Origin: Metallosphaera yellowstonensis MK1
GTDB lineage: Archaea; Thermoproteota; Thermoprotei_A; Sulfolobales; Sulfolobaceae
Direction of reading: 5' to 3'
Length of the DNA: 38,429 nucleotides
NCBI RefSeq assembly: GCF_000243315.1
Contig: NZ_JH597768.1
Location: forward strand, 109,498-147,926
A model generated the notes under the pieces. It ran no database searches. It was not told the origin of the DNA and saw only the letters and a program-made list of their open reading frames with translations. Shown one piece after another: positions 1 to 38,429 of this stretch. The translations under genes were made by a program, and so were the position numbers. Each line of letters begins with the position of its first letter. Position 1 is the first letter of the stretch.

Positions 1-1
1 A

Positions 2-493
2 GTGAGCGGAAACCTCTATAACCTAACGTTAGTGGGAGACTCATTCAACATAGTTTATGCCCCGGTCTCTAAGCCTAGCTCTCCCATTGGAGAGGAGGAT
101 CTCTTGATCCTGATAGCCCTTGTAGTCAGCGACTCCGTCTTAGCAGGTCTAGTCATTTACTTATATAGGAGAGGCAGGGTTAAGAGGGTTGAACAACCTC
201 AGAGTGAACCCCGGGTTTCCAACGTAAGCCAGGAGGCTGAAGAGGAGGAAACGGAACTAACCCAGGAGACGCTAAACGACAGAGACATACTTGTACTTGA
301 GGCGTTTAAGCAGGGGGCTAAGACGCTCTCAGATGCGGTTAAGGCTACGGGACTCCCCAAGTCCACCGTGTACAGGAGGATAAAGAAGCTCGTGAGGCTC
401 GGTTATCTTGTGGAGAGGAGAGAAAAAGGTAAGATATGGTACGAGGTCGGAACTCCTCACGGCGAAAAAAGTGAGGATCATACTAATGTGTAG
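2..493 (+). CDS. Membrane-anchored winged-helix transcriptional regulator (5' partial)
   Basis: The reading frame is open at the window edge, so the start is not visible. The first 30 or so residues look extracytoplasmic. One membrane helix follows (residues about 33-54, LLILIALVVSDSVLAGLVIY), then a basic stop-transfer RRGRVKR, an acidic Glu-rich linker (about 70-90) and a C-terminal winged helix-turn-helix (about 92-150) with the recognition-helix pattern ATGLPKSTVYRRIKKL and the wing LVERREKGKIWYEV. This is the architecture of archaeal MarR/IclR-like regulators tethered to the membrane, which sense outside and bind DNA inside. The last 16 bases overlap a copy of the 3' end of the convergent small gene, and the whole wHTH coding end is duplicated downstream. 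The target is unknown; the adjacent divergent small-protein promoters are candidates. Confidence 0.75.
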   Translation: MSGNLYNLTLVGDSFNIVYAPVSKPSSPIGEEDLLILIALVVSDSVLAGLVIYLYRRGRVKRVEQPQSEPRVSNVSQEAEEEETELTQETLNDRDILVLEAFKQGAKTLSDAVKATGLPKSTVYRRIKKLVRLGYLVERREKGKIWYEVGTPHGEKSEDHTNV

Positions 494-702
494 TGGTTGA
501 GGGAGATCACCACCATGTCCACTATCGACTCCCCAAGTCCACCGTGTACAGGAGGATAAAGAAGCTCGTGAGGCTCGGTTATCTTGTGGAGAGGAGAGAA
601 AAAGGTAAGATATGGTACGAGGTCGGAACTCCTCACGGCGAAAAAAGTGAGGATCATACTAATGTGTAGTGGTTGAGGGAGATCACCACCATGTCCACTA
701 TC
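351..702. repeat. Perfect 176-bp tandem duplication
   Basis: Bases 351-526 are repeated without any mismatch I could find as 527-702. The unit holds the last 48 codons of the regulator, including its stop, plus the antisense 3' end of the neighbouring small gene. Copy 1 completes the regulator and copy 2 completes the convergent small membrane protein gene, so both genes remain intact. The second copy of the regulator end (527-669) is an orphan fragment. Perfect identity suggests a very recent event or an assembly artefact. Confidence 0.93.
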
Positions 703-758
703 ACGTACGCCAATACCGCTATCAGGAACAGAGCGGTTATCTTTTTCTCCTGGGACAA
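654..758 (-). CDS. 34-aa single-helix membrane protein
   Basis: This gene is too short for normal gene calling. It starts at a TTG (756-758 on the + strand) placed 6 nt after a GGTGAG Shine-Dalgarno motif, and stops at TGA (654-656). The product has a charged start (MSQEKK) and one hydrophobic helix containing AYVIVDMVVI, with an Asp inside the membrane span, then a short tail NHYTLV. It is clearly paralogous to the 40-aa protein encoded divergently at 947-1069 (helix AYVVTDLVIM), and both share a similar leader sequence. Length and topology recall small accessory subunits of membrane complexes, but I cannot assign a partner. Its 3' end is duplicated at 478-526. Confidence 0.6.
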   Translation of the reverse strand: MSQEKKITALFLIAVLAYVIVDMVVISLNHYTLV

Positions 759-810
759 ACCTTCTCACCTAAGTGACTAACCTCGTTGGTTTCTCAAAAG
801 GAATCTCCAA

Positions 811-842
811 GGAACGTTGAAACAGAAGTTTTGAGACGTTCC
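811..842. promoter_or_regulatory. Inverted repeat between the divergent mini-genes
   Basis: GGAACGT (811-817) and ACGTTCC (836-842) are perfect 7-bp arms, with further inner complementarity (GAAAC with GTTTT). It lies midway between the divergent genes at 654-758 and 947-1069 and could be a shared operator or a transcript hairpin. The adjacent membrane regulator is a possible ligand; that is inference. Confidence 0.4.
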
Positions 843-923
843 GTTCCTTTTCCCGCCATTTCAGTCAGTTTCAAGCCCTTCGGGCGAGGAAATGTGCCGT
901 GAGGTTCCTAATAAGGGGGAAAC

Positions 924-941
924 CACCAAGTTAACTTGGTG
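924..941 (+). promoter_or_regulatory. 18-bp perfect palindrome overlapping the Shine-Dalgarno motif
   Basis: CACCAAGTTAACTTGGTG is a perfect palindrome. Its last bases form the GGTGAG ribosome-binding motif that precedes the ATG at 947. It could act as a DNA operator, or as an mRNA hairpin that hides the ribosome-binding site. Confidence 0.55.
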
Positions 942-946
942 AGAAC

Positions 947-1069
947 ATGGCTCAAGAGAGAAAAGAGATAAGTGAAGCCAAGTTGACCCTATACGCCATA
1001 ATGGCCGCTGTGGCCTACGTAGTGACGGACCTGGTTATAATGGCCCAGACTGGCTTCAATATAATGTAA
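947..1069 (+). CDS. 40-aa single-helix membrane protein
   Basis: ATG at 947 follows a GGTGAG motif by 4 nt; TAA is at 1067-1069. The protein has a polar N-terminus (MAQERKEISEAK) and one transmembrane helix with AYVVTDLVIM, including a membrane-embedded Asp. It is paralogous to the 34-aa protein encoded divergently at 654-758. It is followed at once by an oligo-T tract, the usual archaeal termination signal, which supports it as an independent transcription unit. The function is unknown; a small structural subunit of a membrane complex or a regulatory micropeptide are both possible. Confidence 0.65.
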   Translation: MAQERKEISEAKLTLYAIMAAVAYVVTDLVIMAQTGFNIM

Positions 1070-1096
1070 TTTTTTTTAAAAAAAGTTTTATAATTT
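1069..1096 (+). terminator. Oligo-T terminator
   Basis: A run of eight T directly after the stop codon of the 40-aa gene, then oligo-A and another T-rich stretch. Together they could stop transcription from both convergent genes (947-1069 and 1151-3304). Archaeal RNA polymerase terminates at such U-tracts without needing a hairpin. Confidence 0.6.
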
Positions 1097-1150
1097 TCTG
1101 CTTTTGGAAACCCTCAACCTTGTTTAGTTCCTGAAATTTCACACGATAAC

Positions 1151-3304
1151 TTACTTGACCTTGATGGCAACCAGTACACTGATGGACACCACTATAACGA
1201 AAGAAATCACTTTGTATAAGAACAAATCCTCTTGAGTCATAGGACCTATCAGCGTGTCCGCGTATACCTCCCCTGAGGTTGTATTACTAATGTTAGGGCT
1301 GGAGGAATTAGTCCCAGTCCTCTCGGTTGAATTACCATTAAGGTTAAGTTCCCTCTTGAAGGTCACGTTGAGCTTAGAATCTTTGGGTATGGATACTAAC
1401 CTGGGGTAGCTAACGTTTAGCCCCGACATGGGGATAGAGACGTCGTAAACCCCTGGATAAAGGCGTATCACCATAGGGTTGGACGTGATGTTAATTGCAC
1501 TGCCGTTAAGAAACATAGTCCAAGTACTGTTATACCCTGAGGAGTAGATGACCAGAGGGAACTGTTGTTCGGTGAAAAGCACTATTAACACCACCGAAGC
1601 GTTCTCTGATATTCCGTTAAGGTCGTAAGACGTATAGCTCGGCAGTACTTCCAGTGTGGACGGATTGAGTTTAGCGAAGGGAAAAATCTCCTTCACGGTG
1701 TAGTTATAATACAACGGAGGATAGATCCTTAAACTATAATTACCTAAAGGTAAACTGAGATTCAGTATGGAAGAATTTGAAGTGTAATTGAATTTTCCAA
1801 CGTCAGCTCCCCAACTTACTCCCCTGGGTAACCCTTCACTTATCACGAGTACCCTGAATGAAAGCGGGAAAATGCCGATCGACACCGTGGACTGATTGGG
1901 AAGTATGGTTCCAGAGTAATTGGAGTACCCAGGTGGCGAAATTACCTCAAACTGATACTCCGACAAGGGTAATTGGAGGGTGACCTCGGGAGAAGTTTCC
2001 CTAATCCATAGTTCACCAAGCCTCAAAGTCCAGTTTCCCGAAATCCCAGTCAGGGTTAAGGTTGTTATGAACGAAGAAACATAAGGGAATTGGTAGACCT
2101 CAACCCCCTTCTCGCTTCCTGTCACTACGTAAATCCCATGATCACTCCAGCTAGAACCTTCCAACTGGCCTTGGACAGTATAGCTTCCTATTACCTTTCC
2201 AGTATAGAGGTTGAGTTCATACATCTCGCCGGTTAAGTTTGAGAAAAGGTATCCTACACCATCGGTGTAGTTTAAGACCAGGGAGGGAGTAAAGTTGGAG
2301 TCGAGGTAGGTTAAGTTACTGGAGATTACCGCTTCCTTGGAAGGGCCCAAGATCCAGATTGAGGAATAGGGTGCTGGTAACAGAAGGGTGCCCTGAAAAG
2401 AGAGATTTAGCACGAAAGTCGAATTTCGAGAATATATTACGAAACTGCTGGGTTGTGTACCTAGGGCGTAAATATTACCATCGTAAAACTGAACGTCCTT
2501 TATATAGGAGAAATATTGTGACAAGGGCAATATCCTCGTGATATTCCCCAGGAGGAGAGCATATGGACCCTGGTCCGAGTTGATTCCTAGAAGCACGTTA
2601 TAGCCTTGCTGTCGGATGATAGAGATATACCCTCCGTTAAAAGGACCATAGGAAGCTATCAGGGAGGGAGCTATTACCACGCCGTTGAAAGTCACTAACT
2701 GATAAAGCTGAAGATAAAGGTTCCTCCCCTGATAATACCATAGGAGTAGGTCGGTTGACTGCGTTGAGGAGTTGAAGGACAACGCTCCCGCAGAGGACGA
2801 CCAGCCCGTAGTCAACTCAATTGATAAGGTCTGGGTGCTGGACTTGCCCTGATAATATGTCAGGTAAATGAGACCGGACCTGTTAAGTACTACTGCAACA
2901 TAATTACCTTGATCGAAAGCATATATCGGGGAACCAAGAACATTTATCTCGGACTTTAAGGAGAAGTCTGACCCAATAACCGCGATTGAGGTTCTTGAGG
3001 TTCCATTAACTACGTATGATAACCCTATCAGCAACGAATTCTCCCCCTGTGATACGAATGAGACTTCTCCGGAACCTAGATTGATACACTGAGCTGTTCC
3101 TAGATCATAAATAACCAAATCGGCCTTGGAATACCCCACCAATATGAGAGAATGGGTAGAAGGCCAATAAAAGGTACATTTGAGCGTATCTAGGGGAATT
3201 CCACTAATTTGATACTCGGACTGCGCATGAAACACCAGGGAGCTTAAAAGGGGTAAGAGAGAAAGTGAAAGAAGAATAGCCAGCAGTAACCCTTTCAGCC
3301 TCAT
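1151..3304 (-). CDS. Large secreted, C-terminally membrane-anchored surface protein
   Basis: I start it at the ATG at 3304 because this gives a clean signal peptide (MRLKGLLLAILLSLSLLPLL) and places a TATA-like gttaattatc about 27 bp upstream; the frame is open 20 codons further. About residues 30-430 consist of short repeated beta-strand blocks with aromatic and Gly turns, resembling a beta-propeller. Then come two Ig/PEGA-like modules, one containing SEGLPRGVSWGADV, a variant of the SGLPSGTSW motif common in archaeal surface proteins. A final helix (VISFVIVVSISVLVAIKV) anchors it. Many N-x-S/T sequons suggest heavy N-glycosylation. It probably sits on the cell surface or S-layer; the specific role is unknown. 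Confidence 0.75.
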   Translation of the reverse strand: MRLKGLLLAILLSLSLLPLLSSLVFHAQSEYQISGIPLDTLKCTFYWPSTHSLILVGYSKADLVIYDLGTAQCINLGSGEVSFVSQGENSLLIGLSYVVNGTSRTSIAVIGSDFSLKSEINVLGSPIYAFDQGNYVAVVLNRSGLIYLTYYQGKSSTQTLSIELTTGWSSSAGALSFNSSTQSTDLLLWYYQGRNLYLQLYQLVTFNGVVIAPSLIASYGPFNGGYISIIRQQGYNVLLGINSDQGPYALLLGNITRILPLSQYFSYIKDVQFYDGNIYALGTQPSSFVIYSRNSTFVLNLSFQGTLLLPAPYSSIWILGPSKEAVISSNLTYLDSNFTPSLVLNYTDGVGYLFSNLTGEMYELNLYTGKVIGSYTVQGQLEGSSWSDHGIYVVTGSEKGVEVYQFPYVSSFITTLTLTGISGNWTLRLGELWIRETSPEVTLQLPLSEYQFEVISPPGYSNYSGTILPNQSTVSIGIFPLSFRVLVISEGLPRGVSWGADVGKFNYTSNSSILNLSLPLGNYSLRIYPPLYYNYTVKEIFPFAKLNPSTLEVLPSYTSYDLNGISENASVVLIVLFTEQQFPLVIYSSGYNSTWTMFLNGSAINITSNPMVIRLYPGVYDVSIPMSGLNVSYPRLVSIPKDSKLNVTFKRELNLNGNSTERTGTNSSSPNISNTTSGEVYADTLIGPMTQEDLFLYKVISFVIVVSISVLVAIKVK

Positions 3305-3364
3305 TATCGTAAGGCTATACTTCGCGTGATAATTAACGTTTTCCCAATAGGTCCTTAACAGCAA

Positions 3365-3745
3365 AGCATTGCTTCAGTAACCCACATCGCATGGCGCAAC
3401 CTCCTGGACAACGGCTAACATCGACTCGACTGGAACGTTATTCCAGGACTTTGAGCCCACAAAAGTTGTACTTAATTCTAATTCGATTATATGTTTTCCT
3501 GATAAAATGAATGACAAACCTCGCCTCTTCTAGGGGCGGGGTAAAGGTCATTAAGCCCAAAACTACTACTTCTAACAACAGTTTAGTGACTTCCCCTTTA
3601 TTACCGCCCCTTTTCAAGGAAAATCTAATAACTGCTATTCTAAGATGCCTTCTTCTGGTCAACTTCCTGGGGATGAGGAGCGGGAGCCGACCTCTCCCGC
3701 GATGCCCGGTATACCCAAAATGACCTCCTTGAAAATAAGTCATGA
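3365..3745. other. Intergenic region without a convincing gene
   Basis: Overlapping short frames here (3438-3743 and 3511-3723) have no domain signature and run through repeat sequence, so I do not call genes. The region contains one degenerate copy of the 64-bp element (3579-3636) and ends at the left end of the decayed insertion sequence at 3746. Confidence 0.5.
3579..3636 (+). repeat. Degenerate copy of the 64-bp MITE-like element
   Basis: The right half (aaaatctaataactgct) is identical to the full copies. The left half has lost three bases of the CAGCAG end and carries many substitutions. I see no target-site duplication, consistent with an old copy. Confidence 0.6.
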
Positions 3746-3839
3746 CAGCAGTTATGGGACTTTAACGTAACTTAAAGATTTTCATCAGCCCCGGCGGTCC
3801 GCCTAAATGACGTTCGAGAGCCTGAGGAACACCTCCACG

Positions 3840-4820
3840 CTCCTCAGGTTCAGCTCCCTATCAACTCCCTGACGACGTTGTTGATGGTGAAGATCGTGAG
3901 GTAGCCCTGAAGCCTCTCCCTCCTCCAGAATGAGGAGTCCCAGGGCCTTGACGTCCCTTGGAGGTCCTCGATCTCCCACCTTATCTTCCAGGCCTCCTCG
4001 ACTTCCTCGCTGAGCGAGAGGTCGGTCGTGTAGAGGTACCTGGCGTGTGTCCCAGAGTCACGTTTACATTCCCGGACTAGCAACTTTACCGTAATGGGTC
4101 GGCCTCCCAGGGTCAGGTCGGCGTAGTAGACTCCGGGGGGTATCCCACTCGGAGGTGTCCCTCCACCTCCTCGAGGGTCCCCTGGACCGACTCGACCCTG
4201 AGTTCGGTTGGACTTGAGCTCAGACACCGCGTTGTCCGTCACGAGCTTCTCGGACAGTACTGGGGTCGAAGACGACCCTGGCTACCGGAAGCGCTCCTTG
4301 AGCACGTCCAACATCTCGCCACCTCGATCTTGGTCTTGAACTCGGTGACCCTCACAAATTCAACATCTTCCTCACGGCGTAGGGGAAAGCCCCCACCATG
4401 AACGTCCTGCCCGTGGAGAGGTCCACTACGGCGACCGTGAGGAGCTTGGCCCTCTCGAACCTCCCGTGGGTGTGGCAGTAGGTCCAGTAGTTCTCAGGGG
4501 CTCACGTCCTCCCGGAGCGTCGTGGTCCACTGTGTCGTCCACGATGACGACCTGACCCTTCACCAGCCTGACAGGACCTCCAGGTAGTCCCTCCACGCAT
4601 CTCCGAGTTCTCCCAACGCCCCATCAATTCACGTTCCAACCCGAACGTCTCGGCCCTGTTCCTCACGCTGGCCCTCCCACCTACCAGGACCATGAGGAGA
4701 AGTGCCAGTTAACCTTCCTGCTCCTCCCGTTCCTCCCGACCACGCCCAGCCTGTTGATCTCCCTGACAGCCTCTCCCTAGCGAACTCGATCTGTCCCTTT
4801 CCGCACCTTTTCAGCAGGAA
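3840..4820 (-). pseudogene. Transposase remnant (DDE, IS4-like)
   Basis: Read from about 4820 down to 3850 with several frame changes, recognisable blocks appear in order: CGKGQIEFARERL near the N-terminus; a block around ENYWTYCHTHGRFERAKLL and VVDLSTGRTFMVGAFPYAVR; and a C-terminal block YLYTTDLSLSEEVEEAWKIR with WEIED, typical of the last strand and helix of IS4-type DDE transposases (the conserved Y..RW.IE Glu region). No frame is intact, so it cannot encode an active enzyme. The GC-rich composition differs from the AT-rich flanks. Exact family uncertain. Confidence 0.7.
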
Positions 4821-4833
4821 GACGTCGAAAAAT

Positions 4834-4894
4834 AAAAACTTCTCGCCAATACCGGCTTTTTCGTATTACCTCCCTAAGATTCCCATAACTGCTG
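4834..4894 (-). repeat. 61-bp IS-end repeat, copy 1 (upstream of the fix operon)
   Basis: Aligns without gaps over 61 bases, about 85% identity, with 8223-8283. It contains an imperfect hairpin around AATACCG/CGTATT and ends in CCCATAACTGCTG, the right terminal repeat of the decayed insertion sequence. Confidence 0.7.
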
Positions 4895-5138
4895 ATATTA
4901 GATCAAATATTTTTGGAAGAATATTTTGAATCTACCGTCATGGCGGGGAAGAGGTAAGATGACATGGAGATGACATCCTTTCTATTTTCTCTAGCTCTAG
5001 AAGGTGCGGCCAGGAGCTGAAGTGAAGCCCTCTTGTTTTTCAGAAGAGTGAGTGAACCATTCTGGAAGGGGAGAGGCTCATCTCCCTGTCGTCCCGAGGG
5101 CCTATAATCGTGGCCTGGTGGATTAGGGCTTCAAAGAT
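4895..5138. other. Spacer with a possible decayed minus-strand ORF
   Basis: A minus-strand start at 5143 (MSIFEALIHQATIIGPRDD...) runs into a stop after 34 codons. In another frame a similar-looking segment continues (LTLLKNKRASLQLLAAPSRA), so a frameshifted gene remnant divergent from the fix operon is possible. I cannot name it. Confidence 0.25.
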
Positions 5139-5140
5139 AC

Positions 5141-5150
5141 TCATTTATCC
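5141..5150 (+). promoter_or_regulatory. TATA element of the fix operon
   Basis: TCATTTATCC is centred about 26 bp before the ATG at 5171, the usual spacing for a leaderless Sulfolobales transcript. No Shine-Dalgarno motif precedes the ATG. Confidence 0.45.
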
Positions 5151-5170
5151 CTCCTCGACGATCTACAGTC

Positions 5171-5893
5171 ATGATAGCTGTAGCTGGGTTCAAGATAGTC
5201 CCAGACGATACGTTGATAAGGGCAGTCAACGGGAAACTGGAACTTAACGTTCCCCCCAAGATAAGCACTTACGACAAGAACGCCATAGAGGAGGTGGTGA
5301 AGATCAAGGAGAAACTGGGTTGGAGGGCAGTGGGGATAACAGTGGGGAACACTGACAGGAAGAGCGTGAGGGAAGCGTTGTCCATGGGACTGGACGAGGT
5401 GATTGCCGTGAGCTCGGGTTACCTGGACGTTCCTGGCACTGCTCAGGCCATGGCTGAGAACCTCAAGGCAATCTCTCCCAGTCTAGTGGTTTTGGCTGAA
5501 ACCACCACGGACAGCAGTACTTCGGCTCTCCCTCCTTACCTGGCTGAACTCATGGGTTTCAACCTGGTCACCTATGTCAGATCCATGAGGATAGAAGGAG
5601 AAGTCGTGGTAGCCGAGAGGAGCGTAGGTACGGTGGAAGTCGTTAGGGCTCCTCTTCCTGCTGTAATCTCGGTCACTGGAGAGATAAATACACCCAGAAC
5701 CCCATCTGTGAAACAGATAATGGAGTCAGCTAAGAAGCCGGTGAAGCAGGTTAACTTCTCCGCTCCTCTGATGGCGGAGCTGAAGGAAGTTGTGCCGTTC
5801 ACAGTGAACAGGAAGAGAGTCGTAATAGAGAAGCCCCTGGAAGAGGCCGTGGACCAACTAATCAATTACCTCAAGGGTGAGGGTATACTATGA
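5171..5893 (+). CDS. etfB: Electron transfer flavoprotein, beta subunit (FixA/EtfB)
   Basis: 240 aa, normal EtfB length. The N-terminus MIAVAGFKIVPDD matches the family start (KxVPD). The nucleotide-binding region appears as AETTTDSSTSALPPYLAELM (about residues 115-135), corresponding to the usual D-x-D-T-G-QVGP-LAE stretch that binds AMP, or FAD in bifurcating forms. The C-terminal helix packs on EtfA. It forms the soluble heterodimer that accepts electrons from acyl-CoA and other flavin dehydrogenases. It is the first gene of a tight four-gene operon: its stop overlaps the etfA ATG by 4 bp. The fixABCX order suggests the quinone-linked, possibly bifurcating branch. Confidence 0.9.
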   Translation: MIAVAGFKIVPDDTLIRAVNGKLELNVPPKISTYDKNAIEEVVKIKEKLGWRAVGITVGNTDRKSVREALSMGLDEVIAVSSGYLDVPGTAQAMAENLKAISPSLVVLAETTTDSSTSALPPYLAELMGFNLVTYVRSMRIEGEVVVAERSVGTVEVVRAPLPAVISVTGEINTPRTPSVKQIMESAKKPVKQVNFSAPLMAELKEVVPFTVNRKRVVIEKPLEEAVDQLINYLKGEGIL

Positions 5894-6756
5894 AGGTACT
5901 AGTAGTGTCGGAGGACCCCGAATTCTTCAGGTCAGCGTCCTGGGTGTCCCAACAGTTACCTGCAGACCAAATTGAGGGTATACACTTCAGCGAGGTCAAC
6001 TACGTTGACGTACTTTACCTAGTCAGACCTGATGGGTACTGGGAGGAGTCCATAGCCAACGTGGTTAAGAGCATCTCGCCCGATGTAGTCGTGGCGGGGA
6101 GCACTAGGAGAGACAAGACGGTCGCGTACTCCATGGCCGGGAAGTTGAGGGCTTCAGTTGCAGGAGACGTGACAGAGGCGGTGTTAAAGGAAGGGAAACT
6201 GAGGGTCAAGAGGGTAGTGTATAGTGGAGCTGGAGTGGCTACCCTAGACCTGAGCCTACCGGCGGTCATCACGGTTCAGAAGAACACGATGGAGCCGGCT
6301 AGGAGGAAGGGAGAGGTCAGGAAACTCCAATTGGATCCTTCTAAGGTTACCCTGGTGGAGAGGAGAGAGGTGTCCCAGACTGTGGCCTTGGACAAGGCTA
6401 AGACGATCGTGTCTGTGGGGAGAGGCATAGGCTCCAAGGAAAACATTAAATATGCCGAGGAACTAGCCAGGGCTTTGAACGCTGCCCTGGGCGGAAGTAG
6501 GCCGGTCACCGCTGAACTGGGTTGGTTACCTGAGGACAGACAGATAGGCCTCTCCGGGAACAAGGTCAGACCTCAACTCTACATAGCCCTGGGGATATCC
6601 GGACAACCACAGCACCTAGCTGGGATCAGGGATTCTCGCTTGATAGTAGCGGTAAATAAGGACAAGAACGCCCCCATAGTCGAGAACGCCGACTACACGG
6701 TGATAGCTGACGCAGTGGAGTTCTGTAAGATGATGGTGAGGAGGCTGACCAAATGA
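5890..6756 (+). CDS. etfA: Electron transfer flavoprotein, alpha subunit (FixB/EtfA)
   Basis: 288 aa, slightly short for EtfA (about 310-330). The N-terminal half is an EtfA/B Rossmann-like domain with SPDVVVAGSTRRDK. The C-terminal FAD-binding domain carries VSVGRGIGSKENI (about 174-187), AELGWLPEDRQIGLSGN (about 208-224) and LYIALGISGQPQHLAGI with VAVNKDKNAPI, the signature that wraps the FAD. It overlaps etfB by 4 bp and its stop overlaps the flavoprotein ATG by 4 bp, implying translational coupling. It delivers electrons to the FixC-like flavoprotein encoded next. Confidence 0.92.
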   Translation: MKVLVVSEDPEFFRSASWVSQQLPADQIEGIHFSEVNYVDVLYLVRPDGYWEESIANVVKSISPDVVVAGSTRRDKTVAYSMAGKLRASVAGDVTEAVLKEGKLRVKRVVYSGAGVATLDLSLPAVITVQKNTMEPARRKGEVRKLQLDPSKVTLVERREVSQTVALDKAKTIVSVGRGIGSKENIKYAEELARALNAALGGSRPVTAELGWLPEDRQIGLSGNKVRPQLYIALGISGQPQHLAGIRDSRLIVAVNKDKNAPIVENADYTVIADAVEFCKMMVRRLTK

Positions 6757-7958
6757 GCTTTGACGCAGATGTCATAGTGGTTGGTGGAGGGCTAGCAGGG
6801 CTCTCGGCTTCCCTCACTGCTGTGAGGGAGGGACTCTCCGTACTGGTCCTCGAGAGAGGTGAGTTCTCCGGGGCCAAGAACGTGAGCGGAGGGAGGATGT
6901 ACGTTCATGCCCTGAGACAGCTAGTGGACATCTCAGAGGCCCCTCTGGAGAGACCCATAACCAAGGAGACCTACCTGATCAAGTGCAGTAACAGGGCTAT
7001 ATCATTCTCCTTCAGTGATCCTGAGAGTAGAAACAGTTACTCCGTTCTCAGGGCCAAGTTCGACCCATGGTTGGCCAAGAAGGCTGAGGAGGAAGGGGTG
7101 ATAATATCCTATAACACCCTGGTTCTAGGGGCTGAGAGAGAGGATGGAGGCATGACCGTGAGGACCAACAGGGGGGACCTCAGAGCCCCCCTGGTGATAG
7201 AGGCTGACGGGGTCACTGCCGGGATCTCAAGGAGCCTGGGACTCAGGAAACTGGAACCTCACTCCCTAATGTTGGGAGTCAAGGAGGTGGTGAAACTGGA
7301 GGGGCCTCCCGAGGAGGGGGAGGCTAGGGTACTCGTGGGGTTCGTGGGCGAGCTGTTGGGAGGTGCGTTCATGTACACCAACGAGGATACACTGTCGTTG
7401 GGTGCTACAGTGAAGATAAACTCGTTACAGGAGGGCAACAAAATGGCGAGAGACCTTGTGGAGGAAATCAGGGAGTCACTGGGCGTGACCGGGGAGGTGT
7501 TGGAGTACTCAGCCCACCTCATTCCGTATTACGGATATGATAAGCTCCCTCCCCTTCACGCACCCAACCTCTTGGTAACTGGGGATGCTGCAGGTCTACT
7601 CATAAATGACGGGTTTGTGATAAGAGGTATGGATCTGGCCATAGGATCTGGAATGATAGCAGGTAAGGCTGCCAAGAGGATCCTGTCAGAGGGTAAGCCT
7701 CAGGACACCTCAGTGTATGAGAGGATGTTGAGGGAATCATTCGTACTTAAGGACATGTACACCGCCAGGAGAGCGTTCACGCTAATGAACGAGGAGAGAC
7801 TGTTCAGGCGTTACCCAGAGTTATTGTGCGATGTGTTGGCCAGGATGTTCAAAGTGGAAGGCGAACGGAAGAGGTTGCTTGAGGTAGTCCAGGAGGAGGC
7901 GTCCAAGAGAGGACTGACACTTACCAAGTTGGTGAGAGACCTAGTCAAGGTGATGTGA
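6753..7958 (+). CDS. fixC: FixC-like ETF:quinone oxidoreductase flavoprotein
   Basis: 401 aa. The N-terminal FAD dinucleotide fold is VIVVGGGLAGLSASL with the terminal Glu in LVLERGEFSGAKNVSGG (residues about 5-45); the second FAD motif is LLVTGDAAGLLINDGF (about 273-288). Length and motifs match FixC and the flavoprotein half of ETF-QO, the membrane-peripheral dehydrogenase that passes ETF electrons to quinone (caldariella-type quinone in this order). The iron-sulfur part, fused in eukaryotic ETF-QO, is encoded separately by the next gene. GTGATGTGA at its end leaves no gap before the GTG start of fixX. Confidence 0.9.
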   Translation: MSFDADVIVVGGGLAGLSASLTAVREGLSVLVLERGEFSGAKNVSGGRMYVHALRQLVDISEAPLERPITKETYLIKCSNRAISFSFSDPESRNSYSVLRAKFDPWLAKKAEEEGVIISYNTLVLGAEREDGGMTVRTNRGDLRAPLVIEADGVTAGISRSLGLRKLEPHSLMLGVKEVVKLEGPPEEGEARVLVGFVGELLGGAFMYTNEDTLSLGATVKINSLQEGNKMARDLVEEIRESLGVTGEVLEYSAHLIPYYGYDKLPPLHAPNLLVTGDAAGLLINDGFVIRGMDLAIGSGMIAGKAAKRILSEGKPQDTSVYERMLRESFVLKDMYTARRAFTLMNEERLFRRYPELLCDVLARMFKVEGERKRLLEVVQEEASKRGLTLTKLVRDLVKVM

Positions 7959-8222
7959 GTGGATCTCCTGAAGAGGCTCGGATTGAACAAGTACAACGTA
8001 GATAAGAAGTCCCACATAAAGGTAAACCTGGAGATATGCAGGACTTGTAAAGAGAAACCTTGTATCAAAGTATGTCCGGCCGGTACTTACGAGAGGTCGG
8101 GAGACGTCATAGAGGTACACTATGAGAGGTGTCTGGAGTGCGGCGCTGCCCTGGTAGCCTGTCCCTTCAACGCAATCGAGTTCCAGTTTCCTGAAGGCGG
8201 AATAAGTTATAGGTATGGATGA
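7959..8222 (+). CDS. fixX: FixX-like ferredoxin
   Basis: 87 aa, starting with GTG directly after the fixC stop. Cysteines lie at 27, 30, 35, 39, 58, 61 and 68: C-R-T-C-KEKP-C-IKV-C-PAG, then C-L-E-C-GAALVA-C-P. Relative to the usual CxxCGxCxxxCP cluster motif the third ligand position is Ala64 (GAA rather than GxC). The C-terminus FPEGGISYRYG is the conserved FixX/ETF-QO tail. It carries the [4Fe-4S] centre that works with FixC between flavin and quinone. The stop codon abuts the 61-bp IS-end repeat. Confidence 0.9.
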   Translation: MDLLKRLGLNKYNVDKKSHIKVNLEICRTCKEKPCIKVCPAGTYERSGDVIEVHYERCLECGAALVACPFNAIEFQFPEGGISYRYG

Positions 8223-8283
8223 AAAAACTTCTCGCTAATACCGAGTTCTCGGTATTACCTCCCTGAGATTCCCATGAATGCTG
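8223..8283 (-). repeat. 61-bp IS-end repeat, copy 2 (downstream of the fix operon)
   Basis: Same orientation and length as 4834-4894. Here the internal hairpin is perfect, TAATACCGA and TCGGTATTA around a 4-nt loop, and the end reads CCCATGAATGCTG instead of CCCATAACTGCTG. It follows the fixX stop directly, so the hairpin may also shape the operon's transcript 3' end. Confidence 0.7.
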
Positions 8284-8393
8284 TAGGATCAATTAAATCA
8301 CTTTCATTCTATAGAAACAAATAGAAATCGCAATGGAGTCCTGAATCGCCCGACTTTTACCCCTTTAAACTACTTTTTTGTAATCTCTGATTG

Positions 8394-8445
8394 TTTGTCA
8401 CATGTGACAAATTTCTCACGTAATGATTTGTCGTGTATGACAAAT
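8394..8445 (+). promoter_or_regulatory. Tandem palindromic operator sites and TATA box of the ATPase gene
   Basis: TTTGTCACATGTGACAAA (8394-8411) is a perfect 18-bp palindrome. ATTTGTCGTGTATGACAAAT (8426-8445) repeats the same half-sites (TTTGTC/GACAAA) with a slightly different core. The dyad centres are 33 bp apart, about three helical turns, so two dimers would sit on one face of the DNA. A TATA-like TTTATATT overlaps and follows the second site (8445-8452). This looks like an autorepressed or tightly controlled promoter. Confidence 0.6.
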
Positions 8446-8501
8446 TTATATTAGCAGAAGTGTTATACCATATTGTGAACGATGAGGAACTACTTAAGAT
8501 A

Positions 8502-9791
8502 ATGTCAGAATGGAACTTCTGGGGAAAGGAAAGACCTAACTTAGGAACAGAGAGGAAATGTTATATAGAGAGAATAATAAAATTGTTAAGCAGCGTAAAA
8601 GTCATAGCAATTTCTGGGGTTAGAAGGGCTGGGAAGTCCTTCATTGCAAGGCAAGTCCTGAACAAATTAATAGAAAATGGAGTAAACGTTGAAGATACTT
8701 TAATTATCAGACTCGACGACGAGAGGCTGATAAACCTTAACTATGAGCTACTTCTGAAGATGTATAACCTCTATCTAACTTACGTAAAGAAGGATAAGAG
8801 TAAGTCTACTTATGCTGTGTTAGATGAGGCACAAGAGGTTGAAGGTTGGGAGAGGTTCGTTAGAGGATTAGAAGAAAGATGCGAGGCGAAGATGATTGTT
8901 ACGGGATCTTCAGCAAAGCTGTTGAGCTCAGAGTTTACAAGTCTCCTCTCTGGAAGGCACGTTGAAGTTAGAGTCACTCCTCTCTCCTTCCGTGAGGTAC
9001 TGGAATTTAAAGGGATGAAAATAAAAGATGTGCTCGAATTCGCTGAAAACTTGGATAGGATAAAGAGAGAACTGATAGAGATGATTAACTATGGCGGATT
9101 TCCTGGCGTTGCACTTAATCCAGAAGTTAGGGCTGAGCTTATTCACTCCTACTTCAACACTATTATTGTAAAAGACGTTGTTAATAGGTATAAACTTAGA
9201 AGGGAGGAGAAGATAAGGACTCTCGCAAAGTTCTACATCTCCTCCTCTGCTTCTAAAATAACTTACAATAGCGTATCTAAGTTCCTTAAAATCCCAGTGA
9301 AGACCGTCGAGAGGTATTCCGAATATCTTGAAAAGTCATTCCTAGTCTTTTTCCTAAAGAACTATTCAATATCTCCTAAGGCCATAGAGAATTCTCCGAG
9401 GAAAGTTTACGTGATAGATAACGGCTTTCTAAAGTACTTTTCTACCGCATCTCTTGGAAGGGCTTTTGAGACCTTGGTAGTTCAGCATCTATATAGATAT
9501 GCTTTGAAGAGATTTTATGAACTGTACTATTGGTCTTCTGAGAACTCCGAAATCGACGTTATTATAAAGAGCGGGAAAAAGATCCTTCCCATACAGATAA
9601 CTTATGAACTGAATAATGAGAATGAGGAGAGAGAGTTGAAAAGCTTAAAGAAGTTTAAGAAATACGCCAGTTATGATAGTTCGATTGTGATTACGTTTGA
9701 GCAGGAAAGAGAGATAGAAGGAATTAAAGTTCTCCCTGCATATAAGTTTCTCCTTAGCCTAGATGATGTACTGGACTCTTTAGTAAGCTAG
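8502..9791 (+). CDS. Archaeal AAA-type ATPase with DUF4143-like C-terminus
   Basis: I choose ATG 8502 (MSEWNFWGKERP); the frame extends to a GTG at 8433, but that GTG lies inside the second palindrome, upstream of the TATA-like element. The ATPase domain has Walker A SGVRRAGKSF, Walker B TYAVLDEAQEV and sensor-1 MIVTGSSAKLL. The C-terminal half (from about residue 210) has a winged-helix-like segment, TYNSVSKFLKIPVKTVERY, then a nuclease-like fold with YYWSSENSEIDVII, the E-x-D part of the DUF4143 PD-(D/E)xK-like domain. Such ATPases are numerous and fast-evolving in Sulfolobales; their role is unclear (suggested stress, toxin-like or DNA-related). AT-rich codon use differs from the fix operon, suggesting transfer. 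Confidence 0.85.
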   Translation: MSEWNFWGKERPNLGTERKCYIERIIKLLSSVKVIAISGVRRAGKSFIARQVLNKLIENGVNVEDTLIIRLDDERLINLNYELLLKMYNLYLTYVKKDKSKSTYAVLDEAQEVEGWERFVRGLEERCEAKMIVTGSSAKLLSSEFTSLLSGRHVEVRVTPLSFREVLEFKGMKIKDVLEFAENLDRIKRELIEMINYGGFPGVALNPEVRAELIHSYFNTIIVKDVVNRYKLRREEKIRTLAKFYISSSASKITYNSVSKFLKIPVKTVERYSEYLEKSFLVFFLKNYSISPKAIENSPRKVYVIDNGFLKYFSTASLGRAFETLVVQHLYRYALKRFYELYYWSSENSEIDVIIKSGKKILPIQITYELNNENEERELKSLKKFKKYASYDSSIVITFEQEREIEGIKVLPAYKFLLSLDDVLDSLVS

Positions 9792-10480
9792 AAGTGTTTG
9801 TACATAGAAGGTCAATACTCTCGCTTGTATTCTCCTGTTTAATGATAAGCCATACGCCATGAGCCCCTCTTCTAAGATTCTAGGGTTTTCATCACTTTTC
9901 TCTACTTGCTTAGGGGTTAAGAATTCCGATTCTATCGTGTTAATAATGCTGGTTTTCACAAGTCTTCTTACGTTATCGTTACCGCTTCCAAGCTTTGCTC
10001 TCTTTGCTTCCCTATTCTCCAGTTTTGAATAAGTTAGTTTGAAGCGTTGGGTTAATACTTATTATGGCTTGATTACGCTCTAGAATTGAGGATGAGTTCT
10101 ATTATTTGATTTCTAAGGATAATTATATTAGGTATTGGATTAATAAGTTTCACGACGTGCTTAGGGATCTTGAGGAAGGTATAAGTGTGGGAAAATTTCT
10201 CTCTTATTTGATTTGTTATCTATTAACAAGTTTTATCTCACAATAATACAAGCTTCTCTCGGTGTTTTTCCATTTTATGTATTGATGGAAAGTTAAAAGC
10301 CTGTTGAAGTTATAATGAAAAAGACTATAACTCCAATGTGAGAGGCAATCGAGAAATCAACTCTTAATTCAGGTGAACTCACGTGCCTAAGGTCTTGGAG
10401 GTCAGGATCAGATCGACCGGGAGTACCGCATTTGCTTACTCGTAACCCGGCACTCCAGCTTTAGAGTAGAAGTTTTTAAA
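9780..10480. other. Gene debris, no intact gene
   Basis: Two open stretches look protein-like but lack proper starts. On the minus strand, 9780-10058 (contains EAKRAKLGSGNDNVRRLVKT and FLTPKQVEKSDENPRILEEG) overlaps the ATPase stop. On the plus strand, about 10074-10247 (RIEDEFYYLISKDNYIRYW and KFHDVLRDLEEGISVGKF) follows a stop codon. Both are AT-rich like the ATPase gene and may be remnants of the same foreign segment. I do not recognise either. From about 10250 to 10480 I see nothing coding. Confidence 0.35.
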
Positions 10481-10483
10481 AAA

Positions 10484-10547
10484 CAGCAGTTATGGGACTT
10501 TCCCTTAAATATCGCCCTGTAATCGAGGCAAAATCTAATAACTGCTG
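10484..10547 (+). repeat. 64-bp MITE-like palindromic element, copy A
   Basis: Ends CAGCAGTTAT and ATAACTGCTG are perfect inverted repeats. A central GCC...GGC hairpin sits off-centre. It is flanked on both sides by TAAAAAA (10477-10483 and 10548-10554), a 7-bp target-site duplication. It lies 22 bp past the stop of the secreted-protein gene on the other strand. Confidence 0.9.
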
Positions 10548-10569
10548 TAAAAAACAATTAACTTAAGAC

Positions 10570-11184
10570 TTAGTTGTCTGAGCCGTATCCAGAGTCAGAA
10601 GATCCAGAATTGTTATCTCCCTGACTTGAGTTGGTAGAATGATCAGGGCTGTTGTCAGACGCAGAAGTTACTCCGCTTCTGGTGTTGGAGTTCATGTCAG
10701 GGCTGTTGTCCCCCTGATACGGCTTGACTATAATGAGCGGTTTGTCTTGGACACCGTTTCCTTCAGGATTTTGAGATACTTGGTAAGACACCTTTATCTG
10801 AACCTGATAAGTTCCATTGCTCAAGTAAGTGTGAACATCGTTCTGTCCTTCGGTTAAGTAGAGGGTTTTATTACCCACTATTATAGTTACGTTGAAGGAA
10901 GAGAACACCGATTCTATGGGATTCTCATTTAATTCGAAGGTGTAGTTACCTGACGTATTGACTGTCATAGTAGTGTTGGCCGAGGCTGTTCCCAACTGAC
11001 CAGGAGTCAAATTACCTAGATTCAGATTCGCGGTGTTCAATATCACTTGGGGTTGTGCAGAGCTCTGACTTGTCACTTGACTTATCGTATAGGTTATAGT
11101 AGCCAAGGTCGAAAAATTGGCTGCACCGGCTGCAGCTCCAGTGGCCACTACGGCCGCCAGGAGTATTAGGGCCATCTTATTCAT
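10570..11184 (-). CDS. Secreted Ser/Asn-rich protein of unknown function
   Basis: Start chosen at 11184 because GGTGA lies just upstream (ggtgaaaaaATG) and the next residues form a signal peptide (MNKMALILLAAVVATGAAAG); the frame extends 19 codons further. The mature part has a predicted beta-sandwich-like region (about 25-150), with repeated N-x-S/T sequons and the segment LGNLTPGQLGTASANTTM. It ends in a low-complexity tail (about 150-203) of Ser, Asp, Asn and Gly with NSPD repeats and no anchor. No Cys. Its divergent neighbour is a cytochrome b/Rieske fusion, so it may be a cell-surface partner, but that is only context. Confidence 0.7.
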   Translation of the reverse strand: MNKMALILLAAVVATGAAAGAANFSTLATITYTISQVTSQSSAQPQVILNTANLNLGNLTPGQLGTASANTTMTVNTSGNYTFELNENPIESVFSSFNVTIIVGNKTLYLTEGQNDVHTYLSNGTYQVQIKVSYQVSQNPEGNGVQDKPLIIVKPYQGDNSPDMNSNTRSGVTSASDNSPDHSTNSSQGDNNSGSSDSGYGSDN

Positions 11185-11615
11185 TTTTTCACCCTGATCT
11201 CCTCTAGCCTCTTGTGTCTTATTAGGCACACACAAGTTCACAATTCCGGTCTACAGGGGGGCGTTTCAATCGAGTAATGAAATTCAGGAATCGCCAGACT
11301 TTCCTCAATTTTCACCTTGAAATAGGGAATCTAACAACCGCTTTGAAATAATTGAAGGAACGCACTCACGGGTGATGAGGACTTCCCGTTCAACTGTGAA
11401 ATCACGGTCAACAATTATTGGAATCGGTCTAGATTGCAGGGCGGTACTCAAGGGAAAATCCCACAATTGACGTCACGGTATACTTAATTTACGCTGTTTT
11501 GAGGAATGTTTCACCCTGAATGAAACGAGTGAAAATTGAAATTATACTTCAGATATTAAAAAATATACGTAAAAAGTATTTTAATAAAAGAAATACTCAA
11601 CGTTTCACAGGTTTC
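11185..11615. other. Divergent intergenic region
   Basis: About 430 bp between the secreted protein and the Rieske fusion. It holds a possible degenerate copy of the 64-bp element at 11285-11344 (similar GACTTTC and GGAATCTAACAACCGCT blocks) and a short inverted repeat GTTTCA/TGAAAC (11508-11526). No gene is supported. Confidence 0.4.
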
Positions 11616-11623
11616 TTATATAG
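11616..11623 (+). promoter_or_regulatory. TATA box of the cytochrome b/Rieske fusion gene
   Basis: TTATATAG lies about 26 bp before the ATG at 11646. This places transcription start at the start codon and argues against the upstream in-frame ATG at 11520. Confidence 0.55.
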
Positions 11624-11645
11624 AATCCCTCCCCAAGAGCTGGAC

Positions 11646-12863
11646 ATGAACCTTCAACAGATCTCCCTAGACGTGCTCTTCCTCACGACAGCGGCTGTAT
11701 TCGTTCATTACTTGACCAGAGGACGTCATTACCCCGAGCCAAAGGTCGGTGGAAGACACTTTGTTTTTTACACGAGATGGCAGAGACTCTTCCACTGGAT
11801 TACCTTCCTCCTCATGTCGATCCTCGCTCTCACAGGGTTCACCATGTTGCTCACCGGGAACTACTCGACACTGAACTTCCACAATTTACTAGGACTTTTA
11901 CTTTCTATCCCGTTCGTCGGACACGTGATCTTCGACTTCATGAGGCGTAGCGGGAGAGCTGAGATGACCATTAGAGTGAGGGAGCTCATGGAGTTGATTC
12001 GTCCTCACGGCGTTAAAGGTAAGATTGGAGGAAAGTATCATCCCTTGAAGAAGATGCTCCATCTGGGTTTTTCGCTTTCCTTTTTGGGCTTGGCGCTCAC
12101 AGGGGTCCCCATGTTTCTTTTCCCTACTGGGCTCGGACCCGTCGCGTTCACCTACGTGCTGGACCTTCACGTATTGTCAGCCTTAATGATGGTTGGGTTG
12201 GGGATAGGCCACATTTACATGGCTTTCCTACCCTCCAATAAGCCTCTCCTTATGGCCGTAACGGTAGGACTGATAGATGAGGAGTATTTGAAAGCTCACT
12301 ATGAGACGGCGAGTTTAAATTTGAGGCCCGTTGGGACGCGTAAGATCACGACTAACCTGAGCCGGAGAATTTTTCTGGAGTCTACTGTTCTGGCGTCTGT
12401 CCTAGCCCTGATGGCTGGGATATTAGCTGGGTCAATCAGTCAACGTAACGGAGGGAGTCCCAGTAGTTCCCAGTTACAAGCTCAGGGCGAGATAGGTCCG
12501 ATAGCTAACGTGAGTCAGTTGAAACCCAACACTGCGAAGATGTTCTCGTTTCCCAACGGCGCACCTGGGATAGTGGTAGAGCTACCCAACACGCAGCTCA
12601 AGGCGTTTAGCGCGGTTTGCACGCATCAAGGCTGTACCGTAGGCTACATACCTGAACAACAGATCATCTACTGTCCTTGTCACGGTGCTGAGTTTTCACC
12701 TCAGGACGGATCGGTGATCGCGGGTCCTGCACCGGCTCCCCTGACTGAGTACCCCATAGTGGTGGATCAGAATACAGGAAACGTTTACATCCAGCTGGGA
12801 TCTAACTCATCGCCTCCTCCTAGCAGAGGAGGGGGAGACGACGGGGGTGGGGGAGACGACTGA
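11646..12863 (+). CDS. Cytochrome b (FdhI/b561-like) fused through a Tat-type helix to a Rieske domain
   Basis: 405 aa from ATG 11646. After a first hydrophobic helix, four helices carry candidate heme b histidines: RLFHWITF, PFVGHVIFD, KMLHLGFSLS and LDLHVLSALMM with GIGHIYM, resembling the diheme cytochrome subunit of formate dehydrogenases. A cytosolic loop then leads to LSRRIFLESTVLASVLALMA (about 275-295), a twin-arginine motif plus hydrophobic helix as in Rieske Tat signals. The outer C-terminal domain has the cluster motifs CTHQGCTVGY and CPCHGAEF and the Pro loop GPAPAPLTEYP. It ends in Gly/Asp-rich low complexity. It should link a quinone-side cytochrome to an external [2Fe-2S] centre in one chain. 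The partner is unknown; no separate cytochrome b or oxidase gene is adjacent. Confidence 0.85.
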   Translation: MNLQQISLDVLFLTTAAVFVHYLTRGRHYPEPKVGGRHFVFYTRWQRLFHWITFLLMSILALTGFTMLLTGNYSTLNFHNLLGLLLSIPFVGHVIFDFMRRSGRAEMTIRVRELMELIRPHGVKGKIGGKYHPLKKMLHLGFSLSFLGLALTGVPMFLFPTGLGPVAFTYVLDLHVLSALMMVGLGIGHIYMAFLPSNKPLLMAVTVGLIDEEYLKAHYETASLNLRPVGTRKITTNLSRRIFLESTVLASVLALMAGILAGSISQRNGGSPSSSQLQAQGEIGPIANVSQLKPNTAKMFSFPNGAPGIVVELPNTQLKAFSAVCTHQGCTVGYIPEQQIIYCPCHGAEFSPQDGSVIAGPAPAPLTEYPIVVDQNTGNVYIQLGSNSSPPPSRGGGDDGGGGDD

Positions 12864-12965
12864 GTGTTCACTAGTGTGTCATCCTCTTTGCACCCTAGAT
12901 TACGCGGGTACAACCGGTCTCCTTTTATCTCTACACCCCTATTCGACTCTTTTATGTTTGACCGT

Positions 12966-13001
12966 GACCGAGTTTAGGGACTTAGTCCTCAGCCACCTAC
13001 C
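12966..13001 (-). pseudogene. tnpB 3'-end fragment (first part)
   Basis: On the minus strand this encodes GRWLRTKSLNSV, matching GWLRAKSLHSI at the C-terminus of the intact TnpB at 27283. A second matching piece lies about 310 bp away (13311-13400), with unrelated sequence between. Confidence 0.6.
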
Positions 13002-13104
13002 AAGACTGTAACGCTTCTACGTAACTACTGGTCATTTTTAATCACTTCTAAATATCGTTTTGACAAGTTGTGTTTATATAGTATCACCGAAGTAGTTCTT
13101 ATTG

Positions 13105-13293
13105 ATGATCCCCCTAACTGATGACGGGCACTGCTCACGAGGTTTGGGGAGTGATAAGAGTGTGGATGGGAGGGTATTGGTGTTTCCCTCGACCAGCCCC
13201 AATGAGTTAAGGGTGACCGTGTATGATCCCTCAAGAGGGGTGCCCGTGGTGGAATTAGAAGTAATTAAAGAAGGTAAGTTACGCCACGGGTAA
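13105..13293 (+). CDS. Possible 62-aa protein between tnpB fragments
   Basis: A TATA box GTTTATATAG (13071-13080) sits about 28 bp before ATG 13105, the spacing of a leaderless gene. The protein starts MIPLTDDGHCSRGLGSDKS, faintly like the start of NifX/NifB-type dinitrogenase-cofactor proteins, and continues with hydrophobic strands (RVLVF, LRVTVYD, VVELEVIKEG). It lies between two pieces of one tnpB end. The resemblance is weak, and it could be a truncated or chance frame. Confidence 0.35.
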   Translation: MIPLTDDGHCSRGLGSDKSVDGRVLVFPSTSPNELRVTVYDPSRGVPVVELEVIKEGKLRHG

Positions 13294-13310
13294 ACACTTA
13301 CGATAAATGA

Positions 13311-13400
13311 GTTAAGGGACTCCCTGAACCTAACGGTGTAAGGCTCCAGTATCCTTCGTTGCTTCCCTCTGGATAGAGCTTACACGATGTGAGGGCTCAT
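13311..13400 (-). pseudogene. tnpB 3'-end fragment (second part)
   Basis: On the minus strand it reads SLTPLGSGSP, matching SPVPLGSKES of the intact TnpB just upstream of the part found at 12966-13001. Decayed; the flanking bases towards 13420 are no longer alignable by eye. Confidence 0.5.
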
Positions 13401-13458
13401 GTTTTAAAAAAAAACATAATAAATAAGCTTAATCAATATTCAATACAAAAATAATTAA

Positions 13459-13522
13459 CAGCAGTTATTAGATTTCGCCTCTACTTCAAGGCTACACCTA
13501 ACGAGAAATCCCATAACTGCTG
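13459..13522 (-). repeat. 64-bp MITE-like palindromic element, copy B
   Basis: Full-length copy in reverse orientation, bounded by CAGCAGTTAT and ATAACTGCTG. A 7-bp direct repeat TAATTAA flanks it (13452-13458 and 13523-13529), read as a target-site duplication. It lies about 40 bp beyond the stop of the small frame at 13564-13764. Confidence 0.9.
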
Positions 13523-13563
13523 TAATTAAGTCCATTTGATTCGCGTGATGATCCTTAAACCCT

Positions 13564-13764
13564 TCAATTGCGGGAGGGAGTCGTAGAGACCTTCTCCGTG
13601 TATCTGACATATCGGCAGACCCTCCCCGTGAATGCTAAGTCTGATCGAGGAAGTTCAGTGGAATTACATCCGTCCAACCTGACCACCCTCAGGACGGTTT
13701 CAGAAGCCGTGACGACGTTTTGAAAGTGAGAGGAGATCACCTCGATCCGATACCTCTCACTCAT
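13564..13764 (-). CDS. Possible small protein downstream of the hydratase gene
   Basis: 66 codons on the same strand, 48 bp after the enoyl-CoA hydratase stop. The first half (MSERYRIEVISSHFQNVVTA) looks protein-like; the second half is Arg/Thr-rich and less convincing, and a second short frame runs on in another phase. I read it as a possible truncated gene and do not recognise a family. Confidence 0.3.
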   Translation of the reverse strand: MSERYRIEVISSHFQNVVTASETVLRVVRLDGCNSTELPRSDLAFTGRVCRYVRYTEKVSTTPSRN

Positions 13765-13812
13765 CCCTCGCTGAAACTACGAACCCACCCTCCCTTGTGA
13801 GCTCTTGAATCC

Positions 13813-14559
13813 TTAGCTAGATTCCCTCAGGCGTCTCTCTAGGAAATCTCTCATCCTATCTCTAGCCTCTTTAGATAAGTTCATGAGAGTCAGTTCCCTA
13901 ACCGCCTCCCTAATTCCCTGTCTCTCTCTACTCAACCAAGTCTTCATGACCCTGATAGACATCTGATCTAATCCAGCTATTTTCTTCACTATGCCTCTCA
14001 CCGCCTCCCTCAGCTCCCCTTCCTTCACGACGTAGTCTACCAGACCCAGTTCCTTAGCCCTCAGTGAGTCGATGACCTCCGAGGTGAGCATCAACCAAGC
14101 TACGGGTCTCCCCATAGCCCTATAGCCTATGGTGAGAGCCATGGGCGGGATTAGACCCAGCTTACCCTCCGGGATGGAGAATTTGGCACCCTCGACCGCT
14201 ACCACCACGTCCATGAGGAATAGGAGCTCACAACCCCCACCGTAGGCCAAGCCGTTCACAGCGCCTATCACGGGCTTCTTCACGTGGAACAGGGAATCCA
14301 CTGCGTACCAGAGGTTGTTAAAGAAGTCCTCGGCCTTCTCAGGAGTGTCCGCCTGCAACATGGCTTCGATGTCGTCCCCGGAGGAGAACGCCCTCCCGCT
14401 CCCGCTCACCACCAACGCTATCGTGTCTGCTTCGTTTCCCCTCCTTAAGGCGTCTCCTAAAAGTCTCCAGGCCTCCCCGTCCAGAGCGTTAAGTTTCTCC
14501 GGTCTATTGAGGGTTATCCAAGACACTCCTTCCTCCTCGTGGTACAGTACCTTGGTCAA
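13813..14559 (-). CDS. Enoyl-CoA hydratase/isomerase family protein
   Basis: 248 aa, a typical crotonase-fold length. The oxyanion-hole segments are SGRAFSSGDDIEAM (about 52-65) and NGLAYGGGCELLF (about 100-112). Both catalytic acids of true hydratases appear to be present: Glu in GGCEL and Glu in FSIPEGKLGL (about 132). The C-terminal helices include RQGIREAVRELTLM. It would add water to a trans-2-enoyl-CoA in fatty-acid or amino-acid breakdown, or in the hydroxypropionate/hydroxybutyrate cycle of this order; the substrate cannot be told from sequence. The start overlaps the stop of the VWA gene by 4 bp, so the two are co-translated. Confidence 0.9.
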   Translation of the reverse strand: MTKVLYHEEEGVSWITLNRPEKLNALDGEAWRLLGDALRRGNEADTIALVVSGSGRAFSSGDDIEAMLQADTPEKAEDFFNNLWYAVDSLFHVKKPVIGAVNGLAYGGGCELLFLMDVVVAVEGAKFSIPEGKLGLIPPMALTIGYRAMGRPVAWLMLTSEVIDSLRAKELGLVDYVVKEGELREAVRGIVKKIAGLDQMSIRVMKTWLSRERQGIREAVRELTLMNLSKEARDRMRDFLERRLRESS

Positions 14560-15743
14560 GACCTCAACCTCTTTGTGACCTCACTGGAGAGACTCCTTAA
14601 GTCGTTAAGTCTCGTGAGTCTCTTGGTTTCCTCAATCAGGTCTGTCCTCTTCGTCTTCTCGGCGAGCTGGCTCAGTTCCGCGACTCTCCTCGTTACCTCC
14701 ACTGGATCCCCAGAGTTCAACGTTTCCAGCACCTCCCTGAGTTTCTGATAGTAGTTTACCTCCGTCACAACGGAGGAGTTGAGTCCAGACCTGAAGTCCT
14801 CCTGTGACCTCGCCGGTGATAGGGTTATCTCACCCTGTTCAACCTTTCTTTCACCGTCCACCGGATCTACGTACTCCACCCTTAGGTTAAGGACCTTACC
14901 CGAGTAGTTGGGGGGAACCTCAACGTAACCAAAGACTTTAATCACCCCTTCAACTGATCCCAGGAATACTGGGAACCCCTGGAAGTTCACCAGGTTGACC
15001 TTGAGATCGCTCTCGCATTTTAAGACAGTTTCCTTTGCTGCGACAGGGCCAGTGGTCTCGGTCTTCAGTACCTCCAACACTTCGCTCATACTCTCAGCGT
15101 GATAATACCTGCCGTTGGTAATGTCAGCCAACGCAGAGAGGATAGAGGCGTTGTACTCTCCCACTCCTATGGGCACTATCTGGACGAAAGGCGGAAACTT
15201 AAGGCTCCTGTACCGCCTCGGATCCTCCACGTCGGTCGGGTAACCGTCCGTTATTATTATGACCTTTGACGTATTTTTCGTGGTCAGTTCCAGGGCAGTG
15301 GAGATAGCTTGGTAGAGCGAAGTGTTGCCTTCCGGCCCGATGTGGTCCAGGTACTCTAGGGACGTGGAGGGACTCACCCCCCTGCAGATCACTCTCACGG
15401 AGTCTGAAAAGGTTATTAATGTTATTCTAGAGGAAGGATCGAGCTCTTCCAGCACCTTTCTCAGGGCCTCAAGTGCGGTATCTATCCTCCTGGCTCCTAC
15501 TCGGTCCTTCAAGTAGACTACCTCCTTACCGTCGACCACACCGTATCCTTCAATGAGCGAAGGATCCACTTGATTGACGTCTATGTCCACCAGGTTCATT
15601 GACCCACTGGTGTCCAGGACGATCACTAGGTCCTGCCCAACCTTAGCCGTTATCTCAGGAACCACAACAACGGAGAAGTAAAGTCTCATGGGAGAATTCC
15701 AGCTCCTACTCTGACTAGCCCTGATCCTCAGCGAGAGGGTCAT
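14556..15743 (-). CDS. VWA-domain protein with complete MIDAS site
   Basis: 395 aa. The frame opens at a TTG at 15764, but a TATA box (minus-strand TTTATAC, 15766-15772) overlaps that region, so transcription should begin near ATG 15743, which I take as the start. The von Willebrand A domain (about 38-210) has the metal site DTSGSM, the Thr in GNTSLYQAI and the Asp in IITDGYPTD. A beta-rich region follows (about 220-310), then an alpha-helical C-terminus with Glu/Lys/Arg-rich segments. There is no signal peptide, so it is cytoplasmic. Such proteins act as Mg-dependent protein-binding modules, often with MoxR-type ATPases, none of which is seen here. It forms an operon with the downstream hydratase. 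Confidence 0.85.
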   Translation of the reverse strand: MTLSLRIRASQSRSWNSPMRLYFSVVVVPEITAKVGQDLVIVLDTSGSMNLVDIDVNQVDPSLIEGYGVVDGKEVVYLKDRVGARRIDTALEALRKVLEELDPSSRITLITFSDSVRVICRGVSPSTSLEYLDHIGPEGNTSLYQAISTALELTTKNTSKVIIITDGYPTDVEDPRRYRSLKFPPFVQIVPIGVGEYNASILSALADITNGRYYHAESMSEVLEVLKTETTGPVAAKETVLKCESDLKVNLVNFQGFPVFLGSVEGVIKVFGYVEVPPNYSGKVLNLRVEYVDPVDGERKVEQGEITLSPARSQEDFRSGLNSSVVTEVNYYQKLREVLETLNSGDPVEVTRRVAELSQLAEKTKRTDLIEETKRLTRLNDLRSLSSEVTKRLRS

Positions 15744-15765
15744 AGCTATCTTGAGCTTACCCAAC

Positions 15766-15772
15766 GTATAAA
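15766..15772 (-). promoter_or_regulatory. TATA box of the VWA-hydratase operon
   Basis: TTTATAC on the minus strand, centred about 26 bp before ATG 15743, fits a leaderless transcript and decides the start of the VWA protein. Confidence 0.5.
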
Positions 15773-15774
15773 CC

Positions 15775-16070
15775 TTGATGCACTCTTCGATCCGTGGTTC
15801 TGGTAAGCGCCTGAAATAGAATTGTCTCTAACCTGTAAAACCAATTTTGAAGACTTTGTCTCGGTCGTTGTACCTCGGGGACCGGGGACATAGGTCACAT
15901 CAAACCCTTTATCAAAAGGTACCTGTGCTGACGCATTGAGTCTTAAGCAGTCTCTCGGCCCCTGGGATCAAGGGCCGTCTTTCATGCTCGGTAAACCTAA
16001 AGAGTCAGCCCAGGATGATCGGCCGGAAGTGCAGAAAGAACCTCTTGTAGCTCCGAATGCTTTAAAAACG
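15775..16070. other. Intergenic region
   Basis: About 300 bp between the divergent VWA and EamA genes. I see promoter-like GCTTTAAAAAC (16060-16070) for the transporter and no supported gene; the frame at 15936-16163 has no recognisable features. Confidence 0.4.
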
Positions 16071-16095
16071 TTCATGTTTCACTCATTTGGTAACG

Positions 16096-16932
16096 TTGAA
16101 CAGAAGTTACCTCTACTTGATTGTTCTTGTGATGGTTTGGGGCTCTGCATTTCCCGTCATTAAGATTGCCCTAGACTACTTGTCGCCCTTCCTCATAGCC
16201 CTCGTGAGAGTGACGGTGGGGGGCACACTCCTCCTCCTCGTATCTAGGAAGTTGATATATGGTAAGAAGGAGGCGATCTCCGCAGTCCTCAACGTGGGCC
16301 TCTTCATGATCCTGTTGAACCTAGGAGTGGAGTACTCCTCCAACCCTGGACTGACCTCCACGATGATATACACGCAACCCGTCTTCGTGACTGTCCTCTC
16401 CAGATTCGTGCTCAGGGAGAGATTGATACCACTACAGATACTGGGAGTGGTACTGGCTTTCTCAGGGGTCCTCATCTCAGTGGGCAGTACCGACTTCTCC
16501 ATCGGTTCAATCATAGCGATCTTGGGTGGACTGACCTGGGCCGTAGGTACGATCTATCACAGATTGTACTTAAGCGACAGAGACGTTGTTGGACTCAACA
16601 CCTTCATGTCCTTGTTCTCTGCCCTCCTCATTCTGCCCTTGTCCTTTGTGGACAGTAAGTTCTCCTTAGATCCTGTGGGGTGGGGTTCCACTCTCCTCCT
16701 CGCGGTCACTGCCCAGGCGACTGGGTTCCTGCTCTGGTTCAAATCTGTAAATATGTTGGGTCCGGTGAAGGCTAGCTCTGCTGTACTATTAGTACCGGTT
16801 TCCTCCTATCTCTTCTCTGCTCTTTTACTGAGGACTGCCCCTACCCTGCTGGAAGGATTGGGGTCTTCCATCACCTTGCTTGGGGTGTTCCTCACATTCT
16901 TGAGACCTGGAACTCTGAGAAGATCGAGGTGA
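16096..16932 (+). CDS. EamA/DMT-family transporter
   Basis: About 278 aa with ten predicted membrane helices in two repeated EamA halves. The first begins YLIVLVMVWGSAFPVIKIAL, the classic EamA start (WGsxF..ik). The second half begins around LGGLTWAVGTIYHRLYL. Starts are TTG 16087 or TTG 16096; the TATA-like CTTTAAAAA at 16061 favours the latter. These proteins export or import small metabolites such as amino acids; the substrate is unknown. Monocistronic. Confidence 0.85.
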   Translation: MNRSYLYLIVLVMVWGSAFPVIKIALDYLSPFLIALVRVTVGGTLLLLVSRKLIYGKKEAISAVLNVGLFMILLNLGVEYSSNPGLTSTMIYTQPVFVTVLSRFVLRERLIPLQILGVVLAFSGVLISVGSTDFSIGSIIAILGGLTWAVGTIYHRLYLSDRDVVGLNTFMSLFSALLILPLSFVDSKFSLDPVGWGSTLLLAVTAQATGFLLWFKSVNMLGPVKASSAVLLVPVSSYLFSALLLRTAPTLLEGLGSSITLLGVFLTFLRPGTLRRSR

Positions 16933-17578
16933 GAGAGCCACGGAGTTAGAAACTTAACCTTTCCTCTGACCTCCTACCTGCCCTGAGGATGGGGGTTCCT
17001 GGGAGAATCTGGTCTGTGGTTCACAGCCTTCATTCTCACTACTTCGTGGATGGTGTCCCTCAGCTGGCCAGTTCCGTTCGTCCGGCGGTAGATCTCGGAC
17101 CAGTCTTCAGGTCGTTACCCAACCCATATCTCTCACCGCTGAGAGACCTCTATCCGTGATGTTAGGGACTCGGGGAGGTGGGGAGTAGTCACCGAGTAGA
17201 CCCTCAGGGGGATGTTTTACTCGGGAAATTTTGAGTATTGGGATGCAGAAACCATAACTCACCCCTGGAAGGGGGTGAGTCTAACTGTTCTGTGTCAACA
17301 GTTTCCGATAAGCGAGAAAGTCTATATTACTTGTTAGAAGAGATAAATATAGTCACGCCAGATAGGGTAAAGGTATCCCGACGAGGTGTGACGGTCGGCT
17401 GAAGGTGTGCTGGCTTCCTCAACGGATAGAGACACTCCGTTGGGTTTGGAGTTATCCCGCTAAAGGGACGGAGGATGAACGGATCAAGCCTTGACTCCGT
17501 GAAGTCCAGGAGCTGAGGATTGATATCATACATTGCGAAATCTCGTGAAGTCCAAAACCCATTGTGGGATGTTTGTTC
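16933..17578. other. Intergenic region with hairpin and weak ORFs
   Basis: A 56-codon frame (16989-17159) and a minus-strand 68-codon frame (17327-17533) are open, but neither shows a domain or promoter. The clearest structure is the hairpin ACTCACCCC/GGGGTGAGT at 17257-17280. Possibly decayed mobile DNA. Confidence 0.4.
17257..17280. other. Strong GC-rich hairpin
   Basis: ACTCACCCC and GGGGTGAGT are perfect 9-bp arms around a 6-nt loop (TGGAAG). It lies about 300 bp beyond both the EamA and the kinase gene ends (convergent), so it may be an RNA structural element or an insertion-sequence relic. There is no oligo-T nearby, so it is not a bacterial-type terminator. Confidence 0.5.
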
Positions 17579-20092
17579 CTAATCTTTGATCAGCCTCAGC
17601 TGATCGAGCGTTTCCCTCATGGGAGGTCTAGCTGACGGGTCGGGACTGACCATCTTTAGGATCAGCCTCATAAGGCAGTCTTGATCGACAACCCTTATCT
17701 TCTGGTAATGTTCACTATACACCTTCCTAGCTCTATCGAGGTGCGACCTGTAATCCCTACGGTCCAGAAACGCGTCCACTGAACTATCCATCTCCTTAAC
17801 CATTTCTGGAGGGTTCAGGGGGTTGCGAGTCAATAATTTGTAAATAGTAGCCCCCAACGCGTAGACGTCCATCTCAGGCTTAGCTCCAGTCCCTAAGAGC
17901 ATAGACTCCACCTGATCCACAGGGCAATATTCCCCAGTGTACTCGGTAATCTTTTCGCCTATCCTCCTAGCTGAGCCCAAGTCGCCTAGCTTTACCTGCA
18001 CAGAACCGCTCCTTAAGTTGTTTAGGACCTCCTCTCCAGATCCACCAGGTGGAGAGGAGAAAAATATGTTTCTAGGCTTCACGTCCAGATGAACGTATCC
18101 CTCTGAGTGAACTACCTGAAGAGCGGAGGCCATTCTCCTGAGTATTTCCATCACAATCAACTTCCACTCCTTAGAGCGGGATACTTGCGTGATCTTCAGG
18201 AGGTCCTCCGCTGTCCCACCCTTCATCAGTTCCATAACTATGGCCGGAGGGTTGGTCAGGTATAGATAGGGTTTACCTCCAAGGATGTCCCTAATGCTAT
18301 TCACGTCAGCATAAACTCCATACAATTTTACGATGTCACCAGACCTCTCAGATATCTCCTGGAGCTTTGAGGATTCCTTACTTAAATCTGAGAAAGTACC
18401 CAATCCTACCCTGGTCAATGATGAGGATGAAGATGGAGACACCGTTGGGATCTTTATGGCATACTTCTTCCCTTCCCTTACACCTAGTAGGACATAGGAA
18501 GTACCTCCTACACCTAACACCGAGGAGATCTCGTAACCGTAGATCGTCTTCCCGATCCAAACACCAGGGTCCCAATTTCTGAGGGATGGTGGCCTCACCT
18601 GGACCATTATCTTTTTCTCCGCTCTCATGCCGTCCCTGATCCCCTCAACCTCAACTGTATAGGTCTTAGCTTCCGTGGGACCAAATATGGCCTCATAGAC
18701 CCCTACGTCTGGGTTGCTGAAAGACATCTCCTCCCCATTAACCCTAACCCACAATTTGTCCACAGAAACCTTTCTCCCACCCAGTGAGGGACTCACTCTA
18801 ACGAATAACTCTGGCCATCTATCTTGAACGTCTACATCTAGATCTAAAGGACCTCTCACCTCTATTTCCTTGGAGGCAGCCAACGTGGTGTCCTTCAGAT
18901 TGGCTATTGCTTCAACCACGTAATTGCCAGGTTGCCTTAACTCATATTCGCCTACGTACTTACCCCTCTCCTTTGAGGTGAGGGAGACATCCTCGCCGTT
19001 AACCTTCACTGTAACCTTAGCGTCAAGTACGCTGGTAAGTCTAACGGTGAGCCTGAGAGTTTTACCGTCTATTTGGTGATCTATGCGGATCTGCGGGAGG
19101 GTTCCCTGTTTAGATTGAACTTTGAAAGTTCTCTTTACACATAATGACTCCACGCAGGTTTCTACTAAGTGATCACCAGGAGTGATGTCAGAAACTATTG
19201 CTTCTAAGTTATCTCCAACTATCCTGTAGTTTAATGGGGTACCATCCAACCTTAAGCTGATCCTCTTACTTTTTGGGACTTGAGCTCTTATTATGATCCT
19301 GTTTTCCGTCACCTCAATACGAATTCCTATGGATTCTGGAGAGATGGTCAGAGAGGAACCTGTCACCAGGGGTATGATGGTAATAGACGGCGAAAAGAGG
19401 AGGTAGGCCAAGGCAGACAACACAATGAAGGGAAAGGTACTGAAAGTTTTGAAGCCAAAGAGGGTGAGTGTTAAGGTTGCGATCAGAACATAAAGGGTAA
19501 TCTGGTACAGACCGGGGGGCCAGATGTGGGTAATGAGGTACAGGATGGCTTGGTTAGAAAGAAGAGAGGAGCCCAGAAAAGCTAGAACTGAGCAAATCAA
19601 GGGCGATATCCGCCGATTGACGTCCTGAATTACAGGAACAGCAGAGAGTAGAGGAACAGAGGCTAGGATTTCCCAAGGAAAATCCATTTCCCTAACCAAT
19701 GTAATATAAGAAGCTAAATATGACAAAGAAAGAAAAACGAAGGTTACTAAGGAGAGCATCGGGTTCCTCCTAATCCATAAGGGTAGGGTGAGGGACGAGA
19801 GGGTGAGAGCGAGGGTCAAGGCTAGGATCCATATATTATTTGTGTGAAGGATAAGGAAGAACAGGGGAACAACCAATAACGAAATAACTGTAGCAGGTAT
19901 AGCCAATAGGTTCCCCCTAGGGTGGCTGAGGAGTGGGGCGATCATAAAACCCGTCAAGATAGGAAGAAAAGTTCCAAGAAGGGTTCTTTGGTTGGTGAGA
20001 GAGGATGGATCCTGGGAGATAAGGTAAAATCCCACCATGTATATAGAGAAAATAGCATAGATAACGAAGAATTTGTTTGAGGTAAGCCTCAT
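17579..20092 (-). CDS. Polytopic membrane Ser/Thr protein kinase with extracytoplasmic-type beta domains
   Basis: 837 aa. Residues 1-245 form about nine or ten membrane helices. Residues about 250-505 are beta-rich Ig-like repeats (repeating pattern K-VDGE-VSLTS...YVGEYELRQPGNY). A Hanks-type kinase domain fills 510-837: Gly-rich loop LGVGGTSYVLLG (about 528), Lys in KYAIKIP (about 546), catalytic loop HSEGYVHLDVKPRNIFF (about 667), metal-binding DLG in KLGDLGSARR (about 702) in place of DFG, and MDVYALGATIYKLL. All catalytic residues are present, so it should be active. The helices precede the repeats without an obvious later membrane span, so the beta domains and kinase probably lie on the same, cytoplasmic side. 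Monocistronic. Confidence 0.88.
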   Translation of the reverse strand: MRLTSNKFFVIYAIFSIYMVGFYLISQDPSSLTNQRTLLGTFLPILTGFMIAPLLSHPRGNLLAIPATVISLLVVPLFFLILHTNNIWILALTLALTLSSLTLPLWIRRNPMLSLVTFVFLSLSYLASYITLVREMDFPWEILASVPLLSAVPVIQDVNRRISPLICSVLAFLGSSLLSNQAILYLITHIWPPGLYQITLYVLIATLTLTLFGFKTFSTFPFIVLSALAYLLFSPSITIIPLVTGSSLTISPESIGIRIEVTENRIIIRAQVPKSKRISLRLDGTPLNYRIVGDNLEAIVSDITPGDHLVETCVESLCVKRTFKVQSKQGTLPQIRIDHQIDGKTLRLTVRLTSVLDAKVTVKVNGEDVSLTSKERGKYVGEYELRQPGNYVVEAIANLKDTTLAASKEIEVRGPLDLDVDVQDRWPELFVRVSPSLGGRKVSVDKLWVRVNGEEMSFSNPDVGVYEAIFGPTEAKTYTVEVEGIRDGMRAEKKIMVQVRPPSLRNWDPGVWIGKTIYGYEISSVLGVGGTSYVLLGVREGKKYAIKIPTVSPSSSSSLTRVGLGTFSDLSKESSKLQEISERSGDIVKLYGVYADVNSIRDILGGKPYLYLTNPPAIVMELMKGGTAEDLLKITQVSRSKEWKLIVMEILRRMASALQVVHSEGYVHLDVKPRNIFFSSPPGGSGEEVLNNLRSGSVQVKLGDLGSARRIGEKITEYTGEYCPVDQVESMLLGTGAKPEMDVYALGATIYKLLTRNPLNPPEMVKEMDSSVDAFLDRRDYRSHLDRARKVYSEHYQKIRVVDQDCLMRLILKMVSPDPSARPPMRETLDQLRLIKD

Positions 20093-20523
20093 GACTTAAG
20101 TTATTTTGGAAATAGGTTCCTAAAATAGTGAACTCCTCCTTTCATAGGAGGTTACTTCAGAGGGACTTCACTAATTCAGAGAGCCAAAATTGCCGTTATA
20201 GTTTAAAAACCCATAATTCTAAACAACCTCTAGCTAATCTTTCCCTTAGCACTTGATAGGGTAAAGAGGGTTAAGTGTAGTCACTTAGTTACAAATTATG
20301 ATAGTAATCCTCTCTCCCACAGGACTAAGGCTATTGAGTGCTTTACCATCTCCATGCTTCCATTAACTGTCTTGGTGGACCTCTTGAACCTGACCAGATT
20401 GTCCCTCAGGTGCTACCCTAAAGTGAAACGATCCAATCATCAACGAATGTCCCCGAACTGGCCCCATCTTACTGGAGAAGGGAAAAACCTTTTATGAAGA
20501 TAAAGAAATTGAGTCCCTTGAAA
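20093..20523. other. Intergenic region
   Basis: About 430 bp between the kinase and a secreted-protein gene. A short open stretch from about 20356 (MLPLTVLVDLLNLTRLSLRC) looks like an insertion-sequence N-terminus remnant, but I cannot place it. A small hairpin CCTCC/GGAGG occurs near 20135-20151. Confidence 0.3.
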
Positions 20524-21030
20524 TCACTGAACTAGCTGAGTGGCTAATGTAACCATGGAGCTTAAACTGGGCAATGCCCCAGAGCTGCCCACATAGGATA
20601 TCTGGACATAATTATCTCCGCTTACTAAGTATACTATTTCTACCTGACCCAAGGAGTATGTAGAGACCCAAACCCCATTAACCAGCGAGGGGCTGGAAGA
20701 GGAAGTACTCTCCAAGTAGTTCAGTGCACTCTGCTGAGAGGGGAATTTGACCTGAAGTATCGACAACATGTCACCGCCTTGATCCGTCATATTGACGTAT
20801 GATATAGGATTGGAACCGAACCCTTGTAGGAATATGAACGGAGACCCATCAGCTACCCCCCTGTAGGAGCTATACACAGTCCATGATAAACCTGTATAGT
20901 GGTTCACCAACGTTAAGGCGGGGTAAGAGGGAACTTGTGCGTTAGGATTCCCGCCTAGGAAACCCAGCGAAAGTGCCCCTGCTATCAACACGATAGCTAC
21001 AACCTCTCCTATTCTAACACCCCATTTCAT
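20524..21030 (-). CDS. Small membrane-anchored or secreted protein, unknown
   Basis: 168 aa. N-terminal signal anchor MKWGVRIGEVVAIVLIAGAL followed by a compact outer domain (about 35-168) rich in Tyr, Ser, Val with no Cys. It contains FLQGFGSNPISYVNMTDQ and alternating strands QVEIVYLVSGDNYVQISYVG, probably a single alpha/beta domain. The start is the only good one; a TATA-like ACATAAATT lies about 23 bp upstream. Divergent from the DUF5658-like gene. Function unknown. Confidence 0.7.
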   Translation of the reverse strand: MKWGVRIGEVVAIVLIAGALSLGFLGGNPNAQVPSYPALTLVNHYTGLSWTVYSSYRGVADGSPFIFLQGFGSNPISYVNMTDQGGDMLSILQVKFPSQQSALNYLESTSSSSPSLVNGVWVSTYSLGQVEIVYLVSGDNYVQISYVGSSGALPSLSSMVTLATQLVQ

Positions 21031-21191
21031 CTTTGCATCACTATTAAATGTAATTTATGTAGATTTCACTAATAAGCTTTGTGTTTAAGTGTAGATAAAT
21101 GTATGTGAAAGTGTTCATCTGAGTTATTTTTAATATGTTTGACTTCTTTAAAACGTATGCAACTTTTAAGTATAAGTGGAGAAGAAGAGGC

Positions 21192-21470
21192 ATGATGCAG
21201 AGAGCTATTACTGGTGCCTTAATCGGGTTGGGGGTCATCGACGTCCTAACTACCTTTTATGGAGTCTCGCAGGGATATGTTGAGGAGAATCTATTTCTCC
21301 ACGCCCTGTCGGGCAACCCGATCCTGATGATCACGGTGATGGCCGTACTAAAGACTATTGCTGTGGCGTTGAGTTACCTTCTATTGAGAAGATCCATGAT
21401 CTTCCCGGCGTTACTTCTCATCGGTTTGTTTGCCTTGGCAGATCTATCCAACCTAGCCTTGCTTATGTGA
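21192..21470 (+). CDS. DUF5658-like small membrane protein
   Basis: 92 aa from ATG 21192; the TATA-like CTTTTAAGTAT about 26 bp upstream excludes the longer frame from 21135. Three or four helices. The first carries LGVIDVLTTFYGVSQGYVEE with N next, the Asp/Thr...Glu-Asn spacing typical of DUF5658 proteins. A basic R-R-R-S-M turn and an Asp in the last helix (ALADLSNLALL) follow. Role unknown. Confidence 0.7.
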   Translation: MMQRAITGALIGLGVIDVLTTFYGVSQGYVEENLFLHALSGNPILMITVMAVLKTIAVALSYLLLRRSMIFPALLLIGLFALADLSNLALLM

Positions 21471-21559
21471 AGTGTGAGCTTGTGGCATTTAGAACTCTCT
21501 TCTGACCTGGGTGGTCCTCGTCTGCTGAAAGTTCTTTACACCTTGTTGACTATTATTGC

Positions 21560-22033
21560 ATGTTAATCAAACCTGAACCCTCGCTAAAGGATCTACAGCT
21601 TCAGTTGGAAAGTACTGGGTTGAAGAGTGAGGATCTGCTCAAGATATACAAAAGGATGACCCTCATTAGGTATTTCGAGGAGTCCATAAGGAAGATTTAC
21701 CACGGGAAAACCCATTCAACATGGCCTCAGGGGTCATAAGAGGAGAGATGCGCCTGTCAGTTGGCAAGGAAGCTACTACTGTTGGTACTCTCTATCTGTC
21801 CAGAGACAGTGACGTCGTGGTTAGCACGCATAGGCCTCACAATCACGCCATAGCCAAGGGAGTTGGCCTCAAGGGGTTGGCCTCTGAGATCTTCGGGAAG
21901 TCCACTGGACTGTGTAAAGGAAAGGGAGGACATATGCACCTCTTCCACAGGACCAAGAACTTTGCGTGTAATGGTATAGTGGGCGCTTCGTTTCCTCAGG
22001 TAGCAGGGGCAGCCTTCACGTTTAAGTACTCAG
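21560..22033 (+). pseudogene. 2-oxoacid (pyruvate/acetoin-type) dehydrogenase E1 alpha, frameshifted and truncated
   Basis: ATG 21560 begins a typical E1-alpha N-terminus (IYKRMTLIRYFEESIRKIYH). Around 21705 a one-base loss in the CCC run (after GGGAAAA) shifts the frame; the family sequence resumes at 21721 with ASGVIRGEMRLSVGKEATTV, STHRPHNHAIAKGV and KGKGGHMHLFH. The frame ends after about 160 of the usual 330 residues, exactly where the 64-bp element begins (22034). The thiamine-diphosphate GDG...N motif is missing, so it is non-functional. No E1-beta or E2 gene lies nearby. Confidence 0.8.
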
Positions 22034-22097
22034 CAGCAGTTATGGGATTCTCCCTTAGGTACCGCCCTGTAATCTAGGTGAAATCCAGTAGCTGCTG
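22034..22097 (+). repeat. 64-bp MITE-like palindromic element, copy C
   Basis: Same length and left end as the other copies; the right end is GTAGCTGCTG. Both changes in the right arm keep pairing as G-U when read as RNA. It sits at the break point of the E1-alpha pseudogene. The flanking 7-mers (TACTCAG and TCCAGGG) match poorly, so it is old, or a deletion removed the far flank. Confidence 0.85.
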
Positions 22098-22235
22098 TCC
22101 AGGGAAAAACACCACGAAATAGTGGGCTAAATATTTTTTACGTTAAAAAGTTTTTATCGTTGTTTATTACAATTTTTACTAATAAAACATGATCTCTCAC
22201 ACCGATGTGGGCTCTGCCCAAAAGGGAGTGATCGC

Positions 22236-22385
22236 AGAGATGTGAGCCCTACGCCTTTTGGCTCGAGGGAGTCCCATAACCCATCTACCGTAAAGCTTGG
22301 TGGATAGTTGAGGGCTAAGTCCCTACACTCGATCGTGATCGAAGACAAAATGATTGAAATGCAGGTGTGAGGACAAACTGAAACT
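22236..22385 (+). pseudogene. Solo tnpB 3' end with downstream flank
   Basis: Encodes DVSPTPFGSRESHNPSTV, then after a small disruption LRAKSLHSIVIEDKMIEMQV and a stop at 22368-22370, matching the last 40 or so codons of the intact TnpB at 27283-28509. Similarity continues past the stop (GGACAAAC), so the element's right end is kept while the rest of tnpB is gone. Confidence 0.75.
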
Positions 22386-23109
22386 CGCGTGGACTTCACG
22401 GTAATAAATGGAAGAGCGTTACACCTAAATCTTAAAGGTGAGGGCGTGAACTGTTCTCCCTTCAGCTCCCTAGGGCGGACTAGTTACGTCTCATGGTTCG
22501 CTAACTCTCCAGGGATATCCATAAGCTCAGTGAGACTAGCGGGATGTTTATAGTTATTTAGTGCTACATCCTTATTTCCTAGACATTTATATTTAATCTT
22601 GTTGGTATAACGAGATATTATCTTAAAAAGATACTTATACTTCTAATAGATGACCATAAGGATTACCAGTGAGCCGTCATAGGGAACGTGTATTCCCTTG
22701 GACATCTTTACCACTACGTTACCGACGTTTTCCTCAGATCTGCTTCCATGCCCATCTAGTGCCAAGCTGTAGGCTAGGAGTGAGGGTTGAAATTCCCAGG
22801 CTCTACGGACCATTTTACCCTATAAGCAGCAGTTATGGGATTTCTCGTTAGGTGTAGCCTTGAAGTCAAGGCAAAATCTAATAACTGCTGCTATGAGGCG
22901 GTCTGATCATAGAGCCTATCTAGGCCGTCGAAGGTAGAAGAGATGCCTCACATAATCCTCTCCCTAGCGAAGTACTCTCAGCAACGCTTATCCATGAGGA
23001 TATCAATATTTCTTTCTAAAAATGGATTTAGTTGAGGTTCGTCCCATCCGTCACAGGAGGGTTCCCCCATCCCCGAAAAGTTAAAACTTATGAGAGTTGT
23101 AAGTCGGGT
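22386..23109. other. Mobile-element graveyard without supported genes
   Basis: Apart from the 64-bp element at 22827-22890 I see no gene. The stretch 22550-22660 is AT-rich with TATA-like sequence, and 22669-22851 is an open frame without features. It separates the broken E1-alpha gene from the respiratory island. Confidence 0.45.
22827..22890 (+). repeat. 64-bp MITE-like palindromic element, copy D
   Basis: Best-preserved structure: a 17-bp terminal stem (10 perfect pairs, one mismatch, one wobble, then five pairs) and a perfect inner hairpin GCCTTG-AAGT-CAAGGC. Flanking 7-mers CTATAAG and CTATGAG differ by one base, a decayed target-site duplication. Confidence 0.9.
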
Positions 23110-23655
23110 ATGAAAAGGGACATTCTTATATCGATATTTCTCCTCGTCCTGTCCGTAAACCCGCTAACCGAGGAGGCGGAGTTTTACTCTCCACTGCCCT
23201 ACATGTTATCCCATTATGCCTTAGTTTCCTCAGGTGTTCTACTAGGATATTCATATCTTAAAGGTAACAAATATAACTTACTATTGGGGATCCTTCCCGT
23301 AGTGCTCTGGCACCTTCCCTACTACTTTGCCCTCGGGGCCTCTAGCCTGGGGTGGAGGATAGTCCTAGAGCTCTCCATTTTTCTGGGAGGAATACTGATA
23401 GGTTCCTCACTGGGCGTGACACCGAAGTGGGGAAAAGTCACACTCTTCGTCCTGTACATGTTGGGGGACACGGTACTGAGCATACTCTTCATCCTTGAGA
23501 GTCCATCATACACCAACTTATTCTACCCCTTCTCCCCTTATTCTCCCTCAACGTTGCCCACCACCGGCATTGCCATGGTGGTTGTGATGAACGTTGTTCT
23601 AGCAGTGGTGATCTATCTAGCTTTCAAGGATATACTGAGGGGATTGACGGACTAG
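23110..23655 (+). CDS. DUF1404/CtaG-like membrane protein 1
   Basis: 181 aa from ATG 23110 (the frame is open 26 codons further). Six or so helices. Conserved with the neighbouring convergent gene: SVNPLTE near the N-terminus, MLSHYAL, LWHLPYYF, LELSIFLGGILIGS, YMLGDTVLS, FSPYS and the TTG turn before the last helix. The His positions (SHYAL, WHLP) and topology resemble the cytochrome oxidase assembly factor CtaG, and I believe the family is DUF1404, known mainly from Sulfolobales. Its position beside soxM supports an oxidase biogenesis role; this is inference. It converges on the paralogue with a 4-bp overlap. Confidence 0.7.
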   Translation: MKRDILISIFLLVLSVNPLTEEAEFYSPLPYMLSHYALVSSGVLLGYSYLKGNKYNLLLGILPVVLWHLPYYFALGASSLGWRIVLELSIFLGGILIGSSLGVTPKWGKVTLFVLYMLGDTVLSILFILESPSYTNLFYPFSPYSPSTLPTTGIAMVVVMNVVLAVVIYLAFKDILRGLTD

Positions 23656-24173
23656 GATCTCTCAAAGACATTGAGCAAGATCTTCATTATTATAAAGAAG
23701 GCCACTAGGTTCATGATCAGGAACATGAAGACTCCAGTGTCCCTGACCTGATAGATACTGTAGGGCGTAAAGGGAGAGGCAAAGTTCTCCCCTCCCACTA
23801 GGAAGTCCACGGAGAGTATCGTGTCACCTAACATCCAGGAGCCGAAAAGGAATAGTCTCACCTTAGTGCTCATCAGAGGAAGACCAGAACCCAACAAAGT
23901 CCCTGAGAGGACCAACGAAACTTCAGACAAAACCCTCAACGCCTCATTCGTGGTAAAAACCTGAAAGAGTGGCGGGACGTGGACTAAAACAGGAGCGATT
24001 AAGCCCAAGAACCAGAGTCTCCTTGGAGAAGTCTTTACCCCGAGCAGGAACCCTAAGAAGAAGAGAGCATAGTGAGAGGCCATCAATGCCAGGAGATTCT
24101 CCTGGTACATCTGTTCAGTTAATGGGTTAACAATTAAGAGGAAGGGGAGGATAAAAAAGAGATATTTCTTCAT
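23652..24173 (-). CDS. DUF1404/CtaG-like membrane protein 2
   Basis: 173 aa, six helices, paralogue of the protein at 23110-23655: IVNPLTEQM, MASHYALFF, LVHVPPLF, SEVSLVLSGTLLGSG, WMLGDTILSVDFL, FTPYS and DTGVF align in order. The gene follows soxM on the same strand with only 4 bp between stop and start, so the two are almost surely one operon. That fits an assembly factor for the heme-copper centre of SoxM. No other function is visible. Confidence 0.75.
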   Translation of the reverse strand: MKKYLFFILPFLLIVNPLTEQMYQENLLALMASHYALFFLGFLLGVKTSPRRLWFLGLIAPVLVHVPPLFQVFTTNEALRVLSEVSLVLSGTLLGSGLPLMSTKVRLFLFGSWMLGDTILSVDFLVGGENFASPFTPYSIYQVRDTGVFMFLIMNLVAFFIIMKILLNVFERS

Positions 24174-24177
24174 GGGA

Positions 24178-26586
24178 TCACGGGTGATATATGGGCAACT
24201 GTAGATATAGCATGGTGAAGACTACTACCCACACCGCATCCACGAAGTGCCAATAATAGGAGGCTGCGGTGGAGAGTTGGTATGGTGTGGTGATCCTGGT
24301 TCTCAGCAGTGTTATTGACCATAATACTAACCCCATGATGACGTGGAACGCGTGCAACGATACTATAGTGAAGAAGAAGGCCGTAAATATGTCCTCCTGA
24401 GGGGAAAACTTCACTATGTGGGTGAACTCATACACTTGACCCATTAGGAAGGAGAACCCCATGAGAGCAGTTAGGGCCCCAAGAGCCTTGAACAGTCTCA
24501 TCTTCCCCTTGAGGAAACTGTGGTAGGCCAGATGGGCAGGCAAAGAGCTGGACAACAATATCACGGTCATTATCAAGGGCAGAGGGTACCAGTCAACACT
24601 TAATTTAGGTAGAGATGCTACAGTAGGAGTCTCGTTAATATCGTATATGTAACCCCCTATGAAACTACCGAACAGGAAGATCTCAGCGATAATGAAGAAG
24701 AGCACTGGAGTCTTAGCCTTACTAGATATTTCTACCCCACCTTCTTGGATTACTGGTTCTCCCACTGCACCAGTAGCTCCTGTCGCACCAGTGGAGCTGG
24801 ACGCCTGGACAAATTTCGCAGAACCCAGACCTCCGAGGCCTCCCCCGAGGTGCGGTACTGTCTTGAAATAGTCATTATATAGCCATACGACTCCCACGCC
24901 TATGAAGACCAGCACCATGAGAGCACCAGGTATCGTTATTCCAGCCAAGATAAACATGAAGCCCAGGGGAGGGAAAGACATCAGTAACCCAAGTAACGCA
25001 GGGTAGTACGTGCCGTGCCTATGTTCTGGTATAGAGCCGTCCATCTCCCTGCCGAATGTTAAGGGGAGAGCTATGGGCTTTATGGTGAAGTCCGGTATAC
25101 CTATAAGCTGTTCCGAGTTCCAAGGATCCATAGTCCTAACTGGAGGACCTCTCAGCCAAGCGTAGAGGAGTGTGCTTACTAGTAACAGTAAGCCTATCCC
25201 CTCTACAGCCCCTCCAATCGTCACCAAATTCTGGAAAGGCTGGTAAATAGGAGACGGGACCTCTGCGTATCTCCTCGGCATCCCCAGAACACCGTCAATA
25301 CTCATCCCGGTGGCGACCACGAAGGCACCAACTACGATCATCATCATGGAACTCCTGGCTAGTTCCTGGTCGAACCATTTCCCTGTAAAGTAGGGGAAGT
25401 AGTATACGAGCCCGCAAAGGAGGCCGACTAGTATAGCGAAGACCATGTAGTGGAAGTGACCTACGACCAAATAGGTTCCATTAAACGCTAGGTCAACGGG
25501 TATCAGTGGGAAAAATACGCCTGTTATCCCTCCAACTAGGAAGAGGGAGATGAAACCTATCATGCCTATGGTGAGAGCTGAGAACCTAACTTTCCCACCG
25601 TAGAACGTTATGGTCCAGTTCACAACCTTGACGCCTGAGGGGATCGCAATCGCCATAGTGGTAGCAGCAGCTATCTCTCTGGCCACGTCGCTATCTATGG
25701 CAGTGAACATGTGATGCATCCACACGCCTAAGGTTGAAAGAAATGCTATGGCCATGGATGAGAGAGCCAACGCCTTGTATCCGTATATTTGCCTACCCAC
25801 AGCCCTGGGAAGTATCTCTCCCACGAGTCCCATGGCTGGCAGGATCAGGATGTAGACCTCAGGATGACCGAAGAACCAGAACACGTTCTGCCAAAGGAGG
25901 GGATTTCCCCCAAGGGCGGCGTTGAAGAAGGGCAGGTTCCACATCCTCTCGAGGTAAGCCATGGCAAGTGCGGCAGTGAGTGGTGGAAGAGCCACTATGA
26001 GGAGGATAGACGTGGCGAAGAAGGACCAAGTGAAGAGCGACATCTTAAAGAACGGTACTTTCCTCAGCCTCAGGATAGTCATAAGGAAGTTTATCCCTGT
26101 GAGTGTGGATGAGACACCAGCTATCATCAGGGCTATTTCTACCAGCGTCACTCCGAACCCCCCGTTCACCTGCAGGTCAGTACTTAACGGTGCGTACATG
26201 TACCAGCCAGTGTTTATGGGACCGAAGAAAGGTGCAGCTATGCTCATGGCTACTGCTGGCACGAGGATCCAGAAAGACAACGCGTTGATCTTAGGCCAGT
26301 ACAAATCGTTGGCCCCTATCATCCTAGGGACCAGATAGTTGGCAAATCCTGTGGAGATGGGCATTACCATAAAGAATATCATGAATATTCCGTGAAGGCT
26401 TACCGCATTATAGTAGCCCACTGCCCCTATGTCGTTGAAGGTCAGCTGGGATCTTATCATCCCTGCGTAACCAGATCCTACCAAAAAGCCCACTAGTCCT
26501 AGTACGATATACATTATTCCTATGTCGTGTGCACTGGTAGTAGTGAAGGCAATCTTAAGTATCTCCTTAATTTTTCTCCAGCTCAT
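24178..26586 (-). CDS. soxM: Heme-copper oxidase subunit I fused to subunit III (SoxM)
   Basis: 802 aa. Subunit I part (1 to about 560) has twelve helices with the low-spin heme His in VSLHGIFMIFFM, the CuB His and cross-linked Tyr in GHPEVYILILP (about 238-248), the CuB pair MHHMF, and the heme ligands in VGHFHYMVF. A flexible linker (GGGLGGLGSAKF, then STGATGATGAVGE) leads to a five-helix subunit III (about 630-802) with LFGSFIGGYIY, SLHAFHVIMGL and YWHFVDAVWVVVF. It reduces oxygen to water and pumps protons, fed by sulfocyanin. A minus-strand TATA (26630-26637) lies about 45 bp upstream. It is transcribed divergently from soxEFGHI, with an IS607 element in between. Confidence 0.95.
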   Translation of the reverse strand: MSWRKIKEILKIAFTTTSAHDIGIMYIVLGLVGFLVGSGYAGMIRSQLTFNDIGAVGYYNAVSLHGIFMIFFMVMPISTGFANYLVPRMIGANDLYWPKINALSFWILVPAVAMSIAAPFFGPINTGWYMYAPLSTDLQVNGGFGVTLVEIALMIAGVSSTLTGINFLMTILRLRKVPFFKMSLFTWSFFATSILLIVALPPLTAALAMAYLERMWNLPFFNAALGGNPLLWQNVFWFFGHPEVYILILPAMGLVGEILPRAVGRQIYGYKALALSSMAIAFLSTLGVWMHHMFTAIDSDVAREIAAATTMAIAIPSGVKVVNWTITFYGGKVRFSALTIGMIGFISLFLVGGITGVFFPLIPVDLAFNGTYLVVGHFHYMVFAILVGLLCGLVYYFPYFTGKWFDQELARSSMMMIVVGAFVVATGMSIDGVLGMPRRYAEVPSPIYQPFQNLVTIGGAVEGIGLLLLVSTLLYAWLRGPPVRTMDPWNSEQLIGIPDFTIKPIALPLTFGREMDGSIPEHRHGTYYPALLGLLMSFPPLGFMFILAGITIPGALMVLVFIGVGVVWLYNDYFKTVPHLGGGLGGLGSAKFVQASSSTGATGATGAVGEPVIQEGGVEISSKAKTPVLFFIIAEIFLFGSFIGGYIYDINETPTVASLPKLSVDWYPLPLIMTVILLSSSLPAHLAYHSFLKGKMRLFKALGALTALMGFSFLMGQVYEFTHIVKFSPQEDIFTAFFFTIVSLHAFHVIMGLVLWSITLLRTRITTPYQLSTAASYYWHFVDAVWVVVFTMLYLQLPIYHP

Positions 26587-27250
26587 TAATACATCATGAT
26601 AGATTGACTTAAACAGGAATTAAGCCTTTTTTATATATCTTTCAATTATTAGAAGTTTTAATCATTAAAACAACTATAGATTTTTCTTTATACTCAGATG
26701 TGAAGAAGAAAAACTTTATATATTTTAAATTATTTCTATCATTACTTAATTCAATCTATTTAAGATGCTAATCATTTTTTATCTAATAAATATGGCGAGA
26801 ACAGATTCACACCGCCTCAATTGACCGTCCTTATGATGTATATTAGGGAATTAAATGAGGGGAATTAAATCTGAGCCTAAGAGTTAATTTAGAAACAACG
26901 AAATCTAACCGTCACCGCTTAACAGAGGGTGACTTGTAACCTGTGGGCTGGAAATCTCTTAGGGAAGTTGTCTTCTGCATCAAATGAATCACAAATCAAA
27001 TTACTTGATCCCCCATAGAAGCTGGGAGATGTTGAGAAACTGATATAGAGAATTGTATTGCGAAATTTCCCTCCTTAACTCCCTGTTTAGTTAATGCTTA
27101 TTTTGGCCTCCATCTATTGGGAAAAATTCATTTTGAGAGTAACTAAGGAGGGTCAGAGACCGCTTAGGGTGAGTCGCAAGTGAGGTGGCAGTTCTTGTCA
27201 CGCAGTCTGAACTAACCTATCCATAAACAGTCTCATCCACCTTTCGTCAG
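26587..27250. other. soxM upstream region
   Basis: AT-rich near the gene, with the soxM TATA and a second TATA-like CTTTATATATT on the plus strand near 26714. No gene is supported. Arms CCCTCCTTA (27069-27077) and TAAGGAGGG (27144-27152) form a loose inverted repeat. The IS607-type element begins around 27250. Confidence 0.4.
26630..26637 (-). promoter_or_regulatory. soxM: TATA box of soxM
   Basis: TATATAAA on the minus strand predicts a start site near 26607, giving a leader of about 20 nt before the soxM ATG. Confidence 0.5.
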
Positions 27251-27282
27251 TACTTAGTGTGAGTTCCAGATACCGTTTGTCC

Positions 27283-28509
27283 CTACACTTTCATTTCAAT
27301 CATTTTATGTTCATTCATGATCGAGTGTAGGGACTTAGCCCTCAACCACCCACTTAAGGTAGGTGGGTCATGGGACTCCTTCGAGCCCAACGGCACGGGG
27401 CTCACATCTCCAGCCCTCCTCGCTAAGTTGTACAGTGCAACCACGTCCCTATGCCACCTCTCCTTCCCCTTCCCACAAACACCAACCCTTGGGGCATCGC
27501 CCCCATCGGGTCGGTAAACGATCTTCGTCCCGTGGACTGGGCAAACAGTGGAAGTGTGAGACGGATTAACTAAGAGTACGGGGACACCGAACTCCCTAGC
27601 CTTCTCTATGATGGCGTTCTTCATTGAGGAAAATGCAGATCTATAAATCCTCAACCTAAGCTGTTTATCCTTCACGTCCTTCATCATATGCTCCGGAGTT
27701 CTCCCCGGCAAGTCCTCCAAAACTATGGCACTCCTACTTTCAAAAGCCTCTTTGACGATCAGCTTGGCTAATTTCCTCCTAACGTCTACTTTCTTATCCC
27801 TCTCCCTCAGCCTCTTTAACTTCCTCCTCACTTCCCTATCCTTAGTTGGCTTACCAGTAGTTGTCAACTTCCTCCTATACTCATAGCCCAGAGTAATCTT
27901 AGTGTTAGTCTCAAGCAATAAGGGTTTACTGTTGATGAGCACCGAGACCGAATTCTCATTTAGGTCGACGGGGATGAAACCCTTAGGCTCATAAGGTTTA
28001 ACATCCCTCTTAAAAATGACGTAGAACTCTACAACGTTCCCCTTCATCAGCCTAAACCTGGCCTCACTGGCAATCGACCAGCCCTTGTTATAATATCTCC
28101 AGAAGATCTTAGGGAAGGTTGGTGAAATGAGAATCCTACTCCTCTTTGTGGAAATTGAAATCGTGTCGAGACTGAACTTCCACAGATGATCATCTAGATG
28201 CACAGTGACCTTCCTCACAGACGGTTTCTCAGTGTAGGCCCTACCCCTCCTCTTCAACTTCTCAAAACTGTCCAACCTCTCGCTTGCGTCCTCACAGGCT
28301 GTGTAAATGAAATGGGATGGTAAGTCCTTGTACTTCTCCCTCTCAGTCTTGTAAATCCCAGCTTTAATCCTGGTGAAGGAGGTAGTCTCGTTTGACAGCC
28401 CATAATTTATTGCGTCCTCTAGAACCTCTCTGTACTCCCCCTCAACTTCCTTAAGTGCTGAGTAAGTTTTATGGTCAACCCTAACCCTTAACTTCACTGT
28501 CCTCTCCAC
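27283..28509 (-). CDS. tnpB: TnpB, RNA-guided nuclease of the IS607-type element
   Basis: 408 aa, full length. The RuvC-like acids are visible: Asp in FIPVDLNENSVSV (about 186), Glu in AIVLEDLPGRT (about 268) and the final Asp in WHRDVVALYNLA (about 363). The zinc-finger region is atypical: CPVHG replaces CPxCG, and only VCGKG follows, so one or two ligands are missing or substituted. TnpB uses a right-end RNA (omega RNA) to cut DNA and helps the element persist. It overlaps the tnpA remnant by 29 bp. The 3' end is repeated, decayed, at 12966-13400 and 22236-22385. Confidence 0.9.
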   Translation of the reverse strand: MERTVKLRVRVDHKTYSALKEVEGEYREVLEDAINYGLSNETTSFTRIKAGIYKTEREKYKDLPSHFIYTACEDASERLDSFEKLKRRGRAYTEKPSVRKVTVHLDDHLWKFSLDTISISTKRSRILISPTFPKIFWRYYNKGWSIASEARFRLMKGNVVEFYVIFKRDVKPYEPKGFIPVDLNENSVSVLINSKPLLLETNTKITLGYEYRRKLTTTGKPTKDREVRRKLKRLRERDKKVDVRRKLAKLIVKEAFESRSAIVLEDLPGRTPEHMMKDVKDKQLRLRIYRSAFSSMKNAIIEKAREFGVPVLLVNPSHTSTVCPVHGTKIVYRPDGGDAPRVGVCGKGKERWHRDVVALYNLARRAGDVSPVPLGSKESHDPPTLSGWLRAKSLHSIMNEHKMIEMKV

Positions 28510-29120
28510 TCAACTCACCTATCAACTTTTTTACACCTTGAACTAGGAGTGTTTTCTTATGACTCCTCATTCCGTAAATTTTACCAGCGAATGAGGTAAT
28601 GATGGAAATTAAGTCCTCCACAAGTTCCTGTGCGTCATCTTTGGGCTCCTCACCGAAAACTACTTCAATCTTAACTCCCACGGTTGAGAAGAACTCCTCA
28701 ATGTACTCGAAACCGAACCTTGTTAACCTATCTTTGTAGGTTATTAATACGACGTCTACACTCCTTCCCTCAACAAGTTTGAATAACTTGAGCAATCCTT
28801 TCCTTCCTGTGTTCAACCCGCTAGCTACATCTTTCAGTTTCAACCACCTTGTAACCCTTTGCCGTTGCGTAATTTGTTAGGTAGTTCATTTGTCTCTCCA
28901 AGTCCTCTTTTTGATCGGTAGAGGACACCCTTGCATAAATTACAGCCCTCGTCTCTTCCCTCCTCTCTAAGTACTTCTTAATCTCGCTGTAAGGTATCCT
29001 ATACTTCCCTCCTTCAGTCGTTACTGCCCTTATTTTCCCTTCTCTAATCCACCGTAGGAGTGTTGAGTATGAAATGCTGAGCAGTTGGCAGGCCTCCTTG
29101 GGTCTCAGTAGTCTCTCCAC
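28481..29120 (-). pseudogene. tnpA: IS607 serine recombinase (TnpA), split by a frameshift
   Basis: The N-terminal part (29120-28821) has a MerR-like DNA-binding segment, LLRPKEACQLLSISYSTLLR with WIREGKIRA, and the resolvase start AVIYARVSSTDQKEDLERQM containing the catalytic Ser. After GYKVVE the frame shifts by +1 at about 28845, and the rest (LKDVASGLNTGRKGLLKL, ITYKDRLTRFGFEY) continues in another phase to 28481. Joined, it is a normal-length IS607 transposase. A single-base insertion explains it best; programmed frameshifting is possible but lacks an obvious slippery run. Confidence 0.85.
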
Positions 29121-29240
29121 AAAATTGGTTGATAATAAACAAATATAAAAAGATTTCTATTAATGTGAGAAAGGATTCAGCCCTGAGGAATTCTCCTATT
29201 ACTTCCGTTCTACCAATCCCATGCGAGTATCCCAAAAATG

Positions 29241-29248
29241 TTTATAAA
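29241..29248 (+). promoter_or_regulatory. soxE: TATA box of soxE
   Basis: TTTATAAA, about 24-33 bp before the ATG candidates at 29268 and 29277. It is only about 100 bp from the IS607 end, so the native promoter core appears to have survived the insertion. Confidence 0.55.
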
Positions 29249-29267
29249 CGCTTTAACGGCATTTAAC

Positions 29268-29867
29268 ATGATTATAATGAAGAAAGGAGTCTCGTCCACC
29301 TTCACTTATGTGATAGCCTTTATAGTTGCGGTCGTGGTACTCTCAGCCTCAATTATCTCCATCATGCAATTTCACTCCCTCTCTGCCCCCACTAACACTA
29401 CCCAAACTACGGGCTCAGGTCCGTCTAAGGTCACATTGCCCGTGATAGCGTCAAATAAGACGGTGCAGATAACACTGGTAGCTCTCTCTTCTGCATCTAC
29501 CTTTAACATAAACGGCACCTCTTTCGGCCAGATGGTCATCTACATACCTGCAGGCTACAGCATAGAGGTGACCTTCATTAATCAGGAATCCCTACAACAC
29601 AACCTAGTGCTTGTAATGAACGATACGCCTACTCCCAACGCTGCAGATCTGGCTTCTGATGGTAAGTTATTGATGTTCGTCGGTACTTCATCTTCGGCGT
29701 ATACCATCCAGGGTCTCTCCTCAGGTCAGTCAGCCACTGAAGTCTACGGACCCCTTCAAGTCGGAACCTACTGGCTAGCGTGCGGTATCTCTGGGCACGC
29801 TGAGTCTGGAATGTGGGTAGACTTAGTGGTCTCTAATAACGTGACAACTCCATACGTCGTGGGCTAG
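29268..29867 (+). CDS. soxE: Sulfocyanin (SoxE), membrane-anchored blue copper protein
   Basis: 199 aa from ATG 29268 (ATG 29277 is equally possible; the TATA lies between the two optimal spacings). An N-terminal anchor (VSSTFTYVIAFIVAVVVLSA) precedes a Ser/Thr-rich linker and a cupredoxin domain. Copper ligands: His in LQHNLVLV (about 115), then Cys, His and Met in WLACGISGHAESGMW. Sulfocyanin takes the place of cytochrome c, carrying electrons from the Rieske/cytochrome b part (SoxFG) to SoxMH on the outside of the membrane. It has its own promoter and is followed by T-rich sequence, so its level may be set separately from soxFGHI. Confidence 0.93.
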   Translation: MIIMKKGVSSTFTYVIAFIVAVVVLSASIISIMQFHSLSAPTNTTQTTGSGPSKVTLPVIASNKTVQITLVALSSASTFNINGTSFGQMVIYIPAGYSIEVTFINQESLQHNLVLVMNDTPTPNAADLASDGKLLMFVGTSSSAYTIQGLSSGQSATEVYGPLQVGTYWLACGISGHAESGMWVDLVVSNNVTTPYVVG

Positions 29868-29925
29868 TTTATAATGATAAACTTTATTTTATTAAAAACA
29901 TTTTGTTCCTAGTTTTTGAATAGAA
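29868..29925 (+). terminator. T-rich termination region after soxE
   Basis: Several T runs (TTTATTTT, TTTTG, GTTTTTG) follow the soxE stop, before the soxF TATA box. They probably end the soxE transcript. Confidence 0.45.
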
Positions 29926-29927
29926 CG

Positions 29928-29935
29928 TATAAATA
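29928..29935 (+). promoter_or_regulatory. soxF: TATA box of the soxFGHI operon
   Basis: TATAAATA is centred about 27 bp before the GTG at 29959 and indicates a leaderless mRNA starting with GTG. Confidence 0.6.
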
Positions 29936-29958
29936 CCGTTAAACGCTTATGTCACTCA

Positions 29959-30711
29959 GTGAGCGTCAAGTTGCACAGGAGAGACTTCCTCAGGCTCACC
30001 TTAGTCTTAGGTGGGGCCGTAGCAGTTTCACCGTTGGTCACCCCCCTCTTGGATTACATGGGATACTATTACGGAGAACTGAAGGCTATCTCGCCCAAGT
30101 ACCTCGTAGCTAACAACACGCAGGGCCTGGAAGGGTTTCCCAAATATAGGGTCGCTAATATAAAACAACTGCAGTCCAGCAGTTGTCCGGTGTACTTCTT
30201 TGCCTACCCCTTAGTTGACGAGCCGTGCTTCCTCGTCGACTTCAGCAAGCTAAATGGAATGAACAACGTGGAGTTCAAGAACCCCTACGCCAATCAATTC
30301 CGGATAAACACTAACTTTAAGGACATAGTTGGGGTAGGACCCAAGAACTCCATTTGTGCCTTTTCGGCAGTTTGTGTTCACCTTGGATGTCAACTTCCTG
30401 CACAAGCTCTAGTCCCGAGCCCTAATGATCCTGGACTGAACCCCTCGACCTCCGTGCTTCACTGTCCCTGTCACGGCTCCATGTATCAGCTAGATCAAGG
30501 GGGAGTCGTAGTAGGGGGGCCAGCTCCCCGGCCGCTCCCTATGGTGCTCTTGGAATATGATGAAACCACTGGGGACATATACGCTGTAGGTACTAACGCA
30601 CCTTATTTCTCAGAGGCAGTTCCAAGGAGGAGACCAGTGGACAACCTCATCTATGATCCGAGGTATAGCTACTCCGTCCCTAGTAATCCAGCTTGCGTGA
30701 GGGTGAGCTAA
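29959..30711 (+). CDS. soxF: Rieske iron-sulfur protein (SoxF)
   Basis: 250 aa, GTG start supported by the TATA spacing. The N-terminus holds a twin-arginine signal, [20 protein letters not shown], so the folded protein is exported by Tat and stays anchored by that helix. Cluster motifs are CVHLGC (about 139-144) and CPCHGS (about 171-176), followed by the Pro loop GGPAPRPLP. It takes electrons from quinol bound at cytochrome b (SoxG) and passes them to sulfocyanin. The last bases provide the GGTGAG motif for soxG, whose ATG overlaps the soxF stop. Confidence 0.95.
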
Positions 30712-32231
30712 TGGAGGAGAGGGAGGAGAGCTGGTTAGATAAGGTGCTATTATGGCTCGACGAAAGAACTGGAATTTACGGTCACACGCTGAGACCTGCT
30801 CCAAGATACGCCTACAGGCTAGATTTCTGGCTCGGTTCCTTTGTGCTGGCGGCGTTCGCATTTGAGGTGGTTACCGGCATGCTGGTAGCATTGTACTATA
30901 TACCGGCAGATCCTTACGCCTCAACAACGTTCCTCATATCCCAGGTTCCCTTAGGGGCCCTACTGTTCAGCCTGCACAGCTGGGGTGCCTATGCCATGAT
31001 TTTTCTCCTCTTGATTCATATGACGAGGAACTTCGTGGTTGGGGCCTACAGAAAACCCAGGGAAGTAATGTGGATGGTGGGAACTCTACTGGCTGCCCTC
31101 ACGCTTAGTGAGGCATACCTAGGCTATTCCCTACCTTACAACCTCATTTCGTGGACTGCAACAACCACTGGGCTGAACCTGTTCACCTACATGCCCCTGG
31201 GGTTGAGCAACCTCATAGCTGCCTTCACCTTGCTCCCGCAGTTACCTGGAATAGCTAGTGGAGTGGATCCATTAGTGGACAGATTCTTCATTTTTCACTG
31301 GATAGTAGGGGCCCTCATAGGAGCAGTCCTTGGGCTACACCTTTACATTTTTGAAAAGCACGGCATAACTCCCCCATTGAGCAAGGAGAGGGATGTCTCA
31401 GAGCTCATTGATGACCACAAGGATAGGCTAGAGCGAGATCCAAATTGGAAGTTGCAGCCCCTAACCAGAACTTTCGGGATAATCCTAGTGACCTTCCTTA
31501 TGACGTTCGGTGCCATATTTCTTATAGCTTCGGCGTTCCCGTTCCAGATAGCTATGGACGGGGGACAGATCAAGTACCTGATGCCTGAGTATAATCCCGC
31601 TCTGGCAGCACAGACCCCACCGATTCCGGATTGGTACTTCCTCTTCATCTACTTCTTCTACAAGTCAGTGTCGCCATCTAATGCGTCATTGATATTCTTA
31701 GCCTGGGGAGCTGTAACCCTTTTGTTCCCATTCATAGACCAGTACATCTTCAGACATAGGTCGTCTCATCCAGTCATGAGGCCTGCAGCCATAGCTCTAG
31801 GTACGGGGTTCATCATCTCGTTCATAGTCAACAGCGTTTGGGCATACCTCACCCCAGGTAGAGATATAGGACCCATAGGTGTTGAAGTGGACGCAGTAAT
31901 CTTTGTGATGTCCTTTGTAGCACTATTCCCCACGTTGAGATGGCTCCAAAGGAGGAGCGAGGGGAAGACTGACTCTTTTGACTTAGGGAAGAGACTGGGC
32001 CTAGCGTATAGTGTATCCCAACAAACCTTAACTCTCCCTAAACCTCTCACACTGGGTTTGGACTTGAGTGTGATCCTAACTGGTGGCTTGATGGTATACA
32101 TCTCCATGAAAATGCTAACACTTACCAACCTCCTCCTAGACCAGTTTGAGTTGGGCTTTTTGGCTGGTATCAATATGATCCTATTTGCCTACCTAGTACT
32201 AATTTACACGTTGAGGGGTGCAGAGCAATGA
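30711..32231 (+). CDS. soxG: Cytochrome b of the SoxM supercomplex (SoxG)
   Basis: 506 aa from ATG 30711, 5 nt after GGTGAG; the upstream in-frame TTG at 30693 is less likely. Heme histidines sit in helix II (LHSWGAYAMIF and LLIHMTRN) and helix IV (FHWIVGAL and LGLHLYIFEKHG). The quinol-site motif is PDWYFLF, the PEWY equivalent. About ten to twelve helices with a long C-terminal extension, as in other archaeal cytochromes b. It binds two a- or b-type hemes and oxidises caldariella-type quinol together with SoxF. The stop overlaps the soxH ATG by 4 bp. Confidence 0.94.
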   Translation: MEEREESWLDKVLLWLDERTGIYGHTLRPAPRYAYRLDFWLGSFVLAAFAFEVVTGMLVALYYIPADPYASTTFLISQVPLGALLFSLHSWGAYAMIFLLLIHMTRNFVVGAYRKPREVMWMVGTLLAALTLSEAYLGYSLPYNLISWTATTTGLNLFTYMPLGLSNLIAAFTLLPQLPGIASGVDPLVDRFFIFHWIVGALIGAVLGLHLYIFEKHGITPPLSKERDVSELIDDHKDRLERDPNWKLQPLTRTFGIILVTFLMTFGAIFLIASAFPFQIAMDGGQIKYLMPEYNPALAAQTPPIPDWYFLFIYFFYKSVSPSNASLIFLAWGAVTLLFPFIDQYIFRHRSSHPVMRPAAIALGTGFIISFIVNSVWAYLTPGRDIGPIGVEVDAVIFVMSFVALFPTLRWLQRRSEGKTDSFDLGKRLGLAYSVSQQTLTLPKPLTLGLDLSVILTGGLMVYISMKMLTLTNLLLDQFELGFLAGINMILFAYLVLIYTLRGAEQ

Positions 32232-32671
32232 AAGCCGAGAGAGCTGCTGAGATATCAACCATTGTGTTCGCCATTGCAATTTTGGTCTTCTTAGGGGCCC
32301 TTTCGTTCCAGTACCTGGGATACATAACTCACGGCTACTATATCTCTTCCAACGAGAAACCTATCCCCATTAAGGTCATTGCGAAACAGTACGTGTGGGA
32401 GTTCATATACCCTAACGGGACTGTATCCTACGATAAGGTAGTCATACAGGCGGGGAAGCCTTACGTGTTTGAATTGACCTCCGCTGACGTCATACATGCT
32501 TTCTACATAGTTCAACTGGGACTCAAGATGCAAGCCATTCCTGGTTATACCTACGATCTATATGTCCTCGTGAACCAACCTGGGGTATATAACATTTGGT
32601 GTGCCGAATTTTGCGGTCCAGGGCACTACACGATGAAGGGGGAGCTCATAGTAGTCAACGCAACTGGGTGA
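32228..32671 (+). CDS. soxH: Oxidase subunit II with CuA site (SoxH)
   Basis: 147 aa. One N-terminal helix (STIVFAIAILVFLGALSF), then a cupredoxin domain with a full CuA site: His90 (DVIHAF), Cys125, Cys129, His133 and Met136 in CAEFCGPGHYTM. It receives electrons from sulfocyanin and passes them to heme in SoxM. Although soxM is elsewhere in the cluster, this is its only subunit II candidate here. Co-transcribed with soxFG and soxI. Confidence 0.95.
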   Translation: MKAERAAEISTIVFAIAILVFLGALSFQYLGYITHGYYISSNEKPIPIKVIAKQYVWEFIYPNGTVSYDKVVIQAGKPYVFELTSADVIHAFYIVQLGLKMQAIPGYTYDLYVLVNQPGVYNIWCAEFCGPGHYTMKGELIVVNATG

Positions 32672-32675
32672 TTCC

Positions 32676-33113
32676 ATGAAACTCAGACTAATAGATTACG
32701 TGGCCTGGGTCGTGACCATTGCCGTAATGTGGGTATTATTCCTATGGGTTGGCGATTTCGGATTACTCCCTTACCTAGCTCAATCTCCCGTTTCACAATA
32801 CGTAGAGAACTTGTGGAGGATAACCTACGTAAGCGCCTCTGGGGTGTTCGGGGTGTTTATGGGATCTCTCATATTCTTGTCGCTGAGGTTCAGATACGTT
32901 GAGGAAACTGCTCAGAGGCAGGCGACTAGGACTGACTACTCCAAGATCGTGATTCCAATACTTCTGGTGAGCGGTGTCAGCCTAGCGTACGCCATGTTCC
33001 AGTACACATCTAACCTCATGGAGTTTCAGTTCGACTTTGGAATACTAGCCTCACTGATGATCCTCCTCTTCGCTGCATTCATCTTTGTAGTCTATAAGCA
33101 GTATTACGAGTGA
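32676..33113 (+). CDS. soxI: Small membrane subunit of the SoxM complex (SoxI)
   Basis: 145 aa with three helices: WVVTIAVMWVLFLWVGDFG, a middle one around VFGVFMGSLIFLSL, and two close C-terminal segments (ISLAYAMF region and ILASLMILLFAAFIFVV). It lies 4 bp after soxH and overlaps the next gene by 4 bp. The name follows cluster position in Sulfolobus acidocaldarius; the biochemical role is not known. An assembly or stabilising subunit is likely. Confidence 0.7.
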   Translation: MKLRLIDYVAWVVTIAVMWVLFLWVGDFGLLPYLAQSPVSQYVENLWRITYVSASGVFGVFMGSLIFLSLRFRYVEETAQRQATRTDYSKIVIPILLVSGVSLAYAMFQYTSNLMEFQFDFGILASLMILLFAAFIFVVYKQYYE

Positions 33114-33871
33114 GGAGCTTGAAGCCGTTTTTCTATTTTATCCTGATCGCAATCGGTCTAACTTACTTCCTGATCTCTCCTCTTTTTCCCAACCAGGAAG
33201 CCGTGCAGATCCTGAGTGCTTTGGTTTTCTGGTACGGTGTGGTTTACCTTGCCCTAGCCTTTCCTCTCAGGAGGGCCCTTCAATTAGTGATGTCTTGGAA
33301 GTCTAAGGGTTTACTGCTTCTTTCCTCTTACCTTCTGGTCCACTACGTGGCCTATGGTCTTCTCTTAGAGAGGATCCTTGGGATGGGAGGAGTGAACCTC
33401 TTTGGGATAACCTACTCTCCAGTTCAATCCGTGAGTTTAAGTAACTACCTCGTGCTATTGTATTCCCCTTCCGTTGCAATCGGAAACGGAGGATTCCTCT
33501 TAGACCTAAGCTTCTTCTCCCTGGTAATGGGGCTTATGATAGGAATTGTAGTAGTTGGTACCCTGATCAAGTTGCTGAAGTTGAAGTCCAGTATAAAGAG
33601 GGACTCATGGATAGTAGCTCTACCCCTCACTGGAGTTCTTGCCGGGGGAACCTGTTGCGTATCCATAAGTGGCATCGTGGCTGAGTACGGATTATCCGCC
33701 TTGGCCGTGGGAGGATTAGCTGTAATAGGACCCATAGACGCAATTTACTTCGGTCTACCTTTTCTCACGCTAGCTTCACTATGGCTCTTATTCGAAACCA
33801 TTAAAGACGCTAGTTCGGAGTACGTGTCAGGGAATAATCAGTACTTAAGAAAAACTCAAAGCTGTAGATAA
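33110..33871 (+). CDS. Polytopic membrane protein at the end of the sox operon
   Basis: 253 aa, GTG start overlapping the soxI stop by 4 bp, so it belongs to the operon. About seven helices. The striking segment is GVLAGGTCCVSISGIVAEYG (about 172-191), a vicinal Cys pair at a helix start, followed by GGLAVIGPIDAIYFGLPFL. A paired Cys within a membrane protein next to CuA and sulfocyanin genes invites a copper- or disulfide-handling role, but no family is recognised. It ends in a basic tail. Confidence 0.7.
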   Translation: MRSLKPFFYFILIAIGLTYFLISPLFPNQEAVQILSALVFWYGVVYLALAFPLRRALQLVMSWKSKGLLLLSSYLLVHYVAYGLLLERILGMGGVNLFGITYSPVQSVSLSNYLVLLYSPSVAIGNGGFLLDLSFFSLVMGLMIGIVVVGTLIKLLKLKSSIKRDSWIVALPLTGVLAGGTCCVSISGIVAEYGLSALAVGGLAVIGPIDAIYFGLPFLTLASLWLLFETIKDASSEYVSGNNQYLRKTQSCR

Positions 33872-33991
33872 ACGGACAAAAAACAAGAATACCTTTTAGA
33901 AAGGACTAAAAATTACGAAGTAATTAATGTGATGTTTAAATGAAAGACATAAAAATAAAGCTTAACTTTAAGGTTCGAACTTGAGTTAAGG

Positions 33992-35794
33992 TTAATTCTT
34001 ACCTATATAGAGCATAAGATCGTAAACCATGGCATAGGCGTTGAAGGTGCCAGGTCCTGTAACGTAGTTCCAACCGTAGTGGGCCGGAGTTGGGTTGGCT
34101 CCGCTGGTTATGGGAATCCATGCTACCAATCCCTGTTTCACCCCATGTGGGGAGAGAACTACTCCGTTGTAAGAAATATGGTATAACGCGTAATTTAAAG
34201 CCCCGAGTCTCTCCCCTGTTAAGGACACCATGGCAGCGGTCATGGGAGCTGCTCCGCTAGTCCCGTACCAAACGAACAATTGCCCTTGGAAAATCAGGGG
34301 GAGTCCGAAGCCAAATTCTGGAATATTATAACCTCCCGCTGACACGAACGCTATATCGGGATAGGTTCTTACGTTGGATGGGGTGAAAGGTATTAGGGAA
34401 GTTAATTCATAAGGTTGGACGGGAAATACCACACTGTTACCTCCTGTGCTATAGTCCCAACCCGAGAATGACGCGATTGCCCCATTAGAGGTAGCGTTCA
34501 GGAATATCCCTCCCACAGAGGTAACTAGGGGATCTGACTCTGGATACCATATCGTGTTATAGATCCCTATGTGGAAGTTTGGTGGAGGATGATCCGATTC
34601 ATATCCCCAATCTCCAGAGGCTGCCAAGACCGAAGTACCCTGCACACTAAACTGGATCATTACGTTATGTATCATGTAAAGCATGGCTGGATAGTATGCC
34701 GCCAGGAAGCTCTCGGAGACACTTACTGATATGGAAACCTCGTCGGGATTTATGTAGTTGGCCATATAGTAGTACTCGTAATAGTAGTTTAGGAGGTTAC
34801 CCACTAGCGCTTCGCCACCCACGTAACCGTTACTGAAGACCAGGAAGATGTTGGCACCTGGAGCGAAGGCTCCCGAGTATTCCACGTCCAACTCGTTTTC
34901 GCCCGACTGTCCTCCACTCGTGTCGTTTCCCAGGCTCACAACTTGAAGAGTGCCCGTCCTATCTATACTGAATAACCTCCAAAAGTAATACGCGTCGGAA
35001 GTATTGATGTAGCTCTCGGGAACCCCCTCAATGGCTATGGAAGACCCTTGACCTGTTTCTCCCCTAGAGTAGGCTTCGCTGAAGTTGAAGTACTGCTGTA
35101 TAGTCGTTGGGGTTATTATTGCAGTTGAGATGAGTCCTCTACCTGAGGGACCTCTCCCTACCATCATTGGTGAGGTCCAAGCTTGTCTTAAGGCCTGGTA
35201 AACATGTGGATCGATGCTGTCAATTCCGACGATCCCAAGAACATACTTACCAACCGAGTAAGGTAGTGAAGGTGTCACGTTATTAGAGAAGTAATAGAAC
35301 GGACCCACGTCCTCGATCCCAACCTTCCCGAACCAATAGATGTCCTTAAAAGGATAGTAATAGACATTTATATGTGTATTAAAGGCCTCTTCTATTTGTC
35401 CCACTGTTCCATTAAAGGTAAGAATGAGCCCATAATTTCCTGTGAGTTTAATGTCGAACGATTGTAGGTAATTGACTAGGGACTGAACATAGCTCATTGA
35501 CGGATAGTAATACTCTCTAAACTGTGAGGGCGACAAATAATCGCTAGGGTGGGATAGAACGTAGGAGAGCTCAGTCTGAAGCGAGGAATAGTTGGTGAAG
35601 TTCAGCAGGATAGCAAAGGGTAGGCTAATACTAGAATTCAGAGGTTCCACGAACACGGAACCTGGAAGTATTGAATATTGCGGGGACGAGGTGTTCACGT
35701 AGTAGAGTTGTTGCGATTGACCGATGGCGACTAGGGATAGGCCGGAAGAAAAAGCCATCATTAGCATAAGTAAGACAGAGACTAAACTCTTCAT
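33992..35794 (-). CDS. Sedolisin (S53) acid protease, secreted pre-pro-enzyme
   Basis: 600 aa. Signal peptide MKSLVSVLLMLMMAFSSGLS, then a pro-domain of the pro-kumamolisin type (about 40-190). The catalytic domain has Glu and Asp in GENELDVEYSG (about 300), the oxyanion Asp in LAASGDWGYESD (about 395) and the nucleophile Ser in YGTSGAAPMTAAM (about 526), the S-E-D triad of sedolisins. These enzymes are active at pH 2-4 and digest external protein. A minus-strand TATA (35818-35825) sits about 27 bp before the ATG, giving a leaderless mRNA. Monocistronic, convergent with the sox operon. Confidence 0.93.
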   Translation of the reverse strand: MKSLVSVLLMLMMAFSSGLSLVAIGQSQQLYYVNTSSPQYSILPGSVFVEPLNSSISLPFAILLNFTNYSSLQTELSYVLSHPSDYLSPSQFREYYYPSMSYVQSLVNYLQSFDIKLTGNYGLILTFNGTVGQIEEAFNTHINVYYYPFKDIYWFGKVGIEDVGPFYYFSNNVTPSLPYSVGKYVLGIVGIDSIDPHVYQALRQAWTSPMMVGRGPSGRGLISTAIITPTTIQQYFNFSEAYSRGETGQGSSIAIEGVPESYINTSDAYYFWRLFSIDRTGTLQVVSLGNDTSGGQSGENELDVEYSGAFAPGANIFLVFSNGYVGGEALVGNLLNYYYEYYYMANYINPDEVSISVSVSESFLAAYYPAMLYMIHNVMIQFSVQGTSVLAASGDWGYESDHPPPNFHIGIYNTIWYPESDPLVTSVGGIFLNATSNGAIASFSGWDYSTGGNSVVFPVQPYELTSLIPFTPSNVRTYPDIAFVSAGGYNIPEFGFGLPLIFQGQLFVWYGTSGAAPMTAAMVSLTGERLGALNYALYHISYNGVVLSPHGVKQGLVAWIPITSGANPTPAHYGWNYVTGPGTFNAYAMVYDLMLYIGKN

Positions 35795-35863
35795 CTTGGT
35801 TAGATCTATATCCAGGTTTTATAAATTAATTTTATAAATTGTGAATTTCAATTCATTGAGAGG

Positions 35864-37285
35864 TTAAATTGTGGCCACGCTCCTACCCTTAAGCCTGTAG
35901 TTGGCCGTCCAAAGGGAGATTATTAGGTTGACCACGATTATTAGTATTGAGACTTGAAACATCACGTCGAAGGCAGTCTTCCCCGGAAAGAAGGATATGC
36001 CCAGGATCTGATTATTGACCATGAGTATGTAGGGGTCCTTATAGCTGTTCATGATGGAGGTCGCCAGTACTGGCCCGATGGACGCTCCCAGGTTCCTGAG
36101 TAACGTGTTCACTCCCAGTCCTATTCCCCTATCAGTCTCTGGGAGGGAGACGGCGACCATATTGATGAGAGGGATGATGATGGATATCATCCCAGTGCCT
36201 GTAACTATGACGTCTTCAACTAACGCCTGCGTCGTGGCTCTATTGACCTGAAGGAGGTAGAACCCTAGGATAGCTATGGCGGATCCTGAGATTAGAACCG
36301 GTTTCGGCCCTAAGTCACCTGTCAGCTTACCTACAATGGGGCCTATGACCAACATGACGACTGTCGCGGGAGCTAGCGTGAGTCCAGCTGAGAGTATATC
36401 TAACCCAAGGCCGAAGGGAGGAGGTAACTGGGCGTAGTAGATTATACCGAAATACATGATCATGAGTGCTATGCTGCTCACTACCCCCACCAGGTTGGCC
36501 ACCATGACGTTCCTTATTCTCATCAACCTCGTGTCGACTACGGGCTCCCTTATTCTGGACTCCAAGGGGGCAAAGAAGAGGAGAAGAAGTATTCCAGGAA
36601 CTAGGAAGGCTAGATTTTGAGGAGAGAGCCAACCTAGGGATGGTCCCTCAGTTATGTAGACCAGAACTAGGAGGGTACCCAGACTTAACACTGTTATTCC
36701 AAGGTAGTCTATGGATTCCCTCTTCCTGATCCCAGTTTCCTTAAGCCACAGGACTATGGCCAGGAGAAATAAGAGGGAGAGGATGAAGGCGGTATGAAAC
36801 GCGTACTGCCACCCAAAGTCCTGGTCGATATAAGACCCCACTATGAGGCCCAGAGCGGTCCCGATTCCGACCGAGCCGGAGAGGAGCCCCTGGGCCGTTG
36901 CAACCTCCGCTGGCGGGAGGACGTCTGTTATTATGGCTAACCCCACCGGGAAGATACCGTAACCGATTCCCTGCACAGCCCTCGCCCCTATGAGGAAATA
37001 TATGGATGGAGAAAATCCGGCTAGTCCTACGGCTACAAGATAGGAAGTCAAAGAAACTATGTATACCTTCTTCCTGCCGTACATGTCGGCCAACTTACCG
37101 AATATGGGCGAGACTACGGCCCCAACAATAATGAAGGCCGAGGTTATCCAGGATGCCAAGGTTGATGAGACTGAGAAGTAGTTCTGAATAGTTGGAATAG
37201 CAGGGACGACCATAGTTTCCACGTAGTTGACGAGGAGGTCTCCCCACACGAGGAGGAGGAGAACCTCCCTACCCTTCTTGTCCAT
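35864..37285 (-). CDS. MFS transporter, DHA2/EmrB-like drug or metabolite exporter
   Basis: 473 aa with 13-14 predicted helices. Motif A is in the loop after helix 2 (GKLADMYGRKKVYI, about 62-75), motif C-like Gly/Pro residues in GLLSGSVGIGTALGLIVGSY (about 131-150). The pattern AVSLPETDRGIGLGVNTLLR near the C-terminus is typical of DHA2 members. The start ATG 37285 has TTATAA about 25 bp upstream (37308-37313). The substrate is unknown; proton-driven efflux is usual. It lies 70 bp upstream of the sedolisin start on the same strand, which has its own TATA. Confidence 0.88.
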   Translation of the reverse strand: MDKKGREVLLLLVWGDLLVNYVETMVVPAIPTIQNYFSVSSTLASWITSAFIIVGAVVSPIFGKLADMYGRKKVYIVSLTSYLVAVGLAGFSPSIYFLIGARAVQGIGYGIFPVGLAIITDVLPPAEVATAQGLLSGSVGIGTALGLIVGSYIDQDFGWQYAFHTAFILSLLFLLAIVLWLKETGIRKRESIDYLGITVLSLGTLLVLVYITEGPSLGWLSPQNLAFLVPGILLLLFFAPLESRIREPVVDTRLMRIRNVMVANLVGVVSSIALMIMYFGIIYYAQLPPPFGLGLDILSAGLTLAPATVVMLVIGPIVGKLTGDLGPKPVLISGSAIAILGFYLLQVNRATTQALVEDVIVTGTGMISIIIPLINMVAVSLPETDRGIGLGVNTLLRNLGASIGPVLATSIMNSYKDPYILMVNNQILGISFFPGKTAFDVMFQVSILIIVVNLIISLWTANYRLKGRSVATI

Positions 37286-37586
37286 GATAAGATGTTAACG
37301 GGGAAGGTTATAACGTTTGGTTTAGATATATCGATACTGATAGGGATAGGTTAGAAATTCCCTTTTCATGAAAAACTCAGAGATGAGTTAGGTGAGGTTC
37401 TTACGACCTTTAGATCTACCTTCTCCAACTTTTCTTGTTAAGACGTGATATATTTCTCTGTGATAACTAAGTCCACCGGGTCGTTCGGGACCTTATTGTA
37501 AACTCACTTTATCTTAATGGAGGTTAAGGGGCGGAAGACCCACCGTGGGGATGGATAGTCCCCCCAATAAGGGCTAACGAGGAACT
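37286..37586. other. Intergenic region
   Basis: Holds the promoter of the MFS gene and leads into the left end of the decayed tnpB element. A GC-rich block around 37530-37575 may be the element end. No gene is supported. Confidence 0.4.
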
Positions 37587-38429
37587 ATGTTGAAGCCCAC
37601 CGTAGGGTTCCGTTTCGGGGCACACATAGATCAACAAACGTTTAGGGCGTTAGAGGCCCGGTTGGAGTTAGCCTCAAGTTCACAACACCCTGCGTTGGGC
37701 AGACGTGTACTTCCGTGAACTAGACGGGAAGTGGTCAACACGGACGGAGTTGAGGCAACCGGCACTGGACCTGAGGAAGCAGGACGTCCAATGTCGGTCA
37801 ATGTACTCCCAGGTAGTCCAACAGGTCGCACTACGAGGCCAGACAACGCTTTTTCGAAGGGCTGGCGAGATTTCCAAAAGAGAGGGGGGCCCACAGGTAC
37901 TTCTCCATGGTTTACACGCAAGGCGGGTGGAACGTCCTGAAGGTTGGGGGAGATGGGGGGAGCAAGAGGAAGGAGCTCGTTGTGCTGAGGTTGTCACACC
38001 TGGGCGTCTTCAAGCTCGTCGTGCACAGGGACTTCCCCTTGAAGGTGAAGAGGGTAGTGTGAGCATGAGCAGGTAGGAGAGGGTGTACGTCTCGTTCGTG
38101 GTCTACCACGAGTTCCCAAAGTTCCCCAGGACGAACGGGGTGGTTGCCCCGGACGTCGGGATAGAGAAGTCGCTCGTGGCCTCGGTGGTGCCCAACCTGA
38201 GACATGGGGAAGGCACTCGGGAGCTGAGGAAGCTGCACGGGGACCTCTCCAGGGAGGAGTTCCTGTCCAAGAACTGGTCCAAGAGAGGTCAAGGTCGCCG
38301 AGGCTCGAGGGCGCTCGAAGGAGCTGAGGGACGTGAGGTTGGGCAAACACTTCCCCGAGAAGTACGACGTGGTCGTCACGGAGGACGTTCAAGTTAAGGA
38401 ACTGGTGGGTAAGTCCTCAAGGAGGATGA
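37587..38429 (+). pseudogene. Decayed IS200/IS605-type tnpB, runs off the window
   Basis: ATG 37587 starts VGFRFGAHIDQQTFRALEAR, a TnpB N-terminus, but the frame breaks at about 37716. Pieces continue in other frames: [51 protein letters not shown], the RuvC strand APDVGIEKSL (with the first catalytic Asp region), and near the end YDVVVTEDVQVKELVGKSS, which holds the second catalytic acid. At least five frame changes are needed. It differs in sequence from the intact TnpB at 27283. The 3' end lies beyond the window. Confidence 0.8.

Follow-up and report, generated by a model that had tools for sequence, protein, structure and literature searches.

The window analysed here is a stretch of 38,429 nucleotides from Metallosphaera yellowstonensis MK1. 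The published draft of this genome has 2.82 Mb and 47.7% G+C and was already noted for its 283 transposon sequences (PMC7325606); the assembly we used contains 2,817,452 bases on 21 contigs. The window holds several copies of a very short element, some of them flanked by target-site duplications (TSDs), together with a decayed insertion sequence (IS) of the ISC1217 type and, at 27283-29120 on the minus strand, an IS607-type arrangement. The individual features are:

3576-3637, plus strand: decayed copy of the element, 62 bp (profile score 25.3; TSD TTCTAA, 6 bp)
3746-4894, minus strand: decayed ISC1217-type IS, 1149 bp, with termini CAGCAGTTATGGGA (both ends found; no TSD)
3850-4242, minus strand: fragment of an ISC1217-type transposase gene (Pfam DDE_Tnp_2, E = 8.7e-18, profile positions 202-318 of 327)
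10484-10547, plus strand: element copy 1, 64 bp, CCCTTAAATATCGCCC-interior group (exact ends; TSD TAAAAAA on both sides)
11409-11472, minus strand: decayed copy, 64 bp (score 37.8 for a profile match at 11410-11468; reading the sequence gave the edges and the TSD TCACGGT)
13459-13522, minus strand: element copy 2, 64 bp, GTGTAGCCTTGAAGT-interior group (exact ends; TSD TAATTAA on both sides)
22034-22097, plus strand: element copy 3, 64 bp, where a dehydrogenase E1 gene breaks off (no TSD; profile score 65.3)
22827-22890, plus strand: element copy 4, 64 bp (profile score 72.7; flanks CTATAAG and CTATGAG)
27283-28509, minus strand: TnpB-like protein with a Cas12f1-like TNB domain, following the recombinase pieces in the IS607-type arrangement
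28821-29120 and 28481-28843, minus strand: MerR/HTH and serine-recombinase pieces, split by a frameshift or stop

The initial annotation had reported four palindromic elements, each exactly 64 bp long and the one at 13459 inverted, with directly repeated 7-mers at three of the four sites. We re-found all four with this length and orientation, whereas the two decayed copies at 3576 and 11409 had been overlooked. Two of the flanking pairs are exact, the pair at copy 4 contains one mismatch and copy 3 has no duplication. Allowing at most one mismatch, CAGCAGTTAT occurs 12 times in the window compared to 1.8 expected occurrences, and none of the shuffled sequences reached 12.

At copy 3 the E1 fragment stops at the edge of the element, with 104 residues kept; the open frames of its relatives have 351-370. 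A search of the genome for the remainder of the gene, run without a positive control, returned no match. This arrangement fits an insertion followed by a one-sided deletion. The truncated gene together with its element was found twice, at 21721-22077 of the window and at G000:C14:5556-5867, and the two loci agree over 852 bp at 99.9% identity. On C14 an ISC1217-type IS with two non-matching flanks interrupts the element; that contig contains runs of N, and the interrupted copy may reflect a rearrangement or an assembly join.

To count copies we searched the whole assembly with a pattern of two 10-bp ends separated by 44 bases, with up to 3 mismatches permitted over the 20 end positions. This pattern search detected 164 copies of exactly 64 bp and the reversed control pattern none, so that further copies are indeed abundant in the genome; a sequence-model search gave at least 157 matches. 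The close analysis covered 1.04 Mb of stretches (47.9% G+C) that were picked partly for their element density, and the genome-wide counts come from the separate searches. In these stretches 200 copies scored 25 or above and 167 were near full length. The latter measured 64 bp in 129 cases, 63 bp in 22 and 62 bp in 9. Overall the element is present at about 200 genomic places. Its length is 62-65 bp, mostly 64 bp, and it has no capacity to encode a transposase. Among 106 distinct copies, 85-99% have the outer 10 bp of the terminal inverted repeat paired, and the repeat extends imperfectly to ∼17 bp. The two largest sequence groups comprise 45 and 34 distinct 64-bp sequences.

Exact direct repeats of 6-9 bp were observed at 89 of the 167 near-full-length copies, about half, while shuffling the right flanks among copies gave an expectation of ∼0.8. 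The most frequent length was 7 bp (53 copies), followed by 6 bp (23), 8 bp (11) and 9 bp (2). With one mismatch permitted in repeats of 7-9 bp the count rose to 105 of 167, and about one third of the near-full-length copies had no recognisable TSD. The 7-bp duplications start with T in 42 of 53 cases and end with A in 39 of 53, a T-N5-A preference. We then joined the flanks of individual copies with a single TSD and searched the same genome for paralogous empty sites. The copy at C17:559428 has an empty counterpart on C19 with 99.2% identity over 240 bp, ungapped; other paralogous sites showed 83-97% identity and also matched the element edges. One copy, at C17:28931, is inserted into DNA that matches a decayed ISC1217-type IS copy. 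The window duplications had been taken to prove mobility; three of them alone are insufficient for this, and it is the TSDs counted across the 1.04 Mb and the empty sites that support it.

A spread by segmental duplication or recombination, with accidental direct repeats, therefore has a negligible chance of being correct. A few copies do have long flanks in common (three duplicated flank pairs), but the TSD count is about a hundredfold above the shuffled expectation, empty sites exist and no reciprocal exchange of flanks was found between copies lacking a TSD.

We next consider the source of the transposase. At many places in the genome we encountered two kinds of unpaired end, CAGCAGTTATGGGACTTTAACGTAACTTAAAG and CAGCAGTTATGGGAATCTTAGGGAGGTAATAC, mostly 1.0-1.2 kb apart. 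The protein encoded between them matches Pfam DDE_Tnp_2, 'Archaeal putative transposase ISC1217', with E = 2e-81. This resident ISC1217-type IS is ∼1.2 kb long and has the 14-bp terminus CAGCAGTTATGGGA in common with the small element. Several of its copies encode a transposase that covers nearly the full DDE_Tnp_2 profile without stops, and flanking such copies we found TSDs of 6-7 bp, mostly 7 bp (ACCTGTT, TAACAGA, TGATCAG, CTGGAGA, TCAGGA and TAATTA), which agrees in length with the mode of 7 bp in the small element. Among decayed ISC1217-type copies only 3 of 31 have a TSD, in contrast to the small elements; the missing ones may be due to old insertions, to rearrangements or to joins made at repeats during assembly.

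The association of the two is also visible in the distribution of the terminus. The 1.04 Mb contain 302 exact occurrences of CAGCAGTTAT: 194 belong to small elements, 51 + 51 to the IS ends, and 6, some of them fragment-like, lie elsewhere. Apart from these 6, the terminus occurs in these stretches only in small elements and in the resident IS. The left end of the small element is identical to the IS over 14 bp and the right end over 10 bp; the latter, CAGCAGTTATTAGA, deviates at positions 11-12 from the end of the IS. Beyond the first 10-18 bp there is no clear sequence common to both, and thus the small elements are not simple deletions of present IS copies. Shorter derivatives of ∼350, 600 and 850 bp that are bounded by both IS ends do occur. 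Those of ∼350 bp (349-354 bp; G000:C19:775878, G000:C17:3344 and G000:C17:32424) are deletion derivatives of the IS and possibly form a second non-autonomous family.

Taken together, we conclude with a probability of roughly 0.92 that the elements are a very short family of miniature inverted-repeat elements (MITEs) moved in trans by the transposase of the resident ISC1217-type IS, a reading based on sequence comparison. The initial annotation had already proposed a MITE family, which we uphold, and had overlooked the likely mobiliser, a copy of which lies in the same window. The DDE transposase of the IS would act in trans on the 64-bp elements, insertion would duplicate 6-8 bp of target (mode 7 bp, T-N5-A preferred) and, judging from the transposase family, transposition would proceed by cut and paste. 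Insertions into genes would be lost, leaving copies almost only between genes.

The mismatch of CAGCAGTTATTAGA at positions 11-12 and the lack of a clear match beyond 10-18 bp mean that the family may descend from a relative of the IS that is extinct today. It is unlikely, though, that the family was mobilised by a different IS, since lost, that began with these 10 bp too, the resident IS being no more than similar. Besides the deviating right end and the unrelated interior, this would be in line with an IS in another genome (G016) whose end, CAGCAGTTATCATATTTTCCCTTAG, is similar to some copies in their left part. The resident IS, on the other hand, is practically alone in carrying the terminus, combines the 14 bp of the left end with the same TSD length and is represented in this genome by full-length transposase genes. 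We infer that the resident transposase, rather than that of a lost relative, does the moving.

A host function is the remaining alternative: the copies could be regulatory sites, terminators or structured RNAs now under selection, with the TSDs left over from their initial spread. The strong palindromy and stable predicted folds, the position between genes and the existence in another genus of relatives that are similar in length and interior would all agree with this. Only 3 of 83 reconstructed insertion sites fall in a long open reading frame (ORF), compared to 58% of random positions. Short open frames run through a few copies, but a coding use of the element was rejected because long genes are avoided. 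For naive ORF calls the copies show no bias to a particular type of gene pair: 21% convergent, 28% divergent and 51% tandem, against 21%, 31% and 47% for random intergenic points. The conserved off-centre hairpin described in the initial annotation exists as sequence; pair counts, however, yielded few compensatory changes in it, no more than slid controls, and we rejected it as a selected structure. Gene-pair placement and hairpin pair counts thus gave no sign of a host function. Given also that five congeners lack the element and many copies are decayed, selection for function is highly improbable. The placement and hairpin results fit a selfish element that loses its genic insertions, and the family is presumably selfish.

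Pattern and model searches detected no copies in five other genomes of the genus. In 30 other Sulfolobaceae genomes the 64-bp pattern was absent save for one copy in G021. In three genomes of another Sulfolobaceae genus (G011-G013) the model gave 3 to 12 matches each, at least one of them chance-like. Over much of the 64 bp, most of the fetched matches could be aligned at ∼70-80% identity; their ends were decayed. As there are relatives in another genus, the family either predates its present expansion or moved between genera. Other Sulfolobaceae carry related ISs whose ends follow the type (C/T)AGCAGTT(A/G)T and whose TSDs are similar. Plasmid and phage records contained no matches, and viral contigs one with a loose pattern and none with a stricter one. 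GTDB contigs contained isolated chance-like matches plus one contig, JAFMDM010000144.1. This contig (G021:C41, titled 'Euryarchaeota archaeon') has an insertion site of the element in common with C10:678571 and is therefore probably a mislabelled or mis-binned contig of this species or of a closely related strain.

The resident IS and ISC1217 are alike in transposase family (DDE_Tnp_2), a length of ∼1.15-1.2 kb, TSDs of 6-7 bp and ends beginning (C/T)AGCA. A canonical-looking ISC1217 in another genome (G014) has the ends TAGCAC and TAGCAT and 6-bp TSDs, in contrast to CAGCAGTTATGGGA and mostly 7-bp TSDs in the resident IS; that genome gave no match to the model of the 64-bp element, which, unlike ISC1217, has no transposase. 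REPINs are likewise very short, palindromic, dispersed and mobilised in trans, but depend on RAYT and leave no TSD; the REP/BIME/REPIN class was ruled out by the TSDs, and the partner here is of the DDE type.

The closest parallel are the MITEs SM1-SM4 and SMN1 of Sulfolobus and Saccharolobus, which are also non-autonomous, have terminal inverted repeats and TSDs and are moved by resident IS transposases. SM1 is about 79 bp long and SM2 is tied to ISC1217. SM3A (164 bp) is moved by ISC1058 and SMN1 (320 bp) by ISC1733 (PMC3718332), and SM2-SM3 reach 25-44 copies per genome (PMC10969869). The present element is shorter than SM3A and SMN1 and has at least 164 copies against those 25-44; judging by their descriptions, it is probably distinct from the SM elements. 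The initial annotation had not recognised it as one of them. Its ends differ from the canonical-looking ISC1217, and no description of the 64-bp family appeared in the literature searched, a body of work with most subscription papers outside it. It is probably a new family of a known kind, unusually short and abundant.

The family is shorter than the Sulfolobales MITE families of known length and several-fold more numerous, and a likely source of its transposase can be named. With about 200 copies it offers ample material for insertion polymorphism and for rearrangement between homologous sequences. A natural substrate of 64 bp would also suit the biochemistry of a thermophilic DDE transposase. 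It is conceivable, if doubtful, that ∼64 bp is close to the lower size limit for DNA moved by an ISC1217-type transposase, with the length kept across two Sulfolobaceae genera since the paired-end complex would need it. The element would then mark the minimal substrate of this transposase family.

Follow-up and report, generated by a model that had tools for sequence, protein, structure and literature searches.

The window analysed here, a stretch of 38,429 nucleotides from Metallosphaera yellowstonensis MK1, raises the question whether one gene really encodes a heme b membrane domain, an internal Tat signal and a Rieske domain in a single chain, as the first-pass annotation proposed, and, if so, what such a chain may do. 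Our answer is that the chain is not an artefact, and that it is, with a probability of roughly 0.6, a quinone-linked transmembrane electron carrier which would be assembled first by Sec and then by Tat. Read from its N terminus, which is predicted to lie outside, the chain begins with one helix and continues with a four-helix di-heme b domain of the FdhI/FdnI type. Then come an internal twin-arginine (RR) motif and helix six, and the chain closes with the Rieske domain and, behind it, an acidic tail. Its parts are as follows.

11616..11622, + strand: TATA-like element TTATATA, about 30 nucleotides 5' of the ATG at 11646
11646..12863, + strand: cytochrome b–internal Tat motif–Rieske fusion, 405 amino acids (open reading frame, Pfam, orthologue alignment)
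11652..11729, + strand: extra N-terminal helix, residues 3-28, N-out (AF2 model, charges)
11760..12224, + strand: FdhI/FdnI-type four-helix di-heme b domain, residues 39-193 (PF01292, FdnI match, model helices)
11793..11795, + strand: H50, proposed inner heme ligand (FdnI H18 by motif), invariant in 4/4
11880..11882, + strand: H79, proposed outer heme ligand (FdnI H57 by motif), invariant in 4/4
11922..11924, + strand: H93, extra His near the inner side, invariant in 4/4
12060..12062, + strand: H139, extra His near the inner side, invariant in 4/4
12168..12170, + strand: H175, proposed outer heme ligand (aligns with FdnI H155 by HMMER), invariant
12210..12212, + strand: H189, proposed inner heme ligand (aligns with FdnI H169 by HMMER), invariant
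12360..12380, + strand: twin-arginine motif SRRIFLE, residues 239-245; R240, R241 and F243 invariant in 4/4
12375..12431, + strand: Tat-type sixth helix, about residues 244-262, with an Arg soon after it (model, charges)
12492..12791, + strand: Rieske domain, about residues 283-382, with box II CPCHGAEF (Pfam, AF2 pLDDT, Foldseek)
12618..12626, + strand: cluster ligands C325 and H327 (CTH), invariant
12672..12683, + strand: cluster ligands C343 and H346 (CPCH), invariant
12801..12860, + strand: Gly/Ser/Asp-rich C-terminal tail ending DD (orthologue alignment, tail survey)

The open reading frame extends further upstream and covers 11520-12863 (+ strand, 447 amino acids). The start at 11520 was considered and rejected: its first 42 codons are AT-rich, are absent from the orthologues and contain the TATA-like element. 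The start at 11646 is the better one, because the four orthologous proteins align from this Met onward and the TATA-like element precedes its ATG. In all four orthologous genes a CTTATA element lies about 30 nucleotides upstream of the ATG, and its position is kept within 1 nucleotide. When this element (CTTATA, or TTATATA in the window) is taken to be a TATA box, as we assume, its spacing would be as for a leaderless transcript that begins at the ATG at 11646.

Both halves of the window chain are recognised by Pfam, the first as Ni_hydr_CYTB (PF01292; E 4.9e-13, 49.7 bits, cut-off 30.1) and the second as Rieske (PF00355; E 7.1e-13, 48.7 bits, cut-off 20.3), so that the earlier claim of a cytochrome b and a Rieske domain in one chain at 11646-12863 holds. 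Over the four orthologues the scores range from 42.4 to 49.7 bits against the gathering cut-off of 30.1 for the former domain, and from 45.6 to 49.6 bits against 20.3 for the latter, with invariant Cys and His ligands. When the full-length protein was used as query against 60 related genomes, full-length orthologues in one open reading frame were found in three of the five congeneric genomes (G002, G003 and G005), 43-48% identical to the window protein along the whole chain; in the other two, G001 and G004, this query found no fusion. Separate reading frames in all orthologues had been looked for as the mark of a frameshift, and what is found is fused single open frames in three other species, from which follows that chance and a frameshift are excluded and that a joining of two genes by faulty assembly or gene calling is rejected as well.

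The fusion is rare, as the first-pass annotation had supposed. A profile built from the four orthologues (A1) finds it in four of the 31 genomes of the family, all of one genus. Among 398 genomes drawn evenly from the phylum, with at most four candidates scored per genome, 56 match A1 at E up to 1e-9, and both domains are matched only in the four fusions; among the 31 family and 398 phylum genomes there is no further match that spans both. Split ancestors of the gene were sought by eye in 12 neighbourhoods of winged-helix genes in other Sulfolobaceae (a winged-helix gene also accompanies the fusion, see below), and neither a fusion nor a split pair was seen, with the exception of one SoxM-type cluster that has its own Rieske protein and bc-type cytochrome b. 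The best Thermoproteota Rieske proteins after the fusions have zero to two helices per Rieske gene in the 16 loci read, at least nine of which have a separate bc-type cytochrome b gene nearby. These genes were considered as precursors and rejected, because their helices are few and cytochrome b is often a separate gene. In these searches, the cytochrome b–Rieske combination was not found elsewhere, and in the open-licence literature no paper was found to describe, by title or abstract, a cytochrome b–Rieske or a DoxD–Rieske fusion.

Consider now the cytochrome half. A profile of this domain alone (A3) has E. coli FdnI as its top solved relative (1kqf_C, E 2.3e-7), which agrees with the FdhI-type heme b domain first recognised by eye; one other distinct solved sequence, a [NiFe]-hydrogenase cytochrome b, comes within E 1. 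Six His (H50, H79, H93, H139, H175 and H189) are invariant across the four orthologues, and four of them are proposed as heme ligands on the numbering and ligand roles that we assume for FdnI (H18, H57, H155 and H169). With FdnI and the formate dehydrogenase gamma subunits (PF01292, TIGR01583) the fusion shares the four-helix b domain and equivalents of the four heme His and, in the alignment with FdnI, a GKYxxxxK loop and a similar end after the fourth helix. It differs from FdnI by the extra N-terminal helix and by carrying a Rieske domain in the same chain, where FdnI has an iron-sulfur subunit as a separate protein. It differs from FdnI systems also in its low TIGR01583 score (22.3-33.0 bits in all four proteins, far under the cut-off of 115.85) and in its surroundings, since neither catalytic nor iron-sulfur formate dehydrogenase subunit genes were recognised by eye in the ORF lists of the fusion loci. 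The domain probably works like a formate dehydrogenase gamma subunit, yet is not one by the TIGR01583 test. This low score counts against the carrier reading, as does the His or Asp that the fusion has at the position of FdnI N110, which we take to be the quinone site.

Profile A3 matches 17 of the 398 phylum genomes, i.e., the four fusions and 13 others. Eleven loci from the latter were read: eight encode stand-alone FdhI-type proteins of 212-256 amino acids, with ferredoxin-type, FdhE-like or Mo-oxidoreductase genes, mostly the first two (names by eye), as neighbours; two encode a different fusion of 477-478 amino acids, and one is partial. In that different archaeal fusion (L174:574-2007 and L176:405-1835) an unassigned, extracytoplasmic-looking N-terminal domain, perhaps a heme-b domain like that of ethylbenzene dehydrogenase gamma, precedes the FdhI-type cytochrome b. 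In 23 bacterial genomes with near relatives of the Rieske half (23 of the 80 loci described below), A3 gives one weak match, in a frame of 247 amino acids. As judged by these profile matches, the cytochrome half resembles archaeal gamma subunits of formate dehydrogenases or molybdenum enzymes.

The way in which the chain is predicted to cross the membrane follows from its charges. The inner loops have 5-11 Lys or Arg each and the outer loops between helices have none, in all four proteins, and because these residues are confined to the predicted inner loops, the chain is expected to be N-out, with six helices and with the Rieske domain outside, in line with the first-pass annotation. Structure prediction, which had been suggested as a check, bears this out in part. 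The AF2 model made with bacterial Rieske rows has six helices (residues 3-28, 39-70, 78-118, 133-158, 165-193 and 235-260), and its Rieske fold is confident, with pLDDT 95-98 for the greater part of the domain. The membrane half has pLDDT about 30-88, and this low to middling confidence for the cytochrome part counts against the carrier reading. The model from a single sequence was poor (pLDDT 48.7).

The internal twin-arginine motif (LSRRIFLE) is confirmed: it stands right before the last helix, and in all four proteins the pattern RRxF[LI][EK] precedes this helix and an Arg follows it. A TatC gene is present in the genome. The hydrophobicity of the last helix (Kyte-Doolittle 1.84-2.12; the second scale was a simplified one) is not clearly below that of the other helices, which counts against the carrier reading. 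Low hydrophobicity of this helix is stressed for release from Sec in the section on dual Sec–Tat proteins of PMC5449189. Other features by which that section recognises such proteins are found in the fusion, namely an RR directly before the last helix, a C-terminal cofactor domain, a loop of at least 8 amino acids before the RR (about 45 in the window protein) and a positive charge after the last helix (Arg in 4/4). The same section names actinobacterial Rieske proteins, the heme-b–MoCo family of Sco3746, a polyferredoxin, the YkuE group and a five-helix Kitasatospora Rieske protein, which may, as a guess, belong to the DoxD–Rieske kind; it mentions no cytochrome b–Rieske protein.

By analogy, Sec-then-Tat assembly of the fusion would fit the dual-targeted proteins of that section (PMC5449189). 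The Sco3746 family described there shares with the fusion the heme-b helices, the internal RR, the last helix with a positive charge after it, and an exported cofactor domain, but this domain is MoCo, not Rieske, and the chain has five helices and is N-in, whereas the fusion has six and is N-out. Actinobacterial QcrA (three helices, Sec then Tat) has the internal Tat motif before its last helix and its Rieske domain outside, as here, but has no heme domain and is a subunit of a bc complex.

The Rieske half may have had a different ancestry. Its best solved match by Foldseek is a Chlorobaculum Rieske domain (8hn2_A, E 2.5e-11), and the ligands C325, H327, C343 and H346 are invariant in alignment A1. 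Box II reads CPCHGAEF in all four fusions and CPCHGSMY in the SoxM-cluster Rieske protein of the same window. Both hydrogen-bond donors of bc1 Rieske proteins, Ser and Tyr, are thus replaced in 4/4 fusions by Ala and Phe; the Cys pair at the disulphide position is kept. In the portion of PMC3758308 used here, hydrogen bonds from this Ser and Tyr, and a disulphide, raise the potential of bc1-type Rieske proteins. The loss of Ser and Tyr suggests a potential lower than that of the bc1 type and nearer to the quinone pool; the argument is weak because, in the same portion, an F-to-Y change was without effect in one AioB (PMC3758308). From a lower potential near the quinone pool it would follow that electron transfer in either direction is conceivable. 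Ala and Phe are common in the bacterial group, since among the 46 bacterial rows with the motif box II ends in AxF in 20, in SxF in 14 and in GxF in five.

These rows come from genome contigs. A first scan of the contigs gave no relative, and a second gave 80 loci, kept out of 550, which were picked by patterns drawn from the Rieske boxes and in which the match covers the Rieske half. By tblastn, the best relatives in the contigs are bacterial, chiefly from Chloroflexota and Actinomycetota, with at most 56% identity over 97 residues. No cytochrome b domain was found in the ORFs of the 80 loci at E 1e-3. DoxD (PF04173) and Rieske are joined in one chain, by Pfam, in all nine of the bacterial proteins with clean ends that were scanned, and in most of the bacterial DoxD–Rieske proteins read an RR motif stands before the helix that precedes the Rieske domain. 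Such DoxD–Tat–Rieske single chains are encoded at L039:8990-10303, L040:9245-10351, L042:1658-2881 and L045:9011-10300, among others; a loose text signature for DoxD/DoxX, which misses some Pfam-confirmed cases, occurs in 21 of 78 loci. These bacterial fusions have the same order as the archaeal one (membrane domain, RR motif, one helix, Rieske), and in the bacterial rows box II ends in AxF more often than in any other way, but their membrane part is DoxD, the TQO small subunit, where the archaeal fusion has cytochrome b. Neither the window protein nor its orthologues match DoxD (PF04173).

In a quick tree of 124 Rieske domains over 110 columns, with weak deep forks and with bacterial rows chosen because they are similar to the query, the four fusions group in a single clade (SH-aLRT 97) within a 15-row group that includes 11 bacterial rows (86), and the 18 other Sulfolobales rows fall in a clade of their own (99). 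The Rieske half resembles the bacterial DoxD–Tat–Rieske fusions more than the recovered Sulfolobales Rieske proteins, and a bacterial origin by transfer is likely. As the Rieske half is like that of DoxD fusions and the cytochrome half like archaeal formate dehydrogenase or Mo-enzyme gamma subunits, it appears that the exported Rieske cassette was here fused to another quinone-reactive membrane domain. Scores for named Rieske families are far lower than their cut-offs: 43.8-65.5 bits against 275 for actinobacterial QcrA (NF050121), 49.5-54.7 against 250 for b6f PetC (NF045928), 27.5-33.6 against 582.1 for SoxL2 (TIGR03171) and 38-47 against 95.65 for AioB (TIGR02694). AioB, the arsenite oxidase small subunit, shares the Rieske fold and, in the portion of PMC3758308 used here, Phe at the Tyr position, but has Ser or Thr where the fusion has Ala (PMC3758308), and is a subunit of a Mo enzyme.

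In the proposed mechanism, Sec would insert the first five helices, the Rieske domain would acquire its 2Fe-2S cluster in the cytoplasm, and Tat would then insert the sixth helix and move the folded domain out, where a Ser/Gly linker would let it move. Quinone would exchange electrons with the inner heme (H50/H189), on the cytoplasmic side; the Rieske cluster would do so both with the outer heme (H79/H175) and with some partner in the cell envelope. To transfer electrons between the quinone pool, at the inner heme, and such an envelope partner, at the Rieske domain, is the most likely role, and the compact quinol:acceptor unit of the first-pass annotation is plausible. By analogy with a redox loop, descent from FdhI would slightly favour electron flow from an outer donor to quinone; the surface proteins encoded nearby leave outward transfer conceivable. 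It counts against the carrier reading that the four genomes have no dehydrogenase or acceptor gene in common beside the fusion. Two parts of the surface cluster lie in the window.

2..493, + strand: 3' part of a membrane-anchored winged-helix regulator, with a full copy upstream of the window (C17:108044-108937)
10570..11241, - strand: secreted Asp/Ser/Asn-rich protein ("DrichW", a name coined here) of the surface cluster, with tail GYGSDN

In G002, G003 and G005 the fusion has a signal-anchored protein ("Drich1", also named here) on one side and the membrane-anchored winged-helix gene on the other, and in the first two of these genomes a secreted Asp/Ser-rich protein comes next. In the window genome these genes are arranged differently: immediately upstream of the window are Drich1 and the winged-helix gene, and the secreted protein adjoins the fusion. 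After the full winged-helix copy come two more tandem copies of its 3' part, beside a run of N (window 1-700, L037:18045-20000), from either a local duplication or a fault in the assembly. EtfB, EtfA and FixC-like genes (by eye; window 5171-7958) separate the two halves of the surface cluster here and were not seen in the other three fusion loci. In G021, a genome placed in another genus and consisting of 190 contigs, a winged-helix gene (C32:3280-4173) is 99% identical to that of the window genome, and is probably on a stray contig. In other genera the secreted protein, the winged-helix gene and Drich1 occur together within a few kb in 10 of 12 loci (of the remaining two, one is without Drich1 nearby and one has the winged-helix gene only), and the fusion is absent from all 12. 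The fusion gene would then have joined an older cluster of surface proteins and a membrane regulator. In the six congeneric genomes the fusion, Drich1 and the winged-helix orthologue are jointly present in four and absent in two, which counts as one event, because they form one locus.

The C-terminal tails link the fusion to two of these neighbours. In a survey of 439 ORFs of at least 100 amino acids from the window and 22 stretches of its genome, a mechanical list with spurious frames, five have at least 80% S/G/D/N/T/P in their last 15 residues and five end in DD or DN. Both properties are combined in only three, i.e., the fusion, its secreted neighbour and Drich1 (window 11646-12863, window 10570-11241 and L037:17060-18016), which are mutually unrelated. 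In the orthologous clusters the fusion ends in GDN, NDN or GDD; Drich1 ends in NDN or GDN in G002 and G003 and has no such tail in G005; the secreted protein ends in NDD in G002 and in GDS in G003. The shared tails may be a sign of a common envelope location or partner.

From this neighbourhood arises the alternative that the chain is an outward conduit, in which electrons from inner-side quinol pass over the hemes and the Rieske cluster to surface proteins, pilus-associated structures or minerals such as Fe(III) and sulfur. The surface cluster with its secreted or signal-anchored proteins is there in 4/4 genomes, two of these proteins have tails in common with the fusion, and a pilus-type cluster (an ATPase, a membrane protein and four pilin-like proteins, with a weak UpsA match of 44 bits against a cut-off of 130) adjoins Drich1, the cluster's first gene, in G000, G002 and G003. 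Growth on iron and metal sulfides is described for some Metallosphaera in the part of PMC8280799 used here, and is counted in favour. However, the cluster has no known surface redox carrier, pilus genes were not seen beside it in G005, and it occurs without the fusion in other genera, so we regard an outward conduit as unlikely. Slightly less probable again is its more far-reaching form, a conduit free of cytochrome c between quinone pool and surface, which would pass electrons to or from tail-bearing partners and the pilus, in direct contact with solid iron or sulfur minerals.

The winged-helix gene gives rise to a further alternative, that the fusion is a sensor which reports the state of the quinone pool or of oxygen, and the membrane winged-helix protein controls pilus or adhesion genes in response. 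It would account for the co-location of the two in G002, G003 and G005 and for their joint presence and absence, with Drich1, among the congeners. In the window genome, however, the regulator is about 11 kb away, other genera have the module without the fusion, and two hemes and a Rieske cluster are heavy equipment for a sensor; we hold this reading to be doubtful, lower in rank than either conduit.

A SoxM-type cluster, recognised by eye at window 24178-33871 (fused oxidase I/III, sulfocyanin-like protein, Rieske protein, cytochrome b and subunit II), is also about 11 kb away. An IS607-like recombinase and TnpB-like pair lies at 27283-28843 (by eye), and a similar pair is beside the surface cluster of another genus at L145:12413-14300. 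In G006 (L148:7677-16919) the surface cluster is directly beside a SoxM-type oxidase cluster, as it is more loosely in the window. That the fusion serves as an alternative Rieske subunit of the SoxM-type supercomplex, for which its outside Rieske domain and this distance speak, is very improbable: the cluster has its own Rieske gene (29959-30711) next to cytochrome b, the fusion brings its own heme domain and is without the Ser and Tyr, and it is absent from most genomes that have a SoxM-type Rieske protein.

The single-chain, quinone-linked electron carrier is accordingly the reading we retain, and the arrangement belongs, as a variant, to a wider kind, in which a membrane domain is followed by an internal Tat motif and an exported cofactor domain, because the Rieske half resembles that of the bacterial DoxD–Tat–Rieske fusions. 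The cassette of internal Tat motif, one helix and Rieske domain is thus attached to two unrelated quinone-reactive membrane domains at least, in bacteria to DoxD and in these archaea to an FdhI-type cytochrome b. With its six helices the fusion can serve as an archaeal test case for Sec-then-Tat assembly, and it is a redox unit in a single gene, the direction and partner of which are directly testable. For this heat- and acid-loving archaeon, and for those close relatives that also have the fusion, the common tails point to a surface assembly around it.
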